From Telopea speciosissima (taxonomy: Eukaryota; Streptophyta; Magnoliopsida; Proteales; Proteaceae), in NCBI RefSeq assembly GCF_018873765.1, contig NC_057925.1, positions 20,161,568-20,225,567 on the forward strand: DNA of 64,000 nt. Reading direction: 5' to 3'. Made by a program: the position numbers and the translations under genes. Below, piece after piece: positions 1 through 64,000 of this stretch; positions within the stretch are counted from its first letter, which is position 1, and the number at the start of each line of letters is the position of its first letter. Under the pieces are notes generated by a model. That model was not told the origin of the DNA, made no database searches, and saw nothing but the letters and a program-made list of their open reading frames with translations.

Positions 1-281
1 GAGATGTAAGTTAGAGAAGGAGGAGAGGTTGAAGAAGAAGGAGACGAGAAGGAGAGCAAGAAGAGAATAGAGGGAGATATTTCGGTTGTGAATCTTGTGT
101 GTTGGAGAGACTTCTCCACACTCTATATTACTTGAATAGAACTGAAGGAGTTATTACATCCACCTCCCTAGGGGGGTGCAAGGTAAAAAAGGACAAACAA
201 GATAAAATACATAACAAGGCAACTAGTCCAAAGTCTAGTTCCCAAAGTACCCTTAGTACATATCTACTAACAACTCTAACA
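1..281 (-). repeat. 3' LTR of copia-1 (left copy, 14 bases clipped)
   Basis: It matches 5636-5916 without indels and ends in CTAACA, the complement of the TGTTAG that starts the LTR on the element's own strand. The short open frame at 99-341 is LTR sequence and has no coding meaning. Confidence 0.93.
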
Positions 282-292
282 CTCCCCCTCAA
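282..292 (-). other. Polypurine tract of copia-1
   Basis: On the minus strand this reads TTGAGGGGGAG directly before the LTR start TGTTAGAG, the usual plus-strand priming tract of plant copia elements. Confidence 0.85.
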
Positions 293-381
293 GCTGGAGA
301 ATATATATCATGCATTCCCAGCTTGCTTAGAAGAGAACTAAACTGAGGAGAGGCAAGGGCCTTGGTGAGAATGTCTGCCAA

Positions 382-920
382 CTAATCACCAGTCTTCACA
401 GAAGGAGTACAAATGCAGCCAGAGTCTATCTTCTCTTTGATGAAGTGTCTATCAACCTCAATATGCTTAGTTCTGTCATGCTGAACAGGGTTGTAGGCAA
501 TACTGATGGCAGCTTTGTTGTCACAATAGAGTCTCATAGGGCCTTCAGTGTCAAATCCCAGTTCCTGAACAAGTCTTTTCAACCATATGAGTTCACACAG
601 TCCATGAGCCATAGCTCTAAATTCTGCCTCTCCACTTGATTTGGCTACAACGTGCTGTTTTTTGCTCCTCCATGTAACCAAATTACCTCCCACAAAGGTA
701 CAATAGCCGGAGGTAGATCTCCTGTCTGTAATAGAGCCAGCCCAATCTGCATCAGTGAAACCTTCCACTCTCAAATGATTGTGTCTGGCATACAACAGTC
801 CTTTCCCTGGGGAAGACTTCAAATACCTAAGAATGTGATACACGGCATCCAAGTGGCCACTTTTGGGAGCATGCATAAATTGGCTCACCACTCCCACTGC
901 ATATGAGATATCTGGGTGGG
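382..920 (-). pseudogene. copia-1 RNase H domain (broken 3' part of pol)
   Basis: The translation has the copia RNase H signature: FTDADWAGS, then the STSGY and KSSGEAEF blocks, YCDNKAA, and a C-terminal HIEVDRHFIKEK block. It follows the reverse transcriptase in a different frame; the join near 915 looks like a local insertion of about five bases (repeated CCCAC). The frame closes at 382-384 with TAG where the family continues QLADILTKAL. The sense residues LADILTKAL are still readable beyond the stop, so this is a C-to-T nonsense change and not the natural end. Confidence 0.88.
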
Positions 921-2996
921 GCGTGTTATAGCGAGATAGATAAGCTTCCCAACAAGCCTTTGGTACTTTCCCGCATCAACCAGAGAAGGACCACAATCTT
1001 CCCCTAGTTTGTGATTTTGCTCAATAGGAGAATTTGTTGGTTTGCAACCCAACATCTCTGTCTCTGTCAGAACAAACTTCCGTTGACATATGTTGATTCC
1101 TTTCTTAGTCCTTGATGCTTCAATTTCTAGGAAGTACTTCAAGGGGCCCAGGTCTTTGATCTCAAACTGTTGTGCCAAGTAGCATCTCAGTGTACCAATC
1201 TCAGCTATATCATCTCCTGTGACCACAATATCATCCACATAGACAGTGAGAGCAGTGATGGTACCATTGCCCCACTTGGTAAAGAGTGTGTGATCAGCTT
1301 GGCTTTGGGAATATTCAGTCTTCAGAATAGCCTGTCGGAAGCGTTCAAACCATGCCTTTGGTGACTGTTTGAGACCATATAGTGCCTTCTTAAGGAGACA
1401 CACTTTCCCTTCAGCTGAAAGCATTTTGAAGCCTGGTGGGGGTTGCATGTACACTTCCTCTTCCAAGTCACCATGGAGATAGGCATTCTTCACATCTAAC
1501 TGATAAAATGGCCAATCTTTATTGGCAGCCAGTGATAAGAGAACTCTTATAGAGCTATGCTTAGCCACAGGAGCGAATGTCTCCTGATAGTCAATCCCAT
1601 AGACTTGACTGTACCCCTGGGCAACCAACCTTGCCTTGTATCTCTCCACAGTACCATCAGATTTGTACTTGATTGTATAGACCCATCTGCATCCAACTGG
1701 GACACGTCCCTTGGGAAGATCCACCAACTGCCAATTATCATTCTTCTCAAGAGCCATCATCTCCTCAGACATAGCTTGTCTCCGCTTTGGGTCAAGCATA
1801 ACATCATTGACATTCCTGGGAATAGAAGCTGTAGAGAGAGCTGTAATAAAGGCAATACTTATAGGAGAAAGAACATCATAGGAAACAAACTGGGCTATAG
1901 GATTAGTACAAGCTCTTTTCCCCTTTCTAACAACAATAGGAAGGTCTAAATCACATGGAAGAGAAGGGATGTCACCTGACTGAGAAGGATGGATCTCAAG
2001 ATGTGGATCTGGATCCAAAGAGGACTCTTGGTAGGTCTTCTTTCCTTCATTTTGCAAGCCTTCACCTCTCTTGTAGGTAATGTGGGAATCCTTCTCCTTA
2101 TCAGTACCACTATCAACAACTAAATCTGTATTCACATTCACATCCACAACCCTGTGCTTTCCAATGTCAAGTGTAAAGGGAGAGATGGGTAGAGGATGAA
2201 GGAAATCAGCAGCCTGTTCACATGGAGGAGAAGGGATGTCACTTGACTGAGAAGGATCGACCTCAGGATGCGGATCTGGATCCAAAGAGGACTCTTGGTA
2301 GGTCTTCTTTCCTTCATTATGCAAGCCTTCACCTCTTTTGTAGGTAATGTGGTAATCCTTCTCCTTATCAGTACCACTATCAACAACTAAATCTGTATTC
2401 ACATTCACACCTACAGCCCTGTGCTTTCCAATGTCAAGTGTAAAGGGAGAGATGGGTAGAGGATGAAGGAAAGCAGCCTGTTCACTTCCACAATTCTCCC
2501 CCTGAAGAGGATGCTGAGAAGGGGCAAAGAAAGGAACAGATTCAAGGAAGGTGACATCCTTGGAAATAAGACACTGACGAGAAGAAGGATGATAACACTT
2601 GTAACCCTTGGTAGTAGAAGAGTACCCAAGGAAGAGACACTTGAGGGCTTTGGGATCAAGTTTAGTACGTGCAGATTTGTTTACATGCACATAACAAACA
2701 CACCCAAAGACTTTAGGAGGAAGAGAGAAAGCAGAAGCCTTGGGAGATAAGATGTCCAAGGGAAATTTGAAAGCAAGAAGTTTGGTAGGCATGCGATTGA
2801 TGAGAAAGGAGGCAGTGAGGAGAGCAGCAGACCAAAAGGTCTTGGGGACATGCATGCCAAACAAGAGACTACGGGTGACCTCCAATAAATGGCGATTCTT
2901 CCTCTCAGCAACCCCATTTTGTTGGGGGGTGTCAACACACGCTAGCTGATGGAGAATGCCATTATCAGTAAAGAAGGTTTGGAGGCCACCAAACAT
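885..2996 (-). pseudogene. copia-1 integrase C-terminal part and reverse transcriptase
   Basis: This is a 703-codon open stretch. It starts inside integrase (TDNG with the second catalytic Asp, then TPQQNGVAERKNR with the catalytic Glu), passes through a low-complexity linker, and enters reverse transcriptase: NDNWQLVDLPKGRVPVGCRW, then QLDVKNAYLHGDL, LKKALYGLKQSPKAWF and the catalytic YVDD. It is not an independent protein: the upstream integrase half lies in another frame, apparently after loss of one G from a run near 3003, and RNase H lies in a third frame. The linker contains a tandem duplication (1952-2485). Confidence 0.93.
1952..2485 (-). repeat. 267-bp in-frame tandem duplication in the copia-1 integrase/RT linker
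   Basis: Two consecutive units of about 267 bp (89 codons) each encode a block running FLHPLPISPFTLDIGKHR, VNVNTDLVVDSGTDKEKD and KKTYQESSLDPDPH. The period is seen from CATGGA at 1954 and 2221. The copies differ by substitutions and one 3-bp indel, so the duplication is not brand new. Confidence 0.85.
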
Positions 2997-3788
2997 GTAT
3001 TCCCCCCTTTATCAGATCGAACAATTTTGATCCGAGTGTCAAACTGAGTAAGAATCATCTGATAAAAGGTTTTAAATGCATCACAAACATCACTTTTATG
3101 CTTCATAAGAACAGTCTAAGTAGCACAAGAAAAATCATCAACAAAGGACACAAAGTAACAATAGCCAAATAAAGAGGTAGTAGGGGAAGGTCCCCAAACA
3201 TCAGTGTGCACAATATGAAAAGGAGCAGTAGTTCTATTACCATGATATGGATAAGAGGAACAACAATGTTTGGCAAACATACATGGTTCACATTGAAAAA
3301 CATGAGAAGAAGCAACAGAAGAAAATAAGTGAGGCAATTGTTTCCTCATTACAACAAAAGATGGATGGCCAAGACGATGATGCCATAACATAACAGACTC
3401 AACAGAACTACTATCATTATGTCCACACACATAGGACTGAGCTGTGGGCAAAAGAGGCTAAAAAAGGTAAAGGCCTTGCTCCTCACGTCCACTACCAATA
3501 ATCCTCTTCGTCACCAAATCCTGAAAAAGACAATGAGAAGGAAAAAAGGTGATAACAGTTTAAAGATTTTGTCAAATGACTCACAGAGAGAAGATTAAGG
3601 GTAAGGTTAGGAACATGAAGGACAGATGTAAGAGAAATAGATGAGGTAACAGGGATACTGCCCTTACCAGAGATGGAGGAAAGGGAGCCATCGGCCACCC
3701 GAACCTTATCCTTACCGGAGCAAATGGTATAGGAATCATAATAATGGGACGTACCAGTCATGTGGTCGGTGGTACCAGAGTCAATGAC
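2997..3788 (-). pseudogene. copia-1 protease and integrase N-terminal part
   Basis: The protease has the VIDSGTTDHMTG active-site block directly after a TAG stop at 3789-3791, where copia proteins usually have Trp. Then come NLLSVS and the pre-integrase zinc site (LWHHRLGHPS and CEPCMFAK), then HTDVWGPSP with the first integrase Asp and VSFVDDFS. A second TAG at 3116-3118 again sits where TWTV is expected. Protease, zinc site and the Asp block are separate short open stretches. Confidence 0.85.
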
Positions 3789-4921
3789 CTAAGACTGGGC
3801 TGTAGTAGAAGCTGAGGTGGAAACCTGCAAAGCGGAGGATGAAGAAGAGCTAGCCACTGTGGGTGTAGGAGATGTGCTCAGCTGTGACATGACCTTGCGG
3901 AACACTGCCTCAGCCAAAGTAGAGTCATCCTCTGTAGCATCTGTTTCCGTCATAACAGAGTGGGCACCTCGAGCTCCCCCCGACGACCACCACGAGCCCC
4001 ACTGCGTGTACCAGGAGGACGGCCATGAAGAGTCCAACATCTATCCTTGGTGTGCCCAGATCTCCCACAATGATCACATTTAAATCTGTCTCTGCCACCT
4101 CCACTAGCACCACCTGTCTCCACTGCTCTGTCCTCCCAATAAGTAGGCCCCTGGCCTCTACCATCACCACGGGTGTCCCGGAAAGAGGAAGAATTGAGAG
4201 CTGATCTCTCAAGGGATGATGCTGGAGTAGGTGTCATAGCAACACGCCGAGTCTCCTCACTTTGTAAATAGCTGCAAACCTCATCAAGAGATGGAAGAGG
4301 AGACCTGCCCAAAATCTGGAGCCTGATGGGTTCATACTCAGGGTTCAGCCGACTAAGAAGAGTGAAGACACACTCCTTTTCAAGAGCACGATACACCTTT
4401 GCCTCATCTGCTGGGTTGGTCAATTGGAGATCCCTGTAATGATCATACTCCTCCAAAAGACCAATATAGGCATTGTAGTACTCAGAAATAGTCTTGTCAC
4501 CCTGCTTCATTGCATTAATTTTTTGGTGAAGTTGATAAACTTTGGCGGAGTCACCCACCCTGTCAAATGTCTGGGCGACACTATCCCAAATAGCCTTGGT
4601 AGTTTCCTTTATCATAAATCTTCTCCCAATCTCGGGCTTCATGGAGAAGATGAGCCATGTCATGACTGTGGAATTTTCGGTCTCCCATTTCTCATAAGTA
4701 GGGGAACCAAGAGCTGGAGCAGTAATGGTGCCTGTAATATACCCAAGCTTCCCTTTGCTCCTAAGGGAAAGCTTCACTGAGTGAGACCAATCCAAATAAT
4801 TGGTGTTGTCTAATTTCACAATGGAGATCTGTGGGTGTGAGTTCTCAAGGACAAACTATGAGGCTACCGGAGTAGGTTGTGATTCCGCCTTGCCAAGTCC
4901 AGAGGCATCAGATTCAGCCAT
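3789..4921 (-). pseudogene. copia-1 gag
   Basis: The likely original start is the ATG complementary to 4919-4921 (MAESDASGLG), but TAG at 4856-4858 interrupts after about 21 codons. The main open part (4819-3950) carries LDNTNYLDWSHSVK, the UBN2-like gag core and one CCHC zinc knuckle, CDHCGRSGHTKDRC. A frame change near 3965 links it to a Ser/Thr-rich tail that runs into the protease. Confidence 0.88.
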
Positions 4922-5606
4922 ATTGTGGGGATAAAAGAGGCACTTAACCAAGCACAAGTAACTCCAAACAAAGTGGGGAGTACACACTCAACCCAAATAA
5001 AGATTCCAATCTCAAGAAATAAATTCCAGCTGAAAAAAGAACTGGTAAAATCTGGACAGAACTTCACCCAACACCTTCCAAGGAGAAACACCCACTCAAA
5101 CAAGTTCTAAGACCTTAAACAAGGTATCCATAAACACTTCTCAACCAAGGGAGGAGTCCATGGTACTCCAAATGCAAGAAAAAGAGGAAGCAGCAGTCAC
5201 AGTTTATACCTGGGCAGAAAAAGGAACCCCACGAAAATGAGCTATGCTCTAGCAAGAGAACCCTTCAGCAAGGAGACACACATGGGGCATAAAAAGCATC
5301 CTTGTACGATCCTAATGAGCTATTCCAAGCTCCAAACCCATGCCGAGAGAAGAAAACACAGGAGCTGCAACTTTGAGATGGCGGAAAACCTAGGTGAAGC
5401 TTGGTTGACTTCAAACACTTCAATGGGGCTTCAATACAGCTCAAGGATCATCTTCAAACACTTAAACAGGTTGCAAAGAACCTATTTCATCTATCTACAG
5501 CAAGGTGTTCACATAGATGCCTCTTCCTTGAAGTTCCTTGTGTCTTAGGATTTCAAGGAGAGGAAAAGAATAGAGACAGAGGACTGATACGATTCTCAAA
5601 CCTAGG

Positions 5607-5618
5607 GCTCTGATACCA
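5607..5618 (-). other. Primer-binding site of copia-1 (initiator tRNA-Met)
   Basis: The minus strand reads TGGTATCAGAGC, the standard complement of the 3' end of plant initiator tRNA-Met, three bases inside the right LTR. Confidence 0.9.
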
Positions 5619-5621
5619 AGT

Positions 5622-5916
5622 TGGATTTTAGGTTAGAGATGTAAGTGAGAGAAGGAGGAGAGGTTGAAGAAGAAGGAGATGAGAAGGAGAGCAAGAAGAG
5701 AATAGAGGGAGATATTTCGGTTGTGAATCTTGTGTGTTGGAGAGACTTCTCCACACTCTATATTACTTGAATAGAACTAAAGGAGTTATTACATCCACCT
5801 CCCTAGGGAGGTACAAGGTAAAAAAGGACAAACAAGATAAAATACATAACAAGGCAACTAGTCCAAAGTCTAGTTCCCAAACTACCCCTGTTACATATCT
5901 ACTAACAACTCTAACA
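5622..5916 (-). repeat. 5' LTR of copia-1 (right copy, complete, 295 bp)
   Basis: On the minus strand it starts TGTTAGAG and ends CTAAAATCCA (TG...CA). It would carry the element's promoter. The right flank begins AAAGA, one half of the expected 5-bp target duplication. Confidence 0.92.
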
Positions 5917-5920
5917 AAGA

Positions 5921-6080
5921 GCCAGTGGCAGACTTAAAATGACCCTAGGAGAAGTGGTGAGGAAAGACATGCATACCTTAGACCGTATATCAAGTATGAC
6001 CTCGAATAGAGCTGATTGGAGGGCAAAGATCCATGTAGCCGACCCCATTTAGTTGGGATAAGGCTGAGTTGTTGTATGTA
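5921..6080 (+). mobile_element. 3' tail of an RTE-type LINE (5' truncated)
   Basis: The plus strand reads GEVVRKDMHTLDR and then RADWRAKIHVADP before a stop, the typical C-terminus of plant RTE-clade ORFs, followed by TTAGTTGGGATAAGGC and a TTG-rich end. Only the last 45 or so codons survive. It abuts the right end of copia-1, suggesting either that copia-1 landed in it or that both inserted in the same intron. Confidence 0.7.
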
Positions 6081-6487
6081 GAGCATACCCTTAAGCTGAA
6101 TTATGTCATATCACATCAGAACGTAATAGTTTCATGTATTTCATTCAGAACAGCTACAGGGACGATTCATGTTATAGTCAGTTGTTCCAGCCTCCAAAAC
6201 CCTTCTTCTTAAGTTGGGTTATCTATCAGTTCATACTTAGCATTATACATTCAAAGTCAGCTTTATTAAATGAATGGTAAAAAATAAAAATGGTATAAAA
6301 TGGATGCTTAATTTGTTGAGAACCACAAAAAAAAAAAGGAACATGTTTCCAACTGTTAGTTTTTGCCCTCTGAATATGCCTCCTTTCCTTTTCCATCTCT
6401 TTCACAATAACTCGAGGTCGTAGAAAATGTCTAGACATGGTGTACTATTTTGTCGGCTTGTATCATATGCTTTTGACATGTGTGCAG

Positions 6488-9400
6488 GGTTGTGAAAGAG
6501 AAATTGCAGAATCTGATAGTGTCTCAGAAGAGCGTATGAATGAGAGCATCATGAGGTTATCATGGGCTCTTGTTCACTCAAGACAATCAGAAGATGTGCA
6601 ACGTGGAATAGCCATGCTTGAAGGTGGAAGAATTTCTCAATCCACTTGTATATCTTTTTGGTTATGTTCATGAGGTTCTCCCTTGGGTTATCGTTTTGTT
6701 TGCACCTATGCTATCCAGCTTCTTACATTACAAAGTTAGAAATTATACCCACTCTCCCTCCCACCCTCTCAGTCAGCATTCAGCAACACTGTCGCCTATA
6801 ACTTGACTGATTAACTTTTTGTTGCAGCTTCTTTGGCTGGTACGAGTAGTCCTCTGCAGAAGAGAGAGAAACTTTATCTTCTTGCTGTTGGATATTACAG
6901 AAGTGGTGACTATTCAAGGAGCAGGCAGTTTGTGGAACAATGTCTCGAGGTTTGATCTTTGTTTCTCACACTAATCTCATGATTAACTTTAAATAAACTC
7001 AGTCAGCACTCAGGATTGGCAGTTTCTCTATGAACCGCAATATCTTTGGTCTGGTTTTGGTGACATAGACCCTCAAAATGGTGATTTCCATTGTAATTCC
7101 CAGAAGACAATTAGGTCAACTGATGGATGAGTTGCCCCTACGACATTTACCAGAACAAAATAAACTTGAACTACCCCAATCCCCCCCCCCCCCCCATCTC
7201 TTTGCTGTATTTATTTGTTAAGTGGGTGGGGGGCTGATGCAGATCTGAAGACCTACATCTGTAGGAAGAAGGCCAACAATAGAGGCCAGTCCGTGGCCTA
7301 ATATGTTGCTGTCGTGTTTTTATTTATTGCTTTTCATAGTTTTATTTTGAGTTCTTTTGTTATGTTTAATTGTCAGTTGAATCATGGTCCAATGTTGGTC
7401 AAATTGTAGGGTCAATTTAATTGATTTAATTTTAAGTCTTTTAGTTAGCAACTAAGTTACTTGGGTCCACACCACTTACAGGCAGGGAAAGAGTTAGTAA
7501 GTGGTAATGTTATGCAAGTGAGCTTGCTAGGGGGGGATTTCCCACTCCAACTCCAACTCAAAGTTTGTTTTGATCTTCATAAATAAAGTTGTGCGTGAGG
7601 GGGGGGGGGGGGTTCATTACCTTACATTTCTGAAAATTCAAGTTTGCTGCAGCAACTTGTCTTCTACTGTGAAGATTTCCTTATGTTTGATCAAGGTGAA
7701 GGGATTGGTGTCTGATCCAATCGACGCCTTGCGGTGTGGAGCCTGGGTGGATCCTCTCTTGCTACTGCTGGTTCTATTGGTTGTTATCATCTAATCTCAG
7801 ATTACCGCCATTAACAAATAAGTTTGTTCTTAAGTTTTTTTGCAACTAAAGCCCTAGATTCTAGTCTTCCATATACAAGGGTTTTTTTAGATTAAGCAAA
7901 CCAGCCACCCGATCATATTGAAATTCTCACCACATGTTTACAAACCCTAGGATAGAACTGGATTCAAATTTGGGTCTGTTCTGATGGCTGGATCTTGTTC
8001 TAATTCTGTTTTTTTTCCATTATACCCCTACCTCCATTAAAGCTATTGCTTAGACCTTCATCAACCCAAATCCGATTGTGATTTCATAACTTAATTAGGC
8101 TGCTGATATTAGGTTAAACTACATCTAAAATCTGTATTCTAATCCCACTTCCAAAACCCTAATCTCTGTACCCAAAATTATCATTGTACCCTTGATTCTA
8201 TTGCTACTAGGACTTGGCCTTAACTCCCCATCTAATTACTCGACCGAAACTTCCAGCAATCATTCCCTTCAATACCCTTTACATTCAATCCTACCTTCAG
8301 CCCCATTCACCCGTTTGATTTTGTGTTATTTGAAATCACCCTAAATTTGAAACTAATCCTTTGAATACAGATCTTGTTTTGGCTACTTTGATTTGATATT
8401 CAAATCACTACTACATTGAGGGGACAAGAGTAGAGCTTCTCAAAGGTCCAAAAGACCAGAATGGTGAAAAATCATCTAATCATTGGTTCTTGTTATGCAG
8501 TGCCTATCCATATATAGACGTTGATTTTCCCAATAATAAGACGGGCAGGTTATTGGCCCGACCATTTCCTAGTCCTGTAAGCCCCATAACCAAGTTACTC
8601 CCTTGCTTAAAACCCTAAATCACAACCTCATGTTAGTTTACAAAGGGGCTACTATTGAGTTATTATTTTCATAGGTTTTACTTCAGTGAGATTTTCTTGT
8701 GACCCAACACTGTCTGCATTCTTTAAGAGACTGTTTTCCCCGTGATTTTATTAAATATTCAGCACCCATTATGGCATCCTTTGGTATTTTCCCTATTATT
8801 GTAAATGGAAATGTTCCAATTCTGAAACTTATCTCATTCCATTTTCATTGATGTTATATAATCTTATGTGAAGGAATTTCACAACCCACTTTCCAAAGAT
8901 AGCTGATTGTTGTTGACAAATTGAGATTGCCAGTAGTTCCATATATTTATTTTCTTTCAAGAAGAATCTTTGCAGATCTTTCCTCCACACGAGCTTTTGA
9001 TTTTTATTTATATTTTTTGGTTCTGACCTTTTCTGGGTCTATTCTATAGTTTGCAATCTGGATCTTTATCTCATCCAGTTCCCTGCCCGGCCCAGTTCCC
9101 CATTTCCTCTAACAGGGGGGGGGGCTGTAATGACCACCCTATCCCTGCCCAAACACTCTGCCCGGGTGGGGTCCACCACCCCCTATTAGATGAACTGGGG
9201 AACTGGGCCGGGCAGGGAACTGGAGGAGATAATTTTCCTTGCAATCTACATTTGCATCCTTTGGCACTTGTAATCTGCATCTTTAGTGATCCATTCCCAT
9301 TCCCTGTAATATAGAGGAACAACTCTTAGATTCATACTAGTTGTATCATGTACATATATGTCCAGCTTTCTTCCTATAACTCCTTGTATTATCATTAAGT

Positions 9401-10239
9401 TTGGATCAACCTTGAGATGTAGCTATCATTGTTATGGAATTATTTTTATCATTTATTTGAATAACTTCTAGTGACCAAGTTCCATTGTATCAGTGACAAG
9501 TAAACCCACTGTGCAGTTGTCCTTTTCTACTTCCTTAATTACCATGTTGGCATGAGTGTAGCTGTCCTGTTTCTGTTTTTGGTGGTTTTCCATGTCAAAG
9601 ACAAGGGTGGACTATTAGTAGTCAACTTGTTTGTGCAGCCACAAACACATGAAACAGTGCCACAAAGTAAAACGTCTTAAGCTTGTTTCTGTTGTTCTTT
9701 CAAAAAAAAAACAAAATCCTTAAATGCTTTTCAGGCCTCGGTGGATTTGTTAATGGGGCAGCTGCCCAGAAACTGGCACAGGACTTCTTGTTTTGTGCAA
9801 CACCTGGTCATTAGTGACCATGTCATCATGAAACATATAGTGTGTGTGTGTGTGTGTTTTGATGATAGATAACTAGAATTCTATTGCTAAGAAAGAAAAT
9901 ACAAACAGTTTGGAACTTTGGTTTATTGTTCTTTTAAACGTTTTTCATCTGTGAGGAATATATTCCGAGTGCTAAGTTATTTTTATTGGACTTGTAGATT
10001 GCACCAGACTGGAGGCAGGCATTGACACTGAAAAAAACGGTTGAAGATCGAATTGCTAAAGGTAATGAAAAATACATGCTGTTATCTTTTAAATTTGTTG
10101 ATCTCTTAATAGGGCAAGTTGAAGGAATGACCAACATTTTGGTGGAACTGCAGATGGTGTGATTGGCATAGGCATTGCTGCAACTGCTGTTGGACTCTTA
10201 GTAGGTGGGATTGCTGCTGCGATGGCTCGTAAGAAGTGA
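6488..10239 (+). CDS. FIS1: Mitochondrial fission 1 protein FIS1 (exons 2 to 5; first exon not in the window)
   Basis: FIS1 is a small tail-anchored protein of the outer mitochondrial and peroxisomal membranes that helps recruit dynamin-type fission machinery. Exons: 6488-6623, 6828-6949, 9998-10061 and 10154-10239, all with GT-AG borders and consistent phase. They encode 135 residues: GCEREIAESDSVSEERMNES, the TPR-like fold with NESIMRLSWALVHSR and LYLLAVGYYRSGDYSRSR, IAPDWRQALTLKKTVEDRIA, a C-terminal hydrophobic anchor (GIGIAATAVGLLVGG) and the basic tail ARKK. The family is about 167-170 residues, so about 31 N-terminal residues, normally exon 1, are missing. I could not find them downstream of 5916; they probably lie left of the window beyond copia-1. 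The visible exons are intact. Confidence 0.92.
6950..9997 (+). other. Long FIS1 intron (3.05 kb)
   Basis: This intron lies between the exons ending QCLE and starting IAPDW. It holds homopolymer runs (C near 7183, G near 7604), a GT microsatellite near 9839-9857 and one MITE at 9066-9232. No coding sequence was recognised. Confidence 0.8.
9066..9232 (-). mobile_element. MITE, family M1 (copy in FIS1 intron)
   Basis: It is a fold-back element with arms of about 36 bp that match almost perfectly (TCCCTGCCCGGCCCAGTTCC and its complement) and ends like TTATCTCC. The core, read on the minus strand, has CACCCGGGCAGAGTGTTTGG and then AGGGTGGTCATT, shared with 60594-60754 and 60957-61102. Confidence 0.8.
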
Positions 10240-10382
10240 TGGAACTCCTTAACCCAACTATGTGCATAACTACTTAACTACCATGATGGCTTTCTCTCTG
10301 TTGGATTGATATGTTCAAGATTTGAGGTCCTTGTGTGATGCACTTGAATCAATTTTGGAGTTTTAGATGGTACACTAGTCTA

Positions 10383-10388
10383 AATAAA
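10383..10388 (+). promoter_or_regulatory. Candidate FIS1 polyadenylation signal
   Basis: AATAAA lies about 145 bases after the FIS1 stop codon, followed by an A-rich run. Confidence 0.5.
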
Positions 10389-11701
10389 GTATGTAAAAAA
10401 AATTAGACAGTTAAGGGGTTCATGATTCAAGTGGAAACGGCAATGGCAACTGGATTGGCCTCCACCGATTCTAATTCCGATCCAGCCAGAATCTTTTGGG
10501 AATCAACCAGAATCATCTGAACCCAAGAAAATAGCCCGGAATCGGCTGGCTGGTTCAAGGCTGGAATCCGAATCGGCCGATCCACTCCCAATTCCTCTAA
10601 CTGTTAAGCTAGATTGACGCCTTGTTTACTTTTGCGAATCAAATTGTTTGTAGCATCTCCTATAGTTTTTCAAGTTGCATAAATCTTTGCGGACAACCTC
10701 AACGTGAGGTGGTTAACTGTCATCAATATACGATGCACGTTTGGTACAGAAGATGCTCTGCATGCACTGTGTTCTTGTAGCACTTGCGCATGCAAGGTCC
10801 TGCAAAAGATTTCTCAGGGCTCTATTTTGCCCGATTATTTTTCAGGAATTGCAGCGAGAACGAAAAGAAATTGGAGGAAGTAAATAAAAAAAAAAAAACA
10901 TTTATTTTTTACTGAAAATTCAGTGAAGGTTGGTGAGAGGTTCAACTCCCATGATAATAGGGGTGTAAAGAGGATTAAACACTTATTGTAGCTGTTTGTT
11001 TAGATTCTGTAGTACGGTCTGTAAAATATTCTATGGGAATTTAAGCATCAAAATATTTGGAGATTTCAGTTCCTAGAGTCACTGGCATTGGGTGTAGAGG
11101 TAAACTTCTCAATTGCTTGACTATTTTAGTTTATTGGGCAGAAAAAGGGAAATGAATTTCAGCAGTTTGGATTCTCAAAATCCAGGGAAGCCTTACTCTG
11201 TTTTAGCCAGTGAATTGATTTTTTTGTTTGGTTTTTTGGTGGAAGGAGGAGGGTGGGGGTGTGGGGGCGAGATTCTTTTGACAAGTACTTTACTCATTTG
11301 TTTTTATTTTTTTTTTGATAAGTATTTTCACTCATTTGTTTATTTATCCCTTCAATCTATTTGGAAAATGGTTTCAAAACTTGGATCAGATTGGTCGGAT
11401 CGGCTGATTTAAATTCAAAATTGGCCCAAGTCCAATCCCAAGGTCAAGGAACTTTGAGTTTGGTCCAAATCAGAAGTGGATAGCTGAGGCTGTAGGAGTC
11501 TCTGACCTTGGCCAACAACCAAGCACTGCTGCCCCCTTAAAGAAGCGAAAAGGATCAGTTCAGCGTGGGTGAAATTGGCTAGTCATCTCCTGTTCTTCTA
11601 TTTACAAAATAGGGTGCTTGTGGAACCTTAGCCATTGCAATAAGCGAGATTGTGAATTGATTTGTCGAAAAAACCCTTGGAAAATCAAGCTCCAAACAAC
11701 T
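10389..11701. other. Intergenic stretch between FIS1 and LINE-A
   Basis: No gene was recognised. Around 10430-10600 there is a degenerate run of short GAATCGGCC/GGCTGG-like words, a common decayed plant repeat; the rest is AT-rich. Confidence 0.5.
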
Positions 11702-11716
11702 AATAAAACTGCCTTT
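11702..11716. repeat. LINE-A target-site duplication, left copy
   Basis: AATAAAACTGCCTTT directly precedes the poly(T) that marks the LINE 3' end. Confidence 0.85.
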
Positions 11717-11777
11717 CTGTTTTTTTTTTTTTGGTAGGAAGAACATCTATTGATAGAAATGGGATACATGTCTGTCA

Positions 11778-12254
11778 TCAGTGATTAGAAGTAGGCCAAA
11801 CGGTCCTACCTGCCATGGACTGTGCCCTCCTAGCCAAGGTATCTGCCAAAGCATTGGTTATCCTTGGAATAAAACGAAAAGTGACTTCATCAAAATATGA
11901 ACATAGGAACAGGATATCCTCCACAATTGGCCTAACCGATAAGACCGATTGTTTGGAGGCATTTTGCAAATAGGATACCACCTCCTGGTTGTCACCTTCA
12001 ACTTGCAGCTTGTAGAATCCTTCTGATAATGTTTCCAGCAAACTTTCTGTAATAGCAGATGCCTTGTCGATGAGTGTGTCCTTGATATTAAAAGGATCTG
12101 ATAACGCAAACTGAGAGTGGCCCAAATGGTCACGAATGACAAAACCCAATCCTCCCTTACCCCTATCATGGCGAAACGACGCGTCACAATTTAGTTTATA
12201 GTATCCAAGAGGAGGGGAAGACAGGTTAAAGCCGATTGGGCCACTGCAGGCCAA
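11778..12254 (-). pseudogene. LINE-A RNase H domain
   Basis: The 158-codon open stretch has YYKLNCDASFRHDRGKGGLG with the first catalytic Asp, GFVIRDHLGH, LQVEGDNQEVVSYL and FRFIPRITNALADTLARRA. This is the extra RNase H domain at the C-terminus of plant L1-type LINEs. Confidence 0.88.
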
Positions 12255-12382
12255 GAGTGAATTGGCTGTGGTGACAAAGCCAACAGGTACTCATTGCATG
12301 ACTTGTGTGCCTTTTCGATCACCTCTATTGGCGTCCAGTTCTTTCCCCCAAAGAGGAGATCGTTTTGCGAAACCCAAAGGAA

Positions 12383-13312
12383 TCAACATATGAAGGAACA
12401 GAGGGTAATCGTGTCCCTAGCCACCTTCTTCCCTTCATCTTTAAAAATTTCCCAACCTGAAATGCAGCAATGCATAATAGTAATCTCCTTCGAAGGAACT
12501 GTATAAGACAACCTGCTACCAAACCAAACAGAACGTGCGAATGGGCATTGGAAAAATATGTGATCAATAGATTCTGCTGCCCCACCACATCGTTGGCATT
12601 GAGTATCCACCTGCACTTATTGTTGGTGCAAAGCAGCAGCTGTTGCAAGACCTTCAGAACACGCCCTCCACAATAGGGTTTTAATCTTGGGTAGTGTATT
12701 GGAATTCCATATCGATCTCCAAACTTGCTTTGGAACTTCTTCCCATCGATGAGATCTTGCTGAAGACAGATTCACTCTCTCCTTTGCAATCCATTGGTCA
12801 CAGAGTATATGATATGCACTCTTGACCGAGAAGATTCCTTGCTTAGAAGCCCCCCAAACCTGATGATCAATACCTGCAAATAAACTCAACTGGATTTTAT
12901 AGATCGATGCATTGTCACTTGGATGGATAAAACGCTCAATGATGCCCCTCCTCCAACAACGAGTTTGGTGGTCTATAAGATCAGAAACCAAAGTGGGTGG
13001 ATTATCTTCTATTGACTGGTATTGCAGTCTAAAGCCTGGCAGATTGGGAACCCAATCATCAGACCAAATCTTAATCCGTTCACCTGTACCAACACGCCAT
13101 AGCAATACCAATTTCAAGACCTTATGTCCCTCCGTAATGCTTCTCCATCCCCATGACGGATTCGCACCCAACTTTGCCTCCATGAAATCATGCTGAGGGA
13201 AGTAGATTGCTTTAACGAACCGGGCCCAAGGAGAATCCGGTTCACTCCAAAGTCGCCATGCCACCCTTGACAATAATGCTTTGTTGTGTATCGTTGGGTC
13301 CCTAAAACCCAA
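12383..13312 (-). pseudogene. LINE-A reverse transcriptase thumb and zf-RVT region
   Basis: Two open stretches (13312-12617 and 12616-12383) read GFRDPTIHNKALLSRVAWRL, WGWRSITEGHKVL, then CQRCGGAAESIDHIFFQC. The last is the zinc-binding zf-RVT signature of plant LINEs. The two parts lie in different frames. Confidence 0.87.
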
Positions 13313-13761
13313 CCCACCATTTTCCTTAGATTGGCATAGTCAAAGCCAAGAGATCCAATGGATCTTCTTCTTATATGAGCCATCACCCCAATAGAAATCA
13401 GTGGCCAGTTTCCACAGCTTGTTATGGTGTGAATTAGGTAATTTGAAATGAGAACCAGCATAGTTTGCCAGAGAAAAACCAACCGACTTCATCATCACCT
13501 CCTTTCCTAAAAATGATAATAACCATTGTTTTCATCTACTGAAACGCTGATAAGTCTTTTCAGCTACATCACAAAACAGATCGGCCTTGGATATCCCAAA
13601 GAAAGTCAGCAGTCCCAAGTATTTTCTAGATCATTTGCAATAATTCTGGGAAACCACCGTTGCATCTTCATATGGACATTGGGGCTAAAACAAAGACTTG
13701 ATTTGTTGAGGTTGATTGCTTGTCCGCTGGCCTTGCAGTAGATGTCCAAGCATTGCTTCAA

Positions 13762-14885
13762 CTAGTATACCTCATCGACCTTTATCTCCGAGAAAAACAA
13801 GCAATCATCTGCAAAGAGCAAGTGGGTAATTGGGTTTGCCTGATTCTTCACCCGAATCCCTTTAATACGATTTGCTTGTTCTGAATGTGATACAACACCA
13901 CTCAAAGCTTGTGAGCAAAGTATAAATAAAGCAGGAGAGAGTGGATCACCTTGCCATATACCCCTCGTAGGGGTTACCCTTCCTCTTATTGCACCATTAA
14001 TCACAAGCTTGTATGTCACAGAGTGTAAGCAAGCCATTATCATTCTAACCCAATGTGTAGAGAAACCAAATTGCAACAACAACTTGTCAATGAAGTCCCA
14101 CTCCACCCTGTCGTATGCCTTCCTCATATCCAGTTTTAAAGCCAAAAATTTCTGCTTCCCTTTCTTCCTCTGCTGGATATAGTTGAAAAGTTCATGAGCT
14201 ATGAACACATTATCGGAGATGGAACGATCAGGGATGAAAGCTGGTTGTGCTAGAGAGATGAGCGGCTCCAAAACCTCCTTTAATCTATTGGCCATAATTT
14301 TGGTAATGACCTTAATCGCCACTGCACACAGACTGATAGGTCTATACTGATCTACACTTTTAGGATTAGAACATTTAGGCACTAAACATAGGAGAGTTCA
14401 TTACAATTTACTGGAAGGTTAGCAGACGTAAAGAAGTTACTAACAAAATTAAATAAATCCCCATGAGTAAAACCCCAATACTTTTGAAAGAATGCAGGAG
14501 GCAAACCATTTGGGCCCGGTGCTTTCAAAGGTGCCATGGCATAGACCGCTCCCCAAACTTCTTCAATTGTTGGCACAACACATAATCTTTCATTCATAGC
14601 TGTGGTAATCTTCGGCTGAATAGTGTTTAGTACCTGCGTGAGAGCTCTAGGGTCAATCCCCTCCAATTGGAAAATTTGATCATAATAAGCTTGCGTTTTC
14701 TCATAGATCTGGTTCTCCAAATTTGTCCACCCACCAGCTGCCTTCTTCAGGTGAAGAATTCTGTTATGAGTTCTTTGTTGGATTGCTGCAATGTGAAAAA
14801 AAATGGGTGTTTCAGTCACCCTGTTGGAGCCATGTAATTTTTGCCTTCTGGGACTACATCTCCTCTTCTCGAGCCAGTTCTTCAT
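13762..14885 (-). pseudogene. LINE-A reverse transcriptase
   Basis: The part at 14885-14382 carries the APGPNGLPPAFFQKYW fingers motif. A frame change near 14390 leads into 14382-13762 with SVDQYRPISLC, LALKLDMRKAYDRVEW (first catalytic Asp), TRGIWQGDPLSP and HLLFADDCLFF, the FADD catalytic box. Spacing and order match L1-clade reverse transcriptase. Confidence 0.92.
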
Positions 14886-15191
14886 TTAACAAATCAGCAA
14901 GAATACCTTCTTGTTGAGATTCTACAGTTTCCAGGCCACCATGAATTTTTTGTAACTCCTGCTCTAGTGCCTCGATCTTAGTCTGCACATTGCCAAAGAC
15001 CTCTCTATTCCATTGTTGGGAGACGGGTTTACAGTTCTTCATCTTTCGGTAAAGAAGTGGGTTGTCATCTTGAGTACGAGAAATGGACCAAGCTGATTAT
15101 GCTGTTGGCTTACAGCTTGGCTGCCTAAACCACATGGATTCAAAGCGAAAAGGGCGGCGACCAGTGAACTTGCCACCATTTGTATCAATTA

Positions 15192-15860
15192 TCAAAGGAT
15201 TGTGGTCAAAGTGTAAAGAGGCACGGACAAAACAACTGTATTAGGGAAAGTATTTATCCACTTTGAGGTAGATAGGGCTCTATCCAGCTTTACACGAACA
15301 TTAGCTGAGCCATGCCGTTTGTTATTCCAAGTAAATTGTGGTCCATGCGTCTCAAGGTCTAATAATGCACATTTATCCACCATGTCTCTGAATTGAGCAA
15401 TGTCTCTGTAAGGAGATTGAATCCCTCCTTGTTTTTCATGCTGCGATAGGTGGGAATTAAAATCCCCATAACAGATCCACAATGAATTGCGGCCTGCACC
15501 AAGCTGAACAATATTTTCCCAAACCTGTTGTCTCCTCTCTTTGATTGGATCACCATAAATGGAAGTCATAAAAAAAAAAATTCCATTTGATAGACTAACC
15601 TTTGCATCAATAAAATGTCGATTTGAAGAATATCAAGTTGGATATGATTGCGCCAGAACAATGCAAGGCCACCTGATGCACCTTGGGCTGTAACAGAGAA
15701 CGAGTGATCCATACATAATCGTTTATGAACACGTTCAATTCTATCAGTCTGGCATTTAGTTTCCATCACAAAAATAATTTCAGGCTTCTCCCTACGTGAG
15801 AGGTGCAATAGAGATTGAATTGTCAGATTCCCCCTAAACCCCGACAATTCTAGCTAAGTA
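15192..15860 (-). pseudogene. LINE-A AP endonuclease
   Basis: The start NCRGLGGNLTIQSL is readable across a 1-nt frame change and a stop where Trp is usual. Then PEIIFVMETKC with the catalytic Glu, ASGGLALFWRN, and in a second frame SIYGDP, WICYGDFNSHLSQHEKQGG and FTWNNKR. These are the endonuclease/exonuclease/phosphatase motifs of L1-type LINEs. Confidence 0.88.
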
Positions 15861-15898
15861 TTTTCAAGAGTGATATATATATTGTACAAGGTAACCCA

Positions 15899-16342
15899 TT
15901 AGGGTTAGAATTCTATGGAAGATACGCATGTGATAATAAAGGAAGGTGATATATTCCACATACGATAATGATAGAAGGTTTCTATTATCGCATGTGGTGG
16001 ATATTAGGTGGAGATATATGCACATATGGAAACTGAAGATTCCCAATATAGCGCGTTACTAGAATGGTAACGGCTATATTGGTCAATACTGTGGATCAAT
16101 GCCAACCTATGCATACCAATATTCCCAAGTCGTGGTCGTTTTAGGGTTAAAATTCTATGGAAGATACACATGTGATAATAAAGGAAAGTGATATATTCCA
16201 CATATGATAACGATAGAAGGTTTCTATTATCGCATGTGGTGGATATTGGGTGGAGATATATGCACATATGGAAACTGGAGATTCCCAATATAGCGCATTA
16301 CTGGAATGGTAATGGTATGATCCTCCAGTTGTGGTCGTTTTA
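15899..16342 (-). repeat. 242-bp tandem duplication inserted between LINE-A linker and endonuclease
   Basis: The text beginning AGGGTTAGAATTCTATGGAA at 15901 recurs at 16143 with few changes, and both units end near GTGGTCGTTTTA (about 16130 and 16330). Each unit contains TCTATTATCGCATGTGGTGG and an inverted ATAATAG pair. The unit does not resemble LINE protein and separates the linker (LKRPQ) from the endonuclease start. Confidence 0.75.
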
Positions 16343-17064
16343 GCTTCTCCTTAGGTGGGGCAAGATCCAAGTTATGGTTATGGGATTGGGAAGATTGAGT
16401 TAAGGAGGGTGCAGTGATTCCCACATGGTTCAGGGTCGTTGCTGGACAAGGTGATGACTGCACCAGTGGCAAGGACAACAGTTGTGAGATAATGGTTGAT
16501 GGGTTGATAACGTGGGTAGGAGGTGGAGGGAGAGTGGTAAGTTGAGATGGTTGTGAGAGTTGGAGAGGTTGAGTGGGAATGGGAGACATGCTATTAGTGG
16601 GTAATTGTTGGTTGGAGAGAGAAATACCCGACAGATGGGGTAATAGGGTGACGAGGAGATTAGAGATCTCCTGGTTTTGCAAGAGTGGTGGAATATCTAG
16701 GTGGGTTAGAGTAGGATGAGGTGTCGTGGTTGTAGGGTAGTTAGGGTTAGGTATTGGAATGGGTTGGGATTGTGTTGGTGGAGTTTAAGGGTTACATGTG
16801 TAGAGGTAGCGGAAAATAAAGTTGGATGGGGGTGGGAATGTGAAAGAGTGGGGTAACCTGGAATATTGCCATGTTGGACTCTTTCACCTCCGGTGGTGTC
16901 ACGGTGGCCGGCCGAGAATTTACTGGTGAAGCTGGCGCTTCTGTCCATTGTGCTGGTGTCATAGGCTGGAGGTTTCGTGAAGGCATTTGATCCACCTGTC
17001 GTTGATCTTGTAATATTCCCCTCAGACTAGCAGGGTAGCTAGTGGTTTGAAACTCCAAACACAT
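16227..17064 (-). pseudogene. LINE-A ORF1 end or proline-rich linker
   Basis: Two open stretches (17064-16792 and 16682-16227) are rich in Pro, Ser, Thr and Gln. That composition is usual between the ORF1 zinc knuckle and the endonuclease of plant L1-type LINEs. No CCHC knuckle is clearly visible, so the 5' end may be truncated. Confidence 0.55.
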
Positions 17065-17113
17065 TGAAGTACTAGCACACCCATGATGCTCACAGTGCTA
17101 AACTTCAGCATTA

Positions 17114-17128
17114 AATAAAACCGCCTTT
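17114..17128. repeat. LINE-A target-site duplication, right copy
   Basis: AATAAAACCGCCTTT matches the left copy at 14 of 15 positions and fixes the LINE 5' end at 17113. Confidence 0.85.
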
Positions 17129-17205
17129 TATCAACTTAGAGATTCCCTCTCAACATAATGTGGATTTTGCTCCTCTTCCACCATCTCGAAAGGAAATGGC
17201 ACCAA

Positions 17206-17261
17206 AGAAAGACGAGAAGGTACAGGCAGAGAGCTCTACCAAACATGTGACAGCTTTGATG
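17206..17261 (+). other. Possible orphan first exon (MAPKKDEK...)
   Basis: An ATG in good context (AAGGAAATGGCA) opens a frame reading MAPKKDEKVQAESSTKHV, ending at a plausible splice donor ATG|GTAACC at 17262. I found no continuation. It could be the 5' end of a gene disrupted by the neighbouring repeats, or chance. LINE-A inserted about 80 bases upstream. Confidence 0.25.
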
Positions 17262-17419
17262 GTAACCTTTTTAGTTTCGAGAACTGGGGTGTTGATCTAA
17301 GATATGGTTCTTTCTCTTGTGCATGAGAAGATTTATTATTATTTTTTACTGGTTTTTACGCATGATCTACTTTGTGTGGATCAGCTCGAAGAAATTTTCT
17401 AATTTGAATTGGGATGTGA

Positions 17420-17950
17420 TGAGTCCTATAAATAGCCTCCAATCAAAAGTTGACACACGTCTGGTTCAGCGCCGAGTGGAAGAGCCCGGTTGTAAGAAGG
17501 AACCACACCCTAGTCCTCCTAGGGCCAGTCCGAGTAGGACCTTCAAACCGACCTCTCCAGGGTCATCAACTCAGTCGACCTCGCCAGGGTCACCCACTTG
17601 GCCAACCAGTCAGGGTCATCCACTCGGCCGACCACTCGGGGTCATCCACTCGGCCGACCACTCGGGGTCATCCACTCGACCGACCTCTCAGGGTCAACCA
17701 CTCGGTCGACCACTCAGGGTCATCCACTTGGCCGACCAATCAGGGTCATTCACTCGGTCGACCACTTAGAGTCATCCACTTGGCCAACTACTTCCTCTAC
17801 TTACTGTTCTGTCGGACTGACTTTGGCATCGAAGAGTTCCCCCTTGGAGTCTGCTCCGGGTCTCTTCAGTGTCCTTCTACCTTTTGCAGATCTCTACGTT
17901 ATCGAGCAGGATTCCAGCGACAACAGTTACATACTTTGTCATTTAATTTT
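17420..17950 (+). mobile_element. LTR-like remnant (probably Ty3/gypsy) with internal minisatellite
   Basis: It has a TATA-like CCTATAAATAGCC (about 17427-17439), a GC-rich repeat block and a downstream part (TTTGGCATCGAAGAGTTCCC, about 17821-17840) resembling the R/U5 part of plant gypsy LTRs. No matching second LTR was found here, and the ends are not fixed. Confidence 0.45.
17541..17800 (+). repeat. 27-bp minisatellite
   Basis: About eight or nine units of the type CAGGGTCATCCACTCGGCCG plus ACCACTC follow each other with scattered substitutions. The unit is a multiple of three without stops, so overlapping frames stay open (for example 17317-17769, 17450-17974 and 17598-17981). I do not treat these as genes. 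Confidence 0.85.
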
Positions 17951-18664
17951 CATTACGTTGACTTTTTTTTCTAATTTTTAAATAAAAAAATAAATTAGAA
18001 TTTTGCATGCAATAAGCCCCTCATTCTAAAAAAAAAAATTAAAAAAAAATTGAGTGTTAAATTGGAAAGAAATTGAGTTTCATAGTACTTAACCTTAGTA
18101 CTCACATCACATGAGCACCCTATCCTAATTTTCTTCCCATATGAAGGATAATTGGATTGCAGCCCTACTTTTTTCGTTTTTTCTAACATATACATATTTC
18201 TATAACATTTAAGATAAGGGTCTCTCTTCCATCTAAGCATCATTATCATTATGGGATGCCATTTGAATTATTTTCTATTTGTTCCCATGAAGCACATGGG
18301 TTGTATGACTAAAGTATGATAACCATATATAATGCTTCAATAGAAAATTAATTTGGATTAATATAGGCAAAAACTTGATGTATAAATATTTTTTATATTT
18401 AGAAAAATCTTAGTTATAATCAAATTTGGTGAAAAGAAGTTGCAACCTTACTCTTTCTCCATTTAGTGTAATACAATTTTTTTTTCAATGATGATAAAAT
18501 CTTGTCATTTCACATGTGTATTAAGAAAACCTACAAAAAGTTTCACATCTCTTGAGAATTAACATAATGGTAAGTCATTTTATTAGAAATGTGGCAATCA
18601 AAAGAAAGTTATAACTTCTCAATTCACCATTAATTACAAAAAAGATACATTTTTTTTTTTAATC
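17951..18664. other. AT-rich stretch without recognisable features
   Basis: It contains many A and T runs and short open frames only. No gene, TIR or LTR was seen. Confidence 0.5.
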
Positions 18665-19406
18665 TTTAGTCTTGTTTTATTATTGATAATTATAATTAAA
18701 TTCATATATGATTCTAATTCTGACACAACAAAAGAACATCCTCCCTTATTTATTTATTTATTTGTTTGTTTATTTATTTAAGAATGAATCATACCATTAA
18801 TTAGTAAATATGGGTAAAATTAAAAAAAAAAAGTATGGATAAGTATCGGGATTTAATGAATCTAGACTTTAATAATACTTAAAAAAAACTTGATGTAGAA
18901 AACTTGCACATTAATGACAGTGCATGTTTAATACGACTCCTTTCAAAAAAATAAAAAAAAATAGAAGTAAATCATGGACATGTATTAACTATCTGAGTGG
19001 CATATGCATTATTTAACAAATAAAATAATAATACACGGAATACAAATTTGTCCAAAGGAAAATCTTCAAATTGAAATAAAATGACGTGAAAGTTTTTATT
19101 CATGGTCGTGCAAGTTCACGAATGGCTTCATGAGCGTTGGATGAATATAAATGTCCGGTCAAAATGACCAAACCCCCCCCTTATTTAACGCATTATCGTA
19201 TGATAGAGAAAAATAGCATTGTGTGAAAATTTTTTCTTAAATATAATATAACAACGAGGGATCACTACTAATACTCCACATGATAAACAAATGTAGAGGA
19301 TAGGTGTACTGGTTGACAATGGTCCTCCATATGACAAACAAGTGTAGAGGATACGTGTACTGGTTGGTCCTCCACATGAGTCCATTGTATTTAATGGTTG
19401 ACCTTA
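18665..19406 (+). repeat. Arm A (distal part) of a large inverted duplication
   Basis: It reads as the reverse complement of about 41116-41745, for example CAAATGTAGAGGATAGGTGT near 19289 against ACACCTATCCTCTACACTTG near 41169, and the TAATGACAGTGCATG region near 18914. The remainder of arm A resumes at 30894, after the LINE-B and gypsy insertions. Confidence 0.8.
19393..19406. repeat. LINE-B target-site duplication, left copy
   Basis: AATGGTTGACCTTA here pairs with AATGGTGGACCTTA at 30880-30893 (one mismatch). Confidence 0.75.
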
Positions 19407-19426
19407 CAGATGGTGCATGGTCTTTT
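19407..19426 (+). mobile_element. LINE-B, left piece split off by the gypsy insertion
   Basis: These 20 bases sit between the LINE-B target duplication and the gypsy LTR. Joined to 30203 onward they continue an RNase H-like frame, so the LINE was already 5' truncated when gypsy-1 landed near its 5' end. Confidence 0.65.
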
Positions 19427-22400
19427 TGTTATACCCGTGACCCAAGTTGTACTTTTGATACTTGTGTGTGTGTGTTATAGTGTAGCTTGGACAACTCTTT
19501 GGAGTTCCGGGGGAAGACTTGGACTAGTTCTTGACCATTATCTTAACTTCTATGTGCATTAATTATACTATTTCATGCCATCCCTTCGTGTACAAAAAAA
19601 CCCTATGAAAACCCCTCTCAACCCCTACCTAAATATTCTTAAAGTAGGTGAGATCATCAGAGTCAATTCGATTCGAGTTTGCTGCCAGTGCATAATAGCC
19701 AGCTTCGAACCCGATGTCGAGGACCTTCCCTTATGACTTGGTCAAAGGTTTCTTCATGAAAAATGTATCCCTTTAAGTCTAGTTTACTACGTAATTTGAA
19801 TCGTGTCATTTCTTTATGTATTGACCAAGCTATGGCCAAAACAGTGGGCAGAGGTCAGACCCTATGGATCATGCCTGGGAAATTGGACGATGCACACAGT
19901 CCGCCACTACATCATCCGCTCAGTGTAAAAAGGATGTTACTTTGGTTTAGTTCTAACTTGCCTTGACTAGGGCTTAGCCCTTAGTTATTTTAGACCAATT
20001 AGGAACCATATGGCCTAACTTTACCCTTGGACTATAACCATAAGACTAATTTGGGTATTACCATGTTTTAGGACATTTCTTGGACTCCAAGACAACACCC
20101 AACCAAACAAGACCTAGATCTCTTATCTAAACAAGATAGGAATCTATTCCCTCTTCATTTTTCTCTTGTTCTCAACCCTAGAGAGAAGAGAAAACCTGGA
20201 GAGCAAGAGAGGAGCGAAGGAGGAAGAAGAAGGAGAGGGGAAGGAAGACCCCCAACCTCTATTGGATCTGTCCATAAGCTCACAAGGCTCTATATACTAG
20301 TTGTGCACTTACTTGGGACCTTGGAGTTCATGGGGACTATGGTTGGGAGCTCAAGTTCAGGTTGGAAGCTTGTTCCCTCATCATTCTAGCTTGTTCTTGG
20401 GTAAAGCCTCTAACTTATGTACATTTCTAAGCTAATTCCTACTTTGATTTGATTAAAATCTACCTAATCCCCCACCAAACCATGGGGCTTTTTATTATAA
20501 CTAATTTATACATCTGATTGGATGCTTGGAGCATTAAATGATGCTTTAGAATGCCCCATTCCCTTAACTTTTGCTTCAATGGCATGAAACCCCTTGATGG
20601 ACCTCCATTTTTGGAACCTTAGCTTTTGGAAACCAGTCCTTTCTTATGGATCTTGATTGGACCAAACCTTGGTGCTTAGTAATTTTCCTTGGGGCCATTA
20701 ACACTTTCCCATGGACCCTTACTGACTGCATTGCCATTAGCCAAAGTTTGGAAACAAACTAAGCCATTTCCTGCATTCTTGGGCTTAGGCGGATGACACA
20801 GCACACGGCTGATGTCATGAGCCGCCTAGGATACAGAGCATCGTCTGCCTAGTGCAATTCATTGCTGTCTTGGAGTTCCAACTCTGGGACTTCAACCAGA
20901 CACCTTCTCACCTATTCTACACCTATGTATTGGCTTGTTAGGCTAACATAAGCTTATGAAAGAAGCATATATTATATGGGAGCTAAGATCATCTATGCTC
21001 CAACTTCTATGAGTGGATTGAACATTTGGACTATTTTATGGCATGTTTCTCATTAGGCATCAATTTAAGTTATGCATGTTGATGTGTGTGAGTACTATGC
21101 ATGATGAGTTATTTTACACCTCCTACTATTATGAATTGGTATGAAATGCAATAATTGTATCGTGTATGAATGATGCTATATATGGGAATGGAATGTGGTT
21201 AATGTATAGAATTATAATTGTGAAAACTTTTATGATGTATAATCGATGGATTGGCTTCAGGTGGTGACCGATCGACCATTACATCAGTATCACACTCGCC
21301 ATAACTTTATTTGTGTGGGTGTAAGCTAGAGGGGCGGGAGGGTAATCTGTCTCCGGATAAGGCACTATGAACTCGACCTCTAGGCTACACCCGCACTTGT
21401 GTGTAAATATATATATATATATGCATCTCAATAGTTGTTTGCTTGTTAAGATATAATATACTTAGTACTTCAACTATTACCGACAGAGGTTTAGGTGTCA
21501 GGCAAGTCCAAGGGTCTCGATCATATTTTGGGGTAGCCCACCGTGAAGTTCAGGCGCAGATCATGTATCGAGCTGGACACCAGGATGGGATTTGCATCTG
21601 GGGCTTACGGACAACCCGTGAACCAGATGAGGGGGTCCGATCTCGCAAGTTTTCATTGTAGCGTGGGTTTGTCATTGTCGGAATGATATCCAGTTTATGG
21701 CACCGTTGTCGATAATGCTACCTGTGTTATTGTAGTACTTAACCCGACTTAGAATCTCATTGTTAGGGTTAAATGAAATGCATTCATGCATCATATGTGA
21801 TGAGCATACATTAGTATGCATTGAACATGTACTCTCTATTGTATGATTGTGCATGGTTTAATCGCTCATTGGGCTCATGGAAGTTCATCCCTCGGGAATC
21901 TTTATTTTTCTTTAGATATGGATACTGGAATTGCGGATCCAACTGAGATTAATCCAAAGTACCATTGTGATGAGGACTATGAGACTTGGGTTGACCAGCC
22001 AGAGATGGAGCACGGACCTGACTACCTTTGTGCTGAGTGTGCTCATGATGCTCAGTAGTTCAGGCTTGAGGCCCAGTAATTGGAACATTATTTTACTTTA
22101 TGTTGATAGATTCTGAGGATGAATGTAACCAATAACTTTCGATATTATTCTTATCATTCTGTATACTTGATATTTAGTATTTGGTATATGATGACAATTT
22201 AACTGATTGGGATAAAATGCCACTTATATAATTACGTTATCATTTAGAGCTCCTAATTATTTGAATTTATTATCTTTACTTATATCCGTTGTAACTCTGA
22301 TTTTTTTCTTATTCTTTGAATAAGTAACTGGGTAGTGTACATGACACAACAAAGTGTCGATCCTGTAGATTGGTGTAGAATACAGGGGTATTCCCATCAT

Positions 22401-22431
22401 AATACCCTAATCAAGGGATGGAGGTGTGACA
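19427..22431 (+). repeat. 5' LTR of gypsy-1
   Basis: It runs from TGTTATAC to GTGTGACA and matches 27221-30202 along its length with substitutions and small indels. It contains a TA microsatellite (about 21406-21422), CATCATCCGC-type words and a 72-codon open frame at 21843-22058. Confidence 0.93.
21843..22058 (+). other. Open frame in the 5' LTR, matched in the 3' LTR
   Basis: The 71-residue frame shares GSSSLGNL, FSLD, DPTEI, YHC, EDYE and PDYLC.EC.HDAQ with 29620-29829 and ends at the same stop. No family was recognised. Most differences between the LTR copies change amino acids, so selection is not supported. Confidence 0.35.
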
Positions 22432-22434
22432 GCA

Positions 22435-22446
22435 TGGTATCATAGC
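22435..22446 (+). other. Primer-binding site of gypsy-1
   Basis: TGGTATCATAGC, three bases after the left LTR, differs at one position from the initiator tRNA-Met complement TGGTATCAGAGC. Confidence 0.85.
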
Positions 22447-22784
22447 GTTTTTGCCCTGCATGTACACTACCAGATTTGATCTATCGCGATTCATTCTGTG
22501 TTAGGATTCGAAAGAATAAAAGAATAAAAACCTTTAATGAACACAAACAAGGAGACTAAAGTAGAGACTTGTTGATAATTGAAAATCTAAAAGTTACATT
22601 AGGTAGAGATTTTTTTTGACATAATATGGACATCCAAGGCCGACATACTTAAATAACATTAAAAAAAAATAAAGAGAAAATACAAGTGTTTCTTCCCACT
22701 CTCTACTACGTAACATTAGAAACTAACTCTAAATAACAAAAGAGCATAATAAATTAAGAAACTGAAATAGATCCTAAGGCTAAT

Positions 22785-24275
22785 AATGCTGCTTCTCCTT
22801 CCCCTTATCCTGTTCACGAGCCCTTCTTGCAGCTTTGCGAGTTGCCTGGGGTTGTGTACCCTGTAATCCTAGATGGGACTCAATATCCTCTAGCCTACCA
22901 TCAATATCTTCCAGATTTTCAGCAAGCATTGAGCACATGGATTAGAGACTCTCATTGATCTGTACTTGCAATGCTCTATTATTTCCTCTATTGCCCTCCA
23001 TGCTGGCAAGACGATGAGTCAGGTAACCTTAACCGGCGGGATAAACCTGAGAACACCTCATGGACGGGTGCAAGTGGATGCTCATGAATAGGTGCAGTGG
23101 ATCTTCATGAACCTGTGAACTAGATGCCCCAGACCACAAGCAGCAATAGCAGCACCTCTCTATCTATGACCCCGTGCTGGTGTACGTGTCAATGCTCGAG
23201 TAGCCCTAGCTCCCCTAGCGGCGAGTGGGGCCACTACAACACCACCACCACCACCTCCTCCATGATCATCACCCTCATCTGAGCCATCGTGGCTCTCATC
23301 ATCATCATCACCCTCCAAAGCCCTTCTTGCCACTTTTGCCTTGTCCAATGACAACTCCATACTTCCCTCTCTCCCTGTCACCCCCATCTTCTTTAGTGTG
23401 GTCGTGTTGACCGGAATTACCGGTTTGCCTAACCATTTGACATTCACAGGGACATTGAAGTAACACAGTAGCTTTGTGATAAGCTTGACATAGGGCAAAT
23501 TCCCATCGAGAGGGTATTCTCCATGGTGTCTTATAATCCGAACGATGACGTTCAGAAGATATAAGGGGCACCCTATATAGAGGCAGTAAGCACAGTAGCT
23601 TTGCATGTTTGAAACCTATCAAGAAATTAAAAAAAAAACAAGAGTTTGGAATTTTAATAATTTGAACTATAGTATAATGTAATCAAATGAAGTGGATTAA
23701 AGACTTACATGGTGCTTGTGACCACTCGAGGGTAGGTAAACTAGTTGCGCCAGACGCACAAAAATGCAGATAGATGGGTAATAGTCCTTAATGAGGAGTC
23801 AGAAAGTCACATCCTTTGGGGGTGAGAACTTTATCATATCTGTATACTCCTCTTTAGAGAGGAAGGCTGGGTACTCACACCTTAGAGGTCCATACTTACG
23901 TGAGCCCACCAGGGATACGTCCAATATGTCCCCTAGCTTGGCTGTGGTGAAGGCGATATCCCCCCATTGACCCTCGTAGTGAGTCGATGTCCCATAGCAC
24001 CAATGTCATCCAAGTCGAGGTTTGCATAAAAATACCAGACTAGCAAAGGGTAGAAGTCCTCCTCGGGCTCAAGGATGTTTGACCATTTGAGGTGGGCAAA
24101 CCTCTCCGCTAGCTACCCGAAAGGACTGAAAGTCCTTTATTACAACCCGTCTCTTGGGGATGACGGATACACATTGTAGGTCGCCCCACAAACCCGCATA
24201 CGCAGCTGAGTGGAATAAGTGTGCATCAAATTCCTTGGGTTGAGGTTAGTTCACCACACCTCTTCTTGTAGTCAT
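22785..24275 (-). pseudogene. Antisense gene remnant, putative plant transposon protein family
   Basis: On the minus strand an ATG at 24275 opens MTTRRGVVN, then a TAA, then PQPKEFDAHLFHSAAYAGLW, RRVVIKDFQSF, FYPLLVWYFYANLDLDDIG, GGDIAFTTAKLGDILDVSLV and FLSKEEYTDMIKF. A splice-like break (donor near 23708, acceptor near 23620) leads to YPLDGNLPYVKLITKLLCYF, an Asp/Glu-rich tract, and an end MLAENLEDIDGRLEDIESHL plus a basic tail closing KGKEKQHY. The layout resembles proteins annotated in plants as 'putative plant transposon protein'; function unknown. It has at least two stops and a frame change. It opposes the host element's direction, so it is either a nested insertion or an antisense extra gene. 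Confidence 0.6.
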
Positions 24276-24895
24276 TGTTAATCTACACAAGCAAAAGGGG
24301 AGCTCATGAGTAAGTGAACCATGATTTGGACCATAATGTTCATTAAAGCAAGAATACAAACACGTGTACATTTTTTTATATATAGCCAAATTAACAAGTT
24401 AAATGGAACAAAAACTAACAATTTGAGATTGAAAACTCCCCAAACAAATCCCAATACATTGGTTGAGGCTATTAGGCATGCAAAATAATCTAGCATGAAC
24501 CAGAAGGCCCCAATTCCATTCATATTGCAAGAAACCTCATGTTTGGGGCAAAACATAAAGATTACCAAACAAGAAAAAAACCTGGGATTTGGGCACAATA
24601 AGCTATAAATCAAAATCTAAACCAATATATATGTACATTGTTGTGAATTTAATGTTTAGACATGTAATCAATTAGTGAATCATGTAGTTTTGCTCTAGAT
24701 AATGGGAAATTTTTTAATTTTGGGCAAAATCCTGCCTAAAACCCAAAATAAGATTACAGAAATTAAATCAAACCATGAAACCATTACCAATAACAACCCA
24801 AGTGTATCATACTTGCTGTATTCATAGATTAATCAAACAAAGACACTTGTGGAATGACAAATATTGCAAGAAATCCCAAGGGAAATGCTCAAATC

Positions 24896-25186
24896 CTAAC
24901 CTAGAATCAGTTGGGGAAGAAGAGGGTTTGAGATTGGAGTTTGGGAAGAAGAACTTACCTTGGATGGGGCTTGGGAAGGAATCTTATGATTGGGAGCCTT
25001 GAAGATGGAGTTTGAAGTGGTGGAGCTCCTCTCTTGGTCGTCCCAGCTTAGCCTTAGGGAATGGAAGAAAAGAAGTGGAGGAAGTGAGGTCGCGGCTTGT
25101 GTTTTTAAAAACTGGTTTCTGCCCAGGCGGATGATGCCATCGCTTGCCAGAATCTTCACATTGGCTGCCCTTGCATCGTTTGCCAA
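24896..25186 (-). other. Possible 5' leader exon of the antisense gene
   Basis: On the minus strand a donor-like CCAAG|GTAAGTTC sits at about 24957. The open stretch upstream is Ser/Pro-rich and low in information, so this is more likely untranslated leader than protein. Confidence 0.3.
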
Positions 25187-26234
25187 AAAATTTGGGACAC
25201 TTTCTGTCTGCAGTGTCCGCTAGTCGGGCGGACGATGTGCACAGGCAGCCACTACATCATTCGCCAGGTGTAATTTTGGCCTATTTTGATGACTTTATCA
25301 CCCCGTTTGGCGTGCACCTATGCTACTTGCTTTGTATCTTTTAGGGCATGACCTTACTCATCTAGATGCACACTGTTTGACATTACGTTGATTATTTAAT
25401 TGTGTAATTTGTGGGGCTAACTCTTATGGCTTTTCCTTCTTGAAACCCATAGTAACCTTACCAGGAGTACTGAGAATAGCCCCGTGTACCCTTAAGTGAG
25501 CCTATGACCCAATACGTCTCACCTGTTCTAAAACTTGTTGGTATCCCTTTCGGGAATGCCAAGTTTGATTTATGGTTTTGTTGTTTGAATTTTGGTTTGT
25601 ATGGACTAGTTTGGACTAGTCCTTGGACTGTAACATGTTGCAATCCCAAATTTTGTACCTTAATTTCGAGGGATTAGTTGGTGATAAGTAACAGTTTAGG
25701 ACAATTTTTGAATCTCGGTGTGGCCATACACCTGCTTGTCACTTGATAGTTGGAGACGAGTCACAGGTCTAAAATTTTAATTAAGTAAAGCTTTTTCAGG
25801 TGTTGTTGTGGTTAAGCTCAACCGAGAATAGAGTAACTGAGCTGAAGGATTTGATAAAACTTTGCACAACGATAGGTATGAATGGAGTAATGGGTCATCG
25901 AATGTCTCCTCCGTATTTGAGAGTGAACTACATAGATTCCATCAATATTCTAATTCATTATAAAGTTGAGTCTAGTAGTGGAAAATCGGATGTGTAAGTT
26001 ACTATAGAAGTGCCTCGTAGACTAAATATGATGTGAATTTATGTTGTGCGGCCCTAGACTAAGGTTGATTGTATTAGAGGAGATATACTGGGTTTGGACC
26101 GTTATTATGCGAGCCACGTGTATAAAGGGATCAAGATTGTCTAGCCCAAACTGAATAATTAAGCCAATTTTGGTATAAAAACCTCCACCTATTCAAGCTT
26201 TGCAGCACTAAATTTTGAGAAAAAAATTTCTTAT

Positions 26235-26560
26235 AAGGTGTGGGGAATGTTACGCCCGCACCCAAAACTCTGGGCTAATTTGAACCTTCATAGAGGGTGT
26301 TACCCCGAAGACTGTTGACACCAGTGATTTGTGAGATGTTACAGTCAAGAGGACAATGGGAAGTAATGATAACTCCTCATGCAAGTGCCAAGGTGTGAAG
26401 AAGACGATTGGGAAAATCCGACCTTTCGAGTGTGTTTTATGGTATGTAACTCCACCTGAGTTACATGTGAAGTGTACTGGAGAAATTCTCAGGTCATTTG
26501 GAGTTGAAATAAGTAATTGGGTATCGTACCTTTGATACTTGAGGACCCTCCTTGGAAATG
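26235..26560 (+). mobile_element. Second polypurine tract and LTR start inside gypsy-1
   Basis: TTCTTATAAGGTGTGGGGAA followed by TGTTACGCCCGC (LTR start at 26248) repeats almost exactly the junction at 27201-27225, but the sequence that follows is not the gypsy-1 LTR. It looks like a relic of the 3' end of a related element. The right end is not defined. Confidence 0.5.
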
Positions 26561-26589
26561 CCGTGGACGGATCAACCTATCGTCCATCC

Positions 26590-26960
26590 TCCTAAAGAAA
26601 TAAAATGGAAGGAGACCGGAGAGCAGCGTATATTAGGACCTAAGATGATCCAAGATACTTGTAAGGAGGTAGATTTTTTTTAGATCGATTTGAGGTGGCT
26701 CAGTGGGGGTAGAAGAGCTATGCCAATGTTAGATGGAAGTACCTAGAGTTTGTTATTGGAGACCATGTATGTTCCTTGGGTATCACCCACCAACGAGTGA
26801 TGAGGTTTGGAAAGAAAGAAAAGTTAAGCCCAAGATTCTTTGGGCCATATGAGGTTTTGGCACGCAGTGAGTAGGTAGCATGTAGTTTAACACTGCCCCA
26901 TCATTGGCTGGTGTCAGTGATATCTTCCACGTATCGATGTTGTAAAAGTACCTCCCGGAT
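26590..26960 (+). pseudogene. gypsy-1 integrase C-terminal remnant
   Basis: With stops and shifts the plus strand reads KSYANVRWKYLEFVIGDHV, then VMRFGKKEKLSPRFFGPYEV and LPHHWL, and later VPPGF-type text. This corresponds to the GDxVxL/GMxRFGKKGKLSPRFxGPF block before the chromodomain region of plant Ty3/gypsy integrases. No open frame survives. Confidence 0.75.
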
Positions 26961-27207
26961 TTGATTTGTATCTTAACTCAAGAGCAGTCCAAACTTGCTT
27001 CCGACTTAACTCAAGGGAAGCAACCAGCCAAGATCTTAAATCAAAAGAAACCCCACCTTCGCAATCACCCCTTTACCTAGGTGAAGGTGCATTAGAATAG
27101 TCTTTCCGACAAAGAAGCATCTCGAGAGTTTGAGGTCTAATTATGGGCGACGTTCCTACAATTCTTCAATCCATCTAATAAGCCAATTTTGAGGACGAAA
27201 TTCTTAT

Positions 27208-27220
27208 AAGGTGTGGGGAA
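27208..27220 (+). other. Polypurine tract of gypsy-1
   Basis: AAGGTGTGGGGAA lies directly before the TGTTATAC start of the right LTR. Confidence 0.8.
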
Positions 27221-30202
27221 TGTTATACTCTGTACTTTTGATACTTGTGTGTGTGTTGTAGTGTAGCTTGGACAGCCCTTCGAAGTTTCGAGGAAAGACT
27301 TGGACTGGTTCTTGACCATTGTCTTAGCTTCAATGTGCATTAATTATACTATTGCATGCCCTCCCTTTGTGTACAAATAACCCCCTATTAAAACCCCTCT
27401 CAACCCCAACCTAAATATTCTTGAACTAGGTGAGATCATCAGAGTCAATTCGATTTGGGTTTGTTGTCATTGCATAACAGCCAGCTTCGAACCCAATTTC
27501 AAGAACCTTCCTTTATGACTTGGTCAAAGGTTTCTTCGTGCAAAATATAGTCCTTTAAGTTTAGTTTACAACTTATTTTGAATCCTGTCATTTTGTTATG
27601 TATTGACCAAGCTATAGCCAAAACAGTGGCCAGAGGTCAAACCTTGTGGATCATGCCTAAGAAATTGGCAGATGATGCACACAATCTGTCACTACATCAT
27701 CCACCTAGTGTAAAAAGGATGTTATTTTGGTTTAGTTCTATCTTGCCTTAGCCCAAGGCTTAGGCCTTAGTTATTTTAGACTAATTAGAACCCATATGGC
27801 CTAACTTAACCCTTGGACCATAACCATAAGACCCATTTGGGTATTACTATGTTTTAGGACATTTCTTAGACTCCAAGACAAAACCCAACCAAACAAGACC
27901 TAGAGCTCTTGTCTGAACAAGATAGGAATGTCCCCTCTTCATTTTCCTCTTTTTTCCAACCCTAGAGAAAAGTAAAAACATGGAAAGCAAGAGAGGAGTG
28001 AAGGACAAAGAAGAAGGAGAGGGGAAGGAAGACCCCCCAACCTCCATTGGAGCTGTCCATAAGCTCACAAAGCTCCACCTACCAGTTGTGCACTTGTTGG
28101 GACCTTGGAGTTCGTAGGGACTGTGGTTGGGAGCTCAAGTTCAGGTTGGAAGCTTGTTCCCTCATCATTCTAGCTTGTTCTTGGGTAAACCCTCTAACCT
28201 ATGTACATTTTGAAGCTAATTTCTACTTTGATTTGATTAGAATCTACCCAATCTCCCACCAAACCATGGGGCTTTTAGTTATAACTAGTTTATACATCTA
28301 ATTGGATGCTTGGAGCATTCAATGATGCTTTGGAATGCTCCAATCCCTTGCCTTTGGCTTGAATACCATGAAACCCCTTGATGGACCTCCATTTTTGGAA
28401 CCTTAGCTTTTGGAAACCAATCCTTGCTTATGGATCTTGATTGGACCAAACCTTGGTGCTTAGTAACTTCCCTTGGGGCCATCAACACTTCCCCATGGAC
28501 CCTTATTGGCCTCATAGCCATTGGCCAAAGTCTGAAAACAAACTAGGCCATTTCCTACATTCTTAGGTCTAGGCGAACGATACAACACACGGTTGATGTC
28601 ATGAGCCGCCTAGGATATAGAGCATCATCCACCTAGTGTAATTTATTGTTGTCTTGGAGTTCAAACTCCAAGACTTCAACCAGACACCTTCTCACCTATT
28701 ATAAACCTATGTATTGGCTTATTAGGCTAACGTACGCGTACGAAAGGAGCGTGCATTAATATACAGGAGTTAAGATCATCTATGCTATGACTTCTGTGAG
28801 TGGATTGAACATGTGGATTATTTTATGGCGTGTTTTTCATTAGGCATCAACCTAAGTTATGCATGTGTGTGTGAGTTCTATGCATGATGAGTTATTTTAC
28901 AACTCCTATTATTATGAATTGTTACGAAGTGCGATGAATTGCATCGTGTATGAATGATGCTATATATGGGAATGGAATATGGTTAGTGTATAGAATTACA
29001 ATTATGAAAACTTTTATAATATATAATCGATGGATTGGATTCGAGTGGTGATAGGTCGGCCATTACATCGGTATCACACCTGCCATAACTTGTGTGGGTG
29101 TAAGCTAGAGGGGTGAGAGGGTAGTCTGCCTTCGGATAAGGCACTATGAGCTTGACCTCTAGGCTACACCCTCACCCGTGTGTAAATATATATATATACA
29201 TCTCAATAGTTGTTTGCTAGTTAGGATGTAATATACCCAGTACTACGACCCTTACCAACTGGGGTTTAGGTGTCGGAAAAATCCATGGGTTTCGATCGTA
29301 TTTTGGGGTAATCCACCGTGAAGTTCAGGCGTTGGACCATGTATCGGGCTGGACACCAAGACGGGGTTTGCATAGGGGGCTTGCGGACAACCTAGTGAGG
29401 GAGTCCGGTCTCGCAGGTTTCCATTGTAGCGTGGGTTTGTCATGGTCAGAATGCCATCCAGTTTATGGCACCGTTGCCGACGATGCTCTCTGTGTTATTG
29501 TAGTACTTGACTCGACTTAGAATCTCATTGTTAGGGAAAAATGAACAAATGCATTCATGCATCATATGTGATGAACATACTTTAGCATGTATTGAACATG
29601 TACTCTTTATTATACGATTATGTATGGTTTAATCGCTTACTGGGCTTGTGGAAGCTCATCCCTCGGGAATCTTTGTTTTTCTTTAGATTTGGATACTAGG
29701 ATGGAGGATCCAGCTGAGATTGATCCAGCGTACCATTGTGCTGAGGACTACGAGGCTTGGGGTGCCCAGCCAAAGAAGGAGCAGGAACCTGACTACCTTT
29801 GTGATGAGTGTGTTCATGATGCTCAGTAGTTCGAGCTTGAGGCCCAGTGATTGGAACATTACTTTACTTTATGTTGTTGGATTCTGAGGATGAATGTAAC
29901 CAATAACTTTCGATATTATTTTTATCATTGTTTATACTTGATATTTAGTATTTGGTATATGATGACAACTTGACTGATTGGAATAAAATGTCACTTATAT
30001 AATTATGATATCATTTAGAGCTCGTAATTACTTGAATTTATTATCTTTACTTATATCCACTATAACTCTAATTTTTTTCTTATTCTTTGAATAGGTAATC
30101 GGGTAGTGTACATGATACAGCAAAGTGTAGATCTTGTAGATTGGTATAGAATACATGGTTATTCCCATCACAATATCCTAATCAAGGGATGGGGGTGTGA
30201 CA
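27221..30202 (+). repeat. 3' LTR of gypsy-1
   Basis: It matches the 5' LTR from TGTTATAC to GTGTGACA. Its last 20 bases are copied again at 30358-30377 by a tandem duplication. Confidence 0.93.
29620..29829 (+). other. Open frame in the 3' LTR, counterpart of 21843-22058
   Basis: Sixty-nine residues end in DYLCDECVHDAQ. It is colinear with the frame in the other LTR and of unknown meaning. Confidence 0.35.
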
Positions 30203-30532
30203 CTTTTTCTCGTCATGGTGGTGGCCGTGGAGTGGTAATAAGGAGTATAACACTAGACGTTTCTTGGTTGCACAGAGTATTGCTGGTTTTGGCCTTTTTC
30301 CTTCAGGTATGGAAGCTGAAACTTTACGTGATAGTCATCTTCTTGTGCACTGTTTGGCAAGGGATGGGGGTGTGACACTTTTTCTCGTCATGGTGGTGGC
30401 CGTGGAGTGGTAATAAGGAGTATAGCACTAGACGTTTCTTGGTTGCGTAGAGTATTGCTGGTTTTGGCCTTTTTTCTTCAGGTATGGAAGCTGAAACTTT
30501 ACGTGATAGTCATCTTCTTGTGCACTGTTTGA
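30183..30532 (+). repeat. 175-bp tandem duplication across the gypsy-1/LINE-B junction
   Basis: CAAGGGATGGGGGTGTGACA starts at 30183 and again at 30358, and each copy runs on through the same 155 bp of LINE-B. The copies differ at a handful of bases (TATAACACTAG versus TATAGCACTAG, TTGCACAG versus TTGCGTAG). Confidence 0.9.
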
Positions 30533-30879
30533 GATTTCAATACTTGGTGATTTTCTCTGATTGCCATGCTTTAGTGGCAGCTTTATACTCATCTTCTGGT
30601 ACAGTTGATGGGGCTACATGAGATCTAGTAATAGATATAAAGTCTCTTGTTTGTCAGCTTTCTTCTGTTCTGTTTCGTTATATTCCTTGCAAGCTTAATT
30701 TTGAAGCTCATTATTTTTCTGTGAGAGCTTCAAATATGTTTCTTTCTAATGTTTGGTGGTTAGTCCCCCCTCCCCTTCTCCTTCTTTTTCCTTTGGACTT
30801 CCAATTTTTCTCTGGAATTTTTTCTAAGGGCGTTTTGAATAAATCATGGTAGTGTTTTGTTCAAAAAGCTAAAAAAAAA
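30203..30879 (+). mobile_element. LINE-B, 3' piece with poly(A)
   Basis: The plus strand reads an RNase H-like frame: AQSIAGFGLFPSGMEAETL, VIFSDCHALVAALYSSSG, SSVLFRYIPCKLNFEAHYFS, then a 3' tail and an A run at 30871-30881. This is the LINE RNase H C-terminus. The element is 5' truncated, split by gypsy-1, and partly duplicated in tandem (30183-30532). Confidence 0.75.
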
Positions 30880-30893
30880 AATGGTGGACCTTA
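30880..30893. repeat. LINE-B target-site duplication, right copy
   Basis: AATGGTGGACCTTA follows the poly(A) and matches 19393-19406 at 13 of 14 positions. Confidence 0.75.
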
Positions 30894-33050
30894 GAGGATA
30901 GGTGACTAATGTATAACGCCCTCCACTTGAGTTTGTTTACCTAGGGGTTGTCAAAATGTAAATCGAACGTAGAAATCAAACTGAATTGACCAGACTAGTC
31001 GAATTGAACCAAACCAAGGCTTAGTGGATTTACTTCGGATTAAAGTATTGTGAAACCAATGAAAATCTGACCGCATAAAACCAAAAATCAGATCAAAACC
31101 AAACCATACCGATAAGACACTGATACGAAATTATGAAATATGTTTTCTTCCCATAATTATGTATATATGTACATGAGTAACCGAGTTTAATATCAAACCC
31201 ATAAGAGAAAACCGAATAAAAATCAAATCTAAAACAAAAACAAATCTTCTCTTATTGATTTGAGTTCAGATTCCTCCATTCTCATGAAATCTGTGAAATC
31301 GGACTAAAACCAAACCATTTCACACTCTTACATTTATTTATTTTAGATAGGTATACAGGTTTGCAATGGTCCTCAGTCCATTTAATGGTTAACCCTAAAA
31401 AATGGGTGACAAGGTGTACAACTTGGCTATCGTCCTTATCCTTATTAAAATCCCAACCAACTGTTATAGTTGTACCAGAGAAGACATCTTCTATGTCCTA
31501 AGATTCTTAAACAGTATTCTTCTTCCATTGTATGTTGATGTTTCAGGAACTTTGTTCCTTTGTTAATAAATTCTTGTTATTAAAAAAAAAAAAAAAAGAT
31601 TCCTAAACATTATGGATGTGATGTATGGATTTTTTATTTTTTTTTGGTCTGTCTTACACAAGGGCCCATAGGCCAACTACAAGCTAAGGCTAAGACAAGC
31701 CCACAATTTGGTCTATCTTACACAAAGGCCTACAGGCCAACTACAAGCTAAGGGGTAAGGCTAAGACAAGCCCACAATCTACAACTAGGGGGGGCGGGGA
31801 GGGGAGAAAGGGGTGCCTTTTTGGCACAATATGCAATCTAGGAGAGTAGATCCCTTGACCTCCTGGGAGCATGCACTCAACTTGCAATGCCTCCAACCAA
31901 CCAAGTTAGCGGCTGTTTGCGATGTGATCACGGATCAGTCCTTTTTTTATTATTTAAGAAGTCCCCAATTAATTCAGATAAAATAGAAGTTCATGTCAAC
32001 TATTCTGTTTTGCACGTGCTTGATTTGCCTTAAAATTATCACTAATATATGAAGTAAAAAAAAAAAAAACTTTTTAACTACTATTGAAATAAAAAAAATT
32101 TGTTTAGTTGTCTAGAAAACATGATCTAAGTCAATTATGAGTATTTGTAATTTAAGGTTGTGTTTGATATGTATTCAATTCTTAAAATAGATTCTAAGTC
32201 TAGAATGCATTATGAAGCGAGAAAATAGAGAAGAATCAGGTTTCAGAATACATTCTATAACATAATCTTTTTCCAAAATACACACCAAACACAATCTTAA
32301 CCCTTGGTTTCAATCTACTCATATGAACCCTTTCAGATGAGTGAAAATTTGAGGAATTGTTTATCAAGATCGATCACATGATAAGCATGGGATTGGCTAA
32401 ATAATATTTAAGTGACCTACAACCATAATCAAATTATGGGTATCTTTTTAGCTTTCTAACCATATAAAAATGTTCCAAACAACAATGTGATTTGATATAG
32501 ATGCAAAGGTTGATTTACTTTAATTTGTTTTATATTAAGGTGGTCCTACGGACTGGAAAAGGTTGATTTCACACTGCATATGATGCCTTGGCTATACAAT
32601 GAGAATGAAAAACAAATTAAGTCAATGATTAAGTATTTGCATATGCTTAATTTTTCATAAAATAAGATTATGACATGAAGCCCATTTAAAGATTAGCAGT
32701 TAAGCTACCAAGTGTAAAATAATGTTTCTTATATCAATTTTTTTTTTTTTTTTTTTTTTTTGGGTAAGAATTTCTTATATCATTTTGATCCAATGATAGA
32801 GATAGTGCATGGGAGTAATGGTTTAATTTAACAAAAATCAAAACCTAATCATAAAATATGGAAAGGAGATCAACTCTCTTATGTGAAACTTTACTGGTGT
32901 TAGTAGATAAAGATGGTTCCAAACCAAAATCTAAAACCCACTTAGACTTTCTTTCTTTCCATGTATTTCCCTTGATAGTGTCTTATCAAGAAAGATTATG
33001 GATGGAGTGCACCTTTATTTACATGTTGGATGAAACAATTGTCAATAATT
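30894..33050 (+). repeat. Arm A (proximal part) of the large inverted duplication; annexin 1 upstream region
   Basis: Its reverse complement is found, with indels, from about 39290 to 41115. Matches include ACATGTTGGATGAAACAATT near 33021, AAAACCTAATCATAAAATAT near 32839, AGTGACCTACAACCAT near 32411, and CTCAGTCCATTTAATGG near 31372. No gene was seen in it. Confidence 0.8.
31643..31787 (+). repeat. Short tandem duplication (about 70 bp) in arm A
   Basis: A unit beginning GGTCTGTCTTACACAAGGGC and ending GACAAGCCCACAAT appears twice in a row with small changes. It has no obvious counterpart in arm B. Confidence 0.75.
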
Positions 33051-33144
33051 GAATCTACTTCATTTGCCTCCCCTTCTTTTCCTCTGTTCTCCAATTAGTT
33101 TGATTTTCAGCCAAGGTCTGAACCAAGGAAGAAGGAGAAAAAAA

Positions 33145-34773
33145 ATGGCCACAATCAGAATACCAGATAAAATTCCTAGTCCAGACAAAGATTGTGAGAA
33201 TCTCGAAGAAGCTTTCGGAGGTTTCTTTTTTCTCTTTTCCTTCCATAAACTGTCTTTCTTTTCTTCATCTTCTGGGTTCCCATCATGTTTATGTCAAAGG
33301 TGACAATGTACTGTTTGTTGAATTCACCATGAATCATGAATGCAGTATGGAGAACAGATACGAAGGAGATCATTAGGATTTTGGGCTGCAGAAATGCCAG
33401 CCAGAGAAAGAAGATCAGAGAGATATATCAGCAACTTCACCATAAGCCCCTCATTGATTCCCTCAATTCCAAGCTCCCTCATGACTACTTGGTTTTTTCT
33501 GATTTTAAGGTTTGTTCTTCTCCAAATCTCACAATCAACTTTTCAGTTCTGAAAACACAAAACACAAACACACACACACACAGAATCATATGTAACCAAT
33601 CAACAAGATATGGTATGAATCAAACCTCCTGTCTGGCTGATTTGCTTGAGAATTTAAGAGTACTGGTGGAATCCCTCTTGATCTTATAAACCAGGCTTGC
33701 ACATCTTAGTAGTCTGTGCCTGAATTTAACACTGATCTTGTGACAAAACCAGAATGCAGTGATTATGTGGATGATGGATCCTTCCGAAAGGGATGCAAAA
33801 TTGGCTAATAAAAGCTTGAGGAAGAAGGAGAAAGGTGTTGATCATCTCCAAGTGATTATAGAGATTGCCTGTGCATCAACTCCAGAACATTTGATGGCTG
33901 TGAGGCAAGCATACTGTTCCCTCTTTAATTGCTCCCTTGAAGAAGACATCACATCCAATGTGTCCTTCTTACCTCTCAGAAAGGTAATAAACCACACTCA
34001 TCACAAACCCAGTTGACTGGAGGCACAGCATTATAAAGTGTCTAACTGAGTTAGTTCATGTGCGTCTTGCAGCTTCTTTTGTGCTTAGTGAGTTCCTATA
34101 GGTATGACAGAGAATTGGTGGATTCAAATCTTGAAAATTCAGAGTCTGCTGTGCTTCATGATGCTATTGAAAAGGAGTTCTATCATGAAGGAGTGATATT
34201 GATGCTCAGTACCAGGAATAAGTATCAACTCAAAGCAACATTTGAGTGTTACAAACAAAATTATGGGAATTCCATTTACCAGGTGAGCCATTCAGGATCA
34301 AAAGTAAAGCTCCATCTATATTTTCTCAGGCCTTCTAAACATTTTGACTGACAGTTTTATAAATCCATTCATTAATTAATAGGACATAGACAGCAGTGGC
34401 AGTGGAAATTTTAAATACATCTTCAGATTGGCAATATTGTGCATAGATACCCCTGAGAAACACTTTGCAGAGGTAATTAAACATAGGAAAATTAATTTCC
34501 TTAACCTTCCATGAAAATTATGGATTTTCTCTAGACATTTTCCTTTTCTCTGTTTCCAATTATTGTTAGGTTGTGAAAAAATCAGTTGTTCGAGTGGGAA
34601 CAGATGAGAATTCGTTGACTAGAGCCATTGTAACTCGAGCTGAAATAGATATGATGAAGATCAGAGCAGAGTACTACAACACATACAAACATAGCCTTGA
34701 CAATGCAGTCATTGGTGATACATCAGGAGATTACAAGGATTTTTTAGTTACTTTGCTTGGAGGAAAAATTTGA
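33145..34773 (+). CDS. Annexin, D3-like (annexin 1)
   Basis: Annexins bind anionic phospholipids, usually in a calcium-dependent way, at the inner face of plant membranes. Six exons with GT-AG borders: 33145-33220, 33346-33509, 33753-33983, 34073-34282, 34383-34472, 34570-34773; 324 residues, close to the family's 315-320. Start MATIRIPDKIPSPDKDCENL; four annexin repeats: EIIRILGCRNASQRKKIREI, VIIEIACASTPEHLMAVRQA, LMLSTRNKYQLKATFECYKQ and SLTRAIVTRAEIDMMKIRAE; end GDYKDFLVTLLGGKI. It resembles Arabidopsis ANNAT3. Repeat 1 has WRTDTKE and repeat 4 has RVGTDE where a complete type II calcium loop is GxGTD. No stop or frameshift was seen. It is a close inverted paralogue of annexin 3. Confidence 0.93.
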
Positions 34774-34940
34774 ACCACATGCACTAGATCATTTGTGTGT
34801 CTCTTGTGGGATAAAATGTATTGTGAGCTCACTTGCTGTTTCTAAAATTTGATACTAGCTAGCTAGAACCATGATTATATTATATCAATTTCTTGTACAA
34901 AAGTTTCAATCATCAAAGTTCAAAAACAGAATTTGTACAA

Positions 34941-35102
34941 AATGCTAACCGGTCGTGTGGTTCTTTAGTCCAAACATTGAAGCATGCAAAAAGACCGTTC
35001 ACTCCCAAAGAAATAAAAAAATCCCATCTGAATCAATACTTTTGTGCATACTCACGTTGGCCCCTTGCGCTAGTGCAGGGGCTTACACGACTGGTTAGCA
35101 TT
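34941..35102 (+). mobile_element. MITE, family M2 (downstream of annexin 1)
   Basis: The terminal inverted repeats read AATGCTAACCGGTCGTGT and, at the right end in complement, AATGCTAACCAGTCGTGT. The interior has GCAAAAAGACC, also seen in 53414-53573. The related flank of annexin 3 lacks it, so it inserted after the gene duplication. Confidence 0.75.
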
Positions 35103-35391
35103 CTCTTGCCCAAAAAAATAACATAGAATTGGATTTGTTTCTTGGTGGCAAAAATGATTGATTTTGGTGCTTAAATGCTTGCTTGGTGGCAAAACTGTGC
35201 AGGTGCTTTTTCTCAGAGATTTTCACAACTACTGTTAAAATAAAAAGAAGAGAGAATGAGAGGAAAATCCTGAACACAGGACATGCCTTTCCCTTATGCT
35301 TAACTTGTTTCAATGAAAAATAATCAAATCATGTTACGAAAATTCTCTTACAACAACAGAAAATTGCATTGGACTTGTAACGGAAAAGGAT

Positions 35392-36346
35392 ATGGATAAA
35401 CCCAATTCAAATTCAAACTCTAAGTTGAACAAATCATTCTTAGCTGGATTATATCCTCCTTCACTGAAAGTGCTCTTGTACAAATTGTCGGTCTCACCTC
35501 TTCTCACGCGGCTTCGACTACACTTGAACGCACTTATGTGTCTCAGTCAGAAACCCGTGTTATGCAAATTGAAATACCAACTGTTCCAGCTGAAGAAGGG
35601 AACACTATCCATGTCTGAATACATTCAACGAGTCCAAGGCCTAGTCGACAATTCTTGCTGCCACTGCATATCCGGTTGCCAAATCAGATGTAATATTGAG
35701 CATTCTTTGCGGCTTAGGACCTGATTATGACTCGTTTGCAACCTCTATCACAACCAGAATCGATCCTTTACCTCTTGATGACTCTAATCTTGCTGTTGAG
35801 CGAAGAAATCACAGGAGGATCAACGGTCTTCCCATCTCGATCTTCCAAACATAAAGGCTAACATTGCTGTGACAAAGCTTAGACCATCACCAAGTGGAAA
35901 TCGCGGCAGAGGTTATTTTCCTAACTGTGGCCGTGGTCGTGGTCACTACTACAATAGTAACCGTGACCCGTGGGACTTCAAGTAATAGCATCCAACAGCG
36001 TCCTCCATTGCTGTCGATTCCCTCTACATCTTGCCAGGTTTGTTATCGCACAAATCACACAGCATCTACTTGCTTCAACAGGTTCAATCCCAATTATCAA
36101 CCTCTTAATCAGTCAGCACCCACATCAAATTCTGAAGCCCTTCTAACTGCTTCGGTTGCCTCCAGTGACTATACGTGGTTCCTTGATTTAGATGCATCCC
36201 ACCACATCACCTCTGATATGACGAACATGACAATCAACTCACCATATACTGGCACCGATCAAGTGCGAGATGGTAATGGGGCAGGTTTGCAAATAGAACA
36301 CATTGGCAAATCTAAACTTTATCTTTCTCTCAACCTTTATTGTTAA
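35392..36346 (+). pseudogene. copia-2 gag and protease remnants
   Basis: In shifting frames: KGTLSMSEYIQRVQGLVDN, ILCGLGPDYDSFATSITTRI, NRGRGYFPNCGRGRG, the CCHC knuckle, then YTWFLDLDASHHITSDM. The protease site would be LDSGASHHIT in an active element; here Ser-Gly of DSGA is replaced (DLDA), so the active site is lost. Confidence 0.78.
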
Positions 36347-36551
36347 ATAATGTATTGCATGGTCCAAGCGTTACAAAAAATTTGCTTTCTATCAGTAAAT
36401 TTACAGCTGTCAATAATGTAATTGTTGAGTTTCATCCTAAATGTTGTTATGTAAAGGACTCACAAACGGGGAAGATCATGCTCCAATGAACAAGTGAAAC
36501 CGGCCTCTATAAGCTCAATAAGGCTGATTTGCCATTGCCTACTTCAACTAA

Positions 36552-37236
36552 GTGCTGCCAAGCGTTTATGTTGGCGAAAGGGTTTCCAAGTCAATATGGC
36601 ATGACCGACTAGGACACCCGTCATTGAAGTTCTTAAACTCTCTCTTGCGCTGCTCCAGTCTTCCATTCCGTGCATTATCAACTCCATCAGTTTGCGTTTC
36701 CTATCGAATGGGAAAAGCGCATAAGCTGTCATTTGAAGCTAATAAGAATATTATATAATTTCCTTTTCAATTGATGCACTTTGACATTTGGGGACCATCT
36801 CCAACTCCATCGGTACAAGGCTATCAATATTATATCTCCTTCTTGGATGAGCACAGTAGATTTACCTGAATTTATCCTCTTATACGTCGATCTGGAGGCA
36901 TTATCTACATTTCTTCAATATAATTCTCACATTGAAAATCTTTTCAATTGCACAATTAAGATTTTTCAATCAGATGGAGCAAAGGAGTACCAAGCATTTG
37001 ATTCCTTTTTCAAACAAAAAGGGATAACAAATCAATATTCATGTCCCCATACATCAAAACAAAATAGAAGAGCAGAGCGCAAGCATCGTCATATTGTAGA
37101 GACTGGCTTGTCTCTAATGGCAAGAGCTTCTATACTATTACATTTCTGGCCAGCAGCATTTGAAAGAGCTGAGAATTTGAAAAATTGTCTCCCAATACCA
37201 GTGCTTCAAACAAGTGTCCATTTAAAGTGCTATTGA
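36552..37236 (+). pseudogene. copia-2 pre-integrase and integrase remnants
   Basis: SIWHDRLGHPSLKFLNSLL is the zinc-site start, but the second CxxC position has lost a Cys (CVSYRMGKAHKLSF). Then FDIWGPSPTPSVQGYQYYIS (first Asp), IKIFQSDGAKEYQAFDSFF (second Asp), and PHTSKQNRRAERKHRHIVE (Glu). Stops and shifts separate these blocks, and text of this kind ends by 37236. Confidence 0.8.
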
Positions 37237-37949
37237 TGAAGTTTCTGTTAGAGAAGGCGATGACCGTATTGGAAAATCTGAACCATCCCCCTCAATCTGT
37301 GATAGCAGATGAAACTTTGAGATTATAAGAAAATCTTAAATGTTCCATTATTGGTACAGGTTATGATATAGATAAATCTTGCAAGGCTATATTTTTCCAG
37401 CCTCAGATAGCTTCATACTTGAATTTGAACCATTTCAGAGTTGTAATCTTTAAAGTACTCTTTGTTGCCAATAAAGGAATTCTAGATTTAAGTGGGTCTT
37501 TCTTCTCTTTCTTAAAACCCTAAATTGCTTATATGCTAGTTGAAATATTGTAATTCAATGACCGGCTAAAGAACATCATTAATTTTTAGGAAATTATCAT
37601 CGCCACCCCCTGGGTTACACCCTTATTTTAATGCAAACCCACTAAGTATCCAAATATCAATACCAACCCAAAATCTAATGGGGTTAACTGTGTAAAATGC
37701 AAATGATCGACTAAAATTCCCTCTACAGTACAACATAAAAAACCTAGCCCCACCTCACTTTTTTACCGTTGGATTTCAAATCTGTGAAGGAAAATAGGGC
37801 ACCCAACCTCCATCTTCCATCCTTGCGACCAGCACACCGGAGAACCTGCAACTGTCTGGCCAAAACTCGAAGTACAGACCTGGACTGAGATTTCCAATTT
37901 TGAGTGACAAGCTCACATTGTGCAACCGACCATTTCGCTTGAGGGGGAG
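37237..37949 (+). other. Non-coding 3' part of copia-2
   Basis: The sequence holds no recognisable domain up to the polypurine tract at about 37936-37949. Confidence 0.5.
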
Positions 37950-38521
37950 TGTAATGGAAAAGGATATGGATAAACCCAATTCAAATTCAAACTCTATATT
38001 GAACAACTCAGCGCCCGTAGCAAGTCTCCTAGTTCGTTGGAAGATCTCCAACCTTAGTGAAGAAGAGTTTGGATCAAACTCATTCAAATGTAAATGTCGT
38101 TTGAAAATTCAAAATGTAGTTGTGGTATTTAATATTTATAAATACACAACCCAATAGTTAAGATGAGATGGGAAAGAATTTAAGTCACTCTAAACTTTTA
38201 ACAGGACTAAAAAAAGATAGAATTTTGTTTTACTGGAATGAAACAAGAATTTGGAAAATGAGTTTCCCTCTCCCCCCGACCCAAAAAAACAAACCTTCAA
38301 AAGGCCTTGATGTCTAATATTTTTATTTGACTTTCTTTTTTTTTTTGGTTGGAGGGAGGGTGTAGGTAAGCACACGAATAATATAATAATCAACATAATT
38401 TTGCCTTTCATATCCATTAATTATTAAGAAAGTTTCCTCCACCGGTGGAATAGGATTCACTCATTCATCTAGGGTCATTTTACTCTATCCTCCTACTGTA
38501 CAAGGTCGATAATGCACTCCC

Positions 38522-39065
38522 TAGGACTGCAATAGGGTCGGATTGGGCCGGGCTTTATAGAACCCTAACCCAACCCTAACTCCCCTTAGCTGGGCCCAGG
38601 CCCGACCCGACCTCAGGGCCTGAAAAATCCAACCATGACCCGCCCTCAGGGTTGGGCCGGGCTGACCATGATTTGCCCTGATCATGTGGAGGGGGAAGGA
38701 AATACATGTGCCGGAATGGGCCGGGGTGAAAATTATCAATTTTACGTAAAATAACACTATAATAAAATGTATTATATCACTTATTGTCTTCATATATAAT
38801 ATATTATTTAACAAAAGTGGGTGACGTTTAAAGTTTATAATATATATATATATTATATCAATATATATTTTATAGTATAACTTAAAATAGGGTTGGGCCA
38901 GGCCAGGCCATGCTTAGCCCGAAACCTCAATCCTAGCCCAAACCGACCCTGACTCAGGGACAAAAATTTCCAGCCTTGACCCGCCCTCAGGGCCAAATAT
39001 CTCAGCCCAGGCCCTGTTCGAGCTCAGGGCGGGTTCAGGCCGATAGGACCAAACTTGCACCCCTA
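38522..39065. mobile_element. hAT-like non-autonomous element (H1)
   Basis: The ends read TAGGACTGCAA and, on the right, TTGCACCCCTA. It is flanked by 8-bp near-duplicates GCACTCCC (38514-38521) and GCAGTCCC (39066-39073). The interior is rich in GGGCCGGGC and CAGGGCGGGTTCAGGCC words. The 8-bp duplication and TAGGG(G)TG ends suggest the hAT superfamily. Confidence 0.6.
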
Positions 39066-39289
39066 GCAGTCCCTATAGTTTTGGATACACATCTCGAGAC
39101 ACCCATAGACAAGGGATTCTCCATTCACCGTGGATAAAGGGAAACTGCCTCCGTTAATTATTGATCAAATGTAACATGAAGTCATGAAGCCATGTTCTAA
39201 GGCTCCATATAACTTAAAAAGAGGGGGTTTACCAGGTCAGTCAATCTACTTAGAAAAGACTTTAAAAATAAATAAAAATGTTCAATAGA

Positions 39290-41745
39290 GCCTTGACAAT
39301 TGTGTCATCCAACATGTAAATTAAGGTACATTCCATCCAAATTCTTTCTTGAAAGACACTATCAGGGGAAATACAAGGAAGAAATTAAGAAAGTCTAAGA
39401 GGGTTTTAGATTTTGGTTTGGTACCGTCTCTATCTACTAACACCAGTAAAGTTTCACATAAGAGAGGTCATCTCCTTTCCATATTTTATGATTAAGGTTT
39501 TGATTTTTGTTAAATTATACCATTACTCCCACTATCTCTATCATTGGATCAATTGGGCTTTATGTCATAATCTTAATTTATGAAAAATTAAGCACATGCA
39601 AATACTTAATCATTGACTTAATTTGTTTTTCATTCCCATTGTATCGCTAGCCAAGGCACCATATGCAGTGTGAAATCAACCTTTGCGGCCGTAGGACCAC
39701 CTTAATATAAAACATAAGTAAATCATATAGGTCATCTAAATATTATTTAGCTAATCCCATGCTTATCATGTGATCGATCTTGATAAACAATTTCTCGAAT
39801 TTTCTCTCATCTGATGAAAGGGTTCATACGAGTAGATTGAAACCAAGGGTTAAGAATGTGTTTGGGAAATTTTTTTGTTATAGAATGTATTTTGAAACTT
39901 GATTCTTCTCTATTTTCTCACTTTACAATGCATTCTATAAAAGTAAAGGTCATAACGATTAATATGCAGGTTTCATATATTGTGTCCTCTCACATTCCAT
40001 GCCATGAAACTCACATTCTCTCTCCACACTAAATGCCCTTGATTATGAAGTGATTCCATGAAGAAACTATACTCTTACATTGGAATCCTTCACCCTCCCC
40101 CCTAGTTTAATTTGTTACTTTCTCATTGTAGTAAAACATAATTGAGATCCATCTCTCATGGAAAGCACCCAAAAGTTTTCCATTGAATAATTCTATGTTT
40201 CCAGGCAACCAAACAAAGTTTTCTTTTTTGTTTTTCACAATCAAAGTTATAATTTTTTTTTTTTTTTTTTTTTTTGGTGAAAAGAAAATTTATTGAAACA
40301 TTAAACTGAGTACAAGCTAGAAAAAAAAGTAACAACTTCCCCTGATGATAATATGGAGCGGGCATAGTATGCTAAGTGGTCGGGTAATGAAGTAATAAAC
40401 ACAGACCGAATTAAAAAGTTTTTTTTCTTCATATATTATTGATAATTTTAAGGCAAATTAAGCAGGTACAAAACAGATTAGTTGACATTAACTTCTTTTT
40501 TATTTTGGGGACTTATTAAATAATAAATAAAAAAGGGCTGTGCATCACGTCCATAACGTTTAGGAATCTTAGGACATAGAAGATGATTTTAATATATGAG
40601 TAAGGACCACTGCCAACTTGTACACCTTGTCACTTAATTTTTTAGGGTCAACCATTAAATGGACTGAGGAAAACCACTGCCAACCTGTATACCTATCCAA
40701 TACGATAAATGTAAGAGTGTGTGGTTTGACTATGAGCCTTTTCTTTAGGTTAAAAAACTTAGTTCAATTTTAAATATTTTTGTTCAATAGATAATTGTTC
40801 TGTGTTTTTTTTTTTGTAAATCAATAGATAATTAGATTATTAAACAAAAATTACAAAATGTAAATAATAAATTGTAAAGCATAACCTAATACAAGGCTAG
40901 GTTGGGCTAGGCTTAGCCCGAAGCATTAACCCTGGCCCAGTCCGACCTTGACCTAGGGCTTGAAAATTTCAACCCTAATCTGCCTTCAAGGTTGAAAAAT
41001 TCAGTCCAGGCCCTATTCGAGCTCAGGGCGGGTTCAGGCCGACAGGGCCAAACTTAAACTCCTACCCCTAGCTAAACGGACTCAAGTGGACAATGATAAT
41101 CACCTATCCTCTAATTAAGGTCAACCATTAAAAACGATGGACTCATGGAGAGGACCATTGCCAACCAGTACACCTATCCTCTACACTTGTTTATCATGTA
41201 AGACACTTAACAAGTAACAGGGTATTATTGAGTCCAACCCATATGCTTAAGAAATCATCCACGCACTTGCACGACCATGCATAAAAAATTTTGCCTCATT
41301 TTATTTAAGTTGGAAGATTTCCTTTTGATAAATTTGTATTATATGTATTATTATTTTATTTGTTAAATAATACATATGCCACTCAGACAGTTTTACCAAA
41401 AAAAAAAAACTCAGACAGTTAATATATGTTCGTGATTTACTTCTAATTTTTTAAAAAAGAGTCGTATTAAATATGCACTAGTCTTACCAAAAAAAAAAAA
41501 AAAAAGTATTAAACATGCACACTGTCATTGATGTGCATGTTTTTTACACCAAAACTTGTTAAAATATTATTGAAGTCTAGGTTCATTTAATCCCCATACT
41601 TATCCATACTCCTTTTTTATTATACCATATTTACTAATCATTGGTATGATTCACTCTTATAAAAATAAATAAATAAGAGAAGATATTCTTTTGTTGTGTC
41701 TGAATTAGAATCATGAATATCTTTTAATTATAATTATTAATAAGA
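39290..41745 (-). repeat. Arm B of the large inverted duplication
   Basis: It is the inverted copy of 18665-19406 plus 30894-33050, contiguous here. At 41116-41129 it holds the single TAAGGTCAACCATT matching the LINE-B target, followed directly by sequence from both sides of the insertion. Arm B contains its own small insertions, including a poly(T)-rich piece near 40253. Confidence 0.8.
40890..41070. mobile_element. Fragment related to H1
   Basis: CGAGCTCAGGGCGGGTTCAG followed by GCCGACAGGGCC and an end ACCCCTA match the right end of H1. The left end was not found. Confidence 0.45.
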
Positions 41746-42230
41746 AAATGAGAACTACTAGGAAAGCTAGGTGTGACTAGATCAAGGTGTTCTACCAAAA
41801 AAAAAAAAAAATGAATAAATCAAGCTGAGAACTACTGAATGATGTTGTTTACCCAATAAATAAATAAATGATGATTTAGAGGGAAACCACATGTCAATTT
41901 TGAATTTAATTTAGAGGATTCCATTAGTCTTTCAATTGTAGTTGGTCTATGGGCCCTTAATTAGGATAGATCCAAAAAATATAGATATATATAATTTAAA
42001 GGGAACCCACATGTCATTTTGACTTCAACAGCATTGACTAACAAACAAAAAGGAAAGTTCCATTACATCAATTACCCCATTTTGGCTTACTATATGACGA
42101 AAATACCCTTAAAATTGAATATAAGAATCATTCTAGGTCACTTTGGGGGATACAATCATACACCACTCCTCCTTCTTGTTGTCTTTGCTTACAGCTTAAT
42201 CTCCTCTTCCACCTCCTCCTCAATCGTAGA
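41746..42230 (+). other. Upstream region of annexin 2
   Basis: It is AT-rich sequence with no repeat boundary recognised. A CT/TCC-rich stretch just before the ATG (42165-42220) is typical of a plant 5' untranslated leader. Confidence 0.4.
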
Positions 42231-43919
42231 ATGGCTACTCCACAAGAGTTAGACATTCTCACAAAGTCTTTCACAGGTTCGCTCCTCTGTTTCTTTATTT
42301 CAATTTCTCTCCTTCATTCGTTCGTTCTTTCTCTGCTTAATTAATTTCTCTCCTTCATTATTGATTGGGTTTCTCCTTTTGCATAATCATCTATTTTTAA
42401 TCTGTGTTACAGGATTTGGAGTTGATGAGAAGTCAATAACAAGAATATTGGGGAAATGGAAGCCGGAGGAAAGGGAATCCTTTAGGAAGGGATCTCCCAA
42501 CTTCTTTAAACAAGATGATCGTCTCTTTGAAAAATGGAATGCTGACCATATTGCCCTCCTCAAACGTGAATTCTCTCGTTTCAAGGTAATTCATATCTAA
42601 TTTTTTGGATTAATTAGAAAAAAATTTCGACAATTTTTACTATGTAGGGTAATGATTACAAAAGTTTTTTTATTGGATATGAAAATTTTCCTTCCCTTTA
42701 ATTTTCCTTGCAACCAAACGGAGCTATAGAATGTAGTGGCTTGGCTTGATTTTCCTTCTTTTTTCTTTGTTTCAATCAATGTATTAGAATGCAGTGGTTT
42801 TGTGGACAATGCATCCTTGGGAAAGAGATGCTCGTCTGGCAAAGGACTATTTGATTAAGGAGAACCGATCTTGTGATGTTCTGATTGAGATCGCTTGCAC
42901 CAGATCATCGGAAGAGCTTTTGGGGGCGAGGAAGGCCTACCACTCCCTCTTTGATCACTCCCTCGAGGAAGATGTTGCTTCTCATATCCACAGCACCAAC
43001 CGCAATGTGAGTTTGAGTATTCATGATGGGCCCTACACAACCCATTTGTTGATATATATGGGTTCATTTAAGGCCCATCCAAGCCCTACATCTAAGTTGG
43101 GTGTCTTGGGCCTTGAACCTATTCACTGTCTCTAAAATCTATTGGGCCTTAAAAGCCCATTTTACTGCCAAACCTGCTATAACATGGAGTTTTCGTGATG
43201 GGCAGTTTTTTGTAGCACTGGTGAGTGCCTACCGATACGAGGGTTCGAAGGTGAACGATGAGGTTGCAAAATCAGAAGCTAAGATCCTCTGTAACGCCAT
43301 TAAGAATGCCAATACGAAGAACCCGGTCGAGGAGGAGGAAGTAGTAAGGATACTATCAACTAGGAGCAAGGCCCATTTGAAAGCAATCTATAAACACTAC
43401 AAGGAAATGTTTTCCAAGACACTTGATGAGGTAAAACTATTGAAACACCAATACATTAGATTAAGTAGAACCATTTTTCTCTGCAACTGATCAATGTAAC
43501 TAATTAATTTCATCCTTTTGTTAGGATTTGGAGCATGGATCAAGCTTAAAAGAAGCAGTTATGTGCCTTTGCACTCCTCAAGCATATTATAGCAAGGTAA
43601 TTAAGGATGAACTCATCTACTAGAGTTACAACAAAAATACTAAGTTTTTAAGATTGATTTTCAACTTTTTTTTTTTTTCTTTCTCTTTCTCATTCTCATT
43701 CTGGGACAGGTATTGAATGCTTCACTGAAGAGTGGTGCAGATGAGAAAACAAAAGTTGCACTTACTAGAGTGGTTGTAACCAGAGGTGATTCTAACATGA
43801 AAGAGATCAAAGAGGAGTACCATAAGGAACATGGAGTTTCCCTCTCTCAGAAAATCGAAGAGACAACTCATGGGAACTACAAGGACTTCTTGCTTTCCTT
43901 GATTGAAAGGGGAGAGTAA
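42231..43919 (+). CDS. Annexin, D4-like (annexin 2)
   Basis: Six exons with GT-AG borders: 42231-42276, 42413-42585, 42788-43006, 43206-43430, 43525-43596, 43710-43919; 314 residues, as in the plant D4 group. Start MATPQELDILTKSFTGFGVD; repeat 1 loop GFGVDEKSIT; then NAVVLWTMHPWERDARLAKD, LGARKAYHSLFDHSLEEDVA, ALVSAYRYEGSKV, VVRILSTRSKAHLKAIYKHY and TRVVVTRGDSNMKEIKEEYH, ending HGNYKDFLLSLIERGE. It resembles Arabidopsis ANNAT4. The loops deviate from GxGTD (GFGVD, KSGADE), so calcium binding may be weak. No stop or shift was seen. Arabidopsis ANNAT3 and ANNAT4 are also neighbours, so the pair is probably old. Confidence 0.92.
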
Positions 43920-44727
43920 TTTAAAGAAAATAAAAAACCTTAAATTTCTTTTCTTTTGTTTTTTGTTTTGACCTTCCTCCCTTGAACTTCACTTGCAGTC
44001 TTCGAATGTTGTGTTTGTATGAGTATCATGTTTGCAAAAGTAATTGGATTTTAGTACATACACGGTTTCCTTTTTCTTGTTACCTATTTTGTAGGGAAGG
44101 ATGTGTTGGCTAAGAGATAAGTTGTGAGAGAGATAATAGGATGAGCTCTATTGAGGAAGCTCTACCTCTTTCGCATAAGCAAATTAAGGGGGTTAAAACT
44201 CTCATTTCATATTTACTAATAGAGAATAAATAGGGAAACACCTGTAACTACAAAGTAGCTATCTACAACTCCTTCTAACTCCTTCCCATTACCCACAATT
44301 CCCATTTCCATCCAACTACTAATATAGTTACAACTTCTACCACTTAAATAATATAATAACCGCATATTTCTACCTCTTAAATATAATAACTGCATATTTA
44401 AATTCAAAAGTATAACTACCTCCTATATCCTGCTTGTATGATGCACGTGCATGCGTGCATGTAACAGATTCCTACCAATGGTGACCTTTCTATTGAGCCA
44501 ATTTTATTTTATTTTTTTGTGCAAACACCCTTGATCACAGAAGTCCTATTCCTAAAAGAAGGGATGGAGGCTTTAAAAATCTACCATTTCTCATCTTCGA
44601 TATCTTCCAAACAGTAATGCTATGAGTAATGAAGAAGTTGTTCCTTCTGTATAGACCCTGACAATCTACTCCATTTGATGATCCAAGATGAGAAAGTCAA
44701 GCTCATATCAAAAGTGTATCTCGACAT
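43920..44727. other. Downstream region of annexin 2
   Basis: It holds the annexin 2 3' untranslated region, then AT-rich sequence. No feature was recognised. Confidence 0.45.
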
Positions 44728-45018
44728 ATGTTTAGTTTTGGTCCGACCCTGACCAATTGGTCATTTTTGGGCTCTAGGGTTAATTTTGTACTTTCTGGGT
44801 TAGTGCTTCCTTATATAATGTTCTTTTCTCTGGGAGGGTTATAAGAGAGGTTTTGTAACATTTCAAAGATATTGAAATCTGTTCTGCTATTCGGCCGTTG
44901 ACGTAGCTTCTCATCTTGGGGGTGAACCACGTAAATCCTTGGTGTTGTGCGTTGTGTGTCTTCTCTATTTTTCGATTTCTGCTACAAATCGCCACTTCTG
45001 GATATTGTATTCTTAACA
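44728..45018 (+). repeat. copia LTR fragment, same family as the solo LTR at 57973-58437
   Basis: From about TTTTGGTCCGAC to TTCTTAACA it parallels 58150-58437, including TATATAATGTTCTT (a TATA-like box), AGAGAGGTTTTGTAA, and CTTGGGGGTGAACCACGTAA. The first 170 or so bases of the LTR are missing. Confidence 0.8.
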
Positions 45019-45202
45019 ATAACCCCTTGGGGTAAGACCCCCAACAGAGCTAGTCCAAGAAATTTATAAAGCTGAGGGGGATCTTCAAGATAGCCTCAAC
45101 TTTCGCAAGAGAGAACAAACTTCTAAGGTTAGGCAAGTCCCACTATGCATTAGAACCGGTAAACTCAGAGACCCATTGATATGGGCAGTCTGGGGTTCTA
45201 GG

Positions 45203-45476
45203 TAGGGCTGTAAACGGATCGGATTCGGTTCGGATAGTGCTATATCCGCATGCATCCGCATCCGATTAGCTATCGGACGGATTCGGATAGTGCTAAACGG
45301 ATACGGACACGGATACGGATCCGATATTTTATCCGTTTACATGTAAATATAGCTTTTCGAATAGCTATAGCCTATCCGTATCCGCATCCGTTTAGCTTTT
45401 GGACGGATTTGGATAGTGCTAAACAGATACGGACACGGATATGGAAACGGATTTCAGCTATTCATTTACACCCCTA
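45203..45476. mobile_element. hAT-like MITE (H2) with 8-bp target duplication
   Basis: The ends are TAGGGCTGTAAAC and TTTACACCCCTA, and the element is flanked on both sides by GTTCTAGG (45195-45202 and 45477-45484), a perfect 8-bp duplication. The interior repeats GACGGATTCGGATAGTGCTA and GATACGGACACGGATA words. Confidence 0.82.
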
Positions 45477-45801
45477 GTTCTAGGAGAGTGAAGACTGTAC
45501 CCTTCCAGCAATGGAATCCAAGAATCCTTCCAAGTCTGAATAGAGGTTGCCATCCCAACCACACATATAAGACCTTTTTGTAACAGAGTTTTGCCTTTCA
45601 CAATATTTCTCCAAGCCCAAGGTGTCTTATCCCTTACTTGTGCTTGATTAAAGTCATCGTCTGGTTAGTAAATGCTTTCTTTTTTTTGCGAAAGGTCAGC
45701 AACTTGTATTCAAGAATGAAAAGAATAAGGTTTTACAGTGACTGGAAACTAAAAGAAAATAATGCTTTGCTATCTACAGTATGAACATTAGCACTTCCCT
45801 C

Positions 45802-46491
45802 TTATGTGAATCTATAGTGCATCCTCCCTAGGGCTTCCCAATTAACCACCTGAACAACCGAACTCGGGGCTGAATCCCAACTGATCGTAGTCCTTCCTTT
45901 TGCCGCATGGTTTGCAAGTGCGTTTGCAGCTAAGTTTGCTTCTCTGAAGTAGTGCCTGATGCGCCATTGGATAGTGTCAAGATAAGCCGATACAACCCAC
46001 CACTCTTGCATGAATCGCCAAGGAAATGATCGACTAAGGACCGTTGAAACAAGAGCTGCAGAGTCACTTTCTATCCACAAATTTTCAATACTCAGCTCTT
46101 GGGCATGCTTGATTCTAGTGAAAAATGCTCCCAACTCTGCCATATAGTTGGTCCCTACTCCCTAAAAAGTCGCAAAGCATCTTCTTACCATACTCTGATG
46201 GTCTCTAAAGATACCTCATGCACCCATCAAACCTGGATTACCCAAAGATGACCCATCAATGTTCATCTTCCACCATCCAGCGGGGGGTGGCCTCCAACAC
46301 ACCTCAATTTTCTTCCTATCAGGGGGCTTTGAAATAGCACACTGAAGTCGCCTAGCTATCACAAGGTCATGGATCGTCCTGACTTGTACTCCATGTGGCC
46401 GAGAGCAGCACATCACTTCTCTATAACAAATCTTTGTCACCTGCGATGGAGTTCTTCTGTGATTGTCATAACATCGCCTATTACATTCCAA
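45802..46491 (-). pseudogene. LINE-C RNase H domain
   Basis: Two open stretches in different frames cover the RNase H from WWKMNIDGSS to the C-terminal HYFREANLAANALAN block. A break near 46180 separates them. Confidence 0.83.
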
Positions 46492-46533
46492 CCAGATTTG
46501 TTGGCATGCAATTAATAGTAGTGCATTCCACGC

Positions 46534-46779
46534 TTACGGGAGAGGGACTATGTTTGCTTTTCTTCGCCACCATGAGAAGAGCAACTCAATGGATGGGAAG
46601 CCTCCCCATGCCACATTAAAGAGAAGCAGCATTTCACTCCAAACCTGGCCAGAAAATGCACACTCTTGGAACAAATGATGTCCCGTTTCACATGCCTCAA
46701 AGCACAGTTCACACCTAGACGCCATTGATACCTTCCTTCTAATTACTTTGTTATCAGTAGGAAGGGCATCGTATGCCAA
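46534..46779 (-). pseudogene. LINE-C zf-RVT region
   Basis: The 81-codon stretch has the spaced Cys/His signature CELC, GHHLFQEC, and the WSEMLLLFNV helix that follows in plant LINEs. Confidence 0.8.
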
Positions 46780-47000
46780 TCTCCATCCGAATACTGAGGT
46801 TCGAGGGTGCAGGTCCTTATTCCAAATCTCTCCAAACCAGGCGGGTTAGTAAATGCTTTCAACCAGCCTAGCCCACAAGGATTTTTTACCCTTGATGGGC
46901 CCTCCTGAGACTGATGGTTTTGACCCAGCACTACTCTCAGAGGTCATACGATTAAAAATGAATATTTTACTCATATGTGATTTGAGTACCCAAACCTTAT

Positions 47001-48641
47001 CAAAATTGCCTGAAACTTCTAGGATATCTTTGTTTGTAATTTTAAGTCTGTGTCTATTCTTTGGTGAAAAGACGATGCAATTTGGCCATCATTTCATATA
47101 TGATACGCATTTCCAACCCCCCCTGCGATTTGGGCAAAATTTTGATTGTATTCCTAGGTAATTTTGTTTCCAATCTTCGCACCATTGGATGGTTCTTGGA
47201 AGAACCTTTCGGGTGATATATGACTCATTGAAGTCCGATGGTTGGATCTTTGGATATTGCCACCCAAAGATTTGCTAAAAACAGACAAAATTGGGATTTA
47301 TGGCCTTGATTTTCGTCAGCGAATTTCAAAGTTCTCTAGCAAAAGTCATTGCGAGTTGCTAGCGAATTCCAATTCCTACCAGAGAAAGTCATCGGAATTT
47401 ATTGGCGAATTCCTTTTTGCCGACGAATCCAAATTTTTGCCAACAAAAGTTACCAGAGTTCACTAGCAAAACCCATAATTTGTTGGGAAATTTGTCAATG
47501 AATTTTTGGGGTTTTTAGTTTTTTTTGAAAAACTATGATTACCCCTCCCCCATATTCAAAAATAACTTGGAAAACCTTAAGAAACTTAGAAAATTCCATA
47601 GAAAAGCTCTGGAAAAAAAAAAACAGAAGAGAGATTATGGGAAATCCAAAAAATCCTAAAATATAGAAAAATACGCAAAATACCCCTGAGAGTCAGAATT
47701 CTATTGTAATCACATCATGCTCATTGGAACCCTACAGACCTGAGTCTGTCCCTTTTGGCCAAAATAGTTATTTTCTCTCTCCTCCTTAATTTAGTTATTT
47801 TAATCCAATCATTTAATTAATTTAATTAAATATTGATAAAATTTAGTAACCTGAATAGGGTTTTTACCCTAATCAGGTGTTTCGTTTCAAATGCATATTA
47901 TTAGGATAACAAAACATATATATGCATCTACTTTTTCAAAATTTCTGGTACATTGTTGTAATGTCAGTTTTCTTCCAACTTCTCTCTTTATATGCCATTA
48001 TAATGCCAATCCTTCTGATCATGTCATTGTGCTATCGACCCTTAAATAATTTCCCAAAATGTATATATTGCATGTAACATTGTACATACCATGTCTCCTG
48101 AACTACGTTATGACCTGATTCCTAGTAAAGGTACATAAGCTGCTTGCCAAAGTTACGTTCATGTTCGGTCTCCCCCATGTATATATTGTTTATTTACTTC
48201 TTCATTAATACAAGATTCATTTTGTTTAGCTTCATTATGATAATTTGTACCTTGTTTACATTAATTTACATGATTTCCTATTTGCTTTATTGCTTTTCAA
48301 CCTAAACACCAAAACTATGTTAGATTCACTGCTTTCACTATGAATGTTAAAATATAGTTTAGGAATGGTCCAAATAGAGGGAGACCAGCCCCTCGATGGG
48401 GCAGACTGGGTGTCTAACACCTTCCCTGCCCATAATCTTGATACCCTACTAGAGATTTGGTCAGACCGAAGCCTTATTTATTGGATCTCTTTTTTCTCCC
48501 TGAAAGAGGAGACATTTAGGGGTCTTATACCCTTAACTAGGTGGCAACTCCCAAAATAAATCTTTTTCACCCCTCTTCTAAAACCAGTCGACACGAGAGA
48601 GGTGATCCCCTTGGGTGCATCTTCCGCATTTGTACCTACAA
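47001..48641 (+). other. Unassigned stretch, possibly an LTR
   Basis: No coding sequence was recognised. The reason to suspect an LTR is that it ends just before TGGCGACTCCGCTGGGGG (48642-48659). I saw no second copy in the window. Confidence 0.3.
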
Positions 48642-48659
48642 TGGCGACTCCGCTGGGGG
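48642..48659 (+). other. Candidate retrotransposon primer-binding site
   Basis: TGGCGACTCCGCTGGGGG resembles the primer-binding region seen after LTRs of some plant gypsy elements. It is isolated here. Confidence 0.35.
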
Positions 48660-49919
48660 CACTCGTGACTCCTGTTTTGGACTACTCTTTATATAATGTA
48701 TAGTAGTTATCACATTTTTCTGGTAAATAGTTCCATCATGTCATCGTGCTCAAAGTGAAGTCGTCCGACAGGGTGCTCCCTATTATGCCCTAATCCTCGG
48801 GCACACTATACTAAGCACCTTGAGATCAGCCAATACCTTCTTTCTACACCAACACTACACACCTACTATAACCAATGATGTAGATGTTGGTCCCTTATGT
48901 AGATTTGGATCGCCAACAGTGAAAACATACCCTTTGATCTCGTACTCGTTAGGTTTGGAAAATTAACCAATCGGCAAAGTGTTCTCTGGCATGCTTTCAA
49001 AGGCACTATAATAAACTCTTTGAGACCGATTGATTGGGCTATTCCCCTAAGACTATTTCATATGGATAAAACCGCATACCTTTGATTGACTCCGTTTGAC
49101 GGATGATAGGTATATCGATTCCCAAAATACGTTACCCCCGACAAGGAGTGCGCTCCATGTTGGTGCTGGGTCACTTTAGACTTACATATACAAAGGCACA
49201 GCATGTGAGTACTTTGAAATTGGCTTGTACATATTGGTTCCTAGTCAAAGGTGAACCTTATATCCCATTCTCTCCATCAAAGTGACTAGGTTTTCGCCAA
49301 AATTAACAATCATCTAAGACCAGGATAGGAGCTATGTTAGCTTAGATTCTATCTTGATTTAGTTCTATTCATTTTCAATTTAAAACTCGATGAACCCCAA
49401 TACCAGTCTTGGAATACACAACTTTGTGGTATTTTCGTATTGGTATCCGGCAAAACAAAGTCCCAACTTGCAAAATTTTTAGTAACTAGATAGGTACAGA
49501 ACTGAGTTAAGTTTGTTCTTAGTCAGATAAAAATTTCTTTTAGATCAAATGATTGTATTTTAAGCTAGTTTTTTTTCTAATTGTGATACTGTTCGAAACA
49601 GATTCAACTGAGGTTTCACTCTAGCAGTCTTTCTGTTCATCTTGAAACACCATTTCTCGTCAAAAATACCATTCCTGACCCCTATGGGTCCCAGATCCTG
49701 ATCCTGCTAGTCTTAGATGGTTTTCCTCCGAATCCCCATCTAGAGCACTGTCCAATTCTTCAAGCAGTAAAATGAGTCAAGACAATGGCTCTCCACCTAA
49801 CAGTGACATATTTTGAAAAGTTAAATTCATTTATTAAAAAATGGCAATTCTATCATTCAGTAAGTTACCACCAATTCTTTTTTTTTTTTTTCTGTTTTTC
49901 TTGGGGGGGGGGAGGGGAG
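48660..49919. other. Stretch without recognisable features
   Basis: Short open frames only, and no LTR, TIR or domain was found. Confidence 0.4.
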
Positions 49920-50710
49920 GGAGGACAACATCGAGAAAAGTTGAAAATGAAACTCATTTTCCAAATTCTTGTTGTATTTCAGTAAAAAAAAAAAGAAGAA
50001 ATTTCTATCTTTTTTAGTCCAATGTAACTTTCTATTGTTGTGAAAGAATTCCTGTAACATATTTTGATTATTTTCCAATGAAACAAGCAAAGCATAAGGC
50101 ATGTCCTGTGTTCAGGATTTTCCTCTCTTTCTCTCTTCTTTTATTTTTTAATGGTAGTTATGAAAATCTCCAAGAAAAAGCACCTGCACAGTTTTGCCAC
50201 CAAGCACCAAAATCAATCATTTTTTCTTCCAAGCAAATCTCCCCTCTTGGAGTTGTGGTAGACATTTAGGAAACGAAAGATGCTTTCATTGCAACAAAGC
50301 AACACAATGCAAGGGTCTTGATTGCTGTGGAGTTGAAATACATTGAAAAATTCAAATTTCTCAAAGAAGACCTGCAAGGGCTTGTACCTAAACAAGAGAT
50401 TATCAAAACAGATATTTCATTATATTAGCTAAAAATTATGGGACATTATCGAGTTTTATGCTAACATCGAAATCCCAAACTAAACTATTTTCAGTACTTT
50501 CAATCATTAAATGTAGCACTGTCATGGATGTTACAGGAAAGTTCATCCAGTCTTGAATGAGTTCTGATTTTGAACTTTGATGATTGAAGTTTTTGTACAA
50601 GAAATTGATATTATATGATCATGGGCTGGCTAGTATCAGAATTTACAAACTGCAATTGAGTTCACAACACAATTCATCTCACAAGAGACACAGAAGTGAT
50701 CTAGTGCAGT
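49920..50710 (-). repeat. Downstream flank of annexin 3, inverted copy of the annexin 1 flank
   Basis: AGCATAAGGCATGTCCTGTG (near 50090) is the complement of text near 35274. GAAACTCATTTTCCAAATTC (near 49949) is the complement of text near 38255. The two halves are adjacent here but separated by copia-2 next to annexin 1. Confidence 0.8.
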
Positions 50711-52746
50711 TCAAATTTTTCCTCCAAGCAGAGTGACTAAGAAATCCTTGTAGTCTCCTGATGTATCACCAATAACTGCCTTGTCAAGGTTACTTTTGTA
50801 TGTGTTGAAGTACTCTGCTCTGATCTTCATCATATCTATTTCAGCCCGAGTTACAATGGCTCTAGTTAACGAATCCTCATCTGTTCCCAGTCCAACAATT
50901 GCGTTCCTCACAACCTAACAATAATTGGCAACAGAGAAAAAGGTAATTGTTTTGAGAATGAAGCTTAATCTGAATAAATCATTGAGAAAAATCCATAATT
51001 CATGGAATGTTAAGGAAATTAATTTTCCTATGTTTACCTCAGCAAAGTGTTTCTCAGGGGTATCTATGCACAAAATAGCCAATCTTAAGATGGATTTAAA
51101 ATTGCCAGTGCCACTGCTCTCTATGTCCTGTTAATGAATGGATTTTTAAAACTCAGTCAAAATGTTAGAATGCCACAGTAAATATAGATGGCTTTTGATC
51201 CTGAATGGCACACCTGGTAAATGGAATTCCCATAGTTTTGTTTGTAACACTCAAATGTTGCTTTGAGTTGATACTTATTCCTGGTACTGAGCATGAATAC
51301 CAATTCATCATGATAGAACTCCTTTTCAATAGCATCATGAAGCACAGCAGACTCTGAATGTGCAAGATTTGAATCCACCAATTCTCTGTCATACCTATAG
51401 GAACTCACTAAGCACAAAAGAAGCTGCAAGACGCACATGAACTAACTCAGTTAGACACTTTATAAAGCTGTGCCTCCAGTCAACTGGGTTGGTGAAAATG
51501 GAAACCAACAAGTTAATCCAAACAATGTCTAGAACTTGGCTGGGTCTGGGGGAGTCTTTGTAGTTTTGTGTTTGTGATGAGTTTGGTTTACCTTTCTGAG
51601 AGGCAAGAAGGATACATTGGATGTGATGTCTTCTTCAAGGGAGCAATTAAAGAGGGAACAATATGCTTGCCTCACAGCCATCAAATGTTCTGGAGTTGAT
51701 GCACAGGCAATCTCTATGATCACTTGTAGATGATCAAAACCCTTCTTCAAATGTTCTGGAGTTGATGTACATGCAATCTCTATGATCCCTTGCAGATGAT
51801 CAACACCCTTCTCCTTCTTCCTCAAGCTTTTATTGGCCAATTTTGCATCCCTTTCGGAAGGATCCATCGTCCACATAATCACTGCATTCTGTTTTTATCA
51901 TAAAGTCACTGTTAAATTCAGGCAGACACTTACTAACATGTGGAACTCTGGTTTATAAACAAGTGAAATATATCAAGAGGGACTCCACCAGTAATCTTAA
52001 ATTCTACAGCAACAGAAGAATCCAGACTTGGTCAATTTATATATATATCTTGTTGATTACTTACATATAATTCAATATCTCTAATAGACTATCACATTGA
52101 TGTGGTTAAGGGATCTTGTTTAAATTTATGCATCATGTGTTGATGCCTTAGAAGAACAGTAAATGTAAACCTAAGGCTATGATCCATTAGGTTTATCTGC
52201 AATAATTTGCCTACTGAAACTAACATAAAAAGATGTAAATCCATAAGGGATTTCACTGAAAGTCAAAATTGCAAACAAATGATACATAGTTTCCTCTGTG
52301 TGTGTGTGTTTGTGTTTGTGTTTTCAGAACTGAAAAGTTGATTGTGAGATTTGGAGAAGAACGAACCTTGAAATCAGAAAACACCAAGTAGTCATGAGGA
52401 AGCTTGGATTTGAGAGTATCAGTGAGAGACTTATTGTAAAGATGTTGATATATGTCTCTGATCTTCTTGCGCTGGCTGCCATTTCTGCAACCCAAAATCC
52501 TTATGATCTCCTTCGTATCTGTTCTCCATACTGCATTCATGATTCATGGTGAATTCAACAAACAGTACATGGTCACCCAATTCTCATATTCCATCACCTT
52601 TAACTGAAACATGATTGGAACCCAGAAAAAGAAAAGAAAGAGAGTTTGGAAGGAAAAGAGAAAAAGAAACCTCCAAAAGCTTCTTCGAGATTCTTGCAGT
52701 CTTTGTCTGGACTAGGAACTTTATCTGGTATTCTGATTGTAGCCAT
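50711..52746 (-). CDS. Annexin, D3-like (annexin 3), with a 22-residue internal duplication
   Basis: Six exons on the minus strand: 52746-52671, 52530-52367, 51888-51592, 51423-51214, 51127-51038, 50914-50711; 346 residues. Exon sizes equal those of annexin 1 except exon 3, 297 instead of 231 nt. The extra 66 nt is an in-frame tandem copy: IIEIACTSTPEHL and IIEIACASTPEHL lie 22 residues apart in repeat 2. Otherwise the protein is intact, from MATIRIPDKVPSPDKDCKNL to LVTLLGGKI, and repeat 4 keeps a full GLGTDED loop. It is an inverted paralogue of annexin 1. The duplication should disturb the helices of repeat 2, so function is uncertain. Confidence 0.9.
51682..51813 (-). repeat. 66-bp in-frame tandem duplication in annexin 3 exon 3
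   Basis: CAAATGTTCTGGAGTTGATG begins at 51682 and again at 51748, and the copies differ at a few positions, including ATGCACAGGC versus ATGTACATGC. Confidence 0.9.
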
Positions 52747-53065
52747 TTTTTCTCCTTCTTCCTTGATTCAGACCTTGGCTGAAAATCAAACTACTTGCCG
52801 CTTGGAGGAACAGAGGGACAGAAGGGGAGGCAAATGGAGTTGATTCAATTCAATTCAATTTAATAGAGGAAAACACAAAAGATAAGCCATTAGGCTCCAT
52901 TTGACTACTTGGGAAATTAAAGGGAAGGGAATTTATTTTTTATCACTTCATTTCCCTTTAATTTCCCTCACAATTAAATGGAATTGAATAAGTGCTACTT
53001 CAATGACACCAATCTACGGCCATTATTGTCCCCCTATATGATAAATATCCAAAGGGAAGCAGTTT

Positions 53066-53211
53066 TCTGTACGGGAGTGTGGTCAACGCCTGCACTCCCA
53101 TGTGTCTATCTCTCTCCTCCTTAAAACAAAGGGGCAGAGTTATCTTTTCATATGGGGGAGGAGAGAGATAGACTCATGGGAGTGCTGGCGTAGGCCACAC
53201 TCCCGGACAGA
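53066..53211. mobile_element. MITE, family M3 (upstream of annexin 3)
   Basis: The ends TCTGTACGGGAGTGTGG and CCACACTCCCGGACAGA are inverted repeats with one mismatch, followed inward by CTATCTCTCTCCTCC and GGAGGAGAGAGATAG. No clear target duplication was seen. Confidence 0.7.
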
Positions 53212-53413
53212 GATCTTTTTCCCATATCCGAAATACCTCTTTTCTCATTATGAAACTCATCTCAATCCTTGTCCCATCCAAGGATTGAGATATCGGTATG
53301 GTATCGAAATCGTCGATCTTAGCCGATACCAATCCAGATCGGCTTTATTATAGCAAAAAGTGAATATTTTGGAAAACTAAGAATATGAAAAACTTCATCA
53401 TCAAAAGGGAAAA

Positions 53414-53573
53414 AGAATGCTAACCGGTTGCTAGCGCAACATACCAACGCCTAGACACAACCCAATGCAAAAAGACCTGGAAGGGTGGAAAGGACCAAGA
53501 TGCATCGGTCTTTTCGCACTGAGCATTGTCAGGGCATAGATACACGCGAAGGCACATCACTAGTTAGCATTCT
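53414..53573. mobile_element. MITE, family M2 (second copy)
   Basis: The ends read AGAATGCTAACCGG and, in complement on the right, AGAATGCTAACTAG. The interior carries GCAAAAAGACC like the copy at 34941-35102. Confidence 0.7.
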
Positions 53574-53591
53574 TCTCCCTTATTAAAATAG

Positions 53592-53741
53592 AATCCGGAT
53601 CAGCTATCCACATGGGGACGGGTGGAGACAGATCTGACCCCTCCCTGGGGTGTGGGTCCCACACCCTAGAGGTAGGTCCCACACCCCCATGGAGGATTCA
53701 GATCTGTCCCCACCCATCCCCATGTGGGCAATAGATCTGAA
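53592..53741. mobile_element. MITE, family M4
   Basis: It is a fold-back element with long arms: CCACATGGGGACGGGTGGAG and the complement CCACATGGGGATGGGTGGGG near the right end, extended by GACAGATCTGA. The centre is a CCCACACCC-rich spacer. Confidence 0.7.
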
Positions 53742-53749
53742 CTCGTCAA

Positions 53750-54670
53750 AATAATGTCTTTCATCCTCATCAAATGCAAAATGAAACCATGCTCTAGGGT
53801 CTTCCTATGACTTGAAAAGAATGTTTATTTTTATTTTTTTTTGGGTAAAATAAAAAAATGTTTATCATGCTGGCAATCAAGTTTGAAGGGCTTTCAATGG
53901 ATAAAATAAGCTCCATGAGGCCTTGATGCCTAATATTTTTTTGGGGAGTTCTCCGTTCTCTTTCTCATTAAATATACTATATTGCTCCCCACCATTGTTT
54001 GGAGTGTAAGATGTCAATATAAACCCACTCCCTAGTTATTGTTGAGTTTTTATTTTATATTGCGTGGGGTTGTAAGGTAAACATGTGAAAATTATATTTG
54101 TTTTTTTGGTATTAACATTGAGAAATTTTATTAAGAACAACTTTATTAAGAACAACGTGAATTACACATGGATGAAGTTGAACATAACTCCTGGATCATA
54201 GATCGGAATTAGTTAGAGACCAAATGTAGTATGAAAATAAAAGGGGGAGTTATGAGATCCATCTGCCAACTTAGAAAAAACTTAAAATATAAATAATCAT
54301 ACTTAATAAACATTAACACTTGTTTCATCCAACATGCATGTTGGAATCTTCTTCATCTACTAACACCATATGTCCAACATTTGATGATAATTAGATTCTG
54401 ATTTTTGCTAAATTAACCCATTACTCCCACTATCTTTGTCACTATATCTAAATGATATAGGAAATTTTATTCTACATTTGGCAGCTTAACTGCTAATTAA
54501 CCTTTAAATGTGCTTCATATCTTAATGTAATTTTATAAAAAATTAAGCACATGACATAATTTATTTTTCATTCCCATTGGATAGCTAGGCACCATATACA
54601 ATGTGAGATGAACCTTTGCCATGCCCTAAGGCCATCTTAATATAAAAACATATGTAAACAGCCTCAATAT
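53750..54670 (+). repeat. Partial copy C of the annexin upstream segment
   Basis: It runs in the same direction as 39150-39780: AAATTAAGCACATG, TTTTTCATTCCCATTG, GCACCATATACAATGTGA and CATCTTAATATAAAA (near 54540-54650) match CACCATATGCAGTGTGAAAT and neighbours near 39655-39715. It is thus also inverted relative to the annexin 1 upstream region. Confidence 0.7.
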
Positions 54671-54833
54671 ACATACCCTCCGAGTATTTTATCAATAGAA
54701 GAAAAAGACTGTAACGGGAAAAATGCATGTTTTATTCTTAAAATTATATCTATATCAATCCACATTGTTGATTGGAAAATTTTATGTTGTTAGAAATCTA
54801 AAATATGCCCATAGTTTGCTTATAGTTGTAGAC

Positions 54834-55890
54834 ATGGAACAAAAACTCGATCGAAACCTGTCGAAATCACCGAATTAACTCGGTTTCTCAAGTTTCCGAG
54901 ATGAGTTGAAAGAGGATTTTATAAAATCCCTGGATTCGATCGGGTTTCGATGGTTTCGACTGGTTTGGACCATATTTCAGTGGTTTTGACACATATGCCC
55001 ATCGAAACTAGGGGAAATTTGACTCGAAATTAGGACAGACAGGTATTTATGCCAGAAACTTCCAGAAACCAGGATAGACACTTAGTTATGTCTTATATCA
55101 TTTAAGTAAACGTTTTGTATTTGTATTTCATTTACGTAATATATTATTCATAAATAAGCAAATAATCCCTTATTTGAATCCAATAAAAATAGTTAAAAAA
55201 ATCAAATTCCAAAAGAAAAAAAATCAACCCCCCAATAATAGAACAAAAATCGGATTTTCGTCGGTAGGTGCAATTTTCAACTTTCTAATGCTTAAGTTCT
55301 TCTCAAATCTAAAAATTTCATAAATCTTAATTTGGTAAAACAGTGTTAAAAACCAAAAGCACAATAAAATATTCATTTGTTTTGATGTCCAAAAAAATAT
55401 TTTCATTCATAGTGATTTTGACAATATTCACGCACACCAAATTAAGATTGATCGGTACATAACTCCTTCAATATAAATAAGATTTAAGCAATCTTGTACT
55501 TATTGGAAAGCTGTCAAAACAAAGCTTTATAACAAATCCAAGATTGTTTAAATCTCGTTTATCTTGAAGGAGTTATGTTTCGGTCAAACCTTATTTGATA
55601 CCATGTCCAAGAATAATATACAGTATCAAACTTGGATAAAAAATACACGTAATATTTTTAGTGTTCTCTATGTAAAACTAATGCATGGATTGAGTTTAAA
55701 ATGTCAAAAATAGGCACCACAATAAGAATCAGGGCAAAAAAATAACTTATGGGCCTCGAAACCAAAGTTCGAGTTAACTTGGAGAAAGTCCCAAGTTTCG
55801 ATCGAGATATGGTCAAAATCGAGATGAACTCATTTTCTGGTTGGTCGAAACCTAATCGAAACCTGAGTTTTAGAGCCTTGGTTACAGGTC
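54834..55890. mobile_element. Candidate TIR element of about 1.05 kb
   Basis: The left end has AAAAACTCGATCGAAACC, and the right end reads GAAACCTGAGTTTTAGAGCC, an imperfect inverted match. CGAAACC/GGTTTCGA words concentrate at both ends. No transposase is encoded. Inside, 55462-55600 holds an imperfect inverted repeat built on CATAACTCCTTCAATATAAA. Confidence 0.45.
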
Positions 55891-56685
55891 ATTTAATTAT
55901 TATTTAGCTAAGCTCATAATTTTCAAGTGATCAGATAAACAACACCTCGAATAGAGTATATAGAAACCAATGTTTTAAGAAGGCTATGTAGAATGCAACT
56001 TCTTTATTTTCTCGTTTCAAAATACATTTTAGACCCATAATCTATTATGTGAGTATATAGAAACCAATGTCTTCACCCCTTCCTATCATCTTAACAAAAA
56101 TATCAATGAACCTCGTGAAAAAATGTGTCACAAACAAATTTAAAATTAAACCCTTTTTTTCTTTGGCTTTATACTCATTGCAATGAAACCAATGTTTTGA
56201 ATGAACTGAACTTTCTCACTAATCCCCCATTAAAGGACTAAGATTTTAGTTTCTTGGATAAGGCACAATTCCGTGTGAAAATCCCCCAAAAAGGAGTTGC
56301 TAATTGGCAAAGGCCAATACCACACAAATCAGAGGTCACGAGTTCAATTCTCTTTTGACTTTCCAATCAAAAAATAAATAAAAAAATTCCTTGAGGATTC
56401 AAGATATGCTCCAAAAGTGAAGACTGCTGCAACTCTATTGTCCAACAACAGACATGCCATGTGAAATTAACAGTGGTGGACGTACTATCGCATATGATTC
56501 CTTTCACACTGCTGGCAGCCCATCAATGAGTTGGGCTCTATACCTACATTTTTTTTTGTTGAAGACCTATTACCTACATTAATTGGGTCATTTTATAGAA
56601 GATGTCCTCCCCTGACAGATTCCCTGACAGATTCCAAGTTAGACAGAGGAGAATACGGACAGAGCAGAGGGTCACCTTAATTCTT
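55891..56685. other. Stretch without recognisable features
   Basis: AT-rich sequence with no coding frame or repeat boundary seen. Confidence 0.4.
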
Positions 56686-56952
56686 GGTGAAAATATATGG
56701 ATACCCCCTCAACTATGGCATGTTTTCTTTTACATCTTTTCATTTTCAAAATTTTCTGAGTGAGTCCACCGAATTAATTCACTATTACCTAACTAACAGA
56801 AAATATAAAGTTACTAAATTACCCTTTATACCTTAATAGATCAAAACAAAAAAAAGACCAAATTACTCTAAGTCCTCCAACCCTTTCAAGTACCTCATTT
56901 CCCAAATCTCTTATGAACCACTGCTATCTCCTCGAACCCCCACCCTTCATCT
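56686..56952 (+). repeat. Left terminal inverted repeat of the Pack-type candidate
   Basis: It ends exactly where kinase-like sequence begins (minus-strand INRLK at 56953). Confidence 0.6.
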
Positions 56953-57008
56953 CTTGAGGCGATTAATGGCGGTGAGCTCCCAGAGGAAATCATCGATCCC
57001 TTGCATGT

Positions 57009-57725
57009 TATTAGAACCAAACATACCCAATGAGATCATAGTTGTGCAGGAGAGGGAGCAGCTGTGATCGCCAAAACAAATAGTTGTTGTTTGAAAGCTT
57101 GATGGCGATCAAATTATTGAAAGAGGGATAAGCTCCAGCAGGGAGGGGGGAGGAACCATTAACAGTGGAGGGAAGAATCGATCCTAAGGACCCCTCAATG
57201 TCCATCAGAGAAGGCATAGTGTGAACTACATTTTGAATTGAATTCTTGATGTCCAACCTCAATGTCGCTAAAGTACCCTTGAGTTTGAGGGGGCGTATTA
57301 GAACCAATCCCTCCATCAACGGAGATGATTTATCTCAAGGCATTCAATCCTCAAAGAATTAGCAAGACAATCTCCCAATCAAAGGAGATGATTTATCTCA
57401 AAGGATTCCATCCACAAAGGACCAGCAAGACTTACCTTCAATAGAAAAGGTTACCGTTGGAAGGAGAATAAGTGATAAGAATATTGGATTACTTATGACA
57501 CCTCTTGCTTCCTTAAATGTTCTCATGACACCTCCTACTTCCTTTAATGGAGGAACCGTTTCTCAAAAACATTGTATATTGTCCATAAATAAGGACCTAA
57601 TGCTATGGAAGAGATAATAAAGAGTATTACTATTGCCATGGATGTAGGTTTACCTTAAACTGAACCACGTTACATTATTGTGTCCTTCCTCTCTCTATCT
57701 CTATCTCTTATTTATTTTCTTATCA
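57009..57725 (+). mobile_element. Deleted copia element in the kinase fragment, with 5-bp target duplication
   Basis: CATGT flanks it on both sides (57004-57008 and 57726-57730). TATTAGAACCA occurs at its left end and again at 57296 after the polypurine tract TTGAGTTTGAGGGGGCG, so 57296-57725 is the 3' LTR while the 5' LTR is almost wholly lost. LTR features: TAAATAAGG TATA-like region (57592) and GAACCACGTTACATT (57661). Confidence 0.8.
57011..57295 (-). pseudogene. Inverted copia gag start inside the deleted element
   Basis: The minus strand reads YPSFNNLIAIKLSNNNYLFW and then RSQLLPLLHNYDLIGYV, the N-terminal gag block of plant copia elements. Its direction is opposite to the LTR next to it, so the element was rearranged as well as deleted. 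Confidence 0.7.
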
Positions 57726-57972
57726 CATGTTATCCCTGTAAAACTTCTTGGCTGCAATTTCAGTCTTTTTCCTATGGGAGCAACCCCTTGTAAACCACAC
57801 CGAATCCACCCTGCCCAAGCTTCATCTTCTCATCGAAGTTGTTGGTAGCCTTCTTCAGATCCTTAAAAGCTGAACTTCCTTGGCATTCCTGGCAAGCTCT
57901 TCAGCGACCCCAAAATGGTGGGGTCGTTCACAACCCTCCTCTTCTTCCAATACCGAACCAACATGAAAATAC

Positions 57973-58437
57973 TGTTATTGGTGAAGCTTGATTTTCGCTC
58001 CTGATGTGCCGTTGGGATCTTCGAAGGGCCATTTCGGCCTCGAAATGATCTCGGATTGCTGAAAAATGGCGTACATCCCCCTAGGGGGCTGGTTGTTGTG
58101 TTGGGCTCGTCGAGTATTTCAAAACGGTATATTTTGGGATATACATTATGTTTTGGTCCGACTCTGTTCGGTTTGGCAATTTCTGGGTCCTGGGGTATTC
58201 TTGTACTTCTTCGGGTTAAGGCTTCTTTATATAATGTTCTTATCTCGGAGAGGGCTGTATGAGAGGTTTTGTAATATTTCCAAAAGATAGTGAAATCTGT
58301 TCTATTGCTCGACCGTGGACGTAGCTTCCCATCTTGGGGGTGAACCACGTAAATCTTTGGTGTTGTGTGTTGTGTGCTTTCTTTGTTTCTCGGTTTCTTC
58401 TGCAAATCGTCATTCTGGGCCTTGTTTTCTTAACAAC
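57973..58437 (+). repeat. Solo copia LTR in the kinase transmembrane region
   Basis: It runs from TGTTATTGG to TTCTTAACA (465 bp) with TATA-like TTATATAATG (58230). The flanks AATAC and ACTAC are a 5-bp target duplication with one mismatch. Its last 290 bases match 44728-45018. Confidence 0.82.
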
Positions 58438-58929
58438 TACCAGTCCCCAACAATGCCAAAACCGGCACTCCGACCCCGAATAAGATCTTCAATTCAACCA
58501 CATTAGAATTCTCTTTTTAGGGAACCCCTCCATTGATAGATCTCATTTGAGCATACAGTTTAGCTGCGCCTTCTCACCCATGGATGCCGAGAACCCCATG
58601 TATGAGTACTGACTCACATAATTCTTCTTGATATTTATCTTCTGTTACGAGTATATCTAAGGAAGGAGTACATGGAAGGTTTTCTAAAGTAACTTATTTC
58701 TTATAGAGTGAAGTGGGTTGTTTGGTTTTACGTATTTGTAGAGGTAGTTATCTGTAGGTTTGAATTTAAGAGTCCAAGTTGTTTTGAAGTTGAATTGCTA
58801 GAGTCCAAGTTTGTGAGGAGCACATCTTACTCCTACTTCTCTGTAATTGAACGTTGGAAGACATTGGATACCTAAATTCTACCAATAAGAGAAAAGCTAT
58901 TGATGAGTCATAAATCTCCTAACCAACCA

Positions 58930-59870
58930 GAGGTCACCACGTGGATGTGTTGAGACCAAATCCCAGGTCCGAGCCGAGCCGTCCAAGGTCGGGCCGAACC
59001 ATTCACCCAGAGAGAGGCTGCACTTTATTTCCGGCTTGGTCGAGCACCGAGGCCGAACACTTAGCCCGTCGCGAACTGGGCCGAGCACCTAGTGCGCAGT
59101 GCTACACCAAGTGCAGAGCGAGGAAGTGATCTCCCCAACATGGCCAAGTTCCATGGCCGAGGCTCGGGCCTGCCGAGCCCTGAGCCGAGCCCAGACAGGT
59201 CGGCCCAAGATAGAGCTCCATGACTCGATCAAGCTCCCACATGACCAGGGGAAACTCCCATGCCGCATACGCCGAGGCCAAGGCTGAGCGCTTAGGCCAC
59301 GGCCGCCCAAGGCCGAGTACTGAGGCCACGGCTGCCCGAGACTGAGCACCGAGGCCATGCCCTCCCAAGGCCGAGCACCCCTCCCAAGGCCGAGCACCGA
59401 GGCCACGGCCACCTGAGGCCGAGCCCTCCACAGAAGCTACCATAACGCCCCACCAGGGATCACGGTGCCACGACAGCACAGCCCGAGAATCACAGGATAA
59501 GGATCGAGCCACGATCCCACGAGACTCTGAATCGCTCTCCAATAAGGACTCTTACCTTAGTGAGAGTCCGATCCCAAAAATAACTCTCCACTCCGCCCCG
59601 CGCGGAAGAGCCCTACCAACAAAGGACTCTTACCATGCAAGGACTCCTCCACCTACCTCACCTCATTCTATAAATACTCAGGTATGGAGCTCAAACTCTC
59701 AGATCACTTTTTACTAAGCTGTTACGCTGTTGCACTGGAGACCTGACTTGAGCGTTGGAGAATCCTTGGTCGAAGCCACACCGGCTCTCTTGCGCTCACT
59801 CGGTTTTTTACAGGCTCATCCGTGGGTGAACCGGGCATCGGAGGTTTTCACACACAACAACTATCAGAAG
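58930..59870 (+). mobile_element. GC-rich LTR remnant (probably Ty3/gypsy solo LTR)
   Basis: It is GC-rich sequence of GGCCGAG words, with TATAAATACTCAGG (59671), followed by ACTTGAGCGTTGGAGAATCC and GGTGAACCGGGCATCGGAGG, typical of the R/U5 end of plant gypsy LTRs. No internal domain or second LTR was seen. Limits are approximate and no target duplication was found. Confidence 0.6.
59270..59430 (+). repeat. GC-rich imperfect minisatellite in the LTR remnant
   Basis: Units of the type GCCGAGCACCGAGGCCACGG of about 20-27 bp repeat five or six times. Long open frames on both strands here (such as 59542-59102) come from this composition. Confidence 0.65.
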
Positions 59871-60239
59871 AGGTAGCATTTGAAATCCAATCATCACTTA
59901 CATGTTAAGCCAAGGGCGTGGTTTCCTCAAATCAAACCAACTCTGATTCATCTTGTTATTCCCTGTTAAACCTCCTGTCTCAATCCATTTACGATAGGTA
60001 CGTCCCGGACCAAGAGGAACTCTCCTCAGTACGTACCATCTTCTCACTAAATGTGTTCGTATTCACAATGCATATTAGTTTTGTGGCCAAAATGATGATG
60101 AACGTGTTCATAATGCACTTTGGCGTCTTCTCACTGAGGCCAAAATATCCAATTCCATTGACGAGTTTTTGCTGCTATTGTTATGCGATGAAGATGATGA
60201 TGAAGGCGAAGAAACTTCCTAGAGATTGAATGGTTTGGG
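59871..60239. other. Interior of the Pack-type candidate, unassigned
   Basis: An open frame (59918-60229) shows no recognisable domain. It may be part of captured sequence. Confidence 0.3.
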
Positions 60240-60577
60240 GAGAGAGAGAGAGAGAGAGTTTACCGGAGGAGTAGCAACAGTGACCGGAGAGCAAGGGTGG
60301 AAGGTCGAGGAGACGGCGATCGGAGAGTGGGGGTCAAGGAGATAGCAACGGTGAGGAGATAGTCAAGGTATTTTTGTCTTCCAAACTTTAAATTTGGGCA
60401 ATTTGGTCCTAAAAAAGGCTTGGGTGAGTATTGAGGTTTAAAACTTAACCGCAGTTAGTTTGAAAGACTAATTTACAAGCTTTCAATAGATGAGGGGGTG
60501 TGTTTGAAAGGTTTTAAAGAGGAGGGGGTGTACATGAAAGCAAGCCGTAGTTGAGGGGGTGTCCCTGTATTTTCACC
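60240..60577 (-). repeat. Right terminal inverted repeat of the Pack-type candidate
   Basis: In complement it starts GGTGAAAATACAGGGACACC and includes GACCAAATTGCCC and CGTTGCTATCTCCTTGACCC, paralleling the left arm. It begins after an AG microsatellite (60241-60258). Confidence 0.55.
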
Positions 60578-60593
60578 TATACATTCACCGAAA

Positions 60594-60754
60594 ATTATCT
60601 TCTGTAATTCTCTGCACTGTCTATTTCTCCAAGTCCCTTTAATAGGGGGTGAATTCCACCCGAGCAGTGTGTTTGGGCAAGGGGTAGGGTGGTCATTTCC
60701 GCCCCTTGTGAGAGGAATTTAAAGAAATAGACAAGCAGGGAATTATAGGTGATA
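60594..60754 (+). mobile_element. MITE, family M1 (second copy)
   Basis: The ends are TTATCTTCTGTAATTCTCTG and the complement TTATCACCTATAATTCCCTG. The core has CACCCGAGCAGTGTGTTTGG and GGGTAGGGTGGTCATT. Confidence 0.78.
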
Positions 60755-60956
60755 AAGACCATACACTTATGCTCCATACTTGCTAGTAGAATGTGATGGA
60801 TAATCGAAAACCATTATAGATCTGTTTGATTATCTTGGCTTTGACCCTTATTTTGAATATTGGTTATGACCACTGGTTCAACCTAATATCACATGTGACT
60901 CTAACAACTTTTTTGACGGTCAAAAGACTGCTTAGCGGTTGCACATGCACAGAAAA

Positions 60957-61102
60957 ATATCTCTTGCGATTCCCTGACCGGTACAATTCCTCTAGTGCCT
61001 CTAATAAGAGGGAGGCGGACCCCACCCGGGCAGAGTGTTCGGTCAAGGGTGGAATGGTCATTTTGTCCCCCCTTGTTAGGGAACCACAGGTGATAAAGAT
61101 CC
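60957..61102 (+). mobile_element. MITE, family M1 (third copy)
   Basis: The ends are TATCTCTTGCGATTCCCTGA and the complement TATCACCTGTGGTTCCCTAA. The core has CACCCGGGCAGAGTGTTCGG and GAATGGTCATTTTG. It lies about 200 bp from the second copy in the same direction. Confidence 0.75.
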
Positions 61103-61315
61103 CACATGCACAGAATAATGGTTCAGCTTTATCCCCCCCCCCCCCCCCAAAAAAAAATAAATAAATAAATAAAAACTTCTTCAACTAGTTTCTTCAGGGT
61201 GTCAAATTTGTATCAAACCGAAATTGGAACCAAACTAAATAAGCCAAACTAACCGAATTGATTAAAATTTGCTTCAGCTTGAGTATCGAATTTTAAATAC
61301 AGGGAGAAAAAACGC

Positions 61316-61487
61316 CATCTGGTTGTGTGCAGTGCATAGCCCCTACACCTAGACACAGGGCTATGCAAAATGACCGTCGCATCCCCATGAAAAGTGGAAA
61401 ACCCCGAGGGCACAACAGTCATTTTGTACGACCAGTGTCTGGGTGGGCCACACGCTGCACAACACCAAGTAGCATGCTCTTTCCATT
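61316..61487. mobile_element. MITE-like element, possibly family M2
   Basis: Inverted ends around CTGGTTGTGTGCAG and the complement TTGGTGTTGTGCAG, with GCAAAATGACC inside, as in the two M2 copies. The terminal GCTAACC is changed, so the assignment is tentative. Confidence 0.45.
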
Positions 61488-62305
61488 AATATCTTATAGT
61501 ATAAAAAGACATTATAATACTAATATATTTTAGTATATTATTATTAGATCTTATAAGGGAAATTTTCACTTACCTCCCCTAAGGTATCACATAATTACAA
61601 AAACACTCCTCAGTTTTAGAAAATTCTGCATGCTTCCTTGAGGTTCTTAAAAGTTAACATATGCCCCCATTGTGTTAGTGTAGACAGTAGGACTAACAAT
61701 CTTAAAAACAAGGGCTGAACTGACAAAAATGCCCTTGTAAGAAAAAAAAAAACCTACAACTCATCTTCTCCAAATTGATTGGGGACAATAGATTGGGGAC
61801 AATAAGTTGTAAGTATCCTTGTAGGGAACACCATGAAAGCCTATAAGACACATTAAGCATTGGAAGTGGTAGTGCTCTTACAGCTCTTGGCTTGGGACAA
61901 AGCATATCTGACCCAATTCAGGGCCGGATTGAACAAACCATATGGTTCTGACCTGGTTTCATACGCAATTCTTTGTATTCCACGCAGAGACTGGGGAGTC
62001 GGGTGAAGGCACAAGGGATGTAACCCAGAAGGCACATGAGGAACAAGGAGGGACAGAGAGTGTAGGCGAGCTATTAGGAGCTGTGGGCGAAACCGTAGCT
62101 GAAATTGCACAACTATAGGAGTTTATATGGGTGTTTAGGTTTTTCACTCTCTTGAGCCAAGCATGTCTCTTATTGAAATGGGCCATTGAGTACATAGGAT
62201 TTAGATTTCATAGATTTTGTCTAATTTAGTCATAAATTGTATATAGCCCAACATGCTAAAAACTGTTTTAACTAGCGTTTTGGTATTCAAACCGATTAAG
62301 ACCTG
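61488..62305. other. Stretch without recognisable genes
   Basis: Contains the phrase ACAAAAATGCCCTTGTAAG near 61730, common in plant non-coding repeats, and short open frames on the minus strand with no family resemblance. Confidence 0.4.
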
Positions 62306-62352
62306 ATACCGATTAATAATGGGAACGAAACCATCCCATTATTAATCGGTAT
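62306..62352. repeat. Perfect 19-bp palindrome with a 9-base loop
   Basis: ATACCGATTAATAATGGGA at 62306-62324 and its exact complement at 62334-62352. Confidence 0.85.
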
Positions 62353-62554
62353 TGAGTCCAATGTTTGGAATAAATCAATAAAGTGGAACGTTTCTGGTCT
62401 TGGTTCCAAAAAGGTAGATCCATCTAACCTGAACCGTCCCAATCCTGAACCACAAATTCTATTGGCATTGGAGTGAAGTAAAATCCAATAATAAAATCCA
62501 TATTCTATTTTTTACCCTTCTTATCTATGTGAAAATGACTATATAAATTAAGAC

Positions 62555-62888
62555 CTTTTTTCACTAAAAGGTCATGTATATTAAAAAAAACAAAAAGGAT
62601 AGTACAAACAAACTGGACATCTCCAGAAAAACCAACAAAAACACTGTATATATAATCAAACCCCCACCTACGGCATTGCCATCAGCAGGGGATCAAAAAG
62701 CAACCAAACAAAAACAAAGACAAGAAACAAAACACATTATTGCCATTGGAATCTTGGTCTTCCCTGAGCATCACACTTGAGCTCCTTTACAACCGAAGTT
62801 GGCCAAACATCAATAGGAATCAAAAGTTCAAATTTGGTAGCCGATTTAGTCAGAAAATCAGCTGCCATCGGATTAGTTTCACGAAAGC
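62555..62888 (-). mobile_element. LINE 3' end remnant
   Basis: The minus strand reads CFRETNPMAADFLTKSATKF, then the end of an RNase H-like domain and a short tail, with T runs near 62554. The upstream part is cut by the LTR that begins near 62891. Confidence 0.5.
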
Positions 62889-62890
62889 AA

Positions 62891-64000
62891 TGTGTTGGGG
62901 TAAAATCCACACATCACCTTATATGGTTTTGATGATAACAAATAAGTTAGTTGAACTAACTTGTGTTATATTGTATAGAGACCTTACAACAAATAAAGCA
63001 TCAAGTAAGGGGGAGTTTATACAAACTTGTTGAACCAAGACAAAGTATCAAAGAATGGTGTGAAGAAAAAGACTGAGAAAAGGACTAGGTTCAAAGACCA
63101 TGTTTAAGCATCTCAAATACAAGAGCTTTTAAAAGCATGTGTTCAATGTTTTTGTTTTAAGATGTAGTTAAAGTTTAAGTCCATTTGTAATGCACACACT
63201 CACGCATGCATACATGTAGAGTGACCCTAGGAGGTGTTTTTACATGGACCTAACCCAAGCAAATGGCCCCACACTTGTCCAAACATGGACTTAGCCATTT
63301 TCAGCAAAATCAGCTGATCCGGCATATCGAATCCGAATCCGGCATGCCAAATCCATCTTGACATGTTTGTTTGCAATCTCAGGGTTTGCTCACAAAGAGC
63401 AACCGGAATGTGCTACATCTGATCCGGCATAACGAATTGAGAATCCAGCATGCCGAATCAGATCCAGCATACCAAATTGCAATATGTCTGTTGGGAATTA
63501 GCCGTTTGACAACGGATAGATTCCATGATCTAGCATACCGAATTGGGAAACGGCAAACCGGATTAGGACAGAATTATATCCTAAAATGGCAATGAACCTT
63601 AGATGCTTTGAGCACCTTTGCCTATAAATAGGTAAGCTCATTTGGACTAATGACAATCAATTAAGACTAATCAAAGCATCGCAAAGGCATTCGAATTTGA
63701 ACATTCAAAGTGTTGAAGCATTCATTCATCAAAGCATTCAAGTTCACTTCCCTGTCTACCTAATTATATTCACTTAGCATTGAAGCTTCAAAGTGGAAGT
63801 TAGCTACACATTCACTAAGGTTGAGGTAATCCTTACTTAGTAAAGCTTTCTTTATTATATGTTGTGAGTCCTCTTGCTCGAAATCAAGAGTAGTTAATTG
63901 TGTTGAGTCCTCTTGCTCGTCAATCAAGAGTAGTTGGTGGTGTGAGTTCTTTTGCTCCTAATCAAGAGTTGTACGAGTTCTCTTGCTCATTCTCAAGATT
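62891..64000 (+). mobile_element. LTR of a copia element (SIRE-like), running off the window
   Basis: It begins near TGTGTTGGGGTAAAATCC, followed by TGGTTTTGATGATAACAAAT, a phrase typical of SIRE-type copia LTRs. It contains CCTATAAATAGG (63621-63632) as TATA-like box, a block of CCGGCATACCGAAT-like words (63315-63565) and a terminal 40-bp repeat array. The far end is outside the window. Confidence 0.6.
63862..64000 (+). repeat. Imperfect tandem repeat at the window end (period about 40 bp)
   Basis: Three to four units of GTGAGTCCTCTTGCTC plus ATCAAGAGTAGTT follow each other, with the last cut by the window. Confidence 0.8.

Follow-up and report, generated by a model that had tools for sequence, protein, structure and literature searches.

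Does a stretch of lectin receptor kinase sequence in Telopea speciosissima represent a decayed local gene, or cargo that a transposable element captured elsewhere? The stretch in question, positions 56686-60577, lies in a region of 64,000 nucleotides (C10:20161568-20225567; hereafter, the window) and was predicted from the letters of the window to be a Pack-type element with terminal inverted repeats (TIRs) that had been hit by LTR elements after capturing its cargo. The genome searched comprised 822.9 Mb in 1287 contigs, of which four are named here by their labels (C2, C4, C5, and C10). Our analysis makes it very probable that the locus is an old, multicopy, non-autonomous Mutator-like element (Pack-MULE) with a lectin receptor kinase cargo, the donor of which is located on another contig. 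The element has a length of about 1.3 kb once later inserts are subtracted (Table 1). It is a complete example of Pack-MULE gene capture, a well-known process, and reveals no new process. The kinase and lectin pieces that it contains are no gene, which calls for caution on the part of annotators.

Table 1. Features of the element, in window coordinates.
Feature	Positions	Strand	Remarks
Left terminal inverted repeat	56686-56953	+	268 bp; starts GGTGAAAATA; end set by comparison with family members
Kinase N-lobe end	56956-57008	-	ends ...QGIDDFLWELTAINR; 2 bp from left arm; contains one CATGT copy
5-bp duplication CATGT, left copy	57004-57008		sequence comparison
First insert, deleted LTR retroelement	57009-57725	-	717 bp; CATGT/CATGT, 5/5; absent from C2 copy and donor
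5-bp duplication CATGT, right copy	57726-57730		sequence comparison
Juxtamembrane and kinase glycine-loop region	57731-57972	-	captured
Solo LTR	57973-58435	+ (by eye)	463 bp; AATAC (57968-57972)/ACTAC (58436-58440), 4/5; absent from C2 copy and donor
End of legume-lectin domain and transmembrane helix	58441-58642	-	captured; donor alignment
Fourth, older LTR-like insert	58643-60038		TG...CA; TCTTC (58638-58642)/TCTTC (60039-60043), 5/5; split by 58901-59859
Third LTR, a solo LTR	58901-59859		959 bp; GCTAT (58896-58900)/ACTAT (59860-59864), 4/5; absent from C2 copy
Right TCTTC copy, then filler	60039-60135		97 bp; stands in place of about 400 bp from the middle of the donor's lectin part
Second lectin-domain piece	60136-60242	-	91.6% identity to donor; joins right arm
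Right terminal inverted repeat	60240-60577	+	338 bp; end set by comparison with family members

The terminal inverted repeats belong to a Mutator-like family

Inverted ends 3.9 kb apart had been predicted, and alignment of 56686-56990 with the reverse complement of 60240-60577 bore them out, with arm extents as first described. The outer 49 bp of the arms (56686-56734 and 60529-60577) are inverted at 83.7% identity. The local alignment score of the arms was 58, compared with maxima of 31 in 200 shuffles and 33 in up to 300 random pairs of window segments. Past the outer 49 bp, the score was matched by one of 500 dinucleotide shuffles, and the alignment of the arms stopped at 56953. The right arm contains an inner (GA)n tract and three subterminal repeats spaced 30-31 bp. 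A pattern of 30 bases taken from the ends, searched with up to three mismatches, had no further match in the window. The absence of a 9-bp target duplication at this copy, already noted in the original prediction, was confirmed, as the best pair of 9-mers within 4 bp either way of the ends agreed at six of nine positions.

To survey the genome for related ends, a query of 305 bases from the left end of the element, including 37 bp of cargo, was used; 40 of 124 candidates were scored, and the genome counts are lower bounds. At least 41 matches were obtained. The match ended at query positions 267-272 (window 56952-56957), which correspond to the cargo junction, in 27 of the 41 cases, stopped short of the junction in 11, and extended to the end of the query, into the cargo, in three. 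The loci read comprised the copy on C2, a copy at 4.2 Mb on C10 (L010), and 19 further TIR loci, 14 of which had a second arm facing the first. Both ends were set in seven members (L012, L013, L014, L023, L024, L025, and L028). Perfect 9-bp duplications (9/9) were present at the exact ends of L014, L024, and L028, that of L028 being A-rich, and L012 had a duplication matching at eight of nine positions. No 9-bp duplication was found at the ends of L013, L023, and L025, though L023 holds a MuDR domain between its arms (DBD_Tnp_Mut in Pfam, E 2.9e-7, above the curated cut-off); the catalytic transposase domain was not seen in L023. Both arms of the window copy belong to this single genome-wide TIR family. 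The duplications and the MuDR domain found in family members back the Mutator-like origin that the prediction had proposed from the window.

The family has also taken up a fragment of another gene. The cargo of L021 is an open stretch of 190 residues; over its first 150 residues, it shares 90% identity with an open frame on C4. A portion of the same cargo occurs again at C2:59474804, adjoining a TIR match at C2:59474469 of which one arm was seen. By their motifs, the cargo of L021 and the C4 frame may be AINTEGUMENTA-like; Pfam gave no family for the donor frame or for the captured piece. Thus, the same TIRs occur with a different cargo, as the prediction had suggested checking.

The cargo derives from an apparently intact lectin receptor kinase gene on another contig

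Kinase and lectin sequences were searched in the window with a lectin receptor kinase consensus. Kinase text was detected at 57870-57775 (E 1.7e-11) and in a piece reaching 56953 (E 0.006), and a short piece at 57761-57729 (E 9.9) was accepted for its position between the two others. The predicted end of the kinase text, at 56952/56953, was correct to within 3 bp (Table 1). No convincing kinase text was detected elsewhere in the window, including outside the TIRs. Comparison with the PDB matched the kinase part to the kinase of a concanavalin A-like lectin receptor (E 5.6e-13), and a PDB scan of 58440-60290 gave no match. Neither the kinase nor the lectin pieces reached the curated cut-offs of Pfam, the lectin end having an E-value of 0.0019; this end was at noise level in the consensus search and was identified by its 87% identity to the donor gene. 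The kinase and lectin texts lie on the minus strand, in the proposed order from the lectin end through the transmembrane helix to the kinase N-lobe.

The kinase piece had at least eight matches in the genome; setting aside those in the window and in the C2 copy, the best was C5:6986480-6986717 (L032). The first exon at this locus is open and encodes a signal-peptide-like start, the lectin domain, the transmembrane helix, and the kinase N-lobe; a GT..AG intron and the remainder of the kinase follow. Splicing by hand gave a protein matching Lectin_legB (5.1e-60) and Pkinase (1.1e-48) in Pfam. L032 is the donor gene and is apparently intact. The search for an intact donor, also suggested in advance, thus led to another contig and to a gene without these ends, since no TIR match was found in its 3.2 kb. 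Cargo identity to the donor was 90.3% for the window copy (484 columns) and 89.1% for the C2 copy (486 columns); the donor and its four paralogs L034-L037 share 74.0-79.8% identity.

Alignment with the donor extended the captured fragment beyond what had been described. The lectin end, transmembrane, and N-lobe parts stood as predicted, but the description was incomplete, as a second lectin piece, at 60136-60242, touches the right end. The cargo therefore consists of two lectin pieces, the transmembrane part, and N-lobe parts, and reaches both arms. It amounts to about 0.6 kb, all from donor exon 1, where the stretches concerned are spread over about 1 kb. Either some 1 kb was taken and the middle was then lost, or two pieces were taken; a source for the filler between them, in 60039-60135, was looked for and none was found. 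Pfam assigned no family to the short frames in 58580-58940 and 59866-60286, although 60136-60242 is lectin by donor alignment. Long-frame Pfam scans of 54001-63000 gave no match, including to a transposase; we do not take these scans as negatives because the minus-strand scan overlooked even the known kinase piece. Rfam gave no match in the window, and plasmid sequences gave none to the left arm.

Apart from the inserts, the cargo carries frameshifts and stops and is not open as a whole. It is unable to encode a receptor, and a role as protein is unlikely for this reason. At most, the cargo may be transcribed from the TIRs.

Three loci share the left junction of what is probably a single capture

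Three loci bear the cargo: the window copy and L010, both on C10 and about 16 Mb apart, and the copy on C2. At the left junction, TIR text ending ...CACCCTTCATCTC is followed by 2 bp and then by donor text GAGGCGATTAAT, an arrangement that is identical in the C2 copy and in L010 except for point changes. At the right junction, donor text ending ...TTGGGGGAG passes into the arm at its (GA)n tract, and L010 has the same join. Microhomology is possible at both junctions (CCGG on the left, GAG on the right). Neither of the other copies shows paired ends because the right arm of L010 is truncated and that of the C2 copy was not found within about 17.8 kb following the left arm. The truncated arm of L010 ends about 240 bp upstream of a start codon, that of an NLR-type immune gene.

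Two of the copies, those in the window and on C2, could be compared over the cargo. They have in common a stop codon (TGG to TGA) and a 1-bp insertion (an extra T, causing a frameshift), both absent from the donor. These shared lesions argue for a single capture whose cargo was already defunct when the two copies separated. Five derived base changes are shared by the two copies, one of them perhaps the stop itself, and are exceeded by the private changes (14 in the window copy, 23 in the C2 copy, and 12 in the donor). The two cargoes are 88.7% identical, no closer to one another than either is to the donor. Spread must have come soon after capture because the divergence between the copies equals their divergence from the donor.

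Four LTR-type inserts are nested in the window copy

The original prediction recognized three LTR elements. All three are present, and a fourth, older LTR-like insert had been missed. All four are flanked by 5-bp duplications (Table 1), and TG..CA ends characterize the inserts except for the first, whose LTR reads TG..TA. In this first insert, one LTR of 430 bp (57296-57725) remains, the other being down to about 10 bp. An open stretch on the minus strand, within 57011-57277, is presumably gag-like; Pfam gave no family for it, and no coding part was recognized in the other three inserts. The copia and gypsy labels of the prediction, which would depend on the order of pol domains, are therefore putative. 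The kinase remains in frame across the first insert once one copy of the duplication is removed, and the join at the solo LTR leaves no gap relative to the donor. The perfect duplication claimed for the former and the near-perfect one claimed for the latter were both retrieved. A start of the solo LTR at 58001 was rejected, as no 5-bp duplication accompanied it and the empty-site copy places the start at 57973.

The third LTR had been placed, as a gypsy LTR, beside the other two. It lies inside the element, nested within the older LTR-like insert, which measures 432 bp without this LTR. Relatives of the older insert at L041, L043, and L044 agree with it in 80.6-82.5% of aligned columns, and L041 has TG..CA ends with no visible duplication. 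In the C2 copy, the flanks of 57009-57725, 57973-58435, and 58901-59859 are continuous and constitute empty sites; the donor is also uninterrupted at the first two. The C2 copy contains part of the fourth insert, and L010 contains its tail. The donor lacks it, but the donor alignment reaches only 5 bp past the site, so that no true empty site was seen for this insert.

Order of events

Donor, junctions, copies, and empty sites together allow a direct reading of the sequence of events. The fourth insert is older than the spread, since portions of it also occur in the C2 copy and in L010; the three other LTRs came after the copies had separated, since they are absent from the C2 copy. The history began with the capture, the stop and frameshift, and the old LTR-like insertion, in a sequence that is not fixed among these; spread to at least three places followed, and the three LTRs entered the window copy last. 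The predicted order, with capture before the LTR insertions, is retained but was incomplete, as the older insertion and then the spread precede the three LTRs. A recent insertion was rejected in view of the missing duplication, the cargo divergence of about 10%, and the four nested inserts.

As to mechanism, we propose that capture occurred through template switching during repair or replication and that a MuDR-type transposase moved the element in trans. The middle lectin part may have been lost, with the filler left in its place, at about the time when the old LTR-like insert arrived.

Alternative explanations

Several features expected of a Pack-MULE were found at the locus or in its family: long TIRs (268 and 338 bp) common to a genome-wide family with at least 41 left-end matches; a fragment of an ordinary gene with an intact source elsewhere (L032 on C5); multiplication along with the cargo, at three loci with an identical left junction; and target duplications of 9-11 bp in the TIR family (9/9 in three of the seven two-ended members). 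The window copy lacks the duplication (6/9 at best, up to 4 bp around the ends), and membership is for this reason claimed through the TIR family. The same gap could be held to favor a TIR element of another superfamily, such as hAT, PIF-Harbinger, or CACTA, as the author of the capture, as could the subterminal repeats, which also occur in hAT elements. These superfamilies produce duplications of 8, 3, or 2-3 bp, respectively, and their TIRs are usually short. Arms of 268-338 bp, duplications of 9 bp at the exact ends of L014, L024, and L028 (8/9 in L012), and the MuDR domain inside L023 are not what they would leave, and we consider such an origin very unlikely.

Independent capture of the same gene by the window and C2 copies is slightly less probable still. 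Each cargo resembles the donor and the other copy to about the same degree, as repeated capture would predict, but the copies share the left junction, the stop, the 1-bp insertion, five derived sites, and the old LTR-like insert. The least probable explanation, to the point of being nearly negligible, is that a local receptor kinase gene decayed between two MITEs that are unrelated or were inserted independently. Compatible with it are the missing duplication and the limited likeness of the arms, which is just 83.7% over 49 bp and declines further inward. However, the join between kinase and left arm is identical at three loci and the right junction is common to two, no convincing kinase text lies past either end in the window, and, of the 19 further TIR loci that were read, 14 have arms of the family facing one another. 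Unrelated MITEs and a local decayed gene, the two findings that the prediction had named as fatal to it, were therefore both rejected. The Pack-MULE reading best accounts for the locus.

Comparison with known systems

This case provides the donor, the junctions, one capture in three copies, another captured gene within the family, and empty sites for the later insertions. The mechanism of Pack-MULE capture is still debated, and PMC8277862 considers it worth exploring whether plant Pack-MULEs follow gap-filling or fork-stalling models; the element at 56686-60577 offers material on this question. The abstract of PMC3310237 states that the arms of Mutator elements can carry promoters. A further reading, which we regard as improbable, is that the TIR family captures genes recurrently in this plant, at least two unrelated ones having been taken, that transcription from its arms may give antisense or small RNAs of the kinase cargo that act on the donor, and that the truncated arm of L010 may form part of the promoter of the NLR gene.

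Among the titles and abstract beginnings of the open-licence literature, searches for a Pack-MULE with a lectin kinase cargo, or for one in Proteaceae, gave no report of the present case. Multiplication of one captured fragment is known from Pack-MULEs, including PM-ZIBP of tomato (PMC3310237), and from the Pack-TIRs of animals (PMC8277862). Like the Pack-MULEs of PMC3310237, the present element is non-autonomous, has long Mutator-type TIRs and a fragment of an ordinary gene, occurs in several copies, and belongs to a family with 9-bp duplications. It differs from those in the lack of a duplication at the window copy, in its advanced decay, in its four nested LTR-type inserts, and in its cargo, which is exon sequence of a lectin receptor kinase in separate pieces. 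Among the rows listed from the tomato table of that article, the duplication was kept by 2.4-30.8% of the members of MULE TIR families. With the animal Pack-TIRs, it shares its multicopy state, a donor on another contig without a nearby TIR match, and direct or nearly direct junctions; in contrast, the family here is a plant Mutator-like one, and junction microhomology is merely possible. Finally, PMC2846932 reports six MULE-like elements in rice lectin genes, five of them in introns and one contributing exons to a Gal_Lectin gene. The two situations are alike in the association of MULE-related sequence with genes of lectin families, whereas in Telopea it is the lectin receptor kinase sequence that was carried off and multiplied.

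Further gene capture in the TIR family

The terminal inverted repeat (TIR) family of the Pack-MULE at 56686-60577 has captured a second gene, a fragment of which is present at two loci (Table). At C4:1692373 lies an open frame that shares approximately 90% identity with the captured fragment. The fragment derives from a gene that we take to be AINTEGUMENTA-like; no family was named by Pfam for the fragment at L021 or for the C4 frame. A weak match to a kinase domain (E 6.3e-4, below the cut-off) was detected at 3446-3643 of L023, the element at C8:58811000; the segment is perhaps a further captured kinase piece. The same family member harbors the MuDR domain.

Copies at other loci

The cargo-bearing copy in L010 has a right arm truncated at position ~2445, and the start codon of a gene encoding Rx_N and NB-ARC domains is located ~240 bp past this arm. 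The L010 copy may contribute to the promoter of the adjoining gene. The C2 copy ends abruptly at position ~2593 of the reverse complement of L009, equivalent to window position 59952, at which point a different sequence takes over; no right arm was found in the stretch read past the break.

Other features of the window

The solo LTR at 57973-58435 has a relative (~81%) at 44705-45019, one end of which is cut short. Immediately to the right of the Pack-MULE, two related short repeats (60583-60765 and 60958-61106), recorded as inverted pair I4 and direct family D12 in the window repeat listing, probably belong to a MITE family. The window also contains a copia element, a LINE-like element and two pieces of annexin gene, one on each strand.

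Table. Captured gene and cargo-bearing copy at other loci, and features of the window.
Feature	Position	Strand	Evidence (Pfam)
Second gene capture	L021 (C8:8583660-8584109); C2:59474804-59474953
Cargo-bearing copy	L010 1649-2684 (G000:C10:4213500-4222500)
Annexin gene piece	42788-43135	opposite to 51529-51894	Annexin, 4e-8
Annexin gene piece	51529-51894	opposite to 42788-43135	Annexin, 5.8e-11
Copia element, long open frames	382-4855	minus	RVT_2, 1.3e-73 (888-3008)
LINE-like element, decayed (judged by eye)	11778-15632	minus	RVT_1, 4.6e-31 (13762-14394)
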